Of a stretch of DNA of 64,000 nt, positions 1-64,000 are shown piece by piece. Every line of letters begins with the position of its first letter. Within the stretch, counting starts at the first letter, position 1. Origin of the DNA: Diplonema papillatum (taxonomy: Eukaryota; Euglenozoa; Diplonemea; Diplonemida; Diplonemidae); NCBI GenBank assembly GCA_030068145.1, contig JAPJBO010000888.1, positions 29,948 to 93,947 on the forward strand, given 5' to 3'. The notes under the pieces are model-generated. The model did no database searches, was not told where the DNA came from, and saw nothing but the letters and a program-made list of their open reading frames with translations. Position numbers and translations under genes: made by a program.

Positions 1-421
1 GGCATTTGCTGTCGTCAGCTCAGCTCTAAACTTGCTCACAAGTTTCTTTTTGATAAAAGTGAAGTCACGACGGGTTCCGCTTCTCCCGCTGCACACAGCC
101 TGGAAGCGGGCCTCTTTGGCAGGGGGTACATCGGCGCCGGTTTCATCAGGGGCTACCTCTTCTTCCTCGCCTTCCTCGTCGGCTACCTCGCTCCCATCTT
201 CATGCTCCTCCGACTCGGCCTTTTGGATGGCAGCAGCAGCGACCTCCATGTCGTCGAGTGAAGATACGCTGTCGGCCTTCGAACCGTCACTGTTGATGTC
301 GCTGATGTGGTCGCTGTCGTCCTGCTCCAGAACAACCTCCTCTATCTCGGCCTTCACGTTGGCCTGTGCCATCATCTCCTTCTTGAGGGTGTCCACGTGT
401 CGTTGAAGGGGCCTTGCACAG
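1..421 (-). CDS. Partial exon of an acidic protein, runs off left edge
   Basis: The minus strand is open from about 421 to base 1 with no stop, so the gene continues beyond the window. From the first Met (372-375) the product reads as a helical stretch (MMAQANVKAEIEEVV), then a strongly acidic Asp/Glu/Ser region with a run of Glu, then a basic tail containing FIKKKLVSKF. An in-frame TAA lies just upstream, and in minus-strand sense the bases before 421 contain CTAAC followed by a pyrimidine-poor ..CCAG. That is compatible with a branch point and 3' splice site, making this an internal or last exon. Codon use and acidic bias look coding, while the opposite-strand ORF is a Ser-rich shadow. I do not recognise the family. 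Confidence 0.5.
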
Positions 422-584
422 CTGGTTAGTGGTTAGTAAATATAAACCGACCGATTTTCCAGTTCGGTTATAAATTACTTCATAAATAGTTGCGTTTCTT
501 ATTTACTATCCCGCGTATTATTTACTAATAAATAAGTAAATAATATCCGTGTAGGGGGTTTAGTGAAAAAAGTTTGGGTAAAGT

Positions 585-713
585 CCCTTGTATGGACACC
601 TGACTTTGAAAAAGTCCCTTGTATGGACAGCAAACTTTCGAAATTCCCTTGTATGGACACCTGACTTTGAAAAAGTCCCTTGTATGGACACCTGACTTTG
701 GAAAAGTCCCTTG
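585..713 (+). repeat. 31-bp tandem array, left inverted end
   Basis: Five units of a 30-31 bp repeat with the core CCCTTGTATGGAC start at 585, 616, 646, 677 and 708. The last unit is interrupted after CCCTTG, where the nested element begins. The array resumes at 5801 with CCCTTGTATGGAC. Confidence 0.85.
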
Positions 714-1004
714 GGGACGCCGGATTATTACCCGGGCGGGCCAACTGCCCGCCCAAAGGGGGGGGGGGGGGACCCACCCACCCCCAAATCTCCCGAGCCC
801 GTGGGAATTTTTTTTTTTTTTCAGTTTCCAATTTCACCACCTGCCTTCTTGGCTTCCGACACCGCCATACACAGCTGAAATGTACGGGTTTGGTTTGTTC
901 TGGAAAGTCGAAATAAGGGGGGGTTCGGGGGGCTTTGCCCCCCGGCCGAACGGTACGGCTCTATCAGGTCCAAGTTGCACTGGCCCTCCCCAAAAACATC
1001 AACG

Positions 1005-2245
1005 TAATGGCCCAAACTTGGGCCATTACATCAATGTAACGGGCAGAATTTGACGGTGATTTTCCGTCAAATTCTGCCCATTACATCGATGTAACAGTGG
1101 TTTTCGGTCAAATTTGGCCAATTACATTGATGTAACAGTGGTTTTCGGTCAGATTTGGGCCATTACATTGATGTAACAGTGGTTTTCCGTCAAATTCTGC
1201 CCATTACATCGATGTAACAGTGGTTTTCGGTCAGATTTGGGCCATTACATTGATGTAACAGTGGTTTTCCGTCAAATTCTGCCCATTACATCGATGTAAC
1301 AGTGATTTTCCGTCAAATTCTGCCCATTACATCGATGTAACAGTGGTTTTCGGTCAAATTTGGGCCATTACATTGATGTAACAGTGGTTTTCGGTCAAAT
1401 TTGGGCCATTACATTGATGTAACAGTGGTTTTCCGTCAAATTTGGCCCATTACATTGATGTAACAGTGGTTTTCGGTCAGATTTGGGCCATTACATCGAT
1501 GTAACAGTGGTTTTCCGTCAAATTTGGGCCATTACATTGATGTAACAGTGGTTTTCCGTCAAATTCTGCCCATTACATCGATGTAACAGTGGTTTTCGGT
1601 CAAATTTGGCCCATTACATTGATGTAACAGTGGTTTTCGGTCAGATTTGGGCCATTACATTGATGTAACAGTGGTTTTCCGTCAAATTCTGCCCATTACA
1701 TCGATGTAACAGTGGTTTTCCGTCAAATTCTGCCCATTACATCGATGTAACAGTGGTTTTCGGTCAAATTTGGCCCATTACATTGATGTAACAGTGGTTT
1801 TCGGTCAGATTTGGGCCATTACATTGATGTAACAGTGGTTTTCCGTCAAATTCTGCCCATTACATTGATGTAACAGTGGTTTTCCGTCAAATTCTGCCCA
1901 TTACATCGATGTAACAGTGGTTTTCCGTCAAATTCTGCCCATTACATCGATGTAACAGTGGTTTTCGGTCAAATTTGGCCCATTACATTGATGTAACAGT
2001 GGTTTTCGGTCAGATTTGGGCCATTACATTGATGTAACAGTGGTTTTCCGTCAAATTCTGCCCATTACATCGATGTAACAGTGGTTTTCCGTCAAATTCT
2101 GCCCATTACATCGATGTAACAGTGGTTTTCCGTCAGATTTGGGCCATTACATTGATGTTACAGTGGTTTTCCGTCAGATTTGGCCCATTACATTGATGTA
2201 ACAGTGGTTTTCCGTCAGATTTGGGCCATTACATTGATGTAATCT
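1005..2245 (+). repeat. 41-bp palindrome-containing satellite, about 30 copies
   Basis: Units recur every 41 bp (for example GTAACAG at 1091, 1132, 1173, 1214). Each unit carries a 14-bp palindrome, TTACATCGATGTAA or TTACATTGATGTAA, followed by CAGTGGTTTTCCGTCAAAT-like sequence with recurring C/G and A/G variants. Variant types alternate, suggesting higher-order amplification. Confidence 0.95.
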
Positions 2246-2252
2246 GTCTGGC

Positions 2253-4649
2253 ATGCCTTCCGGCCCGAAGAGGCCCGTAAAGCCTGCCCGAAAACTGGAA
2301 CGCGGCTCTCCGGAGCCGCCAAAAGAAAGTGGTGCCTCACGCAAAAAAAAAAAAAGCAGGGAGGGCGGGGCAAGTAAGGGCGTCCTCCAGGTGGACCTGG
2401 AGAACGCATTTAACTCCCTGCAGAGGGAGGCGATCATCCGCAGCGCCAGCCGGCATGCCCCCCAGGTCCTGGCCTACACCCAGGCGGCGTACGGCAAGCA
2501 CTCCATCCTGCAGGTGGGGGACAAGACGCTCGCATCTGAGTGCGGGGTGCAGCAGGGGGACCCGTTGGGGCCCCTGCTCTTCAGCCTGGCGATGCACGAC
2601 GTCGTCTCGCCGCCGCCGCCACCGGCCGAAGCAGCGGCGCCGCCGGCCGGCCCGGCGGACCCACCCGGGCCAGGGGAGGGCGTCGTGCCGCCGCCACCAG
2701 TCGGACCTGCAGGCCCAGCAGGCGCGCCGGTCGCGGCGGACGAAGCGGCGCCCCAGGGACAGCCAGCGCGCGAGCTGGCACCAGTTCAAGGGCCACCGGC
2801 AGTCCCGGCCCAGGCCGGCCCCCCCCCGGGGGCGGCAGAGCCGCAGGGGATAGCGCACGTCGACCCCGGACCAGCCCAGGTCCTGCCGGCCCCGGAAATC
2901 CCGCCGGCGGTCGAGTTGGGGGCCCCAGGAGCCGAGCCCGAGCCGCAGGGCCCGGAGGGACAAGGGCAGCCGGAAGTCGGGGGGCCGGAGGCAGCGCTCG
3001 GCCATTCAGCGTTGAGCCAAGCCGACCTCGATCTCCTGACATTCTACCTTGACGATGGAGTGTCAGGCGGAGACCTCGACGCGATCGCGCGCTGGCTGCA
3101 GGGATACGAGCGGCGGGCAGCGGCCGTCGGACTGCGCCTGAACCGGGGCAAGTGCAGACTGGCGATCGCGGCGGGGGCGGAGATACCCGACGGCCTGCAA
3201 GGCATCGAGACGTGCTCGCTCGACGAGATCGAGCATCTGGGAGTCCCGTGTGGCTCGCCAGAGAAGATCCACGCGTTCGTCGAGCGGGCGGCACAGGGTG
3301 CGGAGAGGAAGCTGAGGATGATAGCGTCCCTGCCCGACGCGCACGTGGCGCTCACGCTAACGAAGTTCTGTGCGGGCTTCGTCGGCGTAGTACATCTCAT
3401 GCGCGCGACGGGGTCCGTCTTCGACTTCGCGGGAGTCGACCGGGCCACCCAGTCCTGTCTCGCGACTATCACCGGGATACAGACCGACGAGGCGGCGTGG
3501 ACACAAGCGTCCCTCCCGGTCAGGATGGGTGGCCTCGGCCTCCACAGCTGCGCAGACGTGACAGGGATTGCGCACATCGCGGCGGCACTAGATGGGGGGA
3601 CGCATCTCCCCGCCCTCGTGTCCGAGGCCCTGGGGCCACGCCTCACGTGGCAGCAGGACGACACCGTCCAAGCGTCCCTCGCGGACCCGCGCCTTGCAAC
3701 GTATGAGTCCGTCCTGGAGAAGATCCAGGACGTCATGCAGGCGCGGACCCAGTACGAGGGGCGAGGACAGAAGGTGTGGTCGTCCGCCTTGGCCACCGAG
3801 AAGCGGAAGAACCTCCTCGACCTGCTAACGGAGGAGCTCGCCCGCTCGAGCCAACTGCAGGGAGCGGCCCTGTCCCAGGCGCAAGACCGGATCCGGGCGA
3901 GGATCCAAAGCAGCTCCGGCAAGCACGCCTCGGCGTGGCTGTACGGCAACCCGGAAGCGGATACCGGGATGTGGTTGTCCTCGGCCGAACTGGCGGTGGC
4001 AGTACGCCTTCGGCTGGGGCTGCCAATTGCGGCCGCGCCAGGGGAGTGCCGCCTCTGCGGGCACGGGGCGACCGACGTCATCGGCTCGCACGCCCAAACG
4101 TGTTTCGGCAGCGGCCGCCGGACGCGCCTGCACAACGCGCTTCGGGACATTGTCGCCGACTTCGCACGTCGAGGGCTGCTGGGCCCCTCGATCGAGCGAG
4201 CCGTGTTCGCGAACACGCGGCGCAAGCGCCCGGACATCAGCTACGTCCGGGACGGCACCACCGTCCTACTTGACGTCGCAGTCACATACCCCCTACAGCT
4301 CTCGCAGCCCCACTACGCGACCAGGGCCGCAGCGGAGCCAGGGGGCGCAGCAGCCGCGTATGCTGTTGCCGTCAAGGAGCGTGTCTACAACAGGATCATC
4401 GCAAATGAGCCGGACCCGCGGGAGTGGCGAGCGGTGCCGCTAGTTGTAGACACGTTCGGGGCCTGGTGCCCAGGAGCAATCACGGAGCTGCGGCACATCG
4501 CCCGCGCGAACGCCCTCCGTGAAGACCGGACCGCTTCGGCCGCCTGCCAGGACCTCTTCCACCGCTTGAGCTTTTCTATAGCCCAAGGGGTGGCGAGGAT
4601 CGTAATTGCATCTGGTGGGGCGCGACCGGACGAAGCGAATCCACCCTGA
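2253..4649 (+). CDS. LINE-type reverse transcriptase with C-terminal endonuclease, N-terminally truncated
   Basis: The 798-residue ORF starts at ATG 2253, inside sequence repeated downstream. After a basic leader it enters RT at motif A (VDLENAFNSL, about residues 47-56). Motif B is QGDPLGPLLFS (about 101-111) and motif C is FYLDD (about 262-266). About 140 Pro/Ala-rich residues separate B from C, far more than usual. The fingers region before motif A is missing. The C-terminal half has a CRLCG...H...C zinc motif (about 599) followed by RPDISY and LLDVAVTYP (about 659-680), matching the restriction-like endonuclease of R2/CRE-type non-LTR elements. The family normally nicks target DNA and primes reverse transcription there. 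This copy is probably non-autonomous, with the leader supplied by the flanking repeat. Confidence 0.8.
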   Translation: MPSGPKRPVKPARKLERGSPEPPKESGASRKKKKSREGGASKGVLQVDLENAFNSLQREAIIRSASRHAPQVLAYTQAAYGKHSILQVGDKTLASECGVQQGDPLGPLLFSLAMHDVVSPPPPPAEAAAPPAGPADPPGPGEGVVPPPPVGPAGPAGAPVAADEAAPQGQPARELAPVQGPPAVPAQAGPPPGAAEPQGIAHVDPGPAQVLPAPEIPPAVELGAPGAEPEPQGPEGQGQPEVGGPEAALGHSALSQADLDLLTFYLDDGVSGGDLDAIARWLQGYERRAAAVGLRLNRGKCRLAIAAGAEIPDGLQGIETCSLDEIEHLGVPCGSPEKIHAFVERAAQGAERKLRMIASLPDAHVALTLTKFCAGFVGVVHLMRATGSVFDFAGVDRATQSCLATITGIQTDEAAWTQASLPVRMGGLGLHSCADVTGIAHIAAALDGGTHLPALVSEALGPRLTWQQDDTVQASLADPRLATYESVLEKIQDVMQARTQYEGRGQKVWSSALATEKRKNLLDLLTEELARSSQLQGAALSQAQDRIRARIQSSSGKHASAWLYGNPEADTGMWLSSAELAVAVRLRLGLPIAAAPGECRLCGHGATDVIGSHAQTCFGSGRRTRLHNALRDIVADFARRGLLGPSIERAVFANTRRKRPDISYVRDGTTVLLDVAVTYPLQLSQPHYATRAAAEPGGAAAAYAVAVKERVYNRIIANEPDPREWRAVPLVVDTFGAWCPGAITELRHIARANALREDRTASAACQDLFHRLSFSIAQGVARIVIASGGARPDEANPP
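2286..2354 (+). repeat. A-tailed short repeat, copy 1 (supplies RT ORF start)
   Basis: About 70 bp beginning GCCCGAAAACTGGAACGCGG and ending in 13 A residues, repeated with few changes at 5138-5208. Both copies end in poly-A, so it may be a retroposed fragment. The RT ORF reads through copy 1. Confidence 0.8.
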
Positions 4650-4862
4650 TGCAGGGGGAAGAGTCACTGCATCGCGGGTTTTTTTACCTGGTCGGACCTG
4701 CACTCAGATGCAGGCCAGCCCAGGTCGCAGTGAGGTGGCGTTCACTGTGTGCTGAAGAAGCATTTCTTTGGACTACCGCTCCGGAAGCAACCGGATACCG
4801 GCAGCCCCGCTGTACCAACAAGGCTAGTACAGTGTCCCGCGCTCCAAAAAAAAGTTTTTTTT

Positions 4863-5052
4863 TAGGGGTACACCTGGCTGAGTCGGTAGGACGAGGGACC
4901 AAATTACCTCTATGAGGTGAACAACGACGGTTCGAATCCCGCCAGAGAGACTTTCCAGGCGTTCGGGGATAAGCTCCCGGAAGCAAGCCCTAGCTTCGAT
5001 TCCTTGGAGGTAGGACCAAACAAACAACGGAGTAAACAGCGGGTACAATGAA
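4863..5052 (+). mobile_element. tRNA-derived SINE, copy A
   Basis: The head has a perfect polymerase III A box (TGGCTGAGTCGG, near 4872) and B box (GGTTCGAATCC, near 4930) at tRNA-like spacing. A body follows containing CCAGGCGTTCGGGGATAAG and GCAAGCCCTAG. The same body follows a different tRNA-like head at 29100-29250, which identifies a family. The T-stem pairs poorly, so it is not a functional tRNA. Confidence 0.7.
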
Positions 5053-5137
5053 CCCCTGTACTACCTGCAGGATTAGGCCGTCTAGCCTCGCCTAGGCTGC
5101 AGTAAAAGTTCCGCCAGACAGAACAGAACAGATTTTT

Positions 5138-5208
5138 GCCCGAAAACTGGAACGCGGCTCTCCGGAGCTGCCAAAAGAATGTGGTGCCTCTTGCAAAAAA
5201 AAAAAAAA
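5138..5208 (+). repeat. A-tailed short repeat, copy 2
   Basis: Downstream counterpart of 2286-2354, also ending in 14 A. The two copies flank the RT unit in direct orientation. Confidence 0.8.
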
Positions 5209-5221
5209 TTTTTGCCAGAGC

Positions 5222-5292
5222 TCCTGTGGTTGATGCAGTAGTACCCTGGGTACCAAGCTCTAACGTCCCGGGTTCGAACCCCGCAAGTAGAC
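5222..5292 (+). mobile_element. tRNA-like SINE head
   Basis: Contains an A-box-like TGGTTGATGCAG and a near-perfect B box GGTTCGAACCC, directly after the poly-A of the preceding repeat. It lacks a foldable acceptor stem and is best read as a SINE head or tRNA pseudogene. Confidence 0.45.
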
Positions 5293-5348
5293 TTTTTTCG
5301 GTTTTCGTGCCCACTTTTGACGAAAAATCCGGATTTTGGTCATTTTAG

Positions 5349-5675
5349 CCGATTTGGCCCACTACATTGATGTAACAGTGGTTTTCCGTCAAATTTGGCC
5401 CATTACATTGATGTAACAGTGGTTTTCCGTCAGATTCTGCCCATTACATCGATGTAACAGTGGTTTTCGGTCAAATTCGGCCCATTACATTGATGTAACA
5501 GTGTTTTTCCGTCAAATTCTGCCCGTTACATCGATGTAACAGTGGTTTTCGGTCAGATTTGGGCCATTACATTGATGTAACAGTGGGTTTCTGTGAAATT
5601 CGGCCCATTACAGTGATGTAACAGTGGTTTTCCGCCAGATTTGGCCCATTACATTGATGTAGCAGTGGGTTTCCG
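5349..5675 (+). repeat. 41-bp palindrome satellite, second array, about 8 copies
   Basis: Same unit and same orientation as the 1005-2245 array, with more substitutions (for example a CGTTACATCG variant and TTACAGTGATG). The two arrays bracket the RT unit inside the nested element. Confidence 0.92.
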
Positions 5676-5889
5676 TCGGAAAATCTTCATACAGTTTTGG
5701 GGAAAAAATATTCCCACCAGAGGGGGGGGGGGGGGACCCACCCACCAAAATTTTGGCGAAAGTAGTGGGCAGTTGGCCCGCCCGGGTAATAATCCGGCGT
5801 CCCTTGTATGGACGAGATATTTTTTTATAGCCCCTTGTATGGACAAACTTTCCAGGTCCCTTATGTGGACACCTGATTTTAGTGAAACC

Positions 5890-6881
5890 TGCTTGCTGCA
5901 CGTCGACCCGTGGAATGATCTGATGTTGGGGTTCACCCATGTACACATTAGTAAAGCTGCGGTGAAATTGGAGCCTTCACATTCTGAGTGGAAAGGGTAT
6001 GAAAAGGCATCAAAGAGCGACATCATGCCGAGAAGAAACCACGTTCCGCTTTATGTGTTCCCGGCAAAGTAAGTTCGGTGTCCTGGGGAGAACCCCTTCC
6101 ACAGCAGCCTCGAGTCCTTTGTCCCTGTCAGAAATGAGGCCAAAGTTGCTGCCAGCGTGTATTCGCTCAGATTTTGAAGGAATCGAGACCATGACTCTGT
6201 ATCTTCCGTGGTTCCCAAAGCGTAGCAAATGGGAATTGTGCCGAGGTTGGCGTCGATGCCAACAGCACTGAAAAGCACCCCCCCCCCCTTTCCATGTGCG
6301 CGGCGTCAATGCTTATCAGTGGGACCACGTGGGCGGTCGCACGGATCGCGGCCCCGAAGGCCAGGAAACAAAATGTAAACCGCCTGCCTTCTTCATCGCG
6401 CTTGGTGTACACCCGACTACGCGAGTCCGGATCTACTGCTCTGATGGCAGCAAAATACGGGTTGCTCTCTGTGAACGCCGGAGCTTCGTCGCTGAAGGTA
6501 ACAGACCGTTAGCACCCGTTCAAAAAAACTGTCGGCCGATGGAAAAAGTGCACCCACCACTGGCAACACAGAAGTTGTGTCCGGTGACACAGGGGCAGTC
6601 CCAACAGCTTCGTCTTCGTCTTCATCTTCGTCTTCGTTGTCTGATGCATTCCCGGAGTCCGTCTCGTTCGTCTCAGACGCCAAAGACCCGGTTTTGCCAA
6701 CCTTTTCGCTCCTCTTCAAGTGTTTACGCAATGCAGCTAACAATACATCTGGCTCACCCTTGAGGGCTTCAACGCCGGCATTCAAATCCTCGCGAAACGC
6801 AAGGCTAAGAACATCACTCTTTTCATCCGCAGAGGCGAATGGGAGGTCCTTCAGAATCAAAAAAACTGTCGCCTCGGTCAT
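5890..6881 (-). pseudogene. Mutator-like (MULE) transposase, frameshifted
   Basis: Read on the minus strand from the Met at 6881, the N-terminal part has an acidic low-complexity region. After a frameshift comes VYTKRDEEGRRFTF, then the DDE core PLISIDAAHM. A second frameshift falls at the poly-G tract near 6281-6290, followed by FSAVGIDANLGTIPICYALG and TEDTESWSRFLQNL. In a third frame come SDRDKGLEAAVEGVLP and CREHIKRN. This order (D in ISIDA, D in SDRDKGL, C..H) is that of the MULE transposase domain. At least three frame changes make it inactive. It lies between inverted 31-bp arrays, the presumed ends of its element. Confidence 0.75.
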
Positions 6882-6954
6882 CTTTGCTATGACTACCCCT
6901 AACACACTGCAAATATTTTGGATTTGCAAAGGGAAAGGGGAGGGGGGCGCACAC

Positions 6955-7095
6955 ACAAAACGTTTGCAATGGAGAGCAGGCTTCCGAACACAATAGTGCA
7001 CAGGGGTATTCGAAGTACGTCGTCCACACAAGTTTGCAATGGAGAGCAGGCTTCCAGACACAATAGTGCACCAGGGTATTCGAAAATACGTCGTC
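6955..7095 (+). repeat. 66-bp tandem duplication
   Basis: Two adjacent copies of a unit containing TTTGCAATGGAGAGCAGGCT and ATAGTGCAC, ending next to the 31-bp array. It lies upstream of the MULE coding region on the minus strand. Confidence 0.85.
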
Positions 7096-7600
7096 CATAC
7101 AAGGATCTTTTCAAAAGTCAGGTGTCCATACAAGGGTCTTTGCAAAAGTATGCCGTCCATACAAGGGACTTTCCAAAAGTCAGGTGACCATACAAGGGAC
7201 CTTTCAAAAGTATGTCGTCCATACAAGGGACTTTCCAAAAGTCAGGTGTCCATACAAGGGACCTTTCAAAAGTATGTCGTCCATACAAGGGACTTTTCGA
7301 AAGTACGGCGTCCGTATAAGGGTAGGTTCTCCAGACAAGGGTATTTTTGAACATCTGCCGTCCATATAAGGGGCCAAAAAAGTCTGTCCATACAAGGTCC
7401 CTTTTGAGAATGTGTGTGTCCATACAAGGGTATTTATTCAGAATCTTCTGTCCATACAAGGGTATTTTGCAAACCTTGTGTCCATACAAGGGTATTTTGC
7501 AAAACTCTGCTGTCCATACAAAGGCCCTTTTAGAAACTAGTGAGCCCATACAAAGGTTTATTCCAAAACTTCGGCTCCGGATAAGGAACTTTGTCCAAAA
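7085..7600 (-). repeat. 31-bp tandem array, right inverted end
   Basis: About 16 units containing TCCATACAAGGG, spaced 31 bp near 7156, 7187 and 7218 and becoming more diverged to the right. Orientation is opposite to the left array at 585-713. Confidence 0.88.
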
Positions 7601-8670
7601 TGTTTAGTACATTGCTAGCAGTGGCTTATATATGGGTCTGGTGCTCGGACCAAGTCCGAGCAACCAAAAAGAAATAAACACAGAATGATGCCCCGGCTGA
7701 GTAGTAGTGCTGCAGCACAGCAGTCACACTAACAGTACACAGCCGGTTACTGCACCTTTGGATCATCGTTGAAGCAACGTACAGCCTCAATTTTGGAACC
7801 TGCGACTGGCCCAATGGCTTGAAAAGTTTCCGCGCCTGCGGCGCTGGCATTTCTGACTTGTGTATTGTTTCATGACGTGTTGCCAAGAAAGCGAAGACCG
7901 CGGCTGTCCGCCCTGCTGTTGCAGATTACTGCCAGGTGTCCTTGCTACAGTACCCGAACACTCGCCTTCTTCGCATGGCTCTTTTGCTTCCCTCTGTGGT
8001 GGACAGTAGTGACAACCACAAAGCGGTGCACCCTGTCGGGTACATAAACGTGCAGTTGTGCCGCAACTGGGATTTTTAGTAACTCCGAGCAACTTACGGA
8101 CAGTTACGGGGGAGTACTTTTTATATAGAAGCCCCTGATTGCTAGTACTAAAAAAGTAAAAAAAATAACGCTAAAAGTGTGCAAATATGTCTACATCCCT
8201 TTCACTACCCGACTCCCAGCCTCAATGGTCAACCGGAAACCCTGAAACACTGAACTTTTAAACCGCAATAAGCGCTAAAAAGTCCGACGCTTCGTTTTGT
8301 CTATCGGGTTGATCGAATTCGCACTTGTTCTACCTCGTTTCTTGTGCAGGCGATCAGTCGCCGAAACTGTTCCGCGTCCTTACCCCACCACCCAGGGAGT
8401 TTGCTTCCAGAAAAAGCGTCTCCGATCCTAAAAAGGACCACCAACGTGCCATCGTGCACACTGCGTACACATCGACTAGCTAGTGTGTGTGAGCGAGTAT
8501 GTCCGGTGTTGCTCAATCGCCGAAAACCCCTCTGCAACCCGCCCGCTGTAGGAAAGTCAGAACTCGTATCAATGGTCTGACGATGTCCACAGCCCAGGCT
8601 CACGCGCAGAGCCGCGTCCGGCCTGCCACGACAATGCCAATCACGATGGCAACCCTTCTCCCTTTCCTAC
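7601..8670. other. Intergenic, no supported gene
   Basis: Short ORFs only. Near 8285-8340 there is a diverged match to the end repeats of the 19035-23326 element (GCTTCGTTTTGT followed by GGTTGATCG and CACTTGT), probably an old relic. A motif GGTCAACCGGAAACCCT (8226) recurs in related form near 32670, 34448 and 40142. Confidence 0.4.
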
Positions 8671-8950
8671 TTGATCATAGGTGTCACGGCAAATTTTGGC
8701 AGCGCCACTGCTTAACACAATTTGCGCAAGACTACCCCTTGTGGTACCTGCACTTCAAGTTCACACTGCTTAACAATTTTTGTGTGTCAGTGCATGCTAA
8801 TCCATGTGGTTCATGTACTTAAAAGAACTCAATGCTTAACAAAATTTGACGTGGGCGGCTTTCAATTTACATCTGAATGACACCTGAACACAAAGCAACA
8901 GTTGTCGACAACAAACAAGTAAAAGAATAGAGCAAAACTACGCACTTCTT
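8671..8950. repeat. Dispersed repeat representing the unoccupied insertion site
   Basis: Matches 18936-19034 on its left side (TGATCATAGGTGTCACGGCA, GACGTGGGCGGCTTT, ACATCTGAATGACACCT) and 23327-23375 on its right side (AGTTGTCGACAAC, AACAAGTAAAAGAATA). The two matched halves are contiguous here but are separated by the 4.3-kb element at 19035-23326. It also has a short internal expansion around CTGCTTAAC. Confidence 0.8.
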
Positions 8951-9199
8951 TTAAAACAGAGGACGGCATTATCCGGGGCATGCGGCCATTGTCAACATAT
9001 CTCGTCAACGTGTGGACCAATGTAGACTCTCTGCATCCGGGTGGCAATGCTGCACGTCCGGGCAAGCTCGTCCGAGGCAGCTTCGAGGTCAGCACTTTAT
9101 ATTATTCGCTGGTCGTCGGCTTCCGTTTCGGAAGACGAGTGTTGGATTTTCCAGCTACTCCGTTTAGGTGATTAACCACCCTCCGCAAAAACTTTAGGG

Positions 9200-9888
9200 C
9201 GAACCAATATGTTCCTGGGAACACACCAGAAATAGCAGACGCATGATGCAGCCTGCCTGCCAACGATTCCAGCTCTTCTGCCGGAAGTCGCCCCCACACA
9301 TTCACTGCCTCGAGTTTGCTCCGGATCTTTGTCGAAGGCCGTACAACTGGAGGGACACGCACTTGTGTGGTCGTTTCCTAACGAAATGAACGAACAGAAA
9401 AGGAGATTCGCTGCGACAAAAAAGTCTTTCCAGACCCCAAACCAAAGGAACCGAGGTACCTACCTACGTCTAAATACTGTTTACACGAATCCTTCTCCGA
9501 CTTTCGTCAGCCTTTCGCCGCCTGTCGACGGAAACGCGCAAGCGGTGGTGGTTTTAGCTCTGATTGATTGTGGTCTTGCGCTAGCTCCCACGTAGTGATT
9601 TTGCTCGACAAAGTTTTGACTAGTAAACTGACTTGTGCCACTGAAATGACTGGCGCACTGGTAAGAATGACTCACAATCCACCTGATCTGGATGTTTGGG
9701 AGTTTCGGGGAGTTCCACGGCACCACCTTACCGGCGAACCTTTTCATGCGTTGTGGGCAGGTCTTTTTGTCCGAGTTTCTCAACACATGAACGTGCAACA
9801 CGTGCTGGTAGTCCGCCTGTGACCTGTTTTTAGAGTTAAAAATTTTTCTTGCACGTAGGGCCATCGCCCTTCTGGCGGGGTTCAACAA
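9200..9888 (-). pseudogene. Relic reverse transcriptase of a DIRS/LTR-like retroelement
   Basis: On the minus strand the clearest part is at 9362-9200. It reads VRVPPVVRPSTKIRSKLEA, then PAEELESLAGRLHHAS, then FLRRVV. This is the connection region after the RT palm found in DIRS-type and Ty3-like elements (thumb 'ELxSLxGxLxHA...FLRRL'). Upstream, across stops and frameshifts, is LRARKIFN, reminiscent of the 'LRSAPKIFN' segment of motif B. No catalytic YxDD can be read. It adjoins the dispersed repeat at 8671-8950, so both may belong to one dead element. Confidence 0.5.
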
Positions 9889-10888
9889 ACCGGCTTGCCC
9901 CGGCGCCTACATGTGCCTCACTTTCGGGCATGCAGGCAGGCAAACTATACCACTAGGCAAGAAGAACGATTTCCGTAACTCGCAAGGAGACTTACCTTTG
10001 ACGCGAAACATTTTTAGCTGAGATACTCCAGTACCTAGCTCCAGGTAAGTTCAGGGCAGTTTTGCATGTTGGATTGGAGAGGCGGTTGCGCCTTGGCGCT
10101 TAAAAAGGAGACTTTCAAAACCCCCGGATCCCAAGCGAACTTCTCACTTCAAAAGGTTTTTATTAAGAGATATCGCTCAGGTCGTTCGCAGTCGATTTTA
10201 GTGTGTTCAACTTTCGTAGCAGCACTCACGTTTCGTCTCCGTCCCATTTGAACCGGCTTACCCAAGACGCGCACTACTTCAGGGGACTGCGCGCGACTTA
10301 TAGCGCGTGGAAGAGCGAGCCAATAACAGGTCTGTGGTGCTCCTAAATGTCCTTGCACCACACTGACGCATTAAACGAGTTTGAGAGCCTTCCGGCTACC
10401 TATCTTGAAGGGGATGGAAGATCTTTTGGACTTGCCTCGTGATGAGCGAATGTGTCGAATTTGCGCGTGCACTTCCGGGGAAAGGCTTACCAATTCTGTC
10501 CAGGGTTTTTGGAGGGTCGTGTCAAAGGTAAAAAACGTGATAAAAAGGTTCTCGATGGCCTTCTTTGACATTCCGTGTTCGCTTTTGTTCGAACCAACGC
10601 CCACGGCAGCAGTTCAACACAACACGAAGGAACGTGAGGCACGTCCGAAAGACAGTCGAAACCCTTCCGCCGCAATCAAAAACAAGCAACATTTACCAGT
10701 GAATATTATGGAAGCAGCGATCCTTCAGTTCCAAGCAAAAATACCAACGCATCTTCCTCTCCAAGCAACTCTCGGATTGGTGGCGCTATGGGTCACCACC
10801 CATGAATTGAGATCAGCAAAATAAAAAGGGGAACCTCAGTATCTCTTCCTCAGTACAGCCTGTATTGCGTCTTCTTTTTTTTTGCGAT
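9889..10888. other. Intergenic, no supported gene
   Basis: Only short ORFs without recognisable domains. Some minus-strand segments may continue the relic retroelement to the left, but no motif supports this. Confidence 0.35.
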
Positions 10889-11834
10889 AAGGGTGCTCTG
10901 ACTTTTTTTTTTGTTTCTGGTCCCGCGTGCGTACAGATTTCTGAGAATTGCCGGAAAAAAAGATAATCCAAGAAAAAGATAATTTGCACAAGAACTGACC
11001 ACAACGTTACAAACTGGTCGGTTCGCCTCTGTCTCGTCGCGCTGTGGTAGGTTTCTAAAGCACGCGCTCTCAGTGTGTTCAGAACAGCACCAGGCCACAG
11101 CTACACAGAGAGCTGTGAACGCTGTATGAACGCTCTGGAGGCTATCAAAGCCCGTCTGTCTTGGGACCGCACCATACAGCAGACAACCGGTAGTTGTATA
11201 AATGAGGATACCGCAACCGAGCAGGCATCTCTTTTTTGCGTACGTCCAGGAGAAGTTTGGTATCAGCAGTCCTAAGGTGAGCAAGGAAGAAGAAGCAGAA
11301 GGCAACAACAGGGTCTGGAACTCTGGAAGCAAATCCATCCCCGCACCTTGTCAACCTGCGGAGCTGCGAGGATACAAGTTGTCCTCTCTCTCTCACTGTC
11401 GACAAAGCCGACCTCCTCGAGTGCCCAGCACTTGTAGCCCAAATAGGAGAGAATCGCTGAGGAAATTTGAGGAGGTGTTTGACAAAGCTGACATCGGTCA
11501 CGAGGACACCTTCAGACCGTCGCAATGCTAGTGAGATTAAGCTGTCATCCGTGTTGCCACCAAGGGAGGGATGTCTGTACTGCCCATGTCGAGTAGACCT
11601 TAAACCTGACGACACTCTACAACGGATGAACAAGACGGCTCAAAATATCTGTGATCTGTGTACAACCAGAGTAGCCACGACAGATGCGACGCCTTTATGA
11701 AGCAGAGGCTCAGAGAAAAACACCTTTTTAGGCCCTAGTTTTTTTGGGCTATTTATTTATTTTTTGCGTGCGTGCGTACAGATTTTTTGGGGGGGCGGGG
11801 ACCAGAAATAAAAAAAAAAGTCAGAGCACCCTAA
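10889..11834. mobile_element. MITE-like element with about 36-bp inverted ends
   Basis: The left end (10889-10924) reads AGGGTGCTCTGACTTTTTTT and continues to TTTCTGGTCCC. The right end (11798-11832) is its imperfect reverse complement, ending GTCAGAGCACCCT. Next to each end is GCGTGCGTACAGATTT, in the same orientation at both sides. The interior has no convincing coding sequence. Confidence 0.65.
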
Positions 11835-12767
11835 CCAATTTCTGCTTCCCTGGAGACAGTATTTGTTACAGCTAAAAAGAACGTTGGCAGCGGTTTAACC
11901 AAATCACATACAGGTTAAATCGCACAAACAAAAATATTGCTCGTGCAGAATGGCGATTGTTCGAGACTGGTCGGGGGGTGCTTAGCAGCCAATGGCCTGA
12001 TGGCTGAGTGCACACCTAAGCAGGGCTGCATCTTCGTGTTGTAGCCGTGTTGTGTATAAGGCTTCGTGGGGGCCTGGTCAACCACCTCATCACAATAGGC
12101 GCAAACCTTTCTCGACAGTGATTGGACAGTGGGATGCCGGGGGCGGGTCTCCATGAAGAGAAAAGTAAAGCAAGACCTGCCCCCTGCGCCTGCTGTCTCC
12201 GGCTGCTTCGGCAGACGACACATACTACTACTCGGACGCCACACGAACGTCAGTGTGTGGGCGTTGCAGTGCGAGGTGTGACGTGTCAAAACAGAGCAAA
12301 CAAAAAGCAGAAATAGTTTAAAGAAAGGCATACGCAGAACCCGGATTTTTCCTGTTCTCTTTCGTTTCGACTGCTTCGGTTTTCTTATGCCGTTCGTTCC
12401 TTTTGGGCAGACACACGATTCAAACAGCCTGCGAAAAGAGTTCCTGTGCCCTGGCATTAGCGGCAAAAGCAGCCTTAATCAATAACACAGATGTAGTAAG
12501 CTTGTCCCATTTGCAGCGTTGTATATTCTTGACGACAATTGGCAGTCAAAACGCCAGAGTAAAATAAGTGGTCCCACGCATAGTCTGGATCTGGTGGACT
12601 GCACCTAGAACCTACTGGTGAAAATAACACGTGGGCCACTCTCCGCTTCAGACGCTACCCACAACTTTGAGCCACCAATCCTGCGTGTCATTCACTTACT
12701 GCACGAAGGGACGAAACACCCGGAAAGAAAAGGGGCGACATCAAAGCAAACCGCCCCCCGCCACACG
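11835..12767. other. Upstream region of first MHYT/cyclase-like gene
   Basis: No supported ORF and no TATA box I would assign. The open frame of the downstream gene extends back to 12618 without an ATG, so the region next to 12768 is probably 5' leader. Confidence 0.35.
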
Positions 12768-14756
12768 ATGAACAACCAAACGATGGGCCCGTCGACGGAA
12801 ACCGAGTCCTTGGAGATGACCTGGGACGGCAAGCTGGTCGTCGTGTCGTACCTGCTGTCGGTGCAGGCGTGCTACACGGCCTTCCTCATCCTCCAGCTGC
12901 GCTTCTCGCGGCTGTCGCTGGTGCTGGGCTCGTTATGCCTCTCGGTGTGCGGCATCTGGGGCATGCACTTCGTCGGGATGGCGGCCATGAGGATGGACGC
13001 TCGCGTCTCGTTCGACGTGGCGTGGACGGTCGTGTCCGCCGTGGTTGCCTTCGCGTGCACGACAGGCGCGTTCCTCGTCGTGGACAAGAAGATGCCCGCC
13101 GACAGCAGCCAGCTCTTCCAAGACCTGAGCCTCGCGAGCCACATCCGCGAGTTCAAACGCGCGCCGCAGGGTTGGCTCGTGCTCGCCGCATTCCTCATCG
13201 CAGCCGGGGTGTGCAGCATGCACTACCTAGGGTTGCATGCGGTGCAGACCGAGGCCACGGTGACCTACAACTACGGCGCCATCACCGCCAGCTGCGTCGT
13301 CGCGCTGCTGGCCGCCTACGCCGCCCTTTGCTTCGCGTTCGTGCTGCCCGTCACGAAGCGGTACACGACCCCGACAGCCCTCGTCGCCGGCGTCGCGGTG
13401 ACCGGCATGCACTACTGCGGCATGTACGGGTACACGTACCACCTCCCGCCGGCGGCCCGGGTCCCGCACACCAGCGACGTCGAAGGCTACGTTTTGTACA
13501 TCGTCTTCGCATGCGCCGGCACGTCTTTTTCGGTGCTCGCGTACGCGACGTACTTGTACCGCTCGAGTTTGAAGAGGGCGGCGATCCGGGCGACGGTGAC
13601 GGCGGACAGAATCATCCGCGGGAATTACTCGGTGCTCGGCGACAGCGACAGCGAGATCGAGAAGGAAGGGACCATGCGCGCGATCCAAGACGCGTATCTG
13701 CGGATGGGCCGGCAGCTGCAGCGCCTCAAGCTGTACCTGCCGCAGTCGCTGCTCGCGGTGTACGAGCAGGGCGAGGGCCTTGCCGCCGATGGCGCAGAAG
13801 TTGACACCGATACCGGCACCGAGACCGACCTCCGCTCGTCTGCCGTGTCCAAAACCAGCCAGCGCCCCTCCGGCAGCACCTCGGCCTCCGCCGCCGCGCC
13901 GGCTGTCGACGCTTCGCCGCTCGACCGCGGGGTGGCCCTGCAGAAGGTGACCGTGCTCGTCGTCAACACGCGGAAGTTCCACGCGTCCTTCGCATCCTCC
14001 CCAGCCGGCATCCCGAGGCTGCAGCACGAGTTTTTAGAGGTCGTCGGCGCGTGCGTCGCGACGTACAAAGGCATCATCGACAGCTTCCAGGGGGACCACG
14101 CCGTCTGCACGTTCAACGCCGCCAGCCCCAACCCAGGACACCCTGGCAAGTCTGTCATGGCTGCCGTCGCTATCGCAGCGAAGACCGCCGAGCGGTCGAA
14201 TTTGTCGGTCACAATGGGGATCTCGTCCGGGCTGTGCCTCGTCGGTGTCCTGGGCACGAGCAGCATGAAGCGGCTGAACGTCGTCGGCGCGACGTTCACG
14301 CAGGCCGCGGTGCTCGAGCGGCTCTGCAAGCAGTACTCGGGTGTCTCGTGCCTGGTCGCGGGGCACTGCGTCGAGGACATGGAACACGTGGTAGACCTGC
14401 AGTGCGTCGACGTGCTCAGGCTGCCCGGACGGGAGCACCTGTCGGTGCTGTTTTCGCCCGGCAGCGTGCGGAAGGCTAACCGGACCGAGGAGTGGATGTA
14501 CCAGCTCGACAGCCCGGAGGAAGGTGGCATCGTGAAGCGGATCTTCTTCTTGTACGCGAAGGAGGAGGAGGACGAGGCGCGCGCCGTCGCAGCGGCCTCC
14601 CGCACAACGTGCCTGCAGCCGCACCACGCCCGCATGCTGCACCGCCCCGCCCGGCACCACGCGTCGTACTCGCAAGGCCTCTTCTACTCATCATGCGTCC
14701 TGGGTGAAGACCCGAAAGAATTCCACAGCAAGGCCCTCGGCGGGATGATAGTCTGA
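12768..14756 (+). CDS. MHYT-domain membrane protein with class III cyclase-homology domain, paralog 1
   Basis: I chose ATG 12768 because the 662-residue product then matches the length and start of the paralog at 40395. The upstream open frame has no ATG. Seven hydrophobic segments carry three MHYT motifs: MHFVGMAAM (residue 66), MHYLGLHAV (151) and MHYCGMYGY (214). MHYT domains are predicted metal-binding sensors of small gases. A helical HAMP-like linker ends in YLPQSLL. The C-terminal domain (about 394-520) is a class III cyclase homolog. It keeps Asp in FQGDHAV (443), but the first metal Asp is Asn (VVNTRKF, residue 400), and the usual N..R pair of the late motif is T/V (GATFTQAAV). Activity is therefore doubtful. 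There are no introns. Its 3' end is repeated downstream. Confidence 0.85.
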   Translation: MNNQTMGPSTETESLEMTWDGKLVVVSYLLSVQACYTAFLILQLRFSRLSLVLGSLCLSVCGIWGMHFVGMAAMRMDARVSFDVAWTVVSAVVAFACTTGAFLVVDKKMPADSSQLFQDLSLASHIREFKRAPQGWLVLAAFLIAAGVCSMHYLGLHAVQTEATVTYNYGAITASCVVALLAAYAALCFAFVLPVTKRYTTPTALVAGVAVTGMHYCGMYGYTYHLPPAARVPHTSDVEGYVLYIVFACAGTSFSVLAYATYLYRSSLKRAAIRATVTADRIIRGNYSVLGDSDSEIEKEGTMRAIQDAYLRMGRQLQRLKLYLPQSLLAVYEQGEGLAADGAEVDTDTGTETDLRSSAVSKTSQRPSGSTSASAAAPAVDASPLDRGVALQKVTVLVVNTRKFHASFASSPAGIPRLQHEFLEVVGACVATYKGIIDSFQGDHAVCTFNAASPNPGHPGKSVMAAVAIAAKTAERSNLSVTMGISSGLCLVGVLGTSSMKRLNVVGATFTQAAVLERLCKQYSGVSCLVAGHCVEDMEHVVDLQCVDVLRLPGREHLSVLFSPGSVRKANRTEEWMYQLDSPEEGGIVKRIFFLYAKEEEDEARAVAAASRTTCLQPHHARMLHRPARHHASYSQGLFYSSCVLGEDPKEFHSKALGGMIV

Positions 14757-15412
14757 CGGGCGCCTCTTCTACTCATTATGCGTCCTGGGCGAAAGAAGAT
14801 CCGAAAGAGTAGCACGACAAGCCCTCGGCGCGATGATGGTCTGACGGGCCGTCGCGGCAGCCTCGCGCACAACGTGCCTGCAGCCGCACCACGCCCGCAT
14901 GCTGCACCGCCCGGCACCACGCGTCGTACTCGCAAGGCCTCTTCTACTCATCATGCGTCCTGGGTGAAGACCCGAAAGAATCCCACAGCAAGGCCCTCGG
15001 CGGGATGGTGGTCTGACGGACGCCTCTTCTACTCATTATGCGTCCTGGGCGAAGACCCGAAAGAGTAGCACGACAAGCCCTCGGCGCGATGATGGTCTGA
15101 CGGGCCGTCGCGGCAGCCTCGCGCACAACGTGCCTGCAGCCGCACCACGCCCGCATGCTGCACCGCCCCGCCCGGCACCACGCGTCGTACTCGCAAGGCC
15201 TATCGTGCGTCCTGGGCGAAGACCCGAAATAGTTCCACAACAAGGTCCTCGGCGGGATGATGGTCTGACGGGCCGTCGCGGGCCGCCTCCTGGATAGCCT
15301 GCCCGCAGCCGCAGCATGCCCGCATGCTGCACCGCCCTGCCCGACTCATGGGCGAATGACCCAAAATAATTCCGCAAACTCAAGGCCTCGGCGGGATGAT
15401 GGTATGACGGGC
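14587..15412 (+). repeat. Tandem amplification of the 3' end of the MHYT/cyclase-like gene
   Basis: The last ~170 bp of the coding region (from GCCTGCAGCCGCACCACGCC through the stop) recur at about 14849, 15107 and 15278. Each full copy is followed by a ~85-bp half copy starting CTCTTCTACTCATTATGCGT. The combined period is about 258-264 bp. Later copies carry deletions and frame changes, so only the first is coding. Confidence 0.9.
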
Positions 15413-15822
15413 CAGCGGCGCCGTTGCACTGCCCTCCGCACCAACCAGTGGTGGAAAAGGCCCCCCTCTGGCAGCGCACTGCATTTAGGGAGTGCCCTGA
15501 GGTAGGCGAAGGTGCAGTTGTCACACAGACAATTGCGTGCCTCAGTCGAGGCGTGCGGAGCAGACCGCCATAAACTGTACTTTAAAGAGAGGGGGGGGGG
15601 GTCGAATAATAACACCTGTGCTATTATTCGATTTGTCGAATACTAAAAAAGGTTCCGGGTAGCCGAACAGTAGCAGGATCAAATAGTAGTAGTGATTTTA
15701 GACAACCAGACGTGTGTCAAATAACTGTTATCATTTCGACCCCCTTTACCGCAGATTCTGCCCTGCAAACATACTTACAGAAACGTGCGTTCCGCTAGCT
15801 CGCCCTCCCACTCACCTCGAAG
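15413..15822. other. Intergenic with a small hairpin
   Basis: No gene. A near-perfect palindrome (CGAATAATAACAC / GTGCTATTATTCG, about 15603-15631) follows a 10-G run. Confidence 0.45.
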
Positions 15823-15823
15823 T

Positions 15824-16140
15824 ACGCGCGTGACGCGCGTGGCCAAAAAAGCTCCGTTTTCTTTTCACGCGCGTGATCCAAAAATGTCCGTTAGGGTCTC
15901 CTGAACACGTCGTACCGGGCGTACGCCCTTCCACAGGTAGTTGTCTGCGCGCTTCACGTCCGTTGCAGGTCGGAAAGATGCTGCGCGAGGTTGAACCGAC
16001 GACATGCGTAGCGCCGTTTACAAGCACAGGCGAATGGCCGTGCGCGAAAACGAAAGCCTGTAGGGGACCATCATACGGGTATTTTGCCACGCTCTTCACG
16101 CGCGTACAAAAACGGGCTTTTTTGGTACGTGCGTGAATCT
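15824..16140. mobile_element. Small inverted-repeat element with ACGCGCGT ends
   Basis: Both ends carry ACGCGCGT-type palindromes around CCAAAAAAGC(T/C)CCG: left 15824-15876, right 16094-16140 in inverse orientation. The total is about 317 bp and non-coding. Confidence 0.5.
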
Positions 16141-17159
16141 CACGCCCGCAGACCTCCCGAAAAGAAAGAAAAAGCGAGAGCGTAACGCGCGTTTCACTAC
16201 CATGTTACACTCTAAAAAGGAGTTGACGAAATCAATTTGAACGGCGAGAAAAGGCTGGACCACAGTATAGCAAACAAACCGCCCATGTGAGTGCCGCAAG
16301 GGAAAAGAAAACGAACAAGTGCCCGAGAAAAGCAAGTAACCTTCAACGGCTTTACAGAGGATTGTCCAAGAAAATAATTCCGGAAAATAATTCCTCAAGC
16401 GTACTTTAACTCTAAAATACAGAGAGAGAAGAAGAGAGGCACACACAAGCCAAGGTCGCCAGGCACCTGTGCACAATATAACCAGTGCACACAACAACGA
16501 AGTCGGCATACAAACGACTTATAGCTGCCGACGGCTCAAGCACAAACAAGAGCGTCTTAGCAGTAAAAAGAAGCGATCCCAATAAGAGTCTGCATCCAAC
16601 TTAAGTAACACCCTGTCCAAGCGGGATTCACAGTCTTTTGTTACCGGATTTCGAAAATTTTGCCGGGTCTGCAGTGCAACCCATGTGGCGCTTCCGTGCT
16701 GCTGTAAAAACCCGATACATTCCGGATCAAAAAATTACATTCCGGATCTCCCAATCTTGCACTATCCGAAGTTTTATATTATCCCGCAAAGTGACCAGGT
16801 GTGTAGCACCCCGTGCAGGCCAGTTATTCGCATCTTGCAAGGGGTGGTTGAACACCTCACGGACTCCGCGTCCTTTCACCCTACCCTCAAACAACTCTAC
16901 GCAGTTCTTCTCTCTCCGTCCCTCCAAGTTCTCCCCTCGTGGCACCACGAAGCGAAGCCCGTCGCTGCAAACGGCCCCAGAGAAGGGAAATATAATCCGT
17001 TCGCAAATTATTCGAAAAAGACTTGATGATAGCATCAAACCTGCACTGGAGGCGAGTGTTCTGCCTGAACATCGAAAAAACGCTAAAAATTCCTCCCCCT
17101 GTTCCTGAACACCCAAAACCCCGCGGAATTCTTACTGGTCTGCCTGCGCCTTTTGCTCG
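16141..17159. other. Intergenic, no supported gene
   Basis: ORFs up to about 150 codons occur on both strands but show no domain or conserved motif. I see nothing else. Confidence 0.3.
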
Positions 17160-17302
17160 CTTTTTTTTTTTTTTTTTTGTATAAGCACCTGCTTTGTAGG
17201 AAATACTTGAGAAGGCTGCAAAAGATCAAAGGAGGTAAATGTGCTGTAGCCACACGAAACACAGGTGAATCTGGGTTCAGTGGCGGGCGTAAGCGTTCAA
17301 CA
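17160..17302 (-). repeat. A-tailed dispersed repeat, copy 1
   Basis: About 143 bp matching 32094-32246 in inverted orientation, including GAACGCTTACGCCCGCCACT, CCTGTGTTTCGTG and ACAAAGCAGGTGCTTATAC, and ending in a long poly-A (poly-T on the plus strand at 17160-17178). The shared poly-A end suggests retroposition. Confidence 0.8.
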
Positions 17303-17806
17303 AAAAAGACCCACTTTGTAGCTGTATTGTTTTCTCCCCCTCTAGCCTCCTTCGAAGTAAGCACAAGGCAGCCCCTCGAGTATTTCTTCCCGTCCACGAC
17401 ACCCACCTGGGTTCTTGAGTGGCTTGTCAACAGCAGCATTCCCGCAGTGACACCGCAAGTAAACATAGCAGGCACCACGCGCTCTTGATAATCAACGAAC
17501 ATTCACACCCCCTTTCTCTTTGTTTCACGGCATCGAAGTACAATTCCACATCAGCACCGGCACTCCACCGTGATGTAATCAAGGCGGCAGGTGAACACCA
17601 CAAGACGAAAGGAAGAGGGGGGAAAGATAGGCTGTTCCACATCTTGCAAGAATCTTCCCCAGTAACCGACGCTGGTACCGTGCATGCGTGCAGCCAGAGG
17701 AGAAATAATGCGGTCAGGAATAATCAATCATGAACGCCTTGTTTTCTGGTAGCGTGCCTGCGGACGGGGCCAGGACGGGTACACAGAGGGGTGTATTATT
17801 AACAAT

Positions 17807-18401
17807 GCTCCCGCTTAAAGGAAAACCCCGGAGGAATTTCTCAAAAAAAAAAAAAAAAAAAAAGTGCTGAAAAATTCCCCGGAGGAATTCCATTTGCTCA
17901 TTTTGTTCAAGTGTCGCGGCAAAGGATTCATGTCAAATTTATGAGGCATGCTGATGACAGGAGTGCAGTGATACCCCGGGTGGCATGAGATCCCGCTTAT
18001 CAGGATTTCTAGTGCTCCAGCACCTTTCGGCTGACACGCTGCAGTGGCATTTACTACTAGACAGCACCAGAAGAAGAAAAAGAAAAGTCCGCTCCTGGTC
18101 CAGGAACGTGACGGTCAACCACAGCTTGCAGAGTCGAGGCAGCATAGTGCCACAACCCCGTCCGCTCTGCCCTGTGGCTGACCGTCTCGACGAGCTTGTG
18201 TTCAGCGCAAGCGCCAAGCCCCAAGGTGCGCCACGCCTTGATGCTTTAGTTTGGGAAATCGGTAGCCACTTGACCCGTAGGCCCGTGGCTCTGCAGTACC
18301 GCCGAACACGGGAAGCTTGGCTCGGTACCGCCGACAGCACCAAAAAAAATAGAAGACCTTTCCCTTTTTAGGCTTTTGGAGGTAAGCGGGAGCACTGATT
18401 G
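17807..18401. mobile_element. Inverted-repeat element with GTGCTCCCGCTTA-type ends
   Basis: The left end reads TGCTCCCGCTTAAAGG and the right end reads GGAGGTAAGCGGGAGCA, inverted. The same pair bounds a 188-bp segment at 30248-30435. The interior contains A22 (about 17847-17868) and one copy of the GTCCAGGAACGTGACGG repeat. Confidence 0.45.
18078..18255 (+). repeat. GTCCAGGAACGTGACGG dispersed repeat, copy 1
   Basis: About 180 bp from GTCCAGGAACGTGACGGTCA to CACGCCTTGATGCTTTAGTT, preceded by an A-rich stretch. Further copies lie at 18456-18620 and 31722-31892. Confidence 0.85.
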
Positions 18402-18455
18402 TTTGTTGGAAACGTTTGAGAAGCGTGTGTAAACACATGTGCCCAAAATGAAAAG

Positions 18456-18620
18456 GCCGCACCGTGTCCAGGAACGTGACGGTCACCCACAGCTTGCGAA
18501 GCCTGAGTCGAAGGCAGCCACAACCCCGACCGATATGCTCTGGCTGGTGGCTGATCGTCTCTACGAGCTCCACGCCTTGATGCTTTTTCGTTTGGTACAT
18601 CGGTAGCCGCTTGACCCGCA
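18456..18620 (+). repeat. GTCCAGGAACGTGACGG dispersed repeat, copy 2
   Basis: A diverged, internally shortened copy that keeps GTCCAGGAACGTGACGGTCA, CCACAACCCCG and CACGCCTTGATGCTTT. Confidence 0.8.
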
Positions 18621-18935
18621 GTTGGTGCTTCCCTGGATTCAACCGCAGTCGAAGTGGCTTGAATCTGTTCGCAACGCACGCTCCTTGTCTCGCAAGGATC
18701 TCTCTTCGCTAGGAGAGGATGAAGACTATGTGTGTGCAGCCCTGCTGTTTTCTGTGGGCCTCCGTCACAGCCTTCTGGACGCTGAGGTGCGCCTCGGCTT
18801 CAGCCTGGCTGTGTCCCTGCAGTCAGCATCTAGATTCAGCAAGGGTAGCAGAAAACAAACCGTGGTCAGGTGCAGCAAGGCCTCCTCGGCGCCTCAGCTT
18901 TTCTTTTTTAGAAGCATTTTCTCCTTTCCTCCTTT

Positions 18936-19034
18936 ACTTTGATCATAGGTGTCACGGCAAGTTTTGGCAGCCGCTGCTTAACAAAATTTGACGTGGGCGG
19001 CTTTGGATTTACATCTGAATGACACCTCAATACA
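18936..19034. repeat. Left half of interrupted dispersed repeat
   Basis: Homologous to the left part of 8671-8950. Homology stops at 19034, where the PAT-like element begins, and resumes at 23327. Confidence 0.8.
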
Positions 19035-19039
19035 AAAAA

Positions 19040-19224
19040 GACAGGCGCTTCGTTTTGTTTGTGCGTGCCGGTTGATCGTTTTCCCACTTGTATTTACCCT
19101 GTGTGTATTCAGGTGAGGAATTCTGATCAACCACCAAAACACGCTGCCTACGTCTTTTTAGCCTGCACAATACATTGAAGGGCAACCCACAAGATTGTTA
19201 GTACTAAAAAGACAGGCGCTTCGT
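19040..19224 (-). repeat. B2-A2-B1 terminal repeat block
   Basis: Reading on the plus strand: B (19040-19053), A (19054-19210), B again (19211-19224). A ends in GTTAGTACTAAAAA and is repeated at 23169-23325. Recombination between such blocks is thought to circularise these elements. Confidence 0.85.
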
Positions 19225-19895
19225 TTTGTTTGTGCGTGTCGGCCCTTTGCGTATTTAATGTTGTTTCCATCACGCCGGGTAGGAAGGACACGGACGAACC
19301 TCGCCGCGGCCAGTCACCTCATTCTGGATCGACTCTGTCGAACTATGAGGTCCCATGGGGCGACGTTGAGTTTTCAGAGCCCATATTGACCGACCGTGGT
19401 GTTCTGAACCTTGGTCGTTTTGGCCAAACGGAACCGCTAGATTGCTGCGGTGCTCGAGCCGCTACAGGCTCAGGGTGTCTCTGAACCCTACGGCCGACAG
19501 CTTTGGCCGCAACCAGCTTAGGGTGTTCTGAACCCTTCGAGCCGACAGATTTGGTCGCTGGAGGCTCCGGGTGTTCTGAACCCTTTGAGCTAGACAGCTA
19601 GTGGGTGTACCCTACCCAGTAAGGTTTTGGGGAGCCTGCGGGTCTGCCGCACTTGCCCAAATTCCCTACGCTAGATCGGCATGGCCGCCCAGCCAGGCCT
19701 CGTAAGGACCCAACCTCCACGCCCCTAGTCAGCAGGCGTTCTGAACCTGCACGGGCTCCCGACAGAGGCCCCAAAAAAAAAGGAATACCCCCTCGGAGAA
19801 AAGTGACTAGCATGCGAAAGCAAAAAGGGGGGGAGCGATGCTGTGCGAATTCAGTGCAAAGGATCGTGTGCTTGCCATAGAGTAAGATCAATACT
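19225..19895 (-). other. 3' untranslated part of the PAT-like element
   Basis: Non-coding sequence between the terminal repeats and the RT/RNase H stop. It holds about four degenerate units with GGTGTTCTGAACC spaced roughly 50-60 bp. Confidence 0.5.
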
Positions 19896-21607
19896 TCAGC
19901 GGTGTCCAGGGACGCCGTGCACCGCTCTCCACCAGAACCAGCGCTGCTCCGGGAGCCTGGTGATACAGTCGGCCTCATTCATGTCCGTAGGGACGTACGC
20001 CAACCGAAGGCAGGAACGCCTCTCAGCAAGACGATTCTCGACCAGAGTAAGCCAGCCCTGTACCGTCGCGTCTAGGGAGAACCCGCGTCGCTGCAGACCG
20101 ATAACTACCGTGTTATCACAGTCTACCTCTAAGCAAACTCCTGCCGCTTTCTGAAGCGAAATATCGACCAGCTTCCAGACCGCGAACAGTTCCTTCAGGA
20201 AGATAGGCGCTTCCAGCAAGCACCGCGGAAAGGATCCGTAGATTCCCTTTCCCTTCACCACGAAACCCCAGCCGACTCCGCTCGCATCCGACACACCCTT
20301 CAAACGGGTGCTCGGTGGAGGGCTCCATCCCATCCAGGGGTTTTGTATCATACGCGTCACGAGCAACTTCCAGCGGTCTCTCACATTGTTCGTCATGCAC
20401 ACGTTTCGGTCCCAATCCGCTTTCTGCCATGAATCTCTCTGAGTCGAGCATGATGACATCCAGCGGAGAACTTCGACAATGTCAGCCAGGGGCAGCCCGA
20501 GCGCATGCTGCCGCCAGATAAGGCATCCTGCTAGCCTCCACCAAGCCCGTATCGGGGCTACGGCCATTCCGAGTAGGGATATCGCTGGTACCCGCACTTT
20601 TTCCACCCATTTTGGGTCAAGGCAATACCTTTTGTTGTGCAGGTCCCACTTCCATCCCAACCCCGTCCCGATCTGCGCCGGCTCACTGACCTCACCAAGC
20701 ACCGTGCCGTACCTCCCGCAGAGATCTCTGTAGCGCATACACACCGCCTGTACCTCCCTCTCCGGACCTGCAAAGAAAGTGTTGTCAATCCAGACTATCG
20801 ACACCACCGACGTACCCTCCGTTGCCTCGCGCGCCATTGCCTCACCCACCGCCTGCGCCAGCTGCGGTGCTGCCCTGAAACCCATGGGTAATCGTTTCAT
20901 ACGAAACACCCTGCTCCCGATCCGGAGGCAAAAGAAGTTTCGGGTCTTCTCCGGGAGGCGAAATTGAAAGAAAAAGCTCTTAAAATCGAACGCTGCAACG
21001 ACCGCACCCCCCATGACCTTTGCCAGTATCTCCGTATACGACGGCAAGGAGCAGGGCGGTGCGGCGCGGTGTTCTGTCGCTGTATTGATACTGCGGCAGG
21101 CGAGGATAAACCGCAGTAAACCCGGCTGTGACTTCTGCACAAGAAAAGCGCTATGAAACCACCGCGCCTCATCCTGTCTCGGTATGGGCTCTACGATGTC
21201 GTAGCCCACAAGCCGCTCCAAGTGTGGGCCCAACTTTTCATTTGGTGCGCCCGTCAGCCGTCTAGCACCCTTTCCGGCGATCTGTCCCAGAAAAACCGCA
21301 TCGAGCCACGCAAAATTCAGCTGCAGGTGAGGAAAAGACTTGCAAAGACTACCCTGGTCGATACACGTCAGGGGAGAAGGTGAGATAACTCCCTCGTAGC
21401 ACGACTTGGTCCTGGTGGCGCTGCTACCTCCAACATGCCTCAACCACGTGTCGACGTAGTCATATGTCCGCACCAAGCTGAGCAGACTCTTCGGCCAGCA
21501 TTGGATCCGCTCCTTGCCGAGTACGATTCTCAAGGGAACTGTTATCTCGGGACAGCCGGCCGGGTGAAGCGGACACTCTACCTCAACACCAAGGTCAACG
21601 GGAGCTG
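19896..21607 (-). CDS. Reverse transcriptase/RNase H of the PAT-like element
   Basis: The ORF is open on the minus strand back to 22604, but only the part after about 21600 looks functional. Upstream it overlaps the recombinase in another frame. RT motifs: ERLVGYDIVEPIPR, RFILACRSINTA, motif A AFDFKSFFFQF, motif B RLPMGFRAAPQLAQ, motif C VWIDNTFF. RNase H follows with GVSDASGVGWG, LKELFAVW, VDCDNTVVIG and a terminal Asp in PTDMNEADCITRLP. Motif C has Asn where YxDD has its second Asp. No ATG opens the RT part, so expression by frameshifting or reinitiation from the recombinase ORF is likely (inference). The ORF ends shortly before the terminal repeats. Confidence 0.8.
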
Positions 21608-22366
21608 TTACAAGAGGGCCGACAGAGCGCTTCTCGTCCCCGCTACAGGTGCCCATGTCTCCATCGGAATATACCTGCGGGTTGATTCCCTGTTCTTGTG
21701 CCGTCCTGCGAGGACGGCCGCCTCCTCTCCAAACTTGCTCGCCACCTCGGTGAGTGCTGCATGTCGGACTTTGTGCGACGTCATGCGTAGGTGTTTCATC
21801 AGAAACGCGTTGTACGCCGCCCGGTTTAGTCCCGGCAGCAGACTGTCGTCCTGAGAGAGTGCCTTCTGGGCACCCCACTCGACGACTGTCCTCAAGAACC
21901 GGCTGTTGTTCGGGACCATCAGCCCCTGACCAGTGCCTCTCCTGTCCGTTTTCCCTCCGATGTACACTATCAGAGTGCACTCGGGCTTTTGGATCAGGTG
22001 TCTGACCTTGATTCTGTGCAGGTCGATGAACCGTGCAGCCGTACACCATTGTAGTGCCAAGGCCGCGCTGTGTACCTGGGAGTTCTGCCCCCTGACTACA
22101 GCCCATATCGCTGTCGACCCGGGCAGGTTGTCGTGGATTGCGATCTGCCTTTCTCCTTGGTCGACATTGTCCGTCAGGGACTTTTTGAAAGCCGCTGTAG
22201 ACTCGATCTCCGCCATGGCTTTGTACGTCAGGTACTGCATGGCTGATCTGCTGGAGATCTCTCCGTTCTCTAGTTTCCGTGTAGCCCACATCAGAAAACT
22301 GAAGCCCGGCGAAATTTCTGGGTGGAGGGTTCTCACCCGCTCCGAGAACAGACGAGCCCTTTTCAT
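21608..22366 (-). CDS. Tyrosine recombinase of the PAT-like element
   Basis: The 252-residue ORF starts at ATG 22366. The frame stays open about 165 bp further upstream without another ATG, so the N terminus could be longer. The catalytic set is visible: first Arg in CTAARFIDL, H-x-x-R in SHKVRHAALT, the last His in LAGRHKN, and Tyr in STRRYIPM, the pattern of phage-integrase-type recombinases in DIRS, Ngaro and PAT elements. The enzyme would insert the circular DNA copy. It lies upstream of the RT, the reverse of the usual RT-then-recombinase order, and overlaps the RT frame. No stop or frameshift interrupts it. Confidence 0.82.
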   Translation of the reverse strand: MKRARLFSERVRTLHPEISPGFSFLMWATRKLENGEISSRSAMQYLTYKAMAEIESTAAFKKSLTDNVDQGERQIAIHDNLPGSTAIWAVVRGQNSQVHSAALALQWCTAARFIDLHRIKVRHLIQKPECTLIVYIGGKTDRRGTGQGLMVPNNSRFLRTVVEWGAQKALSQDDSLLPGLNRAAYNAFLMKHLRMTSHKVRHAALTEVASKFGEEAAVLAGRHKNRESTRRYIPMETWAPVAGTRSALSALL

Positions 22367-22715
22367 GACCGATATTTTGGGGCCCGCGTCCTTGTACGCC
22401 CGTATCAGACGGTTCGACGTGCGTTGGCATAAGGCCGGTACCTCCTCGGGGTCTACCTCGTAGTCCCGCTTTCGCGGCCGGAAGGCTTCGATGAGGCCGT
22501 CGAAGACTCTCTCCCCCGAGTTTGCGACTTTCAGTCACTTTTTTGCCACTTTGGCCCTCGGGTACTCCGCTCCCTTCCCAGCCCCGCGCTTCCTGCTCTA
22601 TCACCAGGACGAAACCGTTCGCGCTCTCGGTTCAGAGGCTGCCGTCCTGAGGGCCCAGATGGCCAGCCTGATGGCACTCAACAACAGCCTCCGACAGAGG
22701 CTAGACGAGCAGCAA

Positions 22716-23300
22716 CTAGCGGTTGTGCCCGTCAACCTGGACATCCGGCGCGCAGTGTGCTGGGGGCCGTACGTGGCCACACCGTCCGGGTGCCAACAGA
22801 TCCTTGCCAAGCTCAACCGAGCCGACGTCACGTGGGAGGACCATCAGAGCCCCTTGCCCTACCGCCCAAAGGCACGGTGGGCATACCCACGCCGCAGCCG
22901 AAGCCACGGGGAGAAACTTTGCAGCCGCAGCCGCCGGCTTCACGAAGCTTCTGATACACGTGGGCGTCGTGACCCCCCCGCATCTAGCACAAGCCGTGCT
23001 ATCCGGCCCGTGCACTGTGGAGCAGTCCGCGAACACGCAGTCTCCATCCCTCGCCGCTGTAGCCGCGTTTTCCGGGAAGGCACTCAGCTTGACCTCCTCC
23101 CAGTCAACGGCATCCGGGACGCAGTCGTCTTTCGACTTGAGCAGCTCAGCCATTTCTAAGATTATTTCTTTGTTTGTGCGTGCCGGTTGATCGTTTTCCC
23201 ACTTGTATTTACCCTGGGTGTATTCAGGTAAGGAATTCTGATCAACCACCAAAACACGCTGCCTACGTCTTTTTAGCCTGCACAATACATTGAAGGGCAA
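22716..23300 (-). CDS. Cys-rich first ORF of the PAT-like element (gag position)
   Basis: 194 residues if started at the first Met, which lies inside terminal repeat A1. A later Met (MAELLKSKDD) just inside the element is an alternative. The middle has a run of Cys (CVFADC, CARCGG, CPPC) that could bind zinc. The position is that of gag, but there is no CCHC knuckle and I recognise no family. A plus-strand ORF overlaps it, so confidence in coding is moderate. Confidence 0.4.
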   Translation of the reverse strand: MPFNVLCRLKRRRQRVLVVDQNSLPEYTQGKYKWENDQPARTNKEIILEMAELLKSKDDCVPDAVDWEEVKLSAFPENAATAARDGDCVFADCSTVHGPDSTACARCGGVTTPTCIRSFVKPAAAAAKFLPVASAAAWVCPPCLWAVGQGALMVLPRDVGSVELGKDLLAPGRCGHVRPPAHCAPDVQVDGHNR

Positions 23301-23325
23301 CCCACAAGATTGTTAGTACTAAAAA
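23169..23325 (-). repeat. A1 terminal repeat of the PAT-like element
   Basis: Copy of 19054-19210 in the same orientation with few differences (for example CCCTGGGTG versus CCCTGTGTG). It probably carries the element promoter. Confidence 0.85.
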
Positions 23326-23326
23326 A

Positions 23327-25329
23327 AGTTGTCGACAACTAACAAGTAAAAGAATAAAACAAAACTACGCATTTCTTAACAAAACTGCGTAATTTCTTCG
23401 GGCTCTTTTTACCGCAAGGAGCATGCCAGACGCCAACTTCTTCGGTCGTGATCTATGCAGGAGGGTGATCGGCGCAACACATTCCTTGATGCCAAATAAG
23501 AAAATGAGGTCGTCGTGTTGTGCCAGGGTCTTCACTCTTCCAGTATGCTTTACGCTGCGGAAACGTAGTCTTTGGGCAATGTTCCAACTCCTTGTGCAAG
23601 CACCCGCCATAGTTTCGAATCCTGTTCCGAAACTCGCTCGCACGGGGAAGTGGCACAAAAAGCTTCTGGTTCGATTGCTCGGAACCAAATACCGAACCAT
23701 GGCGACACTGCTGCGGGGATTTCACGAAAAGAAGGAGGGGGCAAAGGGGGCAACCTTTGTGGGCGACTGCGGTCGGATTTTCACAACGTCACTTCACTTC
23801 GTCACCGATATTTCCATCATTCCGCGTCTCGGAAGCAGCGGATGCACACTGGTTGATTGAGTGGCAGTTTTCGTGTCCGTCTATACTGTGACAGACTGGT
23901 CGTTTTTGAACATAACTACCTGTAATGACTGAAATACGAATTTGATGGGTTTTCGGCACATAATCTGTGGTGATAGGCTGCAATGCTTCGCGCTGCGCCT
24001 TCCGCATCCCAAGGTCCCACTGATGAGCTCTGACTTTGGATTGGTCTGCGTTCAAGAGCGAAGAGATTTTCCCCATCGTCATGCAAAGGGACACGTCGGC
24101 AATCAACGCACCTTTCGAAACAAGTTCCACCAGTACCCACGAGAGGAGCAACATTTTCTTTTTCGAGGCATTGCGGTGGGTTCCAAAAACGTAAGCCTCA
24201 ACAATGAGCGGACCAGCACCATACTGAAGATCATGTCACTGTCACAGTTTACATGTCCGTGAAGATCCCTAACTCAAGACGTACCGAGTGAAAATGGCAG
24301 CCTGGCGGAAGGAACGACCCTCGGACAAGCATTAGACGTCTTTGTCAAATGCGACCGGGATGTAATGAGAAATGTGTGTCTACGGGTGATTAAGCAAGAG
24401 CCTGGTGACAGAGCGTCAGAATGGGCTACCTGAATTTTTGCCGAATTTAGAAGTTGTTGGATAAAAAAGGAAAGGGGAAAAGGTTCGTAAGAGAAAAACA
24501 AGCAAGCAAAAAAGTGGTTAAAGTCCCCAGGCATCAGAAATCGTCGACCGCACAAGATAAAGACGTTGCCTCGTGTAAAGAAAGAAAGGTTTTCACTCTG
24601 GAAATCCCAATCCGGGAAATCCCTGCTGAAGACCCAGAACACATGAAATTCTACAGGGTCCTTTTTAGAGTAAAGGTTTTTGTCACTGAGACTACTGGAA
24701 CCCGGCACTGTCGCGGCATGAAGAAATGAGGTAAGCCGGCACTTTGAGGGTCGAAAATGGCCTGCAATGAGGTAGCGCAGGCATAGGCCCATTTCTTGCA
24801 GATCAGCTTGGGCTTCAGAACAGGAGCGTTCAGGAGAACGAGCAAATTGTTTTATTCGCACGCAGTGTCGTCAGCATTTGTCTGCACCTGTACTTCAGTA
24901 CTGTGCACCCCGCAACTTTCCTACAACGTAGTCAGAATAGCAAGGAGCCACAAGTAGCCACAAGTAGCCACACCAGCTGCAATACGTTGTGGGTGAAAAT
25001 TGTGGCTGTTCTGCCCTCATCGGGGGTGCGCAGTACTGTGTACCGGTCCAGCCTCTAATTTATAGGCCAATAATTATAATATGCTTGGTTTATAATTTAT
25101 CGGCCGCTAATTTGTAAATCCTTAACTATTATTCTCGGTACCACTCTTTGTGGATCAATGAATTAATTTCTTTTTTTGGCGGCGCCGCTTTAGCGGCGCC
25201 GCAGGCCCACGGTACGGTGCAGTGTGTGGCGCGCCTCTGTTTTACAGGCCTTTGTTTTATGTAATTTTTAATTTATAAATCGTTAATTATTTCCTTTCAA
25301 ATTTCCCGATATTTATAAATTTAACAATG
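23327..25329. other. Intergenic, repeat-derived, no supported gene
   Basis: The first 50 bp are the right half of the interrupted repeat. At 24947-24980 the 11-mer AAGTAGCCACA repeats three times. From 25040 to 25330 the sequence is AT-rich, with a perfect hairpin GGCGCCGCT-TTA-AGCGGCGCC near 25180. I see no gene with a recognisable domain. Confidence 0.4.
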
Positions 25330-25485
25330 AGATGTACCGTACGGCGAGGTCCAGCGGGAGCCTGGAGTTAAAGAGTGTGTGCCCGAGTCGCATTCGAAAA
25401 GAGTGCGCTACAGTCAAAACGCGTGAAACCCGCCCCCGAAAAGCGGGTGTGCCACCAGCTTTAACTCCGCTGGACTCCACCTTGC
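25330..25485. repeat. Foldback repeat, copy 1
   Basis: The arms GGTCCAGCGGGAGCCTGGAG and CTTTAACTCCGCTGGACTCC are inverted around GAAAAGCGGGTGTGCCACC. Related hairpins lie at 33341-33465 and 34797-34887. Confidence 0.75.
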
Positions 25486-25941
25486 CCCGTTTACTGGGGG
25501 TGCTCTCACCCGAACCCCGTGTGGTAGAGAAAGGAGGTTTCGTGGGCTGCAAACATATGCGCAGCGCTGAATTGCACGCGGTGGCGCGAAAATTCCCTGT
25601 TCTGAGCGTGTTTCGGCTTCACGTACTACGAATTTTTACCCGAAGAGAGGGCCAAACAAACAATGAAAGAGAGATCCGGCGCGCCTCAAAAAGAACGAGG
25701 TAATAATGCGCCTGTCCACATCGCAAAAACCAAAGCGGATGACAATACTCAAGCAATGTCCTACCGAGCTTCTGCCCCCGAAAAACAAGCAAACAAACAG
25801 AGCTGGGATGGGAAGCACCGCAACACCCGCCAATTAATTTCTTAGGTACGACCCTAGTTATACACTTCTTTTGTTACACAGCAAGTGTTATGTGTAGCAA
25901 TTGCGAATTCAATAACGCCGTGGGTTGTCCACGGTTGGTTA

Positions 25942-26301
25942 GTGCGCTGATGTTGTTGCGCGTTACGGGCATGGGATCTTCGTTATCACTCGTTCCATAG
26001 CAAGTGGTATGACGCGACATTGACCGCTACGGTTGGTCATCGCACTTTCGTCGTTGCGCGCGGATACGAACGTGAAGTTCTTCGGAGCTTGGCACCACAG
26101 CTCTTCCGCGCTGATGTCGTTGCACGTTACGATCTTCGTTATGGTGTTATCACTCGTTCCATAGCAAGTGGTATGACGCGACATTGACCGCCGTGGGTTG
26201 ACTACGGTTGGTCATCGCACGTTCGTCGTTGCGCGCGGATACGAACGTGAGGTTCTTCGAAGCCTTTGGAAACAGTGGGAGCTTGGCACCACAGCTCTTC
26301 C
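25942..26301 (+). repeat. Tandem duplication, two copies of ~160-190 bp
   Basis: Copies 25942-26106 and 26107-26301 share GATCTTCGTTAT, ATCACTCGTTCCATAGCAAG, GGTATGACGCGACATTGACC, GCGCGCGGATACGAACGTGA and GCTTGGCACCACAGCTCTTC. Confidence 0.9.
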
Positions 26302-26977
26302 TGATGAGCTGCCACTAGACCTCAGAGCAAACAAGGTGGGAAACACTGGCAAGGCTGGTCCATGTTTTCCCACCCCCGGGTCCAGGGATCCCGTGTGTAT
26401 CCCTGGACTCAAGCAACAGAAAAAACACAACTCAAAACAAGCAAGCCTTTCGCGGCACAGACAAATGCCCAGGCAGTGGGCGTTTGCCACCGCAGGGTCT
26501 ACTCGAGACCGGGGTTTAAAAAGGAAAACCTTCCAGTTTGGACAGAATGCACGCACCGAGTCGAATTCTGAGTGCGAGAACCCCCCCCGGAGAAAGGCTC
26601 GTCGCACTGCAGGAAGAACGGAAGGGCTGTTGCCAAAGAATACCGTTTTAGTCAACGTGTACGGCTGCTCAGGATTCGTCTTTTCGTCAGAAGAGCAGGC
26701 CTACACCACGTACGGAGAAAGTTCCCAGAAATCGAGCAATCGAATATCCGCCGGACGTTTTTTTTCTCGCAGTGGAAGCTGAGGGTTCCAGCGAAACGCT
26801 CACCGCCGTGCAGCAAGCTTTTACCCTTATGCTCTACGCAACGTATGAAAACGAAAACGAAAAACGAAAACGGCTTTTTTTTTTTTTTTAATAGGACATC
26901 TGTACTGACGGGAACATTTCCGGAACAACGGTTGCACATGAACGAGAAAACGAAGCCAGCGAAAAAGTGCTAATACA
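26302..26977. other. Intergenic, uncertain ORF
   Basis: A 194-codon plus-strand ORF (26198-26782) begins in the tandem duplication and overlaps an equally long antisense ORF. It shows no domain and is probably chance. A-rich (AAAACG)n sequence occurs near 26845-26880. Confidence 0.3.
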
Positions 26978-28864
26978 CACGGTGCACTAGTAAAAGTGAA
27001 AAAGGTGTTTTGACTAGTCATTTTACTAGTGAAAAAGCATGACTAGTGCACTAGTAAAAATGACTAGTGCACTAGTAAAAACACTAGTAAAAATGACTAG
27101 TGCACTAGTCAAAATGACTAGTGTCCTAGTAGAAATCCACCTGTTCCGAACCGAAATCTGGGCTGGTTTGTAAATTTCAGAGGGTCCCACCGCAAAACTG
27201 TACCCTACCGTTGCGCTTGCTACCGTGTTCGGAATAAATAATGTTGGACCGGGAAAAAGTCGAAATACTTTTCCAACCCCCAAAACTTGGGCCAAAAGTC
27301 CAAAAAGGTTCCGGTCCAAGTATGGACTTACGGAGCAAGCCGGCATGCCGCGGAAGGACTCGACCTCGGTGAGCTCGCAGTGAAGCGAGCGTCGCTGAGT
27401 GAAGGCGACGTCCTGGCCGCCGAGTGGCGGACACGCGCGTTTTTGACGCGGTGGATGCCGACGACAGCGGGCTGCTGACGTTCAAGGAGTTGATCAAGTA
27501 TAGCCGGTCCCGGACGTCGTGTTCCGGCACGTGGTCGGCGACGGGGGCAATCTCATGAGTCGCCCCCGTCATGTGCTTGTCTAAGCGACCCAGGCTATGC
27601 CCATAGTCATGATCGTGCACCACGGGTTTTAAGGACAAACAGAAACTAAAGGTAACCTGAACCAATTTGGACGCGTTTCGGCCCGGAATTCGGGAAGCTT
27701 TGAAATGTTCGTACATTCTGCCGGTCCCATCATTTGTGTAACGGAAACACGAAACGAGTGCAAAAGCTGCTTGGGTCAGACTTCAAAATACCGCCAAAAA
27801 GTGAAAACCCCAGGGAAAAGTCCAAAACTTTCAGAACCTCCAAAAAGTCCAAAAAGAAATTCCGGTCCAATGATTTTCCGAACGCAGTTCCCAACGCGAA
27901 TCCTTACTGTGCGATAGACGAAAGCTTGGGGTCAGTTGTCTGCCACGAGCGTCATTCAACAAAGCCAGTTCTGCAGGAATAAGTCACGATTACTCGTCGG
28001 TTTGTGTTTTGCGGAGAACTGTGGTCGCTTTTTTGGTGGGCCACCCACCCCCACTCTTCCCCCACAGGAATCGGGCTGAGTATTGAGTTCTGTAAAGTGC
28101 AAGTGCCATGAAGGCAGGCGAGCACCACGGCTGAGTACGGGGAGTTTCTGGGAATTTGTTGCCTACTAGGAGTGTTATACAGTGCCTGCCTCATGCTCTT
28201 CCGCACTTACTACTAGTAGCTCCCAATGCCCGATAGACAGTGCGTTGTGAGTTCGCAGGCGGACAAAGCCAGCACCTGTTGCACATTCATGTTGGGAAGC
28301 TCGGCAAGAAGACCTGCCGACCATCTCTCATATCTTCGTGGGTTTTAGGGAACCCACTACTGGTCGGGTGCGATGCCAAGGCGATAGGAGCGCCATGAGC
28401 GACAAGCCGAATCTACGGACCAGAGTTTGAATGTGGTCGGAAGCCCGCATTATGTCCAGCGTCTGAGACCTGTCACGACATGTCTCTGACCTCACCGTAG
28501 GGATAGCACTGTCGTTTGCACTATGTTTGCTAAGCCATACAAGCTCAGGAACTTTCCAACCAAAAACCTCGCAACTCGGCCTGTCGCTCGCGAAAACTGG
28601 GGTTGCCCAGGTGGTTTGTGGTGTCTGGGCACCGGTGGTCACGGTAGTACCGTGAAACCCCTCGAAAACTCTCGAAACACCCAGGATTTGGGTCCAGGTT
28701 AGGTGGATTTTGTCTAAATCACTAGTCATTTTTACTAGTGCACTAGTCATTTTTACTAGTGCACTAGTCATTTTTACTAGTGGCACTAGTCATTTTACTA
28801 GTCAAAATTTTGACTAGTAAAACCACTAGTCAAAGTCAAAAAAGTCCTTGACTAGTGCACCGTG
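26978..28864. mobile_element. Element with iterated ACTAGT inverted ends, copy 1
   Basis: Both ends share CACGGTGCACTAGT (left 26978-26991, right 28851-28864, inverted). Inside each end are arrays of ACTAGTGCACTAGT and ACTAGTCATTTTTACTAGT (26985-27135 and 28722-28860). The 1.6-kb interior carries an EF-hand fragment. A second member with a different interior is at 48272-51018. Confidence 0.7.
27424..27556 (+). pseudogene. EF-hand fragment captured in the ACTAGT element
   Basis: In the frame from 27424 the translation reads VADTRVFDAV followed by the loop DADDSGLLTFKE (27454-27489) and LIKYSRS. This is a canonical 12-residue EF-hand calcium loop: D at 1 and 3, S at 5, G at 6, L at 8, E at 12. 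The preceding helix seems to continue in another frame (SLSEGDVLAAEW), so there is a frameshift, and a stop follows the loop closely. It looks like a piece of a host calcium-binding protein rather than a working gene. Confidence 0.55.
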
Positions 28865-29099
28865 CAGGAAACCCCCCCCCCCAGAGAGGTTTATACCCTG
28901 TACACGCGAAGAACAAGAAACTTTTGCCTTATCATTTTCATCACCTTTGGTCAGTTGATGCTGATCGTCCGTTGCTTCGTTTATCAGTGCAAGCCCCAAC
29001 TCCGGAAATGTTCCCCCCCCACCAGGGCACCTTTTCCACTCTTTTGAGGTCCCCTTGATGGGGATGGTGGGGAAACCATACTAGTATGGTAGCCATCCT
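28865..29099. other. Short intergenic stretch
   Basis: Poly-C runs near 28875 and 29012 and no gene. Confidence 0.4.
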
Positions 29100-29250
29100 T
29101 TCGCGGACCAGTTACCGCTGGGCTATTGAACTAGGGCTTGCATCTGGGAGTTCATCCCCAAACGCCTGGAGAAGTTGGCCAGTCAGGGAATCGAACCGGT
29201 GACCCTCAGGTTAACAATCTGGCGCCCTGACCGCTATACCAGGTGTGCCC
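29100..29250 (-). mobile_element. tRNA-derived SINE, copy B
   Basis: On the minus strand there is an A box TGGTATAGCGG and a perfect B box GGTTCGATTCC. A tRNA-like anticodon region AGATTGTTAACCT resembles tRNA-Asn. The body, with CCAGGCGTTTGGGGATGAAC and GCAAGCCCTAG, is shared with 4863-5052. The T-stem does not pair, so it is not a functional tRNA. Confidence 0.7.
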
Positions 29251-29261
29251 TGGTATAGCCA

Positions 29262-29346
29262 CCACGGCGCGGCCCGAAGTAGTGTGTCGCAGTCGTCAAT
29301 GCATGACGTTTCCGACCCACGGGTCCGGGGTTCAGACCCCGGTGCG
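29262..29346 (+). mobile_element. tRNA-like fragment
   Basis: Ends in a well-paired T-arm (CCGGGGTTCAGACCCCGG) preceded by a D-arm-like segment, immediately beside SINE copy B on the opposite strand. No complete cloverleaf can be drawn. Confidence 0.35.
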
Positions 29347-29521
29347 CGTGTTCTTTTCTCTCCTCGGAGAGATGGTCCCTGCACTCCAACTCGTCTCTCT
29401 CTGTCTTCTTTTTTGGCAGGTCAATTTCTGCGACCCTTTTTCCCCTTTCTCCCGATGTCCACTGCAAAGATACATGCAGGTGGAGTAGGGAGGGGATCCG
29501 GGGGGCCCTCCCCCGGGTACG

Positions 29522-29770
29522 CAGACACGGTTGTAGGGGCCTTCTCCACGTGACGGATTCGCCTGAGCTCTAGTAGCACGGGTGGTCCTGGCTGTAACGA
29601 GCTACGAACAGCCGCCTGACAAACCAGACTCACACCGCTGTCCTGTCTGCAGACACTCAGTCCGCCTTATGTGTCCGCGGCTTAAAGGATCGAAACACGG
29701 CGCAGACGGGACCAGCGCGTGTTGAGCACATGCCCATTCCAAGCACGTTCTTGCAAGCCCCCGGGTACGC
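29522..29770 (+). repeat. Dispersed ~250-bp repeat, copy 1
   Basis: Shares ACACGGTTGTAGGGGCCTTC, GACGGATTCGCCTG, GAGCTACGAACAGCCGCCTG and CATTCCAAGCACGTTCTTGC with 52752-53010. Copy 2 has a 16-bp insertion (GTTCCACGCTGATGATG region) absent here. Confidence 0.9.
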
Positions 29771-29803
29771 GCCCCGAACTCGCCATCACCGCCGAACTTA
29801 GCA

Positions 29804-30328
29804 TCAAGGTTCAACGGGGCAACAAGGTTCGGGTTGCACAAACGCCGGACTGGGCAAAAATGCGGGCGTCAGGGACACCAGCGTCGCGCCATTGACTTCG
29901 TTGCGCAGAAACGTGGCCGCATGCTTCGCCATGCCGTGGTGCACCAGCCAGTTCTGCACTTCGTCCACAGACCACCGTATCACGTCCTCGTACTGCGCCG
30001 GCGTGGTCTCCATCGGAGTCGCGGGTGTTGCACCATCGCCCGGACTGGGCAAAATGTTCGGGTTTGCACAAATGCCGGACTGGGCAAAAAGGTCCGGTTT
30101 GCACAACGCCGGACTGGGCAAAAAGGTCCGGTTTGCACAACGCCGGGCTGGGCAAAAAGGTCCGGTTTGCACAACGCCGGACTGGGCAACAAGGTCTCCT
30201 CTAGACTCGCTAAGGGTGGTCCTAACACCCATGTACTTGCGATACCAGCAGTGCTCCCGCTTACCTCCGAAACGCCGGGGGAAGCCTAGCAATGCCGGTA
30301 AGCGACTTTCTTTGTAGCCACACGGCAT
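29804..30328 (-). pseudogene. SAM-domain fragment embedded in a 36-37 bp minisatellite
   Basis: The minus-strand ORF contains a clear sterile alpha motif start at 30013-29867: IRWSVDEVQNWLVHHGM, AATFLRNEVNGATL and VSLT. SAM domains are five-helix protein- or RNA-binding modules. The domain breaks off at LVSLT, where minisatellite sequence begins, so helices 4-5 are missing. Both flanks of the ORF translate copies of TTTGCCCAGTCCGGCGTTGT-type repeat. The ORF is probably a captured exon framed by repeat rather than a functional protein. Confidence 0.55.
30040..30192 (+). repeat. 36-37 bp minisatellite
   Basis: At least four units of GCCGGACTGGGCAAAAAGGT followed by CCGGTTTGCACAAC. A further partial unit is on the other side of the SAM fragment at 29812-29862. 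Confidence 0.92.
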
Positions 30329-30435
30329 GTAATGTACTGATCACGGCCGTTTGCCAATTTCTTCACAGCTCACACACCCGGGGTGAGTGACTGTCGGAGG
30401 AATTCCTCCGGGGTTTTCCTCAGCGGGAGCACTCG
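30248..30435. mobile_element. 188-bp inverted-repeat element, AGTGCTCCCGCT ends
   Basis: AGTGCTCCCGCTTACCTCC at the left and CGGGGTTTTCCTCAGCGGGAGCACT at the right match, inverted, the ends of 17807-18401. Confidence 0.45.
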
Positions 30436-31721
30436 TGAACTGTCTCCTCAGAAACCGGGAGGACAGGAGATCCTGTGGGTGGCCTCCCGCGAAAGCCACG
30501 TGTGCTCTCGATGGCGTTGCGGCTTCAGTGGCTCACACTGTGCCGCTTCGTGGACTTGAAGCGGCCGAGATTGGACCAGTAGTCTGTGGAAGCGAACCAG
30601 GACATGGTTCTGTTCGTCGGAGGGAAGACAGATCCTACCTCGCGACAGGGTCTGCTAGCAGGGTTTGCTAGTTCCCAAGCAGTCTTTTCCTGACGAGTTC
30701 TTAGAGTAAAGTTAGCTTGAGGACCCGGGGTTTCAGAGTCTCGGGGTCGAAAGGGTTCTTTCATGGTATTCAGTACGTATATATGCGTGTGTTTAGTACT
30801 GAATGCCACGCATGTTGTGTGTCCTTGTTGTATGTGCAGCTTCCGCGACTTTTGCGGTGCGCGCTCTCGTTTCCTGTCGAGACGAGTCCTTTTCGGCAGT
30901 GGATTGCGCTCCGAACCCCGGGCTTGGGCCTGTCGCGACAGGTGTACAGCAACTTTCTCCGGGAGAAGTTGGGAGTGTCATATCCAATCAGCCTGGCGAA
31001 GAAGCTGTCGTTCCCGCTTCCGGGTTCTTCTTGGCTTGCAGGGAATACATGAGGAAAGCCGCCAGGTCCGAATTGGAAGTTGTGGCACTCGCCAGCATGC
31101 TGAACGACCCGCCACCAACGCAACAAGAGTGCCCAGGTTACGACGGATGTACTAACCCAGATAAATCAGGGCTCACCGTCGTTGGTCGTCCTGTGTCTTC
31201 CCCTCGTGGCCTGTCGTCCGTCTCTCGGAGTTTTTCTTTGTTCTTTTGGGGTCCTCCTGGGGTTCGTTTCGGGTAATAAGCATGCAACCACACGAACTCT
31301 CAACTACGCGCCGTAGGAATCGCACCTGGAATGTGTAGATCAGGAGGTCAGGACAAGGAAGATATAACGTGAACAACCGTATGCGCAGTGGACACGCGTC
31401 GTGATTATGTCCGGTGCATGCTGCTTCGCCGGGCGTTAGTTATTTCGCCGCAAGCCTTTCGACTCGACTGTGCACACCCAGCTTTTGGCTCAGGTTTCGC
31501 GGTCAGAGATGCTCGCGTTGGAAAAGAAAAGGAGGAAAAGCTCCCAGTTCGTGCGTCGAAACATACAAACCCCTCAAACCAGCTCTCCCCATGGGATCGA
31601 CCGCAGTTAAAAAAGCGAAGTTAAGCAACACCCGCCGCGAGATAAAACCTACTAGCACACCTCCGGCTAGCCTGGCACTCGCTGGGGGAAAGAAAAAAGA
31701 AAAAGGAAAAGGCAAAAAGCC
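30436..31721. other. Intergenic with a doubtful 157-codon ORF
   Basis: The plus-strand ORF at 30803-31276 begins MPRMLCVLVVCAASATFA, which could be a signal peptide, and has six further Cys. An antisense ORF of similar length overlaps it and there is no domain. I give it about one chance in five of being real. Confidence 0.25.
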
Positions 31722-31892
31722 GCACCGGGTCCAGGAACGTGACGGTCAACCACAGCTTGCAAAGCTTGCGTCGGAGGCAGCACAGTGCCACAACCCCATC
31801 CGCTCTGCCCTGTGGCTGACCGTCTCGACGAGCTTGTGTTCAGCACGAGCGCCAAGCCCCAAGGTGCGCTACGCCTTGATTGCTTTAGTTGA
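31722..31892 (+). repeat. GTCCAGGAACGTGACGG dispersed repeat, copy 3
   Basis: Closest to copy 1 (18078-18255), including CTGTGGCTGACCGTCTCGAC, and also preceded by an A-rich GAAAAAGGAAAAGG stretch. Confidence 0.85.
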
Positions 31893-32093
31893 GCTTGGCT
31901 CCCGTGTAGCAGGCTTTCCCTGGCACCTACTCGCTGGGGGAAAAAAGAGAAACCAAAGGGGGAAAAGCACTGTTCGGAGAGCTCGGAAAAAGAATGTATG
32001 AAGTATTCGCCTCCATGCCGTCGACGTCGGGAAGCCCGAGCCCATTTGAATATCCACGAGCGGGTCGGGGATTATCCTGCGTGTTCCAAAATA

Positions 32094-32246
32094 ATTTCTT
32101 GTTGAACGCTTACGCCCGCCACTAAACCCAGGGTTACCTGTGTTTCGTGCGGGCTACAGCACATTTACCTCCTTTGATCTATCGCAACTGGCAGTCTCCT
32201 CAAGCATTTCCTACAAAGCAGGTGCTTATACAAAAAAAAAAAAAAG
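32094..32246 (+). repeat. A-tailed dispersed repeat, copy 2
   Basis: Inverted relative to 17160-17302. Ends with CAGGTGCTTATAC followed by 13 A. Confidence 0.8.
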
Positions 32247-33340
32247 TCGTCTTACAAAAGGCCGGTTCAAAAAGGGTCAACCACAGGAGCTTCTGGTGAA
32301 AACCTTTTCGTGCTTGCAAGGCCGAGGTTAGAGGACCCACAAGACCCACAACTGGGGTCTACAACACAAAGTGGCGAAGCAGCAACACACCCACGAAGGT
32401 CGCATACCAGGCTTACAGGCCATCGAAAAAAACCTCGCTCAACAGATTTTTTAAACGTGATTTTCCCGAGTTTCGGGGATTAGAATAACGAACCCCCATG
32501 GGGAACGGGCTGCGCTCATCCGCTAGCTTTGCACGGCAAAAAAGGCTGGTTTCGATCCGGGGGTTTAAGTTTGGGCCCGTTTCCCGGGTTAGGAAAAGAA
32601 AAGCCTAATCAACCGACAGTGGTCACTGCAACCGCGTTTACTCGCCCTTCAATACCCTTCCCTGCCTCAACGGTCAACCGGAGACTCAAAAATACCGGCT
32701 TCTTAGAACTCGAAACAGTCCAGAAAACAAGGTTTATTCACTCCAGCCCGGAACCGGCTTGTTCAGTTCCCTGCACTGCGCCGCTACCCTGCACCGCTAC
32801 GCTGCATAAAAAGCTAAGCCAATCTGTACACCCACACGCGGTCGTCGGAGACACAAAAGGGCTGGTAGATCAGCAGCCTGAAAAGTACACGAAAAGAGAC
32901 GATCATCCGGCACCAAGATGACAGACGGTCACCTACTATGGCACCATACTGAGGGGGGCCTACGATAATGGCCGAAACCACCGATGACCAACCACACACA
33001 GGTACACACTGCGAAGAGAAACAGTCTAAAAAAGGCGCGCGTGTCATATACCGCTATGGGTTTGATATGACACGTTAGTATTCTTGTCATCGAATGTACT
33101 ACGTCATAAGACGAGTTCAATAGTACTGTACGTGCCATCCACATGACAAGTGCACGGCGGGCCGTCATGTCATCCACATGAAAAGTACACGGAGGCTGGT
33201 CATATCATCGACATGACAAGTACACGGCGGTTGAGTGGAAAAGGTCCAAGTTGAGTGGAAAAGTAGAGAACTGAAATCTGCATTCCCTCGAAGAAGACTT
33301 GATACCAGCATCAAACAGCAGGTCTCTCCCCATCACCACA
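32247..33340. other. Intergenic, no supported gene
   Basis: Near 33110-33230 short segments with CATCCACATGA / GACAAGTACACGG repeat three to four times. I see no gene. Confidence 0.35.
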
Positions 33341-33465
33341 CGGTGAGGTCCAGCCTCAGCAGCTGGAGTTGAAGACGGGGTGCCCAAGTCACACCCGAAA
33401 AGCGGGTGTGCCACCCGGTTCTATAGCTCCGCTTCAACTCCAGCTTCTGAGGCTAGACCCACCGT
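33341..33465. repeat. Foldback repeat, copy 2
   Basis: The arms GGTGAGGTCCAGCCTCAGCA and CTTCTGAGGCTAGACCCACC enclose GAAAAGCGGGTGTGCCACC, which is also present in copy 1. Confidence 0.8.
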
Positions 33466-34796
33466 GATGCCTAATATTACCCCCCCCAGGCCGTCCGACC
33501 ACCGGAGGGGAGGGGTCTTCTCCCCTCCTCGTCCATCCCGGCGGTTTCCGGAGATTCTGAACAGTGTTCCTGGACCCCCCCTCTCCCCATCCAAACCATG
33601 CGGTCCGTACAATGCCCACAACCCCCCTCAAAAAGCGGCAGAACCACCACCACACTCGTTTCCACCGTTTCCTTCTTCTATAACCAAATCTTCGTGCGCT
33701 TTCCTCTTCGGTCAACAACTTTGCGTGCCTTCATCGATCATGGGAGTCAAGGCTTGCCGTTGAAAGGGTACGCAGTATGCTCCCTTTTCCAGCAGCAACC
33801 ATGTGTGCTCATGCAACAGTAGGAGATCAGAGTTGTTGAACGTGGGGCTCTCATTCAGTGTGCGTCTCCAATTGCAGCTCTTTCTGCAGTTTGTCCCACA
33901 GCCTCATTTCGGCTGATGCACTCCGGTGGAAAGCCTGCCTGAAGGAATCATTCAGGGTTTGTTTGGCTCTGTGCGTGTCGCATCAAGAAAAAAAGCAAGG
34001 TTCGTCAAGAGCAGGGAGCAAGTTCACCCACAAAAAAAGGGGTTCTCCATGAAAGAGGGGTTTTCAAATCAGACGTAATCTTCAGAAGATTTATGTTCTA
34101 CCATACTGTGCGGCACGTGGCTTCTTCTATCCTTCGCTGACGTGTTAACCAACTGGGCCCTAAAGGCACTTTCCCCGCTAGTCTAGTGAGCCGTTTGCAG
34201 ACCCACTGTTATTCCATTTACTCCGAGACTTGCATGGCTTAATCCTTGAAAACAAGCATATGACTACTGGCAGGATGAACCAGATTTCTTGCCGTGCGCG
34301 AGGCGCCAAGATGGAAACGTGGCCACATCGAGACCGGGAGGAGAGGGTCCTACTTCGGGCGGCCCAGTTTCCTGGGCAGCATCGTCGCCTAAAAGAGAGG
34401 AAAATAACCCCGCACAAGAAACTGTCTAAAAAAGATGCCCCACCCTCCACGGGTCAACCGGAGACGCAAACAATCTCAAGCGATCTTTCACCCATAACGT
34501 ACCGGCTTCTCACGGTTCCGCCTACCAGGAGAGAGTGACAAGTGTTTCGAAGCAAGTAGACAACCCCCACACCTTTGTTTTGTGAAAAACGCACGCACGG
34601 TATGGAGTTGTTTCGTCGTCCACTGCCGCAAGCCGCCTAGCAATATAGCTGGCGAGACGTGAGACATTTCCTATAGTTGACGGGGCTTGGGACATTTCCA
34701 GGAACACCTCGGAAAATATATTTTACGCTCCTGCGAGGTTTTGTTGTCTTGGCCATTCCTCTTTAGTTTGCGCTAAAGCCATCCAAGACGAAGTGC
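33466..34796. other. Intergenic, no supported gene
   Basis: Several short ORFs, Pro-rich or basic, with overlapping antisense frames. No domain or repeat stands out. Confidence 0.3.
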
Positions 34797-34887
34797 ACGG
34801 TGAAGTCCAGCCCCAGCAGCCAGAGTTAAGGTTGGTGTAAACGGGCGTCACATCCGCTTTTCGGGCTGCTGTGGCTGGATTTCCACT
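34797..34887. repeat. Foldback repeat, copy 3 (shortened)
   Basis: The arms GAAGTCCAGCCCCAGCAGCC and GGGCTGCTGTGGCTGGATTT resemble those of the other two copies, with a shorter centre. Confidence 0.55.
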
Positions 34888-35572
34888 GTTTGTCTTCCAT
34901 GCTTTTCCGACCTCCTTTCTCTCCACTGGGCGATACACTGCTCTTTCCGTTGTGCAATTGCGTGCTCTCTTCTCTCCCGTTTGCGATTGTCAATCAGTCA
35001 AACGTATGCAGATGCGGCTTGTAACAGAATACGGGGGCGGGGCGGGGCTGAGGCCAGTCGTTACCAATCTGAGAACAAAACGCGAGAAGCTAACATCACC
35101 CCACCCTACAGCAAAAATATCTTTTGCTATTCGACAGAGAAGAGAAGAAGACGACGAAGAAAGAGGCCGCTCCGGGTTCAGGGGGGAAGACCCCCCTGAA
35201 CGGCTTGTGCAACTGTTGCTAAAACTGCTGAACCTGCCACCCGTGACTTTGAAGCATCGGTTTAAGATCCCCAAGCTTTGCAAGTTGGTTGGCCGTCACG
35301 TTCCTGGAACCAATGCCACCGGACTGGCATCGTGCTAGAGCGGAGTGCATGCCCTGTTTCATGATCGCACCGAAGGTGCTCAAAATTTGCTGGAAATCAT
35401 CCCGAAGTCTCTCAAGCGGGCTTTCACTAATTCGAAAACGAAGCGAGGGCGAGGGGACGACAACTCCGTTCGACAAGGAAAAAAGAAGGGGGGACATCAA
35501 ACCCGACCACCCCCCCCCGCGATGCGAGGGAACCAGCAGCGCGCGCCCTAGCTTCCCGGGCCCCCGAGGAGG
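34888..35572. other. Upstream region of second MHYT/cyclase-like gene
   Basis: No supported ORF. A purine-rich GAGAAGAGAAGAAGACGACG stretch (35140-35160) and a poly-C run (35510) occur. No promoter motif is assigned. Confidence 0.3.
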
Positions 35573-38062
35573 ATGAGTGATTCCGAGCTCCGAGTCACGT
35601 GGCGGGAGAACCTGGTGGTGGCTTCGTGCTTGCTGTGTGCGCAGGCGACGTACGCGGCGCTGCTCGTGCTCCAGATGCGGCACTCGTGGCTGACGGGGTT
35701 GCTCGGCTCACTGTGCCTGTCCGTGGGTGCTTCGTGGTGCGTGTCCGTCCTGCTGCACGCGGCCATGCAAGTGGACATCGGAATCACGTACCACCTGGGC
35801 TGGTCCATGCTCGCTGTCGCGGTGGAAGCATCGTGCACTTTCGCCGCCCTCGCGGTGGTTGATCGCAAGGTCCCCCGGGCCGTCGAGGTTGCCGCGGGAG
35901 TTTCGAGCCTGCGGGCGCACGTGGCGGTCGTGAAAAGGGCGCCTTGGCGTTGGCTTCTCAGCGCCGGCTTGCTGATCGCCGCCGGCATGCTCGGCAGGCA
36001 CTGTTTGTCCCTCGTCGCCCTCCAAACCGACGCCTCGGTCGCCGTTGACTACGGGAAGGCCGGCATCTTCTTCGCCCTTGCCTACCTCCACGCCCTGGTC
36101 TTCATCAACCTCTCTTTCGTGCTCCCCGCCGCCCGCAGGCGGACGAGCCCAGCTGCGCTGGTGGCGGCGGCGATCCTCTGCGCGACGATCTTCCAGGCCC
36201 AGAGCTCCGTCTTGTTCCGATCCGACGCGCCCCATCTGCAGTCGGGGGCCAGGGCGACGTATTTGCGGGCCATCCAAACGTCGTTCCTCGGCCTCACCGT
36301 GTGCTTCGTGTCTGTGGCCTACGCGGGGTATTTGTTCAAGGCGAAGCTCTCCCGCGCCATGACCCAAGCCACCGAAGCCGCCACGCACATCGCGAACGGC
36401 GACTACTCTGCGCTGTCGAAAGAAGTGAAGAAGCTAGGGGACGGCAACGACGTCGACCCTTCGGCCACCGCCCTGCGAGCGGCGTACGTGAGCATGGGGG
36501 CGCAGCTGCACAGGCTCAAGACGTTTCTGCCGCCTGCGTTCTTGGCGAGCCTCGCGGAACGCATGGAAGCAGAAGACGAGCCATTGACCACCGGCGAGTG
36601 TGACCCGAGGGAGGACAAACCCGGGCATTCAGGCGGCAGGCGCTCGACGGTGTCGAGCATCCTCTTCTCCCATCGATCCAGCCGGTCGAACTCATCAAGG
36701 AGCTTGGGCACGGTGAGCAGTGCGTGTTCAATGGTGATCGAAGAGCTGGGCATGCCGGGGACCCAGCATTCGAGCCGGAAGGTCGCGATCGTCGCGTTCA
36801 ATCTCCGGGATTTCCACGACTTGTTCGACGACTTCGCGGGGCTCGCCGAGTACCAGCAGAAAGCGTTGGACCTCCTCAGCCACTGCACGACCAGCAACCG
36901 CGGGATCGTCGACATGTTCCAAGGGGACCACGCGTGCTGCACGTTCAACGCCGTGCGGACCAGTCCGGCGCACACGACGAAGGCGGTCACGATGCTGTCC
37001 ATGTTCAACGAGGCCTGCGGGAGCACCCTTCGAAAAGCCGCTAGCTTCGGAATTTCAAACGGGACGTGCGTCGTCGGATTTTTCGGTACCTCGAACATGA
37101 AGAGGTTCAACGTGATCGGACCGGCGTACGGGCAGGCATTCGTCCTCGAAAGCCTGTGCAGGCAATACAAGGCAGTCTCCAATTTGCTCCCTTCCTGCGT
37201 CTACGACGAGGTCGACTCGTTGATGCCTGGCCGGTGTGTCGACGTCGTCAGCCTGCCAGGGTATCCTGCACCTTCCGTCGTGATGACCCTGTCTTTCACG
37301 GGAAGAGCTAGCACCGGGGACAGCTGGATGTACGACTTGAGGGGCCCGCGAGCAGATGCGGCAGTTCGTGGAATTTACGAGCTGTACGCCGGCGAGCAGG
37401 AAGCGGCGGCCAAGGAGATGTACGAAGGCTGCGGCACCATGGCGTTCGATCCCGCAGCGGTGGCGATGTTGGACAAGCCCGTGGCAGAGCACGCTGGGCG
37501 AGATCAAGGGCGTTTCTACGTGTTGAGCATTCTGAAGCAGGATCGCCCGGAGTTCTGCTACCAACGCCCCGTCAGCGAGGACCCCGTCTCACCTGCTCTC
37601 GCCGCCAAAAGGTCTATAAGAAGCAGGCTCTCTACCAACAGAGCATCGTCGCAACTATCCCTGCTCACTCCTTCAGAAGCAGCTACGAACCGGTTCAAGC
37701 CAATCCACTCGGCGTCTGCGTCGTCCCTGTTTTCCCACACATCCGGCGGCTGGCAAAACCCGAAGCTTTCGCAGCAGGCCGGGAAGCTTCTGACTTCGCC
37801 GAAACTGATGGCCCCGCGCCTGTCGCAGTCGTCGTCGCAACCCTCGCTCGTCTCGCAGTCGACGGCCAGCTTCCGGTGGCAGTCGCAGACTGGTGTGCTC
37901 CTTTCGCCGGGGTCGCCGGCGGGGGGCGAGACCACCGTGCGGACCTCTTTGACCCTTTCGTCGCGGTCGTCGATCCAGACCCACTCGTCGAACAAGCCGT
38001 CGCAAGGGCTTGACGCCATGCACTTGCAACCCGACTATCCACGCCAACCCCACATACACGAG

Positions 38063-38097
<35 letters not shown>

Positions 38098-38953
38098 GGC
38101 CAGGTGCTCGCTCGAGTCTTCTTCGGAACCTGGAGCGCAGGTGATGCAGTCGTCTGACGGTTCGGAGTCGTCAACGCCGTCTGTTCGATCGTCTGTGGTG
38201 GCTCTGTCGTCACACTCCTCGATCCGAACCCTTCACTCGTCGATGACGTTGACTGTCGCCGAAACGCAGGAAGCCGCTCGGCCACTCCCGCCGTCTCTGC
38301 AACAAGAAACCCAAACACAACTGCCAACACAACCACAGCTTCATTCACAACCGCATCAGCCGCAAGCAGCACAGCCGCCGCAACCCCAAATGCAAACACA
38401 GCGGCGTCAAAAGCGTCGGCATCACATTCCACACCCACAGCACCGACGACAGAAACACCACCAGCACCACCAACAGCAATACGAACAACAAGGTCAACAC
38501 CAACAAGAGCAACATCAACAATCCACTCTTTCGGCCTCACCGCTTCCTTTGCTTTTTCGTTCACCACAGTCGCGCGCCCTACAACTGGCGCCTCTCGACG
38601 GGGCAGAAACATCGTCTGCAGGACAAGAGCTTCCGGCATCCCGCCCATTGGTGGACCACCGCCGCCAACACCATCAAGAACAACATCAACAACCAGGGCA
38701 AGACCAACAGCGCGAAGGCCACCGCCAACAAGAGCAACAGCAACGTCAACACCAGCCATCTACTCCTTCTGCCTCACCGCCTCCTTTGCTTTTACATTCA
38801 GCACAGTCGCACGCCCTGCAACTGGCGACTCTCAACGGGGCAGCAACTCCACAAGAGCTTCCGGCAAGCTGCCCCTTGAACCGCCGCACAGACGCGAGTT
38901 TACCCCCACAGAACGCACTGCCGAACTGCAGCGAGGATGAGCACGAAGGGTAA
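35573..38953 (+). CDS. MHYT-derived membrane protein with cyclase-homology domain and Gln-rich tail, paralog 2
   Basis: 1126 residues from ATG 35573. The first ~620 align in layout with paralogs 1 and 3: seven membrane segments, HAMP-like helix ending LKTFLPPAFLAS, then cyclase-homology domain. The three MHYT motifs are lost: the first reads VSVLLHAAM, the second GRHCLSLVA, the third has no recognisable remnant. In the cyclase part the first metal Asp is Asn (AFNLRDF, residue 410), Asp 452 remains in FQGDHAC, and the late N..R positions are altered (GPAYGQAFVLE). About 500 extra C-terminal residues are Ser-rich, then Gln/His/Pro-rich with 11 consecutive Gln (near residue 831). The membrane domain may be retained as a scaffold after loss of sensing (inference). 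Confidence 0.82.
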
Positions 38954-40394
38954 TACATCCCGCACCATCGCTATCAGCCGCAAGCTGAGCGCGGCAGTGA
39001 CAAACCGTGGTTGCGGGTGCGTGCGAATAGTTGGGGCCACTGGCCCCGATTTGTTTGGGTACGTTTCTCTTCCGTCTACGTGTATGAGCCAAGACTGCCT
39101 CATTCTAGTGCAACCCGTTTGGATGCGCCGCAAGATGACATCGTAGACCGTGGCATGTTTTCATCACCCTGTTGCTAGGTTGGAATGGAACGATTTGAAA
39201 TTCAGCATAACCACTACCTGGTCCCTTCGATCGATTGGGCCCAATTCGCTTCAGTTACCTACTTTTACCCATGCACTTTCAAGCACACACACCACACTTA
39301 TCCTGTTGCACCGCCATTTGAGACGTTCGAGAGGTGCGGTCCCCCTTTTCATTTCGGTGATTGGATCACTTTGGTGAATATCGGTCGTCTCACGAACCTC
39401 ATTATTATCTTTCATTCGCCCGTCTTTTGCACTTCATTTTCAATTCGTGTGGTTGACGATTCCTCGTTCACTTCACTGTCTTACAATAGCGTTCTCGCCT
39501 AACGAGTTCTTTAGCCACGCTCTTTCCTGTCGTTGCATTTCAGTTCGCGATTGGTGATTCGGCGGTGTTAGCGGTTTGTAGGTGAAGGTCCTCCCAATTT
39601 TAGAAGCGGCGTGGGATGAATACCCGGCGTGTTCCATCTTCCTCTTCTACTCTTTCCGAATCGGATGAGGGTGATTTTGCACTTGGTCCTTCCGGGCGCA
39701 AGAAGCAGTGTTGCTTTTGTTTCTGCAGACCAGTCTCTCGTTCTCTTATCTGTTGTGCTTCAAGGAGCCGACTTTCTACTGCACCGTGGAGCAGATGGTT
39801 CTGCACGCAAAGGAAGATGTGCTAGGCAACAGACTCCTGCAACGGTCTCAAAGGTCTTAAAAATGGATCCAACGAATGCTCGAGCGTTCCATAGTTAGCC
39901 GCGCGCTGGTGTGTGTATGTGTGTGCGTGTCGTCTCTGTTAGGTTGGAATGGAACGATCCTTTACGTAGAATGTGAGCACCGCCATCTGCGATTATCGTG
40001 GTGCCAGATTAGTTAGCTATGTCACTGATCCTTTTGCAACGCATAGAGTTTTCACAACCATTGAAGGTGGAACATCCACCATCTCTAAAACACGTTTCGC
40101 GGCGCGCTCAGGGCCACACAGGCCTGACGACCGACACAAATGGTCAACGTTCAACCGGAGACCCTAAAACACCGAACCTCTAAACCACAATAGCCACTAC
40201 AAATGGAGTGAGGCATCCACCCACAGCACCTGAAATTCACTAGAGTGAGTCAATCACATTCTGAATCGGAGCAGCACTCTGCAGGTACCGCCTGGGCGAG
40301 TTTCCGCCTTTGAAATTGCCGAATATGATGAAACGCGCACCAATCAGACAGGAAACTGTACAACAAAGGAAAATAAATCCACGAAGACTGCAAA
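38954..40394. other. Intergenic between cyclase-like paralogs 2 and 3
   Basis: The 19-mer TAGGTTGGAATGGAACGAT occurs at 39176-39194 and 39940-39958 in the same orientation, bracketing about 745 bp with no clear coding sequence. GGTCAACGTTCAACCGGAGA near 40142 belongs to a small dispersed repeat also seen at 8226, 32670 and 34448. Confidence 0.4.
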
Positions 40395-42380
40395 ATGGAC
40401 AACGCAACGACAACCCTCGTCCTCCTTGAGGAACCCGAGCACCTCACTTTGACGTGGGACGGGCCGCTCATCACGGCATCATACCTTCTTTCCGCGCAAT
40501 CGTGCTACACAGCGATCCTCATCTTACAAATGAAGTTCACGAAGTTCACCATCGTCATCGGCTCGTTCTGCCTCTCCGTGTGCGGCATCTGGGGCATGCA
40601 CTTCACCGGCATGGCTGCTATGCAGATCAACACGAGCGTCGATCTCAACATTGGATGGACTATCGCTTCAGCCATCTTTGCGTTCGCCTGCACGACGATT
40701 GCATTTCTCATCGTAGATGCCAAGATGGTAACCGAAGGCGGGTCCATCGAAGAAGACATAAGCGTCGAGGCGCACATTAAAGCTATCGTCAACGCACCGA
40801 ATGGCTGGATTGTCTTCTGCGCCGCTCTGATCGCCGCTGGCGTGTGCTCGATGCATTACGTGGGCATGCATGCTTTGGAGACACCAGCCGAAATCCGCAT
40901 GGACAGCGGCATCATCACCGCGTCTTGTCTGATTGCTTTGTTCGACGCATACGCCGCGTTGAATTTTGCGTTCGTCCTCCCGATCACGAAGAAGTACACC
41001 ATCCCGACAGCACTCGTGGCCGCGGTGGCAGTGTGCGGCATGCACTACAGTGGCATGTATGGTATTAAGTACTACCTCCCCAGGTCGCAGTGGACTGAGT
41101 CGACGAATGTAATCAAGGAACGCGCAGTTGAGATTGTGTTTGGATGTCTGAGCCTTTCGTTCATCTCGCTCGCGTACTCAACGCATCTGTACAAGCTCAA
41201 GCTCCGGGAGGCGGCCATCAATGCGACGGTGATTGCACAGCACATCATCGACGGGAACTACGAGGTTCTGACAGAGTTGGGCGAGGTCGAGAAAGACCCC
41301 GTCATGCGAGCCATCCAAGAAGCATATCTTGCCATGGGCACGCAGTTGCAACTGCTGAAGTCGTTTCTTCCTCAATCGTTGCTCGCCCAGTTCGAAGGGG
41401 AAGGCACAGAAGGCGACACCGACGAAGATGCTCAGGGTTCGGAGAAGAAGTCGGGAAGGAATCCGTCGATCAACCGCGACAACGTGTCTAAGAGATCTTC
41501 ACTGATGTCCCGGAAAGGCCGACAATCGCTTATCCACAACTCCGCAGGGGAGCCTGTTGGCGTTCTTGCAGAGAAAGGGGTCACCCACCGCAAGGTTTCG
41601 GTCCTCGCGTTCAACGTGCGCGGCTTCAACAACACAATCCGCTCGCCGGCCCTCATGATTGAGCTGCAAAGGACGATGCTCGAAAGCTTGTTCACGAACG
41701 TGTCGGTTCAAAAGGGCATTGTGGACAGCTTCCAGGGGGACCACGCGATCTGCACCTTCAACGCGGCCAAGACAGCGCCCGGTCACTCGCTGAAGGCGGC
41801 ATCGGCCACGATGACGTTTTTGAAGTCCATCAGCAACCCTGACGAGGTGACCATTGGCATTTCGAGCGGAATGTGCGTCGTCGGTGTGATGGGAACCAAA
41901 GGCATGAAACGATCGAATGTAGTGGGCCCGGCGTTCACGCAGGCCGTGGTGCTGGAGAGGCTGTGCAAACAAGACGACACCACAAGGAACCTGCTGCCGT
42001 ATTCATGCTTCGAAGACATTGAACACCACATGACCGCAACTCCCGTGGACGTTCTTCGTCTTCCAGGCGCAAAACTGCCATGCATGCTTCTCACCCTGAC
42101 CGGGTTGAAAGCTGCAGCTGACAATTCAGAGTGGATGTACGAGCTTGAAGCATCGACAGCGCCTAGTCACTTACTGGATGTCTACACTCTATACGCGCAG
42201 GGGCAGGATGAAGACGCTTTGCGTATGGCGCTGTCCTTGGACGTCTTGCGGCACAGCGCTCGCGTCATGACCATGGTGCGAACGCCACTCGAAGAGCACA
42301 CCACGGATTCGCAAGGCAAGTTCTATCGTTTGTCGGTGCTGAAAAAATACGACGCGGCTTTGAAGGACAACGTGGCGTGA
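40395..42380 (+). CDS. MHYT-domain membrane protein with class III cyclase-homology domain, paralog 3
   Basis: 661 residues from ATG 40395, intronless and closest to paralog 1. MHYT motifs are intact: MHFTGMAAM (residue 68), MHYVGMHAL (153), MHYSGMYGI (216), within seven membrane segments. The HAMP-like linker has LKSFLPQSLLAQFE. The cyclase-homology domain has Asn at the first metal position (AFNVRGF, residue 407), Asp in FQGDHAI (449), then GISSGMCVVGVMGT and GPAFTQAVVLERLC, lacking the usual catalytic Asn and Arg. The product is expected in a membrane with the C-terminal domain cytosolic. It may sense a ligand through metal at the MHYT His residues, but whether it makes a cyclic nucleotide is doubtful. 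GC content is lower than in paralog 1. Confidence 0.88.
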   Translation: MDNATTTLVLLEEPEHLTLTWDGPLITASYLLSAQSCYTAILILQMKFTKFTIVIGSFCLSVCGIWGMHFTGMAAMQINTSVDLNIGWTIASAIFAFACTTIAFLIVDAKMVTEGGSIEEDISVEAHIKAIVNAPNGWIVFCAALIAAGVCSMHYVGMHALETPAEIRMDSGIITASCLIALFDAYAALNFAFVLPITKKYTIPTALVAAVAVCGMHYSGMYGIKYYLPRSQWTESTNVIKERAVEIVFGCLSLSFISLAYSTHLYKLKLREAAINATVIAQHIIDGNYEVLTELGEVEKDPVMRAIQEAYLAMGTQLQLLKSFLPQSLLAQFEGEGTEGDTDEDAQGSEKKSGRNPSINRDNVSKRSSLMSRKGRQSLIHNSAGEPVGVLAEKGVTHRKVSVLAFNVRGFNNTIRSPALMIELQRTMLESLFTNVSVQKGIVDSFQGDHAICTFNAAKTAPGHSLKAASATMTFLKSISNPDEVTIGISSGMCVVGVMGTKGMKRSNVVGPAFTQAVVLERLCKQDDTTRNLLPYSCFEDIEHHMTATPVDVLRLPGAKLPCMLLTLTGLKAAADNSEWMYELEASTAPSHLLDVYTLYAQGQDEDALRMALSLDVLRHSARVMTMVRTPLEEHTTDSQGKFYRLSVLKKYDAALKDNVA

Positions 42381-44519
42381 GGCAGGCAGGCGCCCTCCCC
42401 TTTCTTTTGACGCGTGGCTGGTTTGCCACTCAGGGGGTCCCTGTCTTTCCCTTCCCGAGGGCCCCGCATTCTCGTGCACGTCCCTCTGTGCAAAGATCTG
42501 ACGGTCGTTTTGCGTTGCCCCGCACTTCGGCACTCCGCTGCTTATTTCGTGATAACCAACCATAGATGGCCGTTATATATAACGTTATATCAGTCATTCT
42601 CCTGGCGACCAGTGCGCGGTCGAAAGGCCCAGAAGGAACCCGACATACTTGCTGAGATGTGAACCATGCTGATTTATCAGCTGCTATTGTTTGCCTGTAG
42701 CCGATTTTTGGGAAGAGTGATTGCACAGGTGCAGATGCCAGTTTCCTTCACAGGCCAATCTCTCCGACAACACAAACCTGTTAACCAACACAAAAACCCC
42801 GGAATTCCAAGCGAACGTTAACTCTAAAAAAAGTGCATGCACAATGAAAGTTAGAAAAAAATCCTTGTATGCAAATTAGAAAAAAAGTTGCGTTTTCAAA
42901 AACCCGGGTCCGGGGTCCCCCGAGCTACATACACCCCTGCACCTTTCCTGTTGAAAAGTCTTTTTTTCCAAAGTTTTCCCCGGAGGTTTGGAAAATTTTG
43001 CGCGCGCGCGAACATGGGCACAAAAAAAAAACTTTCTACCCGAAAAGAATAAAACAAAACTACGCACTGCTTTCCTTTCTCCTCTGCAATACACGGATAT
43101 TGGACTTCTTCCGTGCTGCTACATAGCCGGCCACTGCGCATCACACACTGCGCTATATTTCTCTTGCATATTGGCATTTTTCCTGCACCTTCCTGTTTCC
43201 GGCCTTATGGCCGCCAGTTGAAGATGGGTGAAGCAATCGGGTCCTTGCTAAAATGGCTACCACGCCGAGTGTCACATTAGTGGGCAAGTCAACGAGCGAG
43301 AAACGGTGAAGAAACGCAGCAGGCGGATTGCACCTTGGATGGCGCTACGAAATGAAGCGACGGGACCGTTTGGTCCAATAGCCAGCTCATGCTTTGCCTG
43401 CAGCGGCCCGCACGTTCTTTAATACCCCCCCCGCTTGTAGTTTCACGCACCACGCGCTCTTGTTAGGATTAACGTTTTCCTCCCCTTTCTTTCTCAATTC
43501 AATACGACATCACATGTTACACGCATGCCGTGTTCGGAAACAGCTGTAGCCCACGCATCGTTTTCTTCACGCGTCCCTCCCTCGTCGATCCCCAATCCCA
43601 TCGGTCTGCATGAAACGTAAACACACAAGCCTTGTTTCCACAAGGTCTGTGCGAACTCGGCCGCCATTGTTCTATTCACTTCGAAGACGCCTTCTCTCCG
43701 GTGGCCGCTGTGCCGCAGTGGTGTCGGTCCCAGGACTACACTCTATAGCTTTTCTTATACATGAACACGCGGCGACCCTTGAAGAAGAGGTGCTTCACAA
43801 CATGGAGTGTCCGAGTGTTGGCATAGGAACCGTGGATGATCTTTTACTGTCGACGCTACTGCCAGGGGTCGCGCTCAAAAGACAGCCCTCGTCGTCGATA
43901 ACAAGAGATACAAGTGTAGTCGACCTTTGCCAGCTCTTTAGACGCAGAACGCCTCGGCGCGATGGCGCCAGGAGCACCCGAGGGATCGTGCACCCTTATC
44001 GCCGATTGGAGGCACAGCCAGGCAGACCCGACCAGAGGATGTAATCCGTGTAGAACACGGATTGCATCCTCTCACCGACTTGCCCGCGTTTCTGATTCGG
44101 ATCCCGGCTACTCGTCGCCAGCTCCCAGCAACAGCTGTGCGCGAGCAGCGCCAGGTGTGGCTTAATTGGTCGGCAGAAGTGCTGCGGGCGTGCGTCCACT
44201 GCCGCGTAGATGCCGTGCAGCAGGATCAAGACGGCTGGGCACGAATTGATGCCCACTGCCTCATGCGCAACAGTAGTGCTGAGTGATGGCAAGTTGGCAG
44301 CAGGTGAGAGTGGCGGTGCTGACTCAGCTGAGGCTGCCCGGATGACCGGGAAACTATGTTGCTTCAGTGAGCTGCAAAATCTCCAAAGATACGCGGCATC
44401 GCACATCAAAGAGACGATAAGCGTGAGCCCATTCCACGTACGTCTGATATGCGTTTTTCTTCTCCCCCTCTTTCGTTGACCTGTTGTGTATACACACCAA
44501 TATACACAACCACCTGGTC
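42381..44519. other. Intergenic, no supported gene
   Basis: Short ORFs only. CACCACGCGCTCTT at 43450 followed by ACGTTTTCCTCCCCTTT resembles sequences at 17475 and 53088. GATGTAATCCGTGTAGAACA / TGCATCC near 44037-44070 forms a small inverted repeat. Confidence 0.3.
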
Positions 44520-45510
44520 CGGGCTCCTGGTAAGTTCCCCGAAACTCCCCGACACTTCCCCGAAACTCCCCGATACTCAGCCCGATTTTTGTGGGAAAAA
44601 GTGGGCTGCCGGTGGGTGGGCAGGTGTACAGGTTGGTAGTGGACAGATGGGTGGATGGGGGGCACGGTGGATGGATGAACAGGTGGTAGTTGGGTAGACG
44701 GGTGGTGGATGGGCGGGCAAGTGGGTGAGGTGTGTACAGGTGTGCAGGTAGGTGTGCTAGTGTGCTTCGGGCGCGGCTCTCTTGAGCCGTCCGTGTTCCT
44801 CCTCCTCCGATCCTCTTCCTTGGCCACCTCGACAGTTCGCAGGGCGTTTCTTAACACTGTGCGAGAGAACTCGGATGCATCTACCAACTGTAGCTTGGAC
44901 TTCTAGGCAGTTATTGAGGCATACCCTGCAGCCTGCGGATTCGGAGGGCCTCAAGGCGAACCAGCAGTTGCTGGAAAACCTGCAGGACCTGCATTGAGTC
45001 CTTCGACACAGGGAGGAGTCTGAACAGGACGCGTCTTGTGCATGTGCGCAGGTTCAACCATCATATGACTCTTCTGTTTGCGGTTGCAACCTTCGGTACC
45101 ACGAGTTTGCCATTCTTATGTCAAACTCTCCAATTCCCTCTTGGGTCTTGGTTTTGGCAAGAAGTATTCACGCCCGCCATCTCCCGATGACCTTTGACCA
45201 CGCTGCAGCATTGGGAACTTTTAAGTACACGAACCCACACGGATCTGCATGCACTTGCACGCTGCAGCAGTCACGTGTAAACCGGGCAGACCCAGTGGTC
45301 TTCCCCCATGTGGTCCCCGAACGACGAGCACCGCTCTTGCACCCGAGGTTAGCCTTCGATGATTGGAAGCCGCAGGGAAACAGTGGCGAGAATATTATCC
45401 ACCTGGTCCAGACAAAAATATCGGGGAGTATTGGGGAATTTGGGGTGTTTCGGGGAATTCCGGGGAACTTCGGGGAATTCGGGGAAATTCGGGGAGTTTC
45501 GGGGTATTTC
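44520..45510. mobile_element. Possible inverted-repeat element with CCCCGAAACT ends
   Basis: An array of TCCCCGAAACTCCCCGA-like units at 44535-44582 faces an inverted array of TCGGGGAATT/TTTCGGGG units at 45418-45510. Ends are not sharply defined. Confidence 0.4.
44600..44770 (+). repeat. G-rich GGTGG/GTGGAT minisatellite
   Basis: Degenerate short repeats of GGTGGGTGG, ATGGATGG and CAGGTG over about 170 bp. The plus strand has many G runs and could form quadruplexes. The minus-strand translation is Pro/His/Thr repeats, not a recognisable protein. Confidence 0.75.
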
Positions 45511-46666
45511 CTTTGGGGCGACCACTTTCTTCTCCCTGCAGCCGGCCTTGGCGAAGGGGGGAGGGGGCTACGCTATTATGGCCCTACCTTGCGCAGAGCG
45601 GTACCATATTTGGCTATGCCCCGAAGACGAAGATAGAGGCTGAGAAGGAAGGACAGACTGGGAGGTACAGGCTGACACGGTTTGACAGGTAGTGACAGGA
45701 TCCGCTGCGGCAAGGAGAGCAGGAACCGTTCCACCAGAGGTCGTGCTGGTACGGGACGATGCTCGTGCTCGAGTCGACGCTGAGGACGAACAGGCACGCC
45801 TTCAATGATGAGGTCTGGGGGATGGACGTAATTTGGACGCCTTCGAAGACGGCACTCCGGCAAGAAGGGCAGAAGAGGGTAAATTTAGTGGGCGGCGGAG
45901 ACCCAGCGCATGGAGGTAGGCGTGCCCAGACCACCACCAAGGACCAGAGTGTGCACGGGGCATCACAATGAAATGCGAAGAGTGCAAGCGTCGATAGCGG
46001 GCTGCAAGCGGGGGCATCACCACCGCCGGCTGCTACAGCAACAACCCGAGCACGACCAGCAGAAGAGACGGAAGCGCGGCCTTCGCCCCCGGGGACGCCC
46101 GAAGCGACACCGAAGTCGAGACGCAAGCTGCGACCATCGGTCCAAAGCGCCACAAGGAAAGCGGTGGATGCCGGCGCCAACACCGCCATCGAGAACGCCG
46201 CAGAAGGCGACGACACCAGGACGGCCGCTGGCAACGAAGCGGCGGCGTAAGGACTCGCAATCATCGAAGACAGAGACGTGCACTCCGCGGTGGGCAGAGG
46301 TGCAAGATAAGGTACTGACGAAGAGATGGCACGAAGAGGTAGTCACGAAAGAGAGCAGATGCAGATTATTGCCACAGGCTCTTTGCATGCTAACCCTAAC
46401 CACCAGGACCAGGGGCAGTTACGGTCGAAGACAGCAATTCGAGCGAGGAGTAAGGTTGATAACCAAAATGAGAGGCACGATGGCCATCCTAAAAGCAGGG
46501 TTGCAGGATGATGCTTGGCCGAGGATAAGGTTGCTATGGCATAGTGAACGTGGACTCCGAAGCGTGACACTCCTTTCAACCGGGTGCACGAATTCAGAAT
46601 TCGGGGAGGAATACGCTTGGCTAATACACTTAATTAACCCCTTACGGACGGGAGACATATATGGTA
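45511..46666. other. Intergenic, possible decayed coding sequence
   Basis: A basic 268-codon ORF (45910-46716) and an antisense 216-codon ORF overlap, and both look like composition artefacts. At about 45590-45720 a broken plus-strand frame reads RYHIWLCPEDEDRG and, beyond stops, PPEVVLVRD, faintly like a FLYWCH finger of a Mutator-type element. Confidence 0.25.
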
Positions 46667-48265
46667 CGATGCCAAAAGGGGGGGGGGGGGGTTTGGGCGG
46701 AAAAATCCCCGCATAGTTCACCAGGGTCTGACGGGTACTGAGGCCCCATACCCTTCCTAAAACATCATTCTGCGTTCAAATACGCCCTCAGAAGCCTCCG
46801 GAGAGCCTTCTATGATGTCCCAAATGCGATTTTGTGGGTTTTTAGGGGGTCCCCCCGCCTGCTGGCCGTAAACCACCATAGAAGACACATACGCAACCTG
46901 ATGCTGGGTCGCTTCTCTGTGCAAGATCCCAGCCCAAACACACGTTTTCGGCGTTCTCTAGCACTCTCCAGGTGCATTCGACCCTCGGGCTTCGTGGTTT
47001 CTTTCACTCACAGGTGTTCCGGGACGTGCAAAGATAAGGAGAATGGCCCCCTGCATTGGGGACAGACCGAACTACGCCCTGCCTGTCTATACAGGCTTTG
47101 GGGTCAACCTGCACTGGCTTTGGCGCCACATCCACCGTTTCGGGCTTCGTTTGTGCTGCTTTGGAGTCCATTAAGAACTCTGGTCTGATTTGCGGGACGC
47201 TTTCCTCGGTTTTGGCGCCCACTTTCACTGTTCTAAGGCCTGTTCAGGCTTCTACCTGCATCATGTTATGCTATTCTGGTGATTCTGCAAGGCTTGGTGA
47301 ACGAAGTAGGACAAGCGTTAAGTAACAGGCGATCATCAGCCGTTCTCAAGCGGTTGACTACGACGCGTTCACTTCATGATTTTGAAGCAGGCTTCACCGC
47401 TTTCAGGGCAGGCTTTCAGAGCTTTCCTGGCAATGTCTTCCCTTCTGGCATCTTTCTCACCCATGGCTGCAAAGTGCTTCTCGCTGGATGTCTTTGCACA
47501 GGCGGCACATGACCCGAGGGATGTGTGGCAAGCTCCTGTGCAGTGAGCTTGGTCAGACAAACTGTGTGGCGCACACACCTGCCATGGTCGGCAGTATCAC
47601 CTGGGCCACAGTTTGAGTCCTGTTCCGAGACCCGCTCACGGTGAAGTGGCGCCTACTGGGTCGCTTCCTCTCCAGCTTCGGCGCAAAGTCTTCACCACTG
47701 GATGCACTTTGAACGGTGAAGTGGGCACCAAAACCGAGCAAAGCGTCCCGCAAATCAGACTAGAGTTCTTAGTGGATCCCAAAGCAGCACAAACGAGACC
47801 AAAACGGTGCACATGGCGCCAAGGCGGCGCAATTCGACCCCAAAGCCTGTATAGACAGGCAGGGCGTGGTACGGTCTGTAGGGTCCATTCGCCTTGTTTT
47901 TGCACACCCCGGAACACCTGTAAGCGAGATAATTTATGAAGTCCGAGGGTCGAATGCACCTGGAGAATGATAGAGAACGCCGAAAACGTGTGTTTAGGCC
48001 GAGATTTTGCTCCGAGGAGCGACCCAGCATCAGGTTGCATATGTGTCTTCTATGGCGGTTTACGGCCAGCAGACGGGGGGACCCCCTAAAAACCCACAAA
48101 AATTGCATTTGGGACATCATAGAAGGCTCTCCGGAGGCTTCTGAGGGCGTATTTGAACGCAGAATGATGTTTTAGGAAGGGTATGGGGCCTCAGTACCCG
48201 TCAGACCCTGGTGAACTATGCGGGGATTTTTCCGCCCAAACCCCCCCCCCCCCCTTTTGGCATCG
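46667..48265. mobile_element. Foldback element with ~550-bp inverted arms and poly-G ends
   Basis: The left arm (46667 to about 47240) and right arm (about 47725 to 48265) are inverted copies, from CGATGCCAAAAGGGGG through TCCCCGCATAGTTCACCAGG, TACGCCCTCAGAAGCCTCCG and beyond. The loop is about 485 bp. Divergence between arms is moderate and increases toward the loop. ORFs in the arms are not conserved between the two copies. Confidence 0.8.
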
Positions 48266-48271
48266 ACTCAT

Positions 48272-51018
48272 ACACGGTGCAGTAGTAAAGGCTTTCACTA
48301 GTAAATTTACTAGTGGTTTTACAAGTGAAAATGGTTTACAAGTGCCACTAGTAAATTTTACAAGTGCAAAAATTTACAAGTGCACTTGTAAAATTTACAA
48401 GTGCACTAGTAAAATTTACAAGTGATTTCAGGTGTTTTGGCAGGTGTTTTGGGGTGAAACAAGAAGAAACTGTGGCAAGTGAAGCACACATTCAGAAGAA
48501 CCGGCTTCTTTTTCACCTAACTCGACAAAATGGGGCTGGGAGAGCAGAGCAAAGTGTCAACCCAGTGCTTGAGAGCCCCGCGCTTAGGCAGACCGCGTCA
48601 ATCCAGGTTTCCCCCACTCAAGGCAAACGTGAACACTCGAACACGACCTCCCTGTGGCTCGATGCGGTGGGAACACGGGACAATAACATCGGAAGAGACG
48701 GAGCGCGAGGGAGGAGGCGTCCTTGTCCTCTCAGAGCAGAGTCGTGCACAGGTACGTCCTGGTACCAGAAATAGATGGGCGCCATTGCACGGCAAAAGAT
48801 GCTCTGGTATCTTGCGTTTGGCCCAGGAGGTTACGAATATCTCTGCCTGCGTGCGTCTTATGCCGGACAGGCTTGGCATCCATTTTTTGGACTGAGTCGT
48901 GGGCAACAGTGCGGTCAACTCTGAAGGCAAATACCGTAAACGGAAATAAGTTGGACCGGACAAAAAGGTCCAACTCACCTATTTTGGGCTCTGGTGGTCC
49001 AACTTTTGTCCGGCCAACTTTTTTCGGGGGGTTCTGTGTACTTCGTGCAGTTTTGCGGCTGGCCAGCACTCGCTCCCCTCCGTAATCGCGCATGGGTCCG
49101 CCGCCAGGAGTTCCCGAACACTGCGCGGCGCTGCGTAACCCGCTGAGTTCCCTCCAGCAACTTGCAACGAAGCACCCTGGCCATGGTCCAGCCATTGGTC
49201 GCCGTGGCCCTGTGGTGGAATCACAAGATCTTCCTTGCGTGGAAGGATGTTTGATCGCGACCGGTTGCGGTTGGTCAGTGCCGAGGGTGCGTCCACCGTC
49301 TGTCCCATTGCTTTGGTAGAGTGCAAACGCAAAAATGCAGAGTGCAAACGAGGTGGCTCGAGGTTGGCGACCGTGAAGGAAAAAGTATGAGCCGCCAATA
49401 AACGACGATCTTGGTACGCTCAAGAAGAAACCCACGCATCTCTCGCGCCTGACTGCCCATTTGTCAAGCATGCTTATGGTATGGAAGATCCACGGGGGGT
49501 TTCGAGGACTGGAGGATTCTTGTCACACGAGGGTGCTAGGGGAAGTTGTTTGGGCTGTTGCCGTGAGATTAGTACTTCTTGGGGTTTGGGGGTTGCTTGG
49601 TCGGGTCGGGGTGTTGGGAATGAACGCGGTGCCTACTGCTTCATTTTATTGTCGTTGATTCTTGGGGTGTTGCTGCCGCTGCCGTGCTTGCGTTCACACC
49701 TTCTTCCTATGCTTGTAGGTCCCATGTTGCCCATTCAGTGCACTTGTCTCCCGGGCAGCTGGCACGCGTAGAGCCACCCTCCGGATTACCGCGTGGTTCC
49801 ATTCGCATAGGCGTCCAGGGCCTGCATTCGGGTGGGTGCCCGAACACCGGCCTTTGGTCCGCCTCCGGCTGAAACCATCTAAGGTGCGCTGTGTCGCCCG
49901 CTGTCAGAATGTGTTGAGAGGTGGCCTTTTCGTTGCACCGTAAACCACATATCTCCGTTGTGCCGTTTTGTAGAATCGATTGCCTCACTAGCGCACTGCT
50001 CCGCTGGACCTCCGGAGTTGGTGCAGCGTCTTGCCGTTGATGCTGCTCTGTGGCGCGTTTAGTCGCTCTCGGATCTGCGGTTCCTCTGATGCTCGAGGGT
50101 CCCCCGTGCAAACCTGCCGATCTCTTCCATCTGCACTAGGCCGGCGGCATCTTGGGCGCATACATATTGGAGGCCTGCATCATGGTAGACCGATCCACAT
50201 CAAAGACGCTTCGTCCGTTCAGCACTCTTCCTGCTGCCTCGTCCGCTTTACGAAACCTCACAAATTACTGACTATTATGGTCGAACCCGAGTGCTACATT
50301 GATGGGCTGTGTGGAACTCCTTACTGCGGCAACAACAATGTCAAGATCCCTGCTTGGGCAAAGCCTCCGTGCCGAAGCGTGTCAGGAAGTGGCCGGCATG
50401 CTCGGACCTACTGGAAGTATTCGCAACAGTCAGGTGGCCGCTTCTGCCCAGGGTTCCCCGCTCCCCGCTCACGTCGCCATTGTAGAGTGTGTTTCACTGT
50501 TGTGAATTTGGCACGACACCACTCACAGTGCGTCTCTCTTGCCTCCGTTTCTTCTCATTTTGTAGACGCTTTTCCTCGGCAGCTGTCAACTAGCTCAACA
50601 AAATTCTCAGGGTAAAGGGGCTGGACAGTGCGCACAGTTCCAGTTGGGTGCGCGCTGCTCCTCTCATCCTTTTTCAACGGCGCGGCTGTATATCAGGGGA
50701 GATGATTCCCATCAAGGCTCCCAACAACCCTGCCCAACTCAGTCCGAGGGGTAGTGCACATCGACCAAACCTCCCCAGTTTTCAATCTCGCAATTTTTCA
50801 CGCAAAACCCCCTATAATACACTGTTTTGGACTGAAAAACACCTGAATTCACTTGTAATTTTTACTAGTGCACTAGTAAAATTTACAAGTGCACTAGTTA
50901 AATTTACTAGTGCACTTGTAAATTTTACTAGTAAAAGTGTAAATTTTACTAGTAAAATTTTTTACTTGTAAATTTACTAGTAAAAGGGTCATTTTACGAG
51001 TTTACTACTGCACCGTGT
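48272..51018. mobile_element. Element with iterated ACTAGT/ACAAGTG inverted ends, copy 2
   Basis: The ends share ACACGGTGCAGTAGTAAA (left 48272) and its inverse (right 51002-51018). Subterminal arrays of ACTAGTAAATTTTACAAGTG lie at 48295-48425 and 50850-51000. The terminus matches the element at 26978-28864, but the 2.4-kb interior differs and holds no recognisable gene. It lies directly between two CGATGCCAAAAGGGG-ended elements, so it may have inserted between or into them. Confidence 0.7.
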
Positions 51019-51019
51019 A

Positions 51020-52672
51020 CGATGCCAAAAGGGGGGGGGGGGTTTGGGCAGATGTTTTCTGGCATAGTAAGATACTGGGCAACTGGAGTATAGGACCTAC
51101 ACCCCCCCAAAAACCATGTTTGCGAGCCGATTTCGAGCTCGTATGCTCTCGGCGAGCCTTTTTTTGAGCACAAAACGCGGGTTTTCTGGATTTTGAGGCC
51201 CCAGGGAGGGTAACGCCTGTACAATGACTTTGACGCAGCACCCACCCACCAAAGGAACTGAACAAATTCTTATAATGCGCGACTCGGGAATGCGTGTTGT
51301 CGAAACACCGGTTGAAGAATTCGCGAGGCAAGACGTATACGAAGTACGATAGGTCATCGGGCATCATGAAGAGACGCTTCAAAGCGACGAGAGCCTTTCT
51401 GGAGAAGCTCGCAGGAGCTGACCCAATAGGGTTTGTTGTATCTCTGTGTTCAGAGACTGAGAAGGCCCGAATCTGGCGTGAGTTGTCCGGTTCATGTCCT
51501 GAATTGTGCAACAGCATCACGCACGAGCTTACACGGCGCAAGATCGTGCAGGTTTGGAAAGGATGAGGCAGCGGTACGCGGTAGTGGGCATGAAAGTTGG
51601 GGATAAGCTATGGGCCAACAGACAGAACGGGGAAGAGGTGGCAAGAGGTGGGCGACCAACAAAGGTAACCCCGGAAATGAGGCAGCAGGCATTCGACGAT
51701 CACGAGCAGGCATCGACACCAACGTCACGGGTCATTAAAAGCTTTGCACGCAGTCGAGACGGTTGTCGCACAGAACGTTCTCGTACCCTTCCAGCTAGAG
51801 TACGAAGAAAGCGACCTGAATCAAAAGGTGTAGTACACCACGTACCGCCGGCTACGTGGTGCCCAGTTCCAGCACCTTTCTCGACGGACCGATGTGTGTG
51901 ACACCTGTGCAGAAGGGAACATGATTAACAATCGCCTTCGTACACTAGCTGGAAGGGTACGAGAACGTTCTGTGCGACAACCGTCTTGTCTGAAAGCTTT
52001 TTGATGACCCGTGACGTTGGTGTCGATGCCTGCTCGTGATTGTCGAATGCCTGCTGCCTCATTTCCGGGGTTGCCTTCGTTGGTCGCCCACCTCTTGCCA
52101 CCTCTTCCCCGTCCTGTCTGTTGGCCCATAGCTTATCCCCAACTTTCATGCCCACTACCGCGTACCGCTGCCTCATCCTTTCCAAACCCTGCACGATCTT
52201 GCGCCGTGTAAGCTCGTGCGTGATGCTGTTGAACATTTCAGGGCATGAACCGGACAACTCACGCCAGATTCGGGCCTTCTCAGTCTCTGTACACAGAGAT
52301 ACAACAAACCCGATTGGGTCAGCTCGTGCGACCTTCTCCAGAAAGGCTCTCGTCGCTTTGAAGCGTCTCTTCATGATGCCCGATGACCTATCGTACTTCG
52401 TATACACTTGCCTCGCGAATTCTTCAACCGATGTTTCGACAACATCAGTTCCTTTGGTGGGTGGGTGCTGCGTCAAAGTCATTGTACAGGCGTTACCCTA
52501 CCTGGGGCCTCAAAATCCAGAAAAAACAGCGTTTTGTGCTCAAAAAAAGGCTCGCCGAGAGCATACGAGCTCGAAATCGGCTCGCAAACATGGTTTTTGG
52601 GGGGGTGTAGGTCCTATACCCCACTTGCCCAGTATCTTACTATGCCAGAAAACATCTGCCCAAACCCCCCCC
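51020..52672. mobile_element. Near-perfect 1.65-kb palindromic element, transposase-derived
   Basis: The arms 51040-51812 and 51926-52672 are highly similar inverted copies around a 113-bp spacer. The left terminus CGATGCCAAAAGGGGGG with TTTGGGC is shared with 46667-48265, placing both in one family. The right terminus stops at its poly-C run. The right arm keeps an intact ORF on the minus strand, while the left arm copy has a frameshift. Confidence 0.82.
51925..52482 (-). CDS. Putative N-terminal transposase fragment (palindromic element)
   Basis: 185 residues, starting MTLTQHPPTKGTDVVETS. The middle is rich in basic helices (KRRFKATRAFLEKVARADP, HELTRRKIVQGLERMRQRY). It is followed by GRPTKATPEMRQQAFDNHEQ, which resembles the helix-turn-helix and linker region at the start of several DNA transposases. 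The same peptide is encoded, with a frameshift near 51551, on the other arm. Conservation at protein level between arms supports past coding. No catalytic domain is present, so the element would depend on an enzyme in trans. The family is not recognised. Confidence 0.45.
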   Translation of the reverse strand: MTLTQHPPTKGTDVVETSVEEFARQVYTKYDRSSGIMKRRFKATRAFLEKVARADPIGFVVSLCTETEKARIWRELSGSCPEMFNSITHELTRRKIVQGLERMRQRYAVVGMKVGDKLWANRQDGEEVARGGRPTKATPEMRQQAFDNHEQASTPTSRVIKKLSDKTVVAQNVLVPFQLVYEGDC

Positions 52673-52751
52673 GAGTGCAGCAATCAGTGCTGCCTAGCGA
52701 GTCGCAGTCACAATCAGGGCGAGTGCCCTGAGTTTTTTAACTGATTGCTCA

Positions 52752-53010
52752 GACACGGTTGTAGGGGCCTTCTCCCGGTGACGGATTCGCCTGTGCTCTA
52801 GTAGCACGGGTGGTCTTGGCTGTGACGAGCTACGAACAGCCGCCTGACAAACCAGACTCACACCGCAGTCCTGTCTGCAGACACTCAGGTTCCACGCTGA
52901 TGATGGTCCGCCTTATGTGTCCGTGGCTTAAAGGACCGAAACACGGCGCAGACGGGACCAGTGCGGCGTTGAGCACATATCCATTCCAAGCACGTTCTTG
53001 CAAACCCCCC
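52752..53010 (+). repeat. Dispersed ~250-bp repeat, copy 2, ending in C22
   Basis: Homologous to 29522-29770. Here the repeat ends in a run of 22 C (53005-53026), whereas copy 1 ends in CCCCC. The poly-C end suggests a terminus. Confidence 0.88.
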
Positions 53011-53141
53011 CCCCCCCCCCCCCCCCGTTTCCTGAACAATCCTTCACTAAATCCGCGGTTAAATAACCTGGCCTCAGTGGTGCAAGCACCACGCGCTCTT
53101 CAAACCCAAGAAACATTTTCCCCCCCTAGGGCAATGCTGTC

Positions 53142-53700
53142 AGCGTACGGCCGTACGTACGCGTACGTGTACGCGTACGCGTACGCCGATTTTTTTTTGG
53201 CGTACGCGTACGCGTACGCACGTATACGTAGTCACCGGCAGTACTCAACCAAGTGGGTACAGGAGTAAACGTATACCCAACAGGAAGAAACATGCTCGCG
53301 AAGCCAGCTCCAAAGCCGGTCGCAAAGCTAGCTCCAAAAACAGCAAAGAGGCCCAAGAACGAGCGGGGTCACTCGTGGAAGACCTGGGGAAGGGTATGAA
53401 GGAAGTCAGGTGCAGTTCTGCACGGAGGGGACGCTGTCGCCGTGTGGTGGTAACATTAGGGAGCGAGAAGTCAGTACTTCAGAAGCTGGCTGGCAACCGC
53501 CTTGTCGGGCTAGTCTCATTGATGACGAGGAGTGAGGAATCGTAGTGAATTTCCTCGTGGGGGGTTTCTTGGTTCTTGCTCGGGAAACACAGGGTAGTAA
53601 CGTCAGCAGGTAGACGTGCTGAACCCCACCGCATGGTACGGCTTTGGGTGCCGTACGCGTACGCCGATTTTTGAAAAGCTGGTGCGTACGCGTACGCAGC
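53142..53700. mobile_element. Segment bounded by (TACGCG)n palindromic arrays
   Basis: GTACGCGTACGCGTACGC-type runs occur at 53150-53232, split by GATTTTTTTTTGGC, and at 53650-53698, split by CCGATTTTTGAAAAGC. The interior is about 400 bp without a gene. The arrays are self-complementary and could extrude as cruciforms. Confidence 0.5.
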
Positions 53701-53706
53701 CACCAC

Positions 53707-55266
53707 AGCCCTAGGGGGGGTCAAACTGTGTCCCATTTGGACCATTTCTCAAAGTCAGCAGTTCACACGTTAAGGGGGGACCCCCGCCCCAGGGTAAGGT
53801 GGTGAAGCGTCCGGAAATTGCGGTTAACGCCCTCAGAAATCCGAAAAAGCTCGTCAATGAGCTCCAAAACGCAATCTTTAAAAAACGTGCCAGTTTGGTG
53901 CCACCGTTCGTCAAGGAGACCCCCTCGTCGTGCCTTACGTGGCAGGGCCCCCCTTAAAATGCAAAATAGAGGCACTTTGAAACGCCCATAGGAGGGAACA
54001 GGAAGAAGAACGGGACCCGGTTTGCGCGGTTGCTGTTGGGTGCTCCGTGCCAGTTCTCCAACATTGGCACGAAGGGAGCAGCTTTTAAATGCTGTTGCGA
54101 ACGACGCCCGACTCTGACGCCCTTCCCAGCTCCAGCCCCTACAACGATCCCAGTTTTCTCGACGCGAAAACGCACCGGTGTTGTGTGTGGCTACCATCTG
54201 CCATGATTTCTTCGTCGGCGTTGAGCCTCCTGAAGGGATTCGTCGAAGGAAAAGAAACAAAGAGCCGGCGAACTACCCTCTTCGCAAGAAAGCCCTCCTG
54301 AGGCCCGCCAACGCCTAGCGCAGATTGGCATAATCAGGACTTGCCTGCCGCAATGGCTTCCAAGATCGCTGCATGGCTTCACGCGGCGGAAAGCCTAGAC
54401 ACACAGGTAGGTGTGCTGCTGTGTACGTGCGCAAAGCTCACGCCCAGACGTTTGTCGCTTCTGTGACCCAGCTAGTGTAGTCAGTAGTCCGAATAAACGG
54501 GGCATCTTACCACCACTTCGGCAACCAACGACGTCGCAGAAGGATGTCACGGGACACTGTCATCTCTGAGCAGCCGTCTGCGGCTTAGCAATCCCTATCG
54601 GATTGCATCTTACTCAGCCTGCACACAACTCTGATACCGCTCGGAAGCTTTTCGACGACACCTTCCCGGCTGACGAAGACCTTGATGAGGCAGGAGTTTC
54701 CAAGACTCCCTTCTGACCGATCAGTGCCCCACGAGCGCTATATGGCACAAACCATGTCTCTGGTTGAGCCAAGCCACGGAAGCTGCTTCGTCCGGCCCCC
54801 TTCGCGTCAGCAGACGAGCTCCAGCTCCCTCATCAGGGCATCCCAGTTGAAGATCGCCGGGGAATTATGGTTACAGCCATCCAATCTCGCGGCTTTCCAT
54901 TTCGTCCCCGGCAAAGAGAGCATGCCAGGAGTAACGGTGCACAGACGACTGCTTGCTATCTTGTGTGACCCTGGTGACCAAAAATACGCGAGGTGTGCTC
55001 CCGTGCCCCCTCCAAGAATGCGTATGTCTTCCCACGTGACAAACGGTGGCGTTTTGACAAACGGTGGCACCAAACGGGCACGTTTTTTTTACTTGTGCTC
55101 GAGCACAGCTTTTATGCCCTGCGGAGACCATCCAGGTCTTTATTTCATGTTTTTTCCGGGGTTTGCCCTGGGGTATGTAGTCATGGGCTCGTGTACGCGC
55201 GTTTTTCGCCTTAGAAAAAAAATACCCCAATGGGACACTTTTTTGCCTTAGTTTGACCCCCCCCCC
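53707..55266. mobile_element. 1.56-kb inverted-repeat element with GGGGGGTCAAACT ends
   Basis: The left end GGGGGGGTCAAACTGTGTCCCATTTGG (from 53707) is inverted at the right as CCCAATGGGACACTTTTTTG with AGTTTGACCCCCCC (to 55266). A second internal pair, GCCAGTTTGGTGCCACCGTT at 53889 and AACGGTGGCACCAAACGGGC near 55060, is also inverted. No convincing coding sequence lies inside. Confidence 0.6.
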
Positions 55267-55528
55267 AGTGCTGATGCTAAGGCCCCTAAACTCGGCATCG
55301 TTGTCAGCCGGACGGCAACGAGGGGTGGGTGGGTACCCCCCCCCCCCCTATATACAGGCTATTTTCACTGTGGAGGGGGGACGCTACCTGTCACACTCTA
55401 GGGTGGTCACCACGGTGGGTGGTCAGAAAAAAAAATTTTTTTTTTTGGCCCAAATACCCCAAAAACCACACTTTGAAAATTTTTTGTGGGCCCACTTTTG
55501 CCAGGGAATTTTGACCATTTCACCTTAG
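55267..55528. other. Boundary region before the strand-skewed segment
   Basis: Poly-C (55338-55351), GGGTGGTCACCACGGTGGGT and an A9T14 stretch. Composition changes abruptly at about 55510-55530. Confidence 0.4.
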
Positions 55529-56767
55529 AGAATTCGACCACCCAGCCTCCAAAAACCGTACATCAGCATCCGCACGCCGCAACCGCCCGACGGCTCACCG
55601 AAACATCCACCCGGGAGAACCTCGCCGCAGTCTACGTCGCCGCACAAATCCGAACCCACCAGCACTACGCACCCTGCGACGAAACCAACAAACCCACCTG
55701 GACGCAACGGCATAACGAACATTCGCAACTCATGTTTCTTCGCCGCCAGCGTGCAGTTCCTGGCGCGAAGGACGTCCTTCCGACTACAACTCGCAAACCT
55801 AACGCACCTGGACACCAACCAGCAGATGGTGCAGAGGCTGTTCACGGAATTCGACGCAGGCCAAAACATCCACGGTACAATGGCCACACTCCGGAGCCTC
55901 GTGTTCAACACGACGGCAGACGACTCCGCGCATCGGGACGTGCACGAACTGCTGACGTGGATACGCTCCTGCGTGACGGGCGACGACGACGACCAAGCTA
56001 CGGTGACATACTCCCGTTTGACAACGTGCACAATATGCAAAGAGTCTTCACGAGCATCGCCGGCGTCAGAACCGTTCCTGATGCTTGAACTCAAAAACAG
56101 GGAGAAGCCCTACACCGAGTCAGTTGAGGATCTGATAAAGAAAGTGCAAAACAAGAGAGCAACCAAAGTGGACGACTTCCCCAATCTCCTTTCTTTCCAA
56201 AGTATCACTGCCAACGCTAGTCCGCCCAAGGGAAACAAAGGCATACTTAGCCAGCAGCACTCCCAATATACGGTCAAGCGAGTCATAACCACAATCATTA
56301 CTCTGACCCGAAGGCAAAACCAGCGAAACCCGGAAGTGTTGAACAACCTTCCCAACGCCCACCGTTTGACCGTCGCCTTCCACCAAAAGGAAAAAGAAAA
56401 AAACTCCGACACCAACCCCGCCTATCGACCGGATCAACAATCCACGCAGCGCAACGGAGACGCTTCCGCCCACGTTAAACCACCTTCTTCTACCGTCGAT
56501 AGATCTACGAAGTTAACCAGAACGAATCCGCAAACCTCACAACTAATGCCACAACCTAACCATCGGCAGTTTCCACAGCGCATCTTCAGAGGAGTTACAC
56601 ACTTGCTGGACCCCTTGCACTTCAATACCTGCATACATACCTCCAGCAGTACCAAACACCTCTTGTACAATGCCGCCGCAACACCCATCTTCCCTTTCAC
56701 CACGTCACCTTGTCATGTAAACAACATCTGCCCTCACATCCTCTCCCCGTGTACCAACAATCAATAA
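55529..56767 (+). CDS. Ubiquitin-specific-protease-like ORF, 5' incomplete
   Basis: The frame is open from 55529 to the TAA at 56767 (412 codons), with no ATG before the catalytic region. It contains NGITNIRNSCFFAASVQFL, matching the Cys box of ubiquitin-specific proteases (GxxNxxNxCfxxaxxQ; Cys at 55733-55735). RDVHELLTWI resembles the QDAHEFL box, and CTICKE and FLMLEL resemble the start of the zinc-ribbon region. NNLPNAHRLTVAF may be the later LPxxLxxxL strand. I cannot find the His box, and the tail after about 56400 is low-complexity. It may be the 3' remnant of an upstream tandem copy of the retroelement next to it, a separate ORF of that element, or an exon of a spliced gene. Confidence 0.5.
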   Translation, partial: RIRPPSLQKPYISIRTPQPPDGSPKHPPGRTSPQSTSPHKSEPTSTTHPATKPTNPPGRNGITNIRNSCFFAASVQFLARRTSFRLQLANLTHLDTNQQMVQRLFTEFDAGQNIHGTMATLRSLVFNTTADDSAHRDVHELLTWIRSCVTGDDDDQATVTYSRLTTCTICKESSRASPASEPFLMLELKNREKPYTESVEDLIKKVQNKRATKVDDFPNLLSFQSITANASPPKGNKGILSQQHSQYTVKRVITTIITLTRRQNQRNPEVLNNLPNAHRLTVAFHQKEKEKNSDTNPAYRPDQQSTQRNGDASAHVKPPSSTVDRSTKLTRTNPQTSQLMPQPNHRQFPQRIFRGVTHLLDPLHFNTCIHTSSSTKHLLYNAAATPIFPFTTSPCHVNNICPHILSPCTNNQ

Positions 56768-57568
56768 AACTCCTCCCAGGTCGAACCCCCGGTCGAAACA
56801 CGGAATTTGAGGGTACAGCCAAAATAAAATACAAGCATAGGGATGCACCAGCTATGCATGACGGACCCAGCGATCTATATATCCCGCACCTTCAAACTCG
56901 GTCATATGATGAAGGAGCCGCCGTGGGAGAAGGCTGACCGTCATGGTCGAGGCCACACTTTCCGTAATTTCCACCGCCTTCAAAGGGGTCCAAGCTCCTA
57001 CAACCACGCATCTCTCGAGGAAGTACACGGTCCACGTTCACTTTTCACACAGGCCTTCTAACAACAGCCAACATATTCCGACACACAGCAGCTATCAAAG
57101 ACCTACGTCCTAAGTAAGAAGACAGCCAATCTCCACAGCAGCGTGACCGACAAAGCTTAACTATACGCAGTAGACCGCAGCATACCACAGAACGTACAAC
57201 CTCCCCACATCCAGCGAAAGCCCGCAGACAACGCATCACGCAGCGACCTGAACTCCCAACCCCACACACCGTCCGAAAAGTCTGTTAGACCACAATAGGG
57301 GAACGTAGCATGCATACGTGACCCCGGGGTCAGGGTCCAAGCGCAACATTAAAACCGCAGGACAGCCGTTCATCTCGCCTCGTAGCGTTACAACTACGAC
57401 CTCCTCGCTGCCAAGGAACCGCCGACTCCTTGGGCATAGAAAACTAGGTGATCGAAGATGGGGTTCCCGGATGGCCCGGTACAACCATCAACGATCTTTC
57501 GGAGAGAAAAGCCATCCACAGCATACGCTGCTCCAAAGCCAATACCTGTATGGCGTCACCCTATTTAG
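56768..57568 (+). other. Non-coding spacer within the strand-skewed segment
   Basis: It has the same A/C-rich plus-strand composition as its neighbours, but all frames are broken by stops (for example TAA at 56825 and TAG at 57566-57568, the last stop before the giant ORF). It could be the 5' leader or the pseudo-LTR region of the element. Confidence 0.4.
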
Positions 57569-57919
57569 GGACAGGACCTCGGTACTTGTACCACTAAAGT
57601 CAACAAAGTAACACTCGGTGCGCGGCGTACCTTTAAAAACACCAATCAATCCAATAGAAGTAAACAGTTGTCAAAACGCAAAATAACTCCAACCCTCCTA
57701 AACGTACGGGAGATCCTCGCAGACGCAGCAACGCACGCAACAGTTAGAACAGCACGACGCGCGCACAAGTCCAAGCGCAAAGAAACAGAACGGATAAACA
57801 CCCGCTACAACCATGCTGAAAACCGAAAAGCGGCACATACCGTACCTACTCCGTGCTCACCACGACGCACCAACGACGACTCGCCGCTACCCACATACCA
57901 CGAAGCACTTATCCAACGC

Positions 57920-60900
57920 ATGAGCACCCAACAGCGCGAACCACCAACCGCACGACTCACAGAGGCAGCGCCTACTAGCCCTACGCCTACGAAGAGCACC
58001 CGCAGCAATACGAAAAGCTCGTTCTCGAAAAGACGCACAGCTCCCGCACCACATAACCAGCGATACGCTACAACGAACACGCCCGCCAGTAACTACGCAC
58101 AGGCTCTACGTTCACTGTACTTCGACACACCTCCATCAGCAGACTCCACCCTGGACACCGACGAAACTTACGAACCACAACCTTACATCAACACCCACGA
58201 TACATACCACTCACAACCTTACATACCAAGATACGTAACTACACCTGCTCTCGTCACGCCACACGTCTCGACGAGCACCGACGAAACATACGAACCACAA
58301 CCGTACCAACCACCTAACCTCATTAACATCTCACCCAACACGAACCGACGTTCAAGCATAAACTCCAACGACACGTACCTCCAACGACCATATTCTTCAA
58401 ACCACGAGACTTCTCCCGCGCACACGACCCGACACTCGTCTACGAACACCGACAGGACATACGAACCACAACCATACCTACTAACTAGCCGCACACAAGC
58501 CATCAGCATTTCACCCAACACGGACAAACGTTCAAGCACCAACTCCAGTGACACGTACCTCCCACGGCCATACCTTTCAAACCACGAGACTACACCCGTG
58601 CGCACGACCCGACAATCGTCAACGAACACCGACAGAACATACGAACCACAACCACTACCAACTAACCGCGCACAAGCCATCAGCATCTCACCCGACACGG
58701 TCCAACGTTCAAGCATCAACTCCAGCGACACGTACCTCCCACGACCATATCTTCCAAACCGCAAGACTGCACCCGCACGCACAGCCCGACACATGTCTAC
58801 GAACACCGACAGAGCATACGAACCACAACCATATCTACCAACTAGCAGCGCAGAAACCATCCGCATCTCACCCTACACGAAGCAACCCTCAACCACAAGC
58901 TCCTGCGACACATACTTCCCACAACCATATGTTTCAAACTACGCCCACTCGGACCAACACTCTTTCACGAACTCCGAAAGAACTTACAAACCGCGACCGT
59001 ACTTACCACCCTTCCACGCACAAGACACCAGCATTTCACCCAACTTAGACCAGACCTCATCCCACAGCTCTTACGACACTTACCACCCACACCCCTACGT
59101 CCCAAACCACAAAACCACACCCCCCAGCAGGACGCGGCATTTAACTCCAGGTACCGACAAAACATATAAACTACAACCGCACGTACCGCACGCCTGTCAA
59201 AGGGTCATCAGCATATCGCCTTGCACAGATCAACCCCCACTGCTCAACTCACAAGACAATTACTCCCCACGACCTTTTACTCCCAACTTCGAAATCACAC
59301 ACCCGCACTCAGCGCAGCACGCAGCACCGGGCATCGTTGAAACATACGAAACGTACGTAGCGCCCACCCCCACAAGTAGTAACTTCCCAGCCGACTTCCA
59401 ACACGACGTCTCATACACCGAACGCATCCCAAACATCCCACGGCCACACATGCCGTACTACGGGTCTCCCACCCCTGCCACGATGAGACGTCCCACCTCC
59501 ATCCTCAACGAAACGTACAAGCCACGACACCAACCACACATCGACTACCCAACACCCGACATTCATCGACGCTACCCACAACAATCCGCACTCCCTCCAG
59601 CAGTGCCGACCATCACACTCCGAACTATACCTCCCCCAACCCTCCACACACCTCCGAAACTAACTAACACACGACCCACTACGGCATTCCTACTCCCACC
59701 CACACAATACGGTCTCCGACATCCACCACCAACGCTGAATACACTCGTACTCCCTTCACACCAACCTTATACATCACAACCGAACAAACTACACCAAAAC
59801 CTCACATTCAAACCACCACAAGACGTACGGACCACACAACACAGCACACCAACACAAGAGAACCCCCGACCAGTCACCCACCTCAACGACACACACTTGA
59901 AGTACAAGCTCAAACAGAACGCCATCGACCCAAAAGAAGCAGACCGTCCAGAATTTAAGCGAAACCCGTTCCTCACATGCTTTCGCACTAAAGCGAAATA
60001 CAATTACGGGAAACAGTTCTGGGCCGCGTATGACACCAAACGACGAGAAGCGCAGGTCGTGTTCTTCACCAAACAACACAAGCAGCTACACAAGGGATGG
60101 AAGAACCAGCAGACCGACAAACCAGCACACTCCGACCAAGGAGTAGTCTACGCCCTTATAGACGAACGCGGAAACGTCAAATACGTCGGGCAAACCAAAG
60201 GTACCGCTGAGGATCGTCTGAAATCCCACTGGTATCAACGCCGCAACAACACACCCATCGCCAAAGCTCTTCTGAAACGGGACTTTCCCCTCTACGCGAT
60301 ACCGCTCGAGAAAGTTCCAATCAACGAGCACGCCACAAACGACGAATTCCGGAGACAGGCACTTCCGAGAGAGAACTGGTGGATTTCACACTTCCAACCC
60401 ACATACAACGTCCAACGACATATCAGAAACGCCACTACACGCCCCAGGAAAAGCAGAAAACGTTCCAATCAACGCCACGAACGAACGAAAAACGCACCAA
60501 AAGTCGAAAAGTGGGCATGGTTGGAAGACGGAAAACTGCGGATCAACCTCACTACCGAAGCACGAGCATTCTCAATCAGGAGCCAACTACACCACCTGGT
60601 AAACCTCAGCGACAAAGACCTCACCGGCTACAACTTCGACCTTATGGGACGCACACGGATCAAGCGGCTTCTTAACTGGCTAATCGCACACGCACCTCGC
60701 ACCAATTTGCCACCTACCGTCACAGCACTCGAAAAAAGCCTAAAAGATCGACTCGGGGAGATAACACTCAACAAAGTAATAAAAGACGACGGAGCACCAG
60801 CAAGGCTCATAATCACACACGGCAGTGAACACATCAACTCGCTACGTTTACACGACATCCTACAACAACCGGCGATTAAACGCGCTTGCCCAAAAGAAGA

Positions 60901-63900
60901 GATACTACAGCGCACCAAAATCTCTTTCCGACTGAACCCCCCACTCTATCTTAGGCTACAAAACGTAACACAGATCAGCAAGGAACTGCCTGACATACCA
61001 CTCCCTAAACCAGAGCACTGCGCATGTCACAGATACAACTCCGGAAAAACGATCAACGGCCACGCCATAGGCTTCCTCTCAGCAATTACGAAAGAAAACG
61101 GGCTTTCGGAAATCGTCAGCAGAGGCAGAAAGTACAGATGCTACCAGAGCCACCACGCTCTGACCGAAACGCTACACGAGGCAATAGAGGAGTACGTACA
61201 GACATACTACCCCGCAGGCAGTGACACAACCTCATTCGAAACGGAGCTCAAAGCCGAAATATCACGAAGAATGGCGGCTCTACCACCTTCAGACGACGAG
61301 AAATTGAATACAAAGGCCACAGCCGAACTAGCTGTCATTAAACAACACCTGGTCATCTTACCAGTAGACAAAACAACGCACGATTTTGGATACTGTTGCA
61401 AAGCCCAATACACACACGCGCTACGACAACAACTCGACGCAAACGAAACATACGAGAAACAAACGATCACAAAAACAGAAGTAGAGAGCAACCACAAACG
61501 TATAATGGCAGAGCTCGACCTACCGTTCCACAAGGGACTACCACACCTCTACGGCTCCATAAAATTACACAAAGCAGAACCATCTTTCCGTTGGATAGCC
61601 GGTGTCGCCGCAGAAAAAAACAAAAAGCACCGCAACACAAAACGCGAGGCACCCAAAGCAACCCTCACAAATGCCCACCTCGAACTATCAGGCCTATTGA
61701 AAAGCGTGATGAAAGCCCTCAAACGAAAAGACGAACTCAACTTCCGCCGTACAGGAATCAAACGTGTATGGTTTACAGAAGGACCAGACGACATCACCCT
61801 GCACATAAAGCAGAACCTCACCCGCCTCCGATACAAAATCCCAACTACACACGACTTCGAGGACATGTACACAAGGCTACCTCAGGACAAGATAGTGGAA
61901 GAAGTATGCGAAGCGATCGAAGAAGCTTTCGAATTCGAAGAACAGAACGGCAACCCTAACCTAACACGTGGAGCGAAACAGAAAGGCAAGAAAACCTTCA
62001 CCTTCAGTCGGCAGACGAACGACACGAAGCGCGCATACTCCAGAGAAGCAGTCAAAGAACTACTTGCAATCATTATCGGTAACAGCTACATAGCACAAGG
62101 CGATCAAGTACTCAGGCAGACCGACGGCATACCTATGGGCGGTAATGCTAGCTCGGATATAGCAAACCTTTTCTGCTATCGGATCGAGAAAGCATACGTA
62201 GACAGCCTCGTAGATGAAGGAAAGATCGAAGAAGCGAAGGCACACGCACACACCTACCGCTTCATCGACGACTTCCTCAACTTCGGGACCACACCACCAC
62301 CGCAGCACCTTTACAACATGCGGTACAAAAACACAACTACAGCACACGACGACGTAGTATTTCTCGGAGTCCGGATACGCGTCGAACGTCCGGATCCTCC
62401 CCACGCACCGCACATCCGCCTCACAATACAACCGAAAAACTACGGGACCCGCTATACCCACCATTTAACAACGGCTCCCAAGGCGCAAGCGAGCGGGATT
62501 TTCAAGGGCTCGCTGATACGAGCAATCCGACAAACGAACCACCTACAAGACCTGCGTGTAGAAATACAGAGGAGCGTATATGCCATGATCGACAGAGGTC
62601 ACAACCCACGGGTACTATACGCACCCTGGAACGCATGGCTCACAGAGGAATTCGGCAACCTGCCACGACTCCACAGCCAGCTCAAGCCGTTCCTTGGATT
62701 CTGCGTAGCCCGGCACAAAAAACGCCAACCACGCATCAACGAACCGGAGTTCGCCGGCAAACACAGGCCAACCAACTTCTTCCCGGCCCACTTACCGAGC
62801 GAATCACCATCCTCCGTTGACTCTCCATCACAACCCACACCCGAATTAACCGTCACGGAACGAGTAGCCAGCCTCGTTGCAACCATCACCATCGCCGCAG
62901 CAGTAGCAGCCAAAACGAAGCGGAAACACCCACAGCAACTTCACAAATACACGACAAGAAACTCTTGCTTCCTGCAAGCGTCGCTAAACCTCATAGCAGC
63001 GACACACTTGTCAAATCAAATACGCAAGTACAACGACTGTCCACAACACCAAACAGGCCCATGCACACAAGACGTGAACGAATGGATAAGCGGCAGGAAA
63101 ACCCAAAACGTCGTCCAAAGGCTCTTCGAGCACATGGGCACACACCTCGGCGACGGAGAACAACACGACCTAGAAGAAGCCTTACTTCAACTACTCGCTG
63201 CGATAGCGAACGAAAACGAAGAACACCGCACGTGCCAACCAAACTGCAGCGACGCCTTCAACGAATTATTACACCTACAGACGACAACAATCCATTGCAA
63301 CAACTGCGGCTACATCAAAACAGAAGATCAACCCTACAGCATGACAATCCTCGCAATACAGGCCAGCACCGCTCAAGGATGTCTGGACAGTTTCTGCAAG
63401 AAAAGCACCCCCAAAGATTACAGATGTGACAAGTGCAAAAAGACAAAGACAGCAGAAACGCAAACCAGTATCCGAGCAGCACAAGACACATTACTACTGT
63501 GTCTTAGACGGAACGAGTTCGCAAACGAAAATCGAACCCCGGTGGCAGCTGATCCCACCCTCAACATTCCGGACCACGAACACAAATACGAACTCCAAGC
63601 CGTTATAACACACACAGGAAGAGAGAACGCCGGCCACTACACCATCCACAAACGTAACCGCACCCCTTTCACAGACCAAAACTGGACACATTACAACAAC
63701 GAAACCACCTCACACTCCCGGGAACCTACGTACACAGACAACGCCACGTACATGTTCCTGTACACGAAAGAAGACACCACCGACACAGACCCTACACAAA
63801 CACTCGAACTGCTCGAAGAATTGCGAGGGGACACCCCTACCTCAGACGACGAGACCTCATCCGAAGAAACAACACAGCATGAAGGAACGCTGATTTGGGC

Positions 63901-64000
63901 ATGCCCAGCCTGCAAAGCAACTACCACGGACGCAGGCAACAAGTTCAAAGGCGCCAAAGGCCTCCGTACACACATGCTTCACTGCAAAGAGATGACTCTA
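57920..64000 (+). CDS. Giant retroelement protein: repeats, GIY-YIG nuclease, Penelope-like RT, USP-like protease, C2H2 (incomplete)
   Basis: The frame is open from 57569 to the window edge; the first ATG is 57920, giving at least 2027 codons. In order: a Ser/Thr/Tyr/Pro-rich region with ~59-residue repeats (TYEPQPY...SSDTYLPRPY); a GIY-YIG nuclease at 60143-60411 (VVYALIDERG, VKYVGQT, AEDRLKSH, RENWWISHFQPTYN) with the expected Tyr, Arg, Glu and Asn; a reverse transcriptase with motif A HDFEDMYTRLP (~61850), motif B QTDGIPMGGN (~62120), motif C RFIDDFLNFG (~62260); a ubiquitin-specific-protease-like domain with Cys box TRNSCFLQASLNL (Cys 62966-62968), EQHDLEEALLQLL, CNNCG and CDKCKK zinc pairs and His box NAGHYTIHKR (His 63635-63637); then a C2H2 finger CPACK...HMLHC (63902-63990). 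RT and N-terminal GIY-YIG suit a Penelope-like element. Confidence 0.8.
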   Translation, partial: MSTQQREPPTARLTEAAPTSPTPTKSTRSNTKSSFSKRRTAPAPHNQRYATTNTPASNYAQALRSLYFDTPPSADSTLDTDETYEPQPYINTHDTYHSQPYIPRYVTTPALVTPHVSTSTDETYEPQPYQPPNLINISPNTNRRSSINSNDTYLQRPYSSNHETSPAHTTRHSSTNTDRTYEPQPYLLTSRTQAISISPNTDKRSSTNSSDTYLPRPYLSNHETTPVRTTRQSSTNTDRTYEPQPLPTNRAQAISISPDTVQRSSINSSDTYLPRPYLPNRKTAPARTARHMSTNTDRAYEPQPYLPTSSAETIRISPYTKQPSTTSSCDTYFPQPYVSNYAHSDQHSFTNSERTYKPRPYLPPFHAQDTSISPNLDQTSSHSSYDTYHPHPYVPNHKTTPPSRTRHLTPGTDKTYKLQPHVPHACQRVISISPCTDQPPLLNSQDNYSPRPFTPNFEITHPHSAQHAAPGIVETYETYVAPTPTSSNFPADFQHDVSYTERIPNIPRPHMPYYGSPTPATMRRPTSILNETYKPRHQPHIDYPTPDIHRRYPQQSALPPAVPTITLRTIPPPTLHTPPKLTNTRPTTAFLLPPTQYGLRHPPPTLNTLVLPSHQPYTSQPNKLHQNLTFKPPQDVRTTQHSTPTQENPRPVTHLNDTHLKYKLKQNAIDPKEADRPEFKRNPFLTCFRTKAKYNYGKQFWAAYDTKRREAQVVFFTKQHKQLHKGWKNQQTDKPAHSDQGVVYALIDERGNVKYVGQTKGTAEDRLKSHWYQRRNNTPIAKALLKRDFPLYAIPLEKVPINEHATNDEFRRQALPRENWWISHFQPTYNVQRHIRNATTRPRKSRKRSNQRHERTKNAPKVEKWAWLEDGKLRINLTTEARAFSIRSQLHHLVNLSDKDLTGYNFDLMGRTRIKRLLNWLIAHAPRTNLPPTVTALEKSLKDRLGEITLNKVIKDDGAPARLIITHGSEHINSLRLHDILQQPAIKRACPKEEILQRTKISFRLNPPLYLRLQNVTQISKELPDIPLPKPEHCACHRYNSGKTINGHAIGFLSAITKENGLSEIVSRGRKYRCYQSHHALTETLHEAIEEYVQTYYPAGSDTTSFETELKAEISRRMAALPPSDDEKLNTKATAELAVIKQHLVILPVDKTTHDFGYCCKAQYTHALRQQLDANETYEKQTITKTEVESNHKRIMAELDLPFHKGLPHLYGSIKLHKAEPSFRWIAGVAAEKNKKHRNTKREAPKATLTNAHLELSGLLKSVMKALKRKDELNFRRTGIKRVWFTEGPDDITLHIKQNLTRLRYKIPTTHDFEDMYTRLPQDKIVEEVCEAIEEAFEFEEQNGNPNLTRGAKQKGKKTFTFSRQTNDTKRAYSREAVKELLAIIIGNSYIAQGDQVLRQTDGIPMGGNASSDIANLFCYRIEKAYVDSLVDEGKIEEAKAHAHTYRFIDDFLNFGTTPPPQHLYNMRYKNTTTAHDDVVFLGVRIRVERPDPPHAPHIRLTIQPKNYGTRYTHHLTTAPKAQASGIFKGSLIRAIRQTNHLQDLRVEIQRSVYAMIDRGHNPRVLYAPWNAWLTEEFGNLPRLHSQLKPFLGFCVARHKKRQPRINEPEFAGKHRPTNFFPAHLPSESPSSVDSPSQPTPELTVTERVASLVATITIAAAVAAKTKRKHPQQLHKYTTRNSCFLQASLNLIAATHLSNQIRKYNDCPQHQTGPCTQDVNEWISGRKTQNVVQRLFEHMGTHLGDGEQHDLEEALLQLLAAIANENEEHRTCQPNCSDAFNELLHLQTTTIHCNNCGYIKTEDQPYSMTILAIQASTAQGCLDSFCKKSTPKDYRCDKCKKTKTAETQTSIRAAQDTLLLCLRRNEFANENRTPVAADPTLNIPDHEHKYELQAVITHTGRENAGHYTIHKRNRTPFTDQNWTHYNNETTSHSREPTYTDNATYMFLYTKEDTTDTDPTQTLELLEELRGDTPTSDDETSSEETTQHEGTLIWACPACKATTTDAGNKFKGAKGLRTHMLHCKEMTL
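58150..59180 (+). repeat. Coding tandem repeat, ~177-bp unit, about six copies
   Basis: ACCGACGAAACATACGAACC-type segments recur near 58150, 58279, 58450, 58630, 58808, 58978 and 59155. Between them are ATCAGCATCTCACCC and TCCAGCGACACGTACCTCCC. The protein repeat keeps Tyr, Pro and Ser positions, indicating it is translated. Confidence 0.8.

Follow-up and report, generated by a model that had tools for sequence, protein, structure and literature searches.

The window, a 64,000-nucleotide stretch of the genome of Diplonema papillatum (a diplonemid, a marine single-celled flagellate), ends within a copy of a recently active Penelope-like element (PLE) of the N-terminal-endonuclease type. Judging from sequence comparisons, the C-terminal ubiquitin-specific protease (USP) of this element is probably a stable module, kept by selection, that would strip ubiquitin in the course of the element's cycle. 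Alignment to 19 other copies identifies positions 56176-64000 of the forward strand as a single copy of this retroelement, here named family A. The copy is read as 5'-truncated because three other copies continue upstream of 56176 with common sequence, and its final 66 codons, stop codon and 3' UTR/pseudo-LTR are missing at the point where the contig ends. The family A frame comprises 2,210 codons (2,093 counted from the first ATG) and encodes, from N to C terminus, a GIY-YIG nuclease, a CxC linker, a telomerase-like reverse transcriptase (RT), the USP and C2HC fingers. The claim of the initial annotation, that an N-terminal GIY-YIG nuclease, a Penelope-like RT and a peptidase of family C19 share one frame, is borne out by profile, fold and family comparison. 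The features in the window are:

55535..56182, + strand: what is left of another USP-bearing element, of family E (RT end and first part of the USP)
57569..64000, + strand: open reading frame whose first ATG is at 57920 and whose stop would correspond to ~64201, beyond the window
57920..59905, + strand: N-terminal region rich in Pro, Tyr and Ser, in which 'DTYxPxPY' units recur, read off the translation
60140..60409, + strand: GIY-YIG nuclease, matching Pfam PF01541 above cut-off (1.9e-05), with GVVYAL, KYVGQT, R, E and N motifs
61013..61033, + strand: CxC motif EHCACHR of the nuclease-RT linker, both Cys invariant across three aligned families
61319..62803, + strand: telomerase-like RT with DFEDMY, GIPMG and FIDD, placed by AlphaFold model and PDB comparison; boundaries approximate
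62954..63763, + strand: ubiquitin-specific protease domain (C19; Pfam PF00443, 8.4e-14)
63896..63985, + strand: C2HC-type zinc finger, the first of those at the C terminus (WACPAC...LRTHMLHC), assigned by motif only

The family E remnant matches P0012 with 97.7% identity over residues 538-753 (tblastn) and has been split by the insertion of the family A element. Within the family A protein, the N-terminal region is probably disordered. The nuclease match lies above the Pfam cut-off in family A, family B and P0013 of family E, and marginally under it in family C (22.4 vs 22.6). A CAC or CPC motif is located between nuclease and RT in P0002, P0009, P0010 and P0013, in keeping with the definition of N-terminal EN+ PLEs, in which the nuclease lies upstream of the RT with a CxC motif in between. 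The RT most resembles those of telomerase and other PLEs; when its AlphaFold model was compared with the PDB using Foldseek, the closest fold was TERT, at low TM-scores (0.22-0.31 by query). A second C2HC finger, present in other family A copies, lies beyond the window end, and one such finger is kept in families B and C.

Assignment of the protease segment to C19, which the initial annotation had left to a profile search, was confirmed by Pfam, with the UCH match spanning positions 6-254 of 254 in family A and 2-240 in families B and C. The Cys box, acidic box, two CxxC pairs and GHYT that had been read from the translation were recovered as RNSCF, EQHD, two CxxC pairs and AGHYT, and are joined by an Asn in WTHYNN. 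By sequence the domain matches USP15 in the PDB (1.3e-7), and the predicted fold matches USP46/USP12/USP15, from an AlphaFold model that is poor across the domain (blocks of pLDDT 29-67). Folding the domain alone without an alignment gave no usable model (pLDDT 35), and the NCBIfam profiles gave no match for P0002 and only chance-level matches for P0004. The catalytic domains of USP12/USP46, USP15 and USP1, among the closest solved domains by sequence or fold, show ~15-20% identity but belong to cellular enzymes that lack an RT or nuclease. In families B, C and E the catalytic triad reads Cys, His, Asp, and in families A and F it reads Cys, His, Asn. Five positions ahead of the catalytic Cys, USPs have an Asn that belongs to the oxyanion hole; families B, C, E and F retain it, and family A has Thr there. 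This substitution bears on activity and is not counted as defining C19 membership. With the oxyanion-type Asn replaced, and Asn instead of Asp at the third triad position, activity of the family A domain is less sure; the USP of the window's own family may be weak or ubiquitin-binding only.

Family A is very young and recently active. Among 33 protein-level matches scored out of 2,216 candidates, 31 are stop-free, 32 continue through the USP and 13 contain the complete 2,210-codon frame; at the remaining place (C160, the same as L035) the USP is present downstream of a frame break. In the 19 retrieved copies, the USP shows one singleton change and no frameshifts. These copies also display the marks of a retroelement: 16 of the 19 have a common 3' terminus, the 16 truncated copies have 15 different 5' truncation points, and all three long copies contain long terminal direct repeats (pseudo-LTRs), of 585-597 bp in C743 and C1279 and ~720 bp, estimated from cross-matches, in C1724. 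Two of the 13 truncated copies compared are flanked by direct repeats, 27 bp long in one and 30 bp in the other, and a clean target duplication was absent from the other 11 as well as from the three long copies. A search of Rfam for a hammerhead ribozyme in the 3' UTR gave 57 matches at E values up to 1, all short of their gathering scores and none of them a hammerhead. CTGACGA and GAAAC occur together in a 93-nt stretch whose fold is better than those of its shuffles (z -2.7; 3/200 equally good), and a regular-expression check revealed no hammerhead arrangement.

Further families in the same genome repeat the architecture. Families B and C have a domain order identical to that of family A from nuclease to USP and finger, while their identity to it is 31% over 960 residues of nuclease and RT and 22% over the C-terminal part (USP and finger); both retain canonical USP words (NLGNTCF...QHDAHE...SGH...FDD). 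Between families B and C, dN/dS is 0.15 for the USP (p 1e-31), 0.08 for the RT and 0.64 for the spacer (p 0.16), and the USP evolves faster than the nuclease and RT. Two older family A copies each gave a USP dN/dS of 0.32 (p 8e-4 and 2e-5); counts of synonymous vs nonsynonymous USP changes are 3 vs 5 at L034 (p 0.39) and 4 vs 3 at L035 (p 0.05). The suggested search for purifying selection on the protease in other copies thus found it maintained there and in other families. About 110 further dispersed USP matches in the genome look like copies of families similar to A, B and C. Taken together, the comparisons indicate that the RT-USP fusion is old and selectively maintained, and that a single genome contains it in several families with recent activity. 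Chance fusion, misassembly and a lone odd copy as sources of the USP are rejected in view of the other copies and families.

With family A alone as the query, no relative was detected in the protein database, and one viral-contig scan was likewise empty; database relatives were recovered only with the three-family alignment as the query. They include RTs, known from protein records alone, that carry an OTU (3.5e-9) or JAB/JAMM (1.2e-5) domain behind the RT with active-site words intact, and gene models P0017-P0019 fuse such RTs to host-like proteins. The C terminus of P0023, possibly Josephin-like, gave only a weak Longin match in Pfam and no match in the PDB. A tree of 11 RTs (four long branches flagged) places P0025 together with the OTU and JAMM proteins and gives no resolved branching for A, B/C, E/F, P0022 and P0023; the tree is therefore no demonstration of a single USP origin. 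The presence of OTU and JAMM domains in related RTs makes a ubiquitin-removal role, whatever the fold, more likely.

In the proposed cycle, the element protein would bind its own RNA, the GIY-YIG domain would nick the target, and the telomerase-like RT, by analogy with PLEs, would prime at the nick and copy from the RNA 3' end, which would generate 5'-truncated copies and pseudo-LTRs. The C-terminal USP, presumed active, would remove ubiquitin during this cycle, most likely in one of two ways: by shielding the ribonucleoprotein from ubiquitin-dependent degradation, or by deubiquitinating chromatin or repair proteins at the site of the nick, where the USP would be held by the C-terminal fingers. 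Self-protection is slightly ahead, without a firm choice between the two. We infer that ubiquitin removal itself is under selection. It is conceivable, at a little under even chances, that ubiquitin removal is a built-in retrotransposition step in a protist-wide branch of PLEs, in which different lineages acquired at least three unrelated folds (USP, OTU, JAMM; perhaps the Josephin-like P0023) behind the RT, probably against host ubiquitin marking of the element protein or target.

The USP fold could alternatively be a non-catalytic binder of ubiquitin or nucleosomes that steers integration to ubiquitinated chromatin, as pseudo-enzyme USPs are known and, in family A, the oxyanion-type Asn is lost and the triad Asp replaced by Asn. 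This is unlikely, however, given the Cys, His and Asp retained in families B, C and E and the unrelated catalytic folds, with intact active-site words, behind the RTs of relatives. The long polyprotein, with a poorly conserved spacer preceding the protease, also invites a retrovirus-like reading in which the protease cuts the element's own product, freeing the RT from the C-terminal fingers or N-terminal region; yet USPs cleave after a ubiquitin tail, Pfam detects no ubiquitin-like domain in the frame, and the common substrates of the OTU and JAMM domains used by relatives are ubiquitin-like, making self-processing highly improbable. That the USP is a captured piece of a host gene and a functionless passenger, acquired by chance fusion or transduction, is barely credible and already largely refuted: host-exon capture by retroelements does occur, the genome contains 34 other UCH matches (87-206 bits; some may be exons of a single gene) and P0017-P0019 join RTs with host-like proteins, but the same fusion recurs in families just 22% identical over USP and finger, the catalytic residues are retained, the USP is intact in young copies, and its dN/dS is 0.15 against 0.64 in the adjoining spacer.

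The ubiquitin-removing PLE favored here was compared with known systems. Chlamys and Naiad are reportedly the N-terminal-endonuclease PLEs of Craig et al. 2021. They are like family A in their N-terminal GIY-YIG, CxC linker, telomerase-like RT and pseudo-LTRs, and the lack of a hammerhead match in Rfam for family A is a further likeness. They differ in that family A has a USP and C2HC fingers after the RT, a long, Pro/Tyr-rich N terminus and a diplonemid host. We know of no protease in either group, and no named Chlamys or Naiad sequences were among the protein-search matches. Dualen non-LTR elements carry a cysteine protease; like Helentrons, they resemble family A in having a deubiquitinase-type module in a large element protein, whereas protease fold and element class differ. 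The Helentron module is an OTU cysteine protease, according to PMC6431247. Canonical Penelope/Poseidon elements (e.g. PAc) share with family A an RT with GIY-YIG and pLTRs, which arise there from tandem or partial-tandem copies, but their endonuclease is C-terminal rather than N-terminal, and the accessible text of PMC11167929 does not mention a deubiquitinase for them. In Ginger1 DNA transposons an OTU or Ulp1 domain sits at the C terminus, while a Trichomonas protein combines transposase_11 with peptidase C19; as here, a ubiquitin/SUMO protease, C19 included, resides in a mobile-element protein, although these are DNA transposases and family A encodes a reverse transcriptase (PMC2836005). 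Deubiquitinase-type modules are thus already known in DNA transposons (PMC2836005, PMC6431247), and no description of one in a PLE was found in the literature searched, with subscription papers mostly outside its scope.

The family A element adds diplonemids to the hosts of telomerase-related retroelements, and the old suggestion that the ubiquitin system plays a part in transposition becomes directly testable in a free-living protist. P0014 is annotated as 'Ubiquitin carboxyl-terminal hydrolase 26', and a diplonemid gene so named can belong to a retroelement.

Translation of the family A frame bears out the uninterrupted open frame described in the initial annotation, within a window (C888:29948-93947 of the 271-Mb assembly G000) whose right edge is the contig end. 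In profile searches of this frame, the nuclease segment matched Pfam GIY-YIG (1.9e-05) and the protease segment Pfam UCH (8.4e-14), both above cut-off, and the RVT_1 profile reached only 0.1; phmmer matched the protease segment to USP15 in the PDB (1.3e-7), so the deubiquitinase-like region is placed in peptidase C19, as proposed. The domain order is Pro/Tyr-rich repeats, GIY-YIG, CxC linker, RT, USP (ubiquitin-specific protease) and two C2HC fingers, and the open frame of the three long copies spans 2,210 codons, or 2,093 counted from the first ATG.

The initial annotation had suggested a search of the same genome for copies. With the protease DNA as query, at least 40 places, one of them in the window itself, matched at about 100% identity (the best 40 of 110 candidates), and 19 copies from these places were compared with the window. 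Their left borders differ, with the window sequence common to all up to the border: three extend 5′ beyond 56176, where their sequence is held in common, and the other 16 end at 15 distinct points, L016 and L018 sharing both border and flank. The 3′ terminus CTAATCCA(C/T)AAATAACGC was found in 16 of the 19 (the sequence runs out in L017 and L018, and L019 departs at a C run). Because the 3′ end is repeated at the 5′ end in all three long copies (585-597 bp in two; about 720 bp, estimated from cross-matches, in C1724), these repeats are read as pseudo-LTRs, which the portion of PMC11167929 consulted assigns to Penelope-like elements. Target duplications were sought in the short right flanks of 14 truncated copies, 13 with the end in reach: direct repeats flank L027 (27 bp) and L016 (30 bp), L015 has a 14-bp match inside a local repeat, and flank matches in the remaining ten never exceeded 9 bp. 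A clean target duplication is absent from the three long copies, C1279 having a 21-bp match within a local repeat. The window element is a retroelement, presumably copied by target-primed reverse transcription. The 3′ UTR/pseudo-LTR of copy L020 (9678-9770) contains a structured 93-nt stretch with the hammerhead-like core words CTGACGA and GAAAC; the words do not stand in a hammerhead arrangement, and the stretch is possibly a recognition structure for the RT.

Across the 19 copies (matches of at least 200 bp), the ORF differs by 28 point changes and one 1-bp deletion, with a single change, a singleton, in the USP; the frames of L012 and L027 are additionally interrupted 5′ of the USP by a partial duplication or insert. 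Among 33 protein-level matches scored of 2,216 candidates, 31 lack a stop, 32 traverse the USP and 13 hold the complete frame. Such near-identical, mostly stop-free copies speak for recent activity of family A.

A genome scan with UCH (PF00443; 149 matches scored of 935 candidates) yielded 34 matches at 87-206 bits that resemble USP genes of the host, or exons of such genes, three partial matches, and 112 dispersed matches at 76.5-85.9 bits with variable open frames. The last are grouped by equal or near-equal score (54 at 85.3-85.9, 41 at 76.5, 17 in between) and thus indicate several USP-bearing retroelement families within one protist genome. Two of the 112 loci were taken through their whole length: L039, with 1,562 codons, represents family B, and L040, with 1,585 codons, family C. 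Both read GIY-YIG, CPC, RT, USP and one C2HC finger. Family B is 31% identical to A across 960 residues and 22% in the C-terminal part; with the same order in B and C, the protease is not a chance fusion of one copy. In a protein search (31 of 1,259 candidates scored), 27 of the 112 loci matched long stretches of B at 98-100% identity, all but one of the 27 lacking a stop, and four further places, 68% identical to B with 1,590-codon frames aligned through its USP region, make an additional family; the rest of the 112 probably belong to such families. Families E (P0012 and P0014, both with UCH, and P0013) and F (P0020, with UCH) are without a finger. P0013 is 99.6% identical to P0014 across 566 residues and has the GIY-YIG, its gene model omitting most of the USP. 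A family E fragment lies at window 55535-56182, its USP interrupted by the nested family A insertion. The annotated gene models of these elements are unreliable: P0011 and P0016-P0019 fuse the RTs with other proteins, and P0011 seems to pass from the family B RT into that of a different retroelement.

Purifying selection on the protease, which the initial annotation had named as supporting evidence, is found between B and C, where dN/dS is 0.11 for GIY-YIG, 0.11 for the linker, 0.08 for RT, 0.15 for USP, 0.20 for the C terminus and 0.64 for the spacer (ratios that are rough, as dS is 1.2-2.9); the spacer alone is indistinguishable from neutrality. Within family A, four copies compared with one intact reference copy gave USP values of 0.32 (L032, 93%; p 8e-4), 0.32 (L033, 92%; p 2e-5), 0.48 (L034; p 0.39) and 0.21 (L035; p 0.05), and the catalytic Cys, His and Asn are intact in all four. 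The other domains range from 0 to 0.79, the high values reflecting few changes or decayed copies, and the short spacer gave 2.57 (L032) and 0.52 (L033). The fusion of protease to retroelement is real, old and selected.

Seventeen related proteins (8,000 candidates scored) include two with other deubiquitinase folds, P0026 (OTU, 3.5e-9; DGDC and GGHY) and P0027 (JAB/JAMM, 1.2e-5; ETMG and HTHPGHVPVLSALD; also DnaJ), the words given being those of the active sites. P0027 represents 169 member sequences and P0026 one; their RTs cluster with that of P0025 in the RT tree, and both are candidate RT-deubiquitinase elements known from protein records. P0022 and P0025 had no Pfam protease match above cut-off. 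The C-terminal part of P0023 (residues about 400-580) is reminiscent of a Josephin domain (CGWAALN, DGWFSLQVLNMA, THFIVALV), with no Josephin match in Pfam or the PDB. As unrelated folds with only ubiquitin-type cleavage in common stand behind related RTs, we argue that selection acts on this activity itself. The USP would remove ubiquitin, either shielding the element's protein from degradation or acting upon ubiquitinated proteins at the target; both purposes fit. The latter resembles the target-side role in DNA repair that the Ginger1 authors, in the part of PMC2836005 consulted, suggest for those DNA transposons.

For D. papillatum, the published assembly has a size of 280 Mb, and the main text of that paper mentions neither Penelope nor ubiquitin (PMC10161547). 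D. papillatum records were among those returned by the alignment search. Other features of the window are:

2253-4649, + strand: RT-containing ORF of another retroelement (RVT_1 2e-9)
19896-22604, - strand: RT-containing ORF of another retroelement (RVT_1 5e-6, slightly below cut-off)
12618-14756, 35573-38953 and 40395-42380: three host genes, intronless and mutually similar

Two of these three host genes have MHYT sensor domains (Pfam) followed by a region that is cyclase-like by eye; the third has no MHYT match. The spliced-leader core ACAGTTTCTGTACT(A/T)TATTG, in a context that agrees with a diplonemid leader, occurs 624 times (reversed control, 0).
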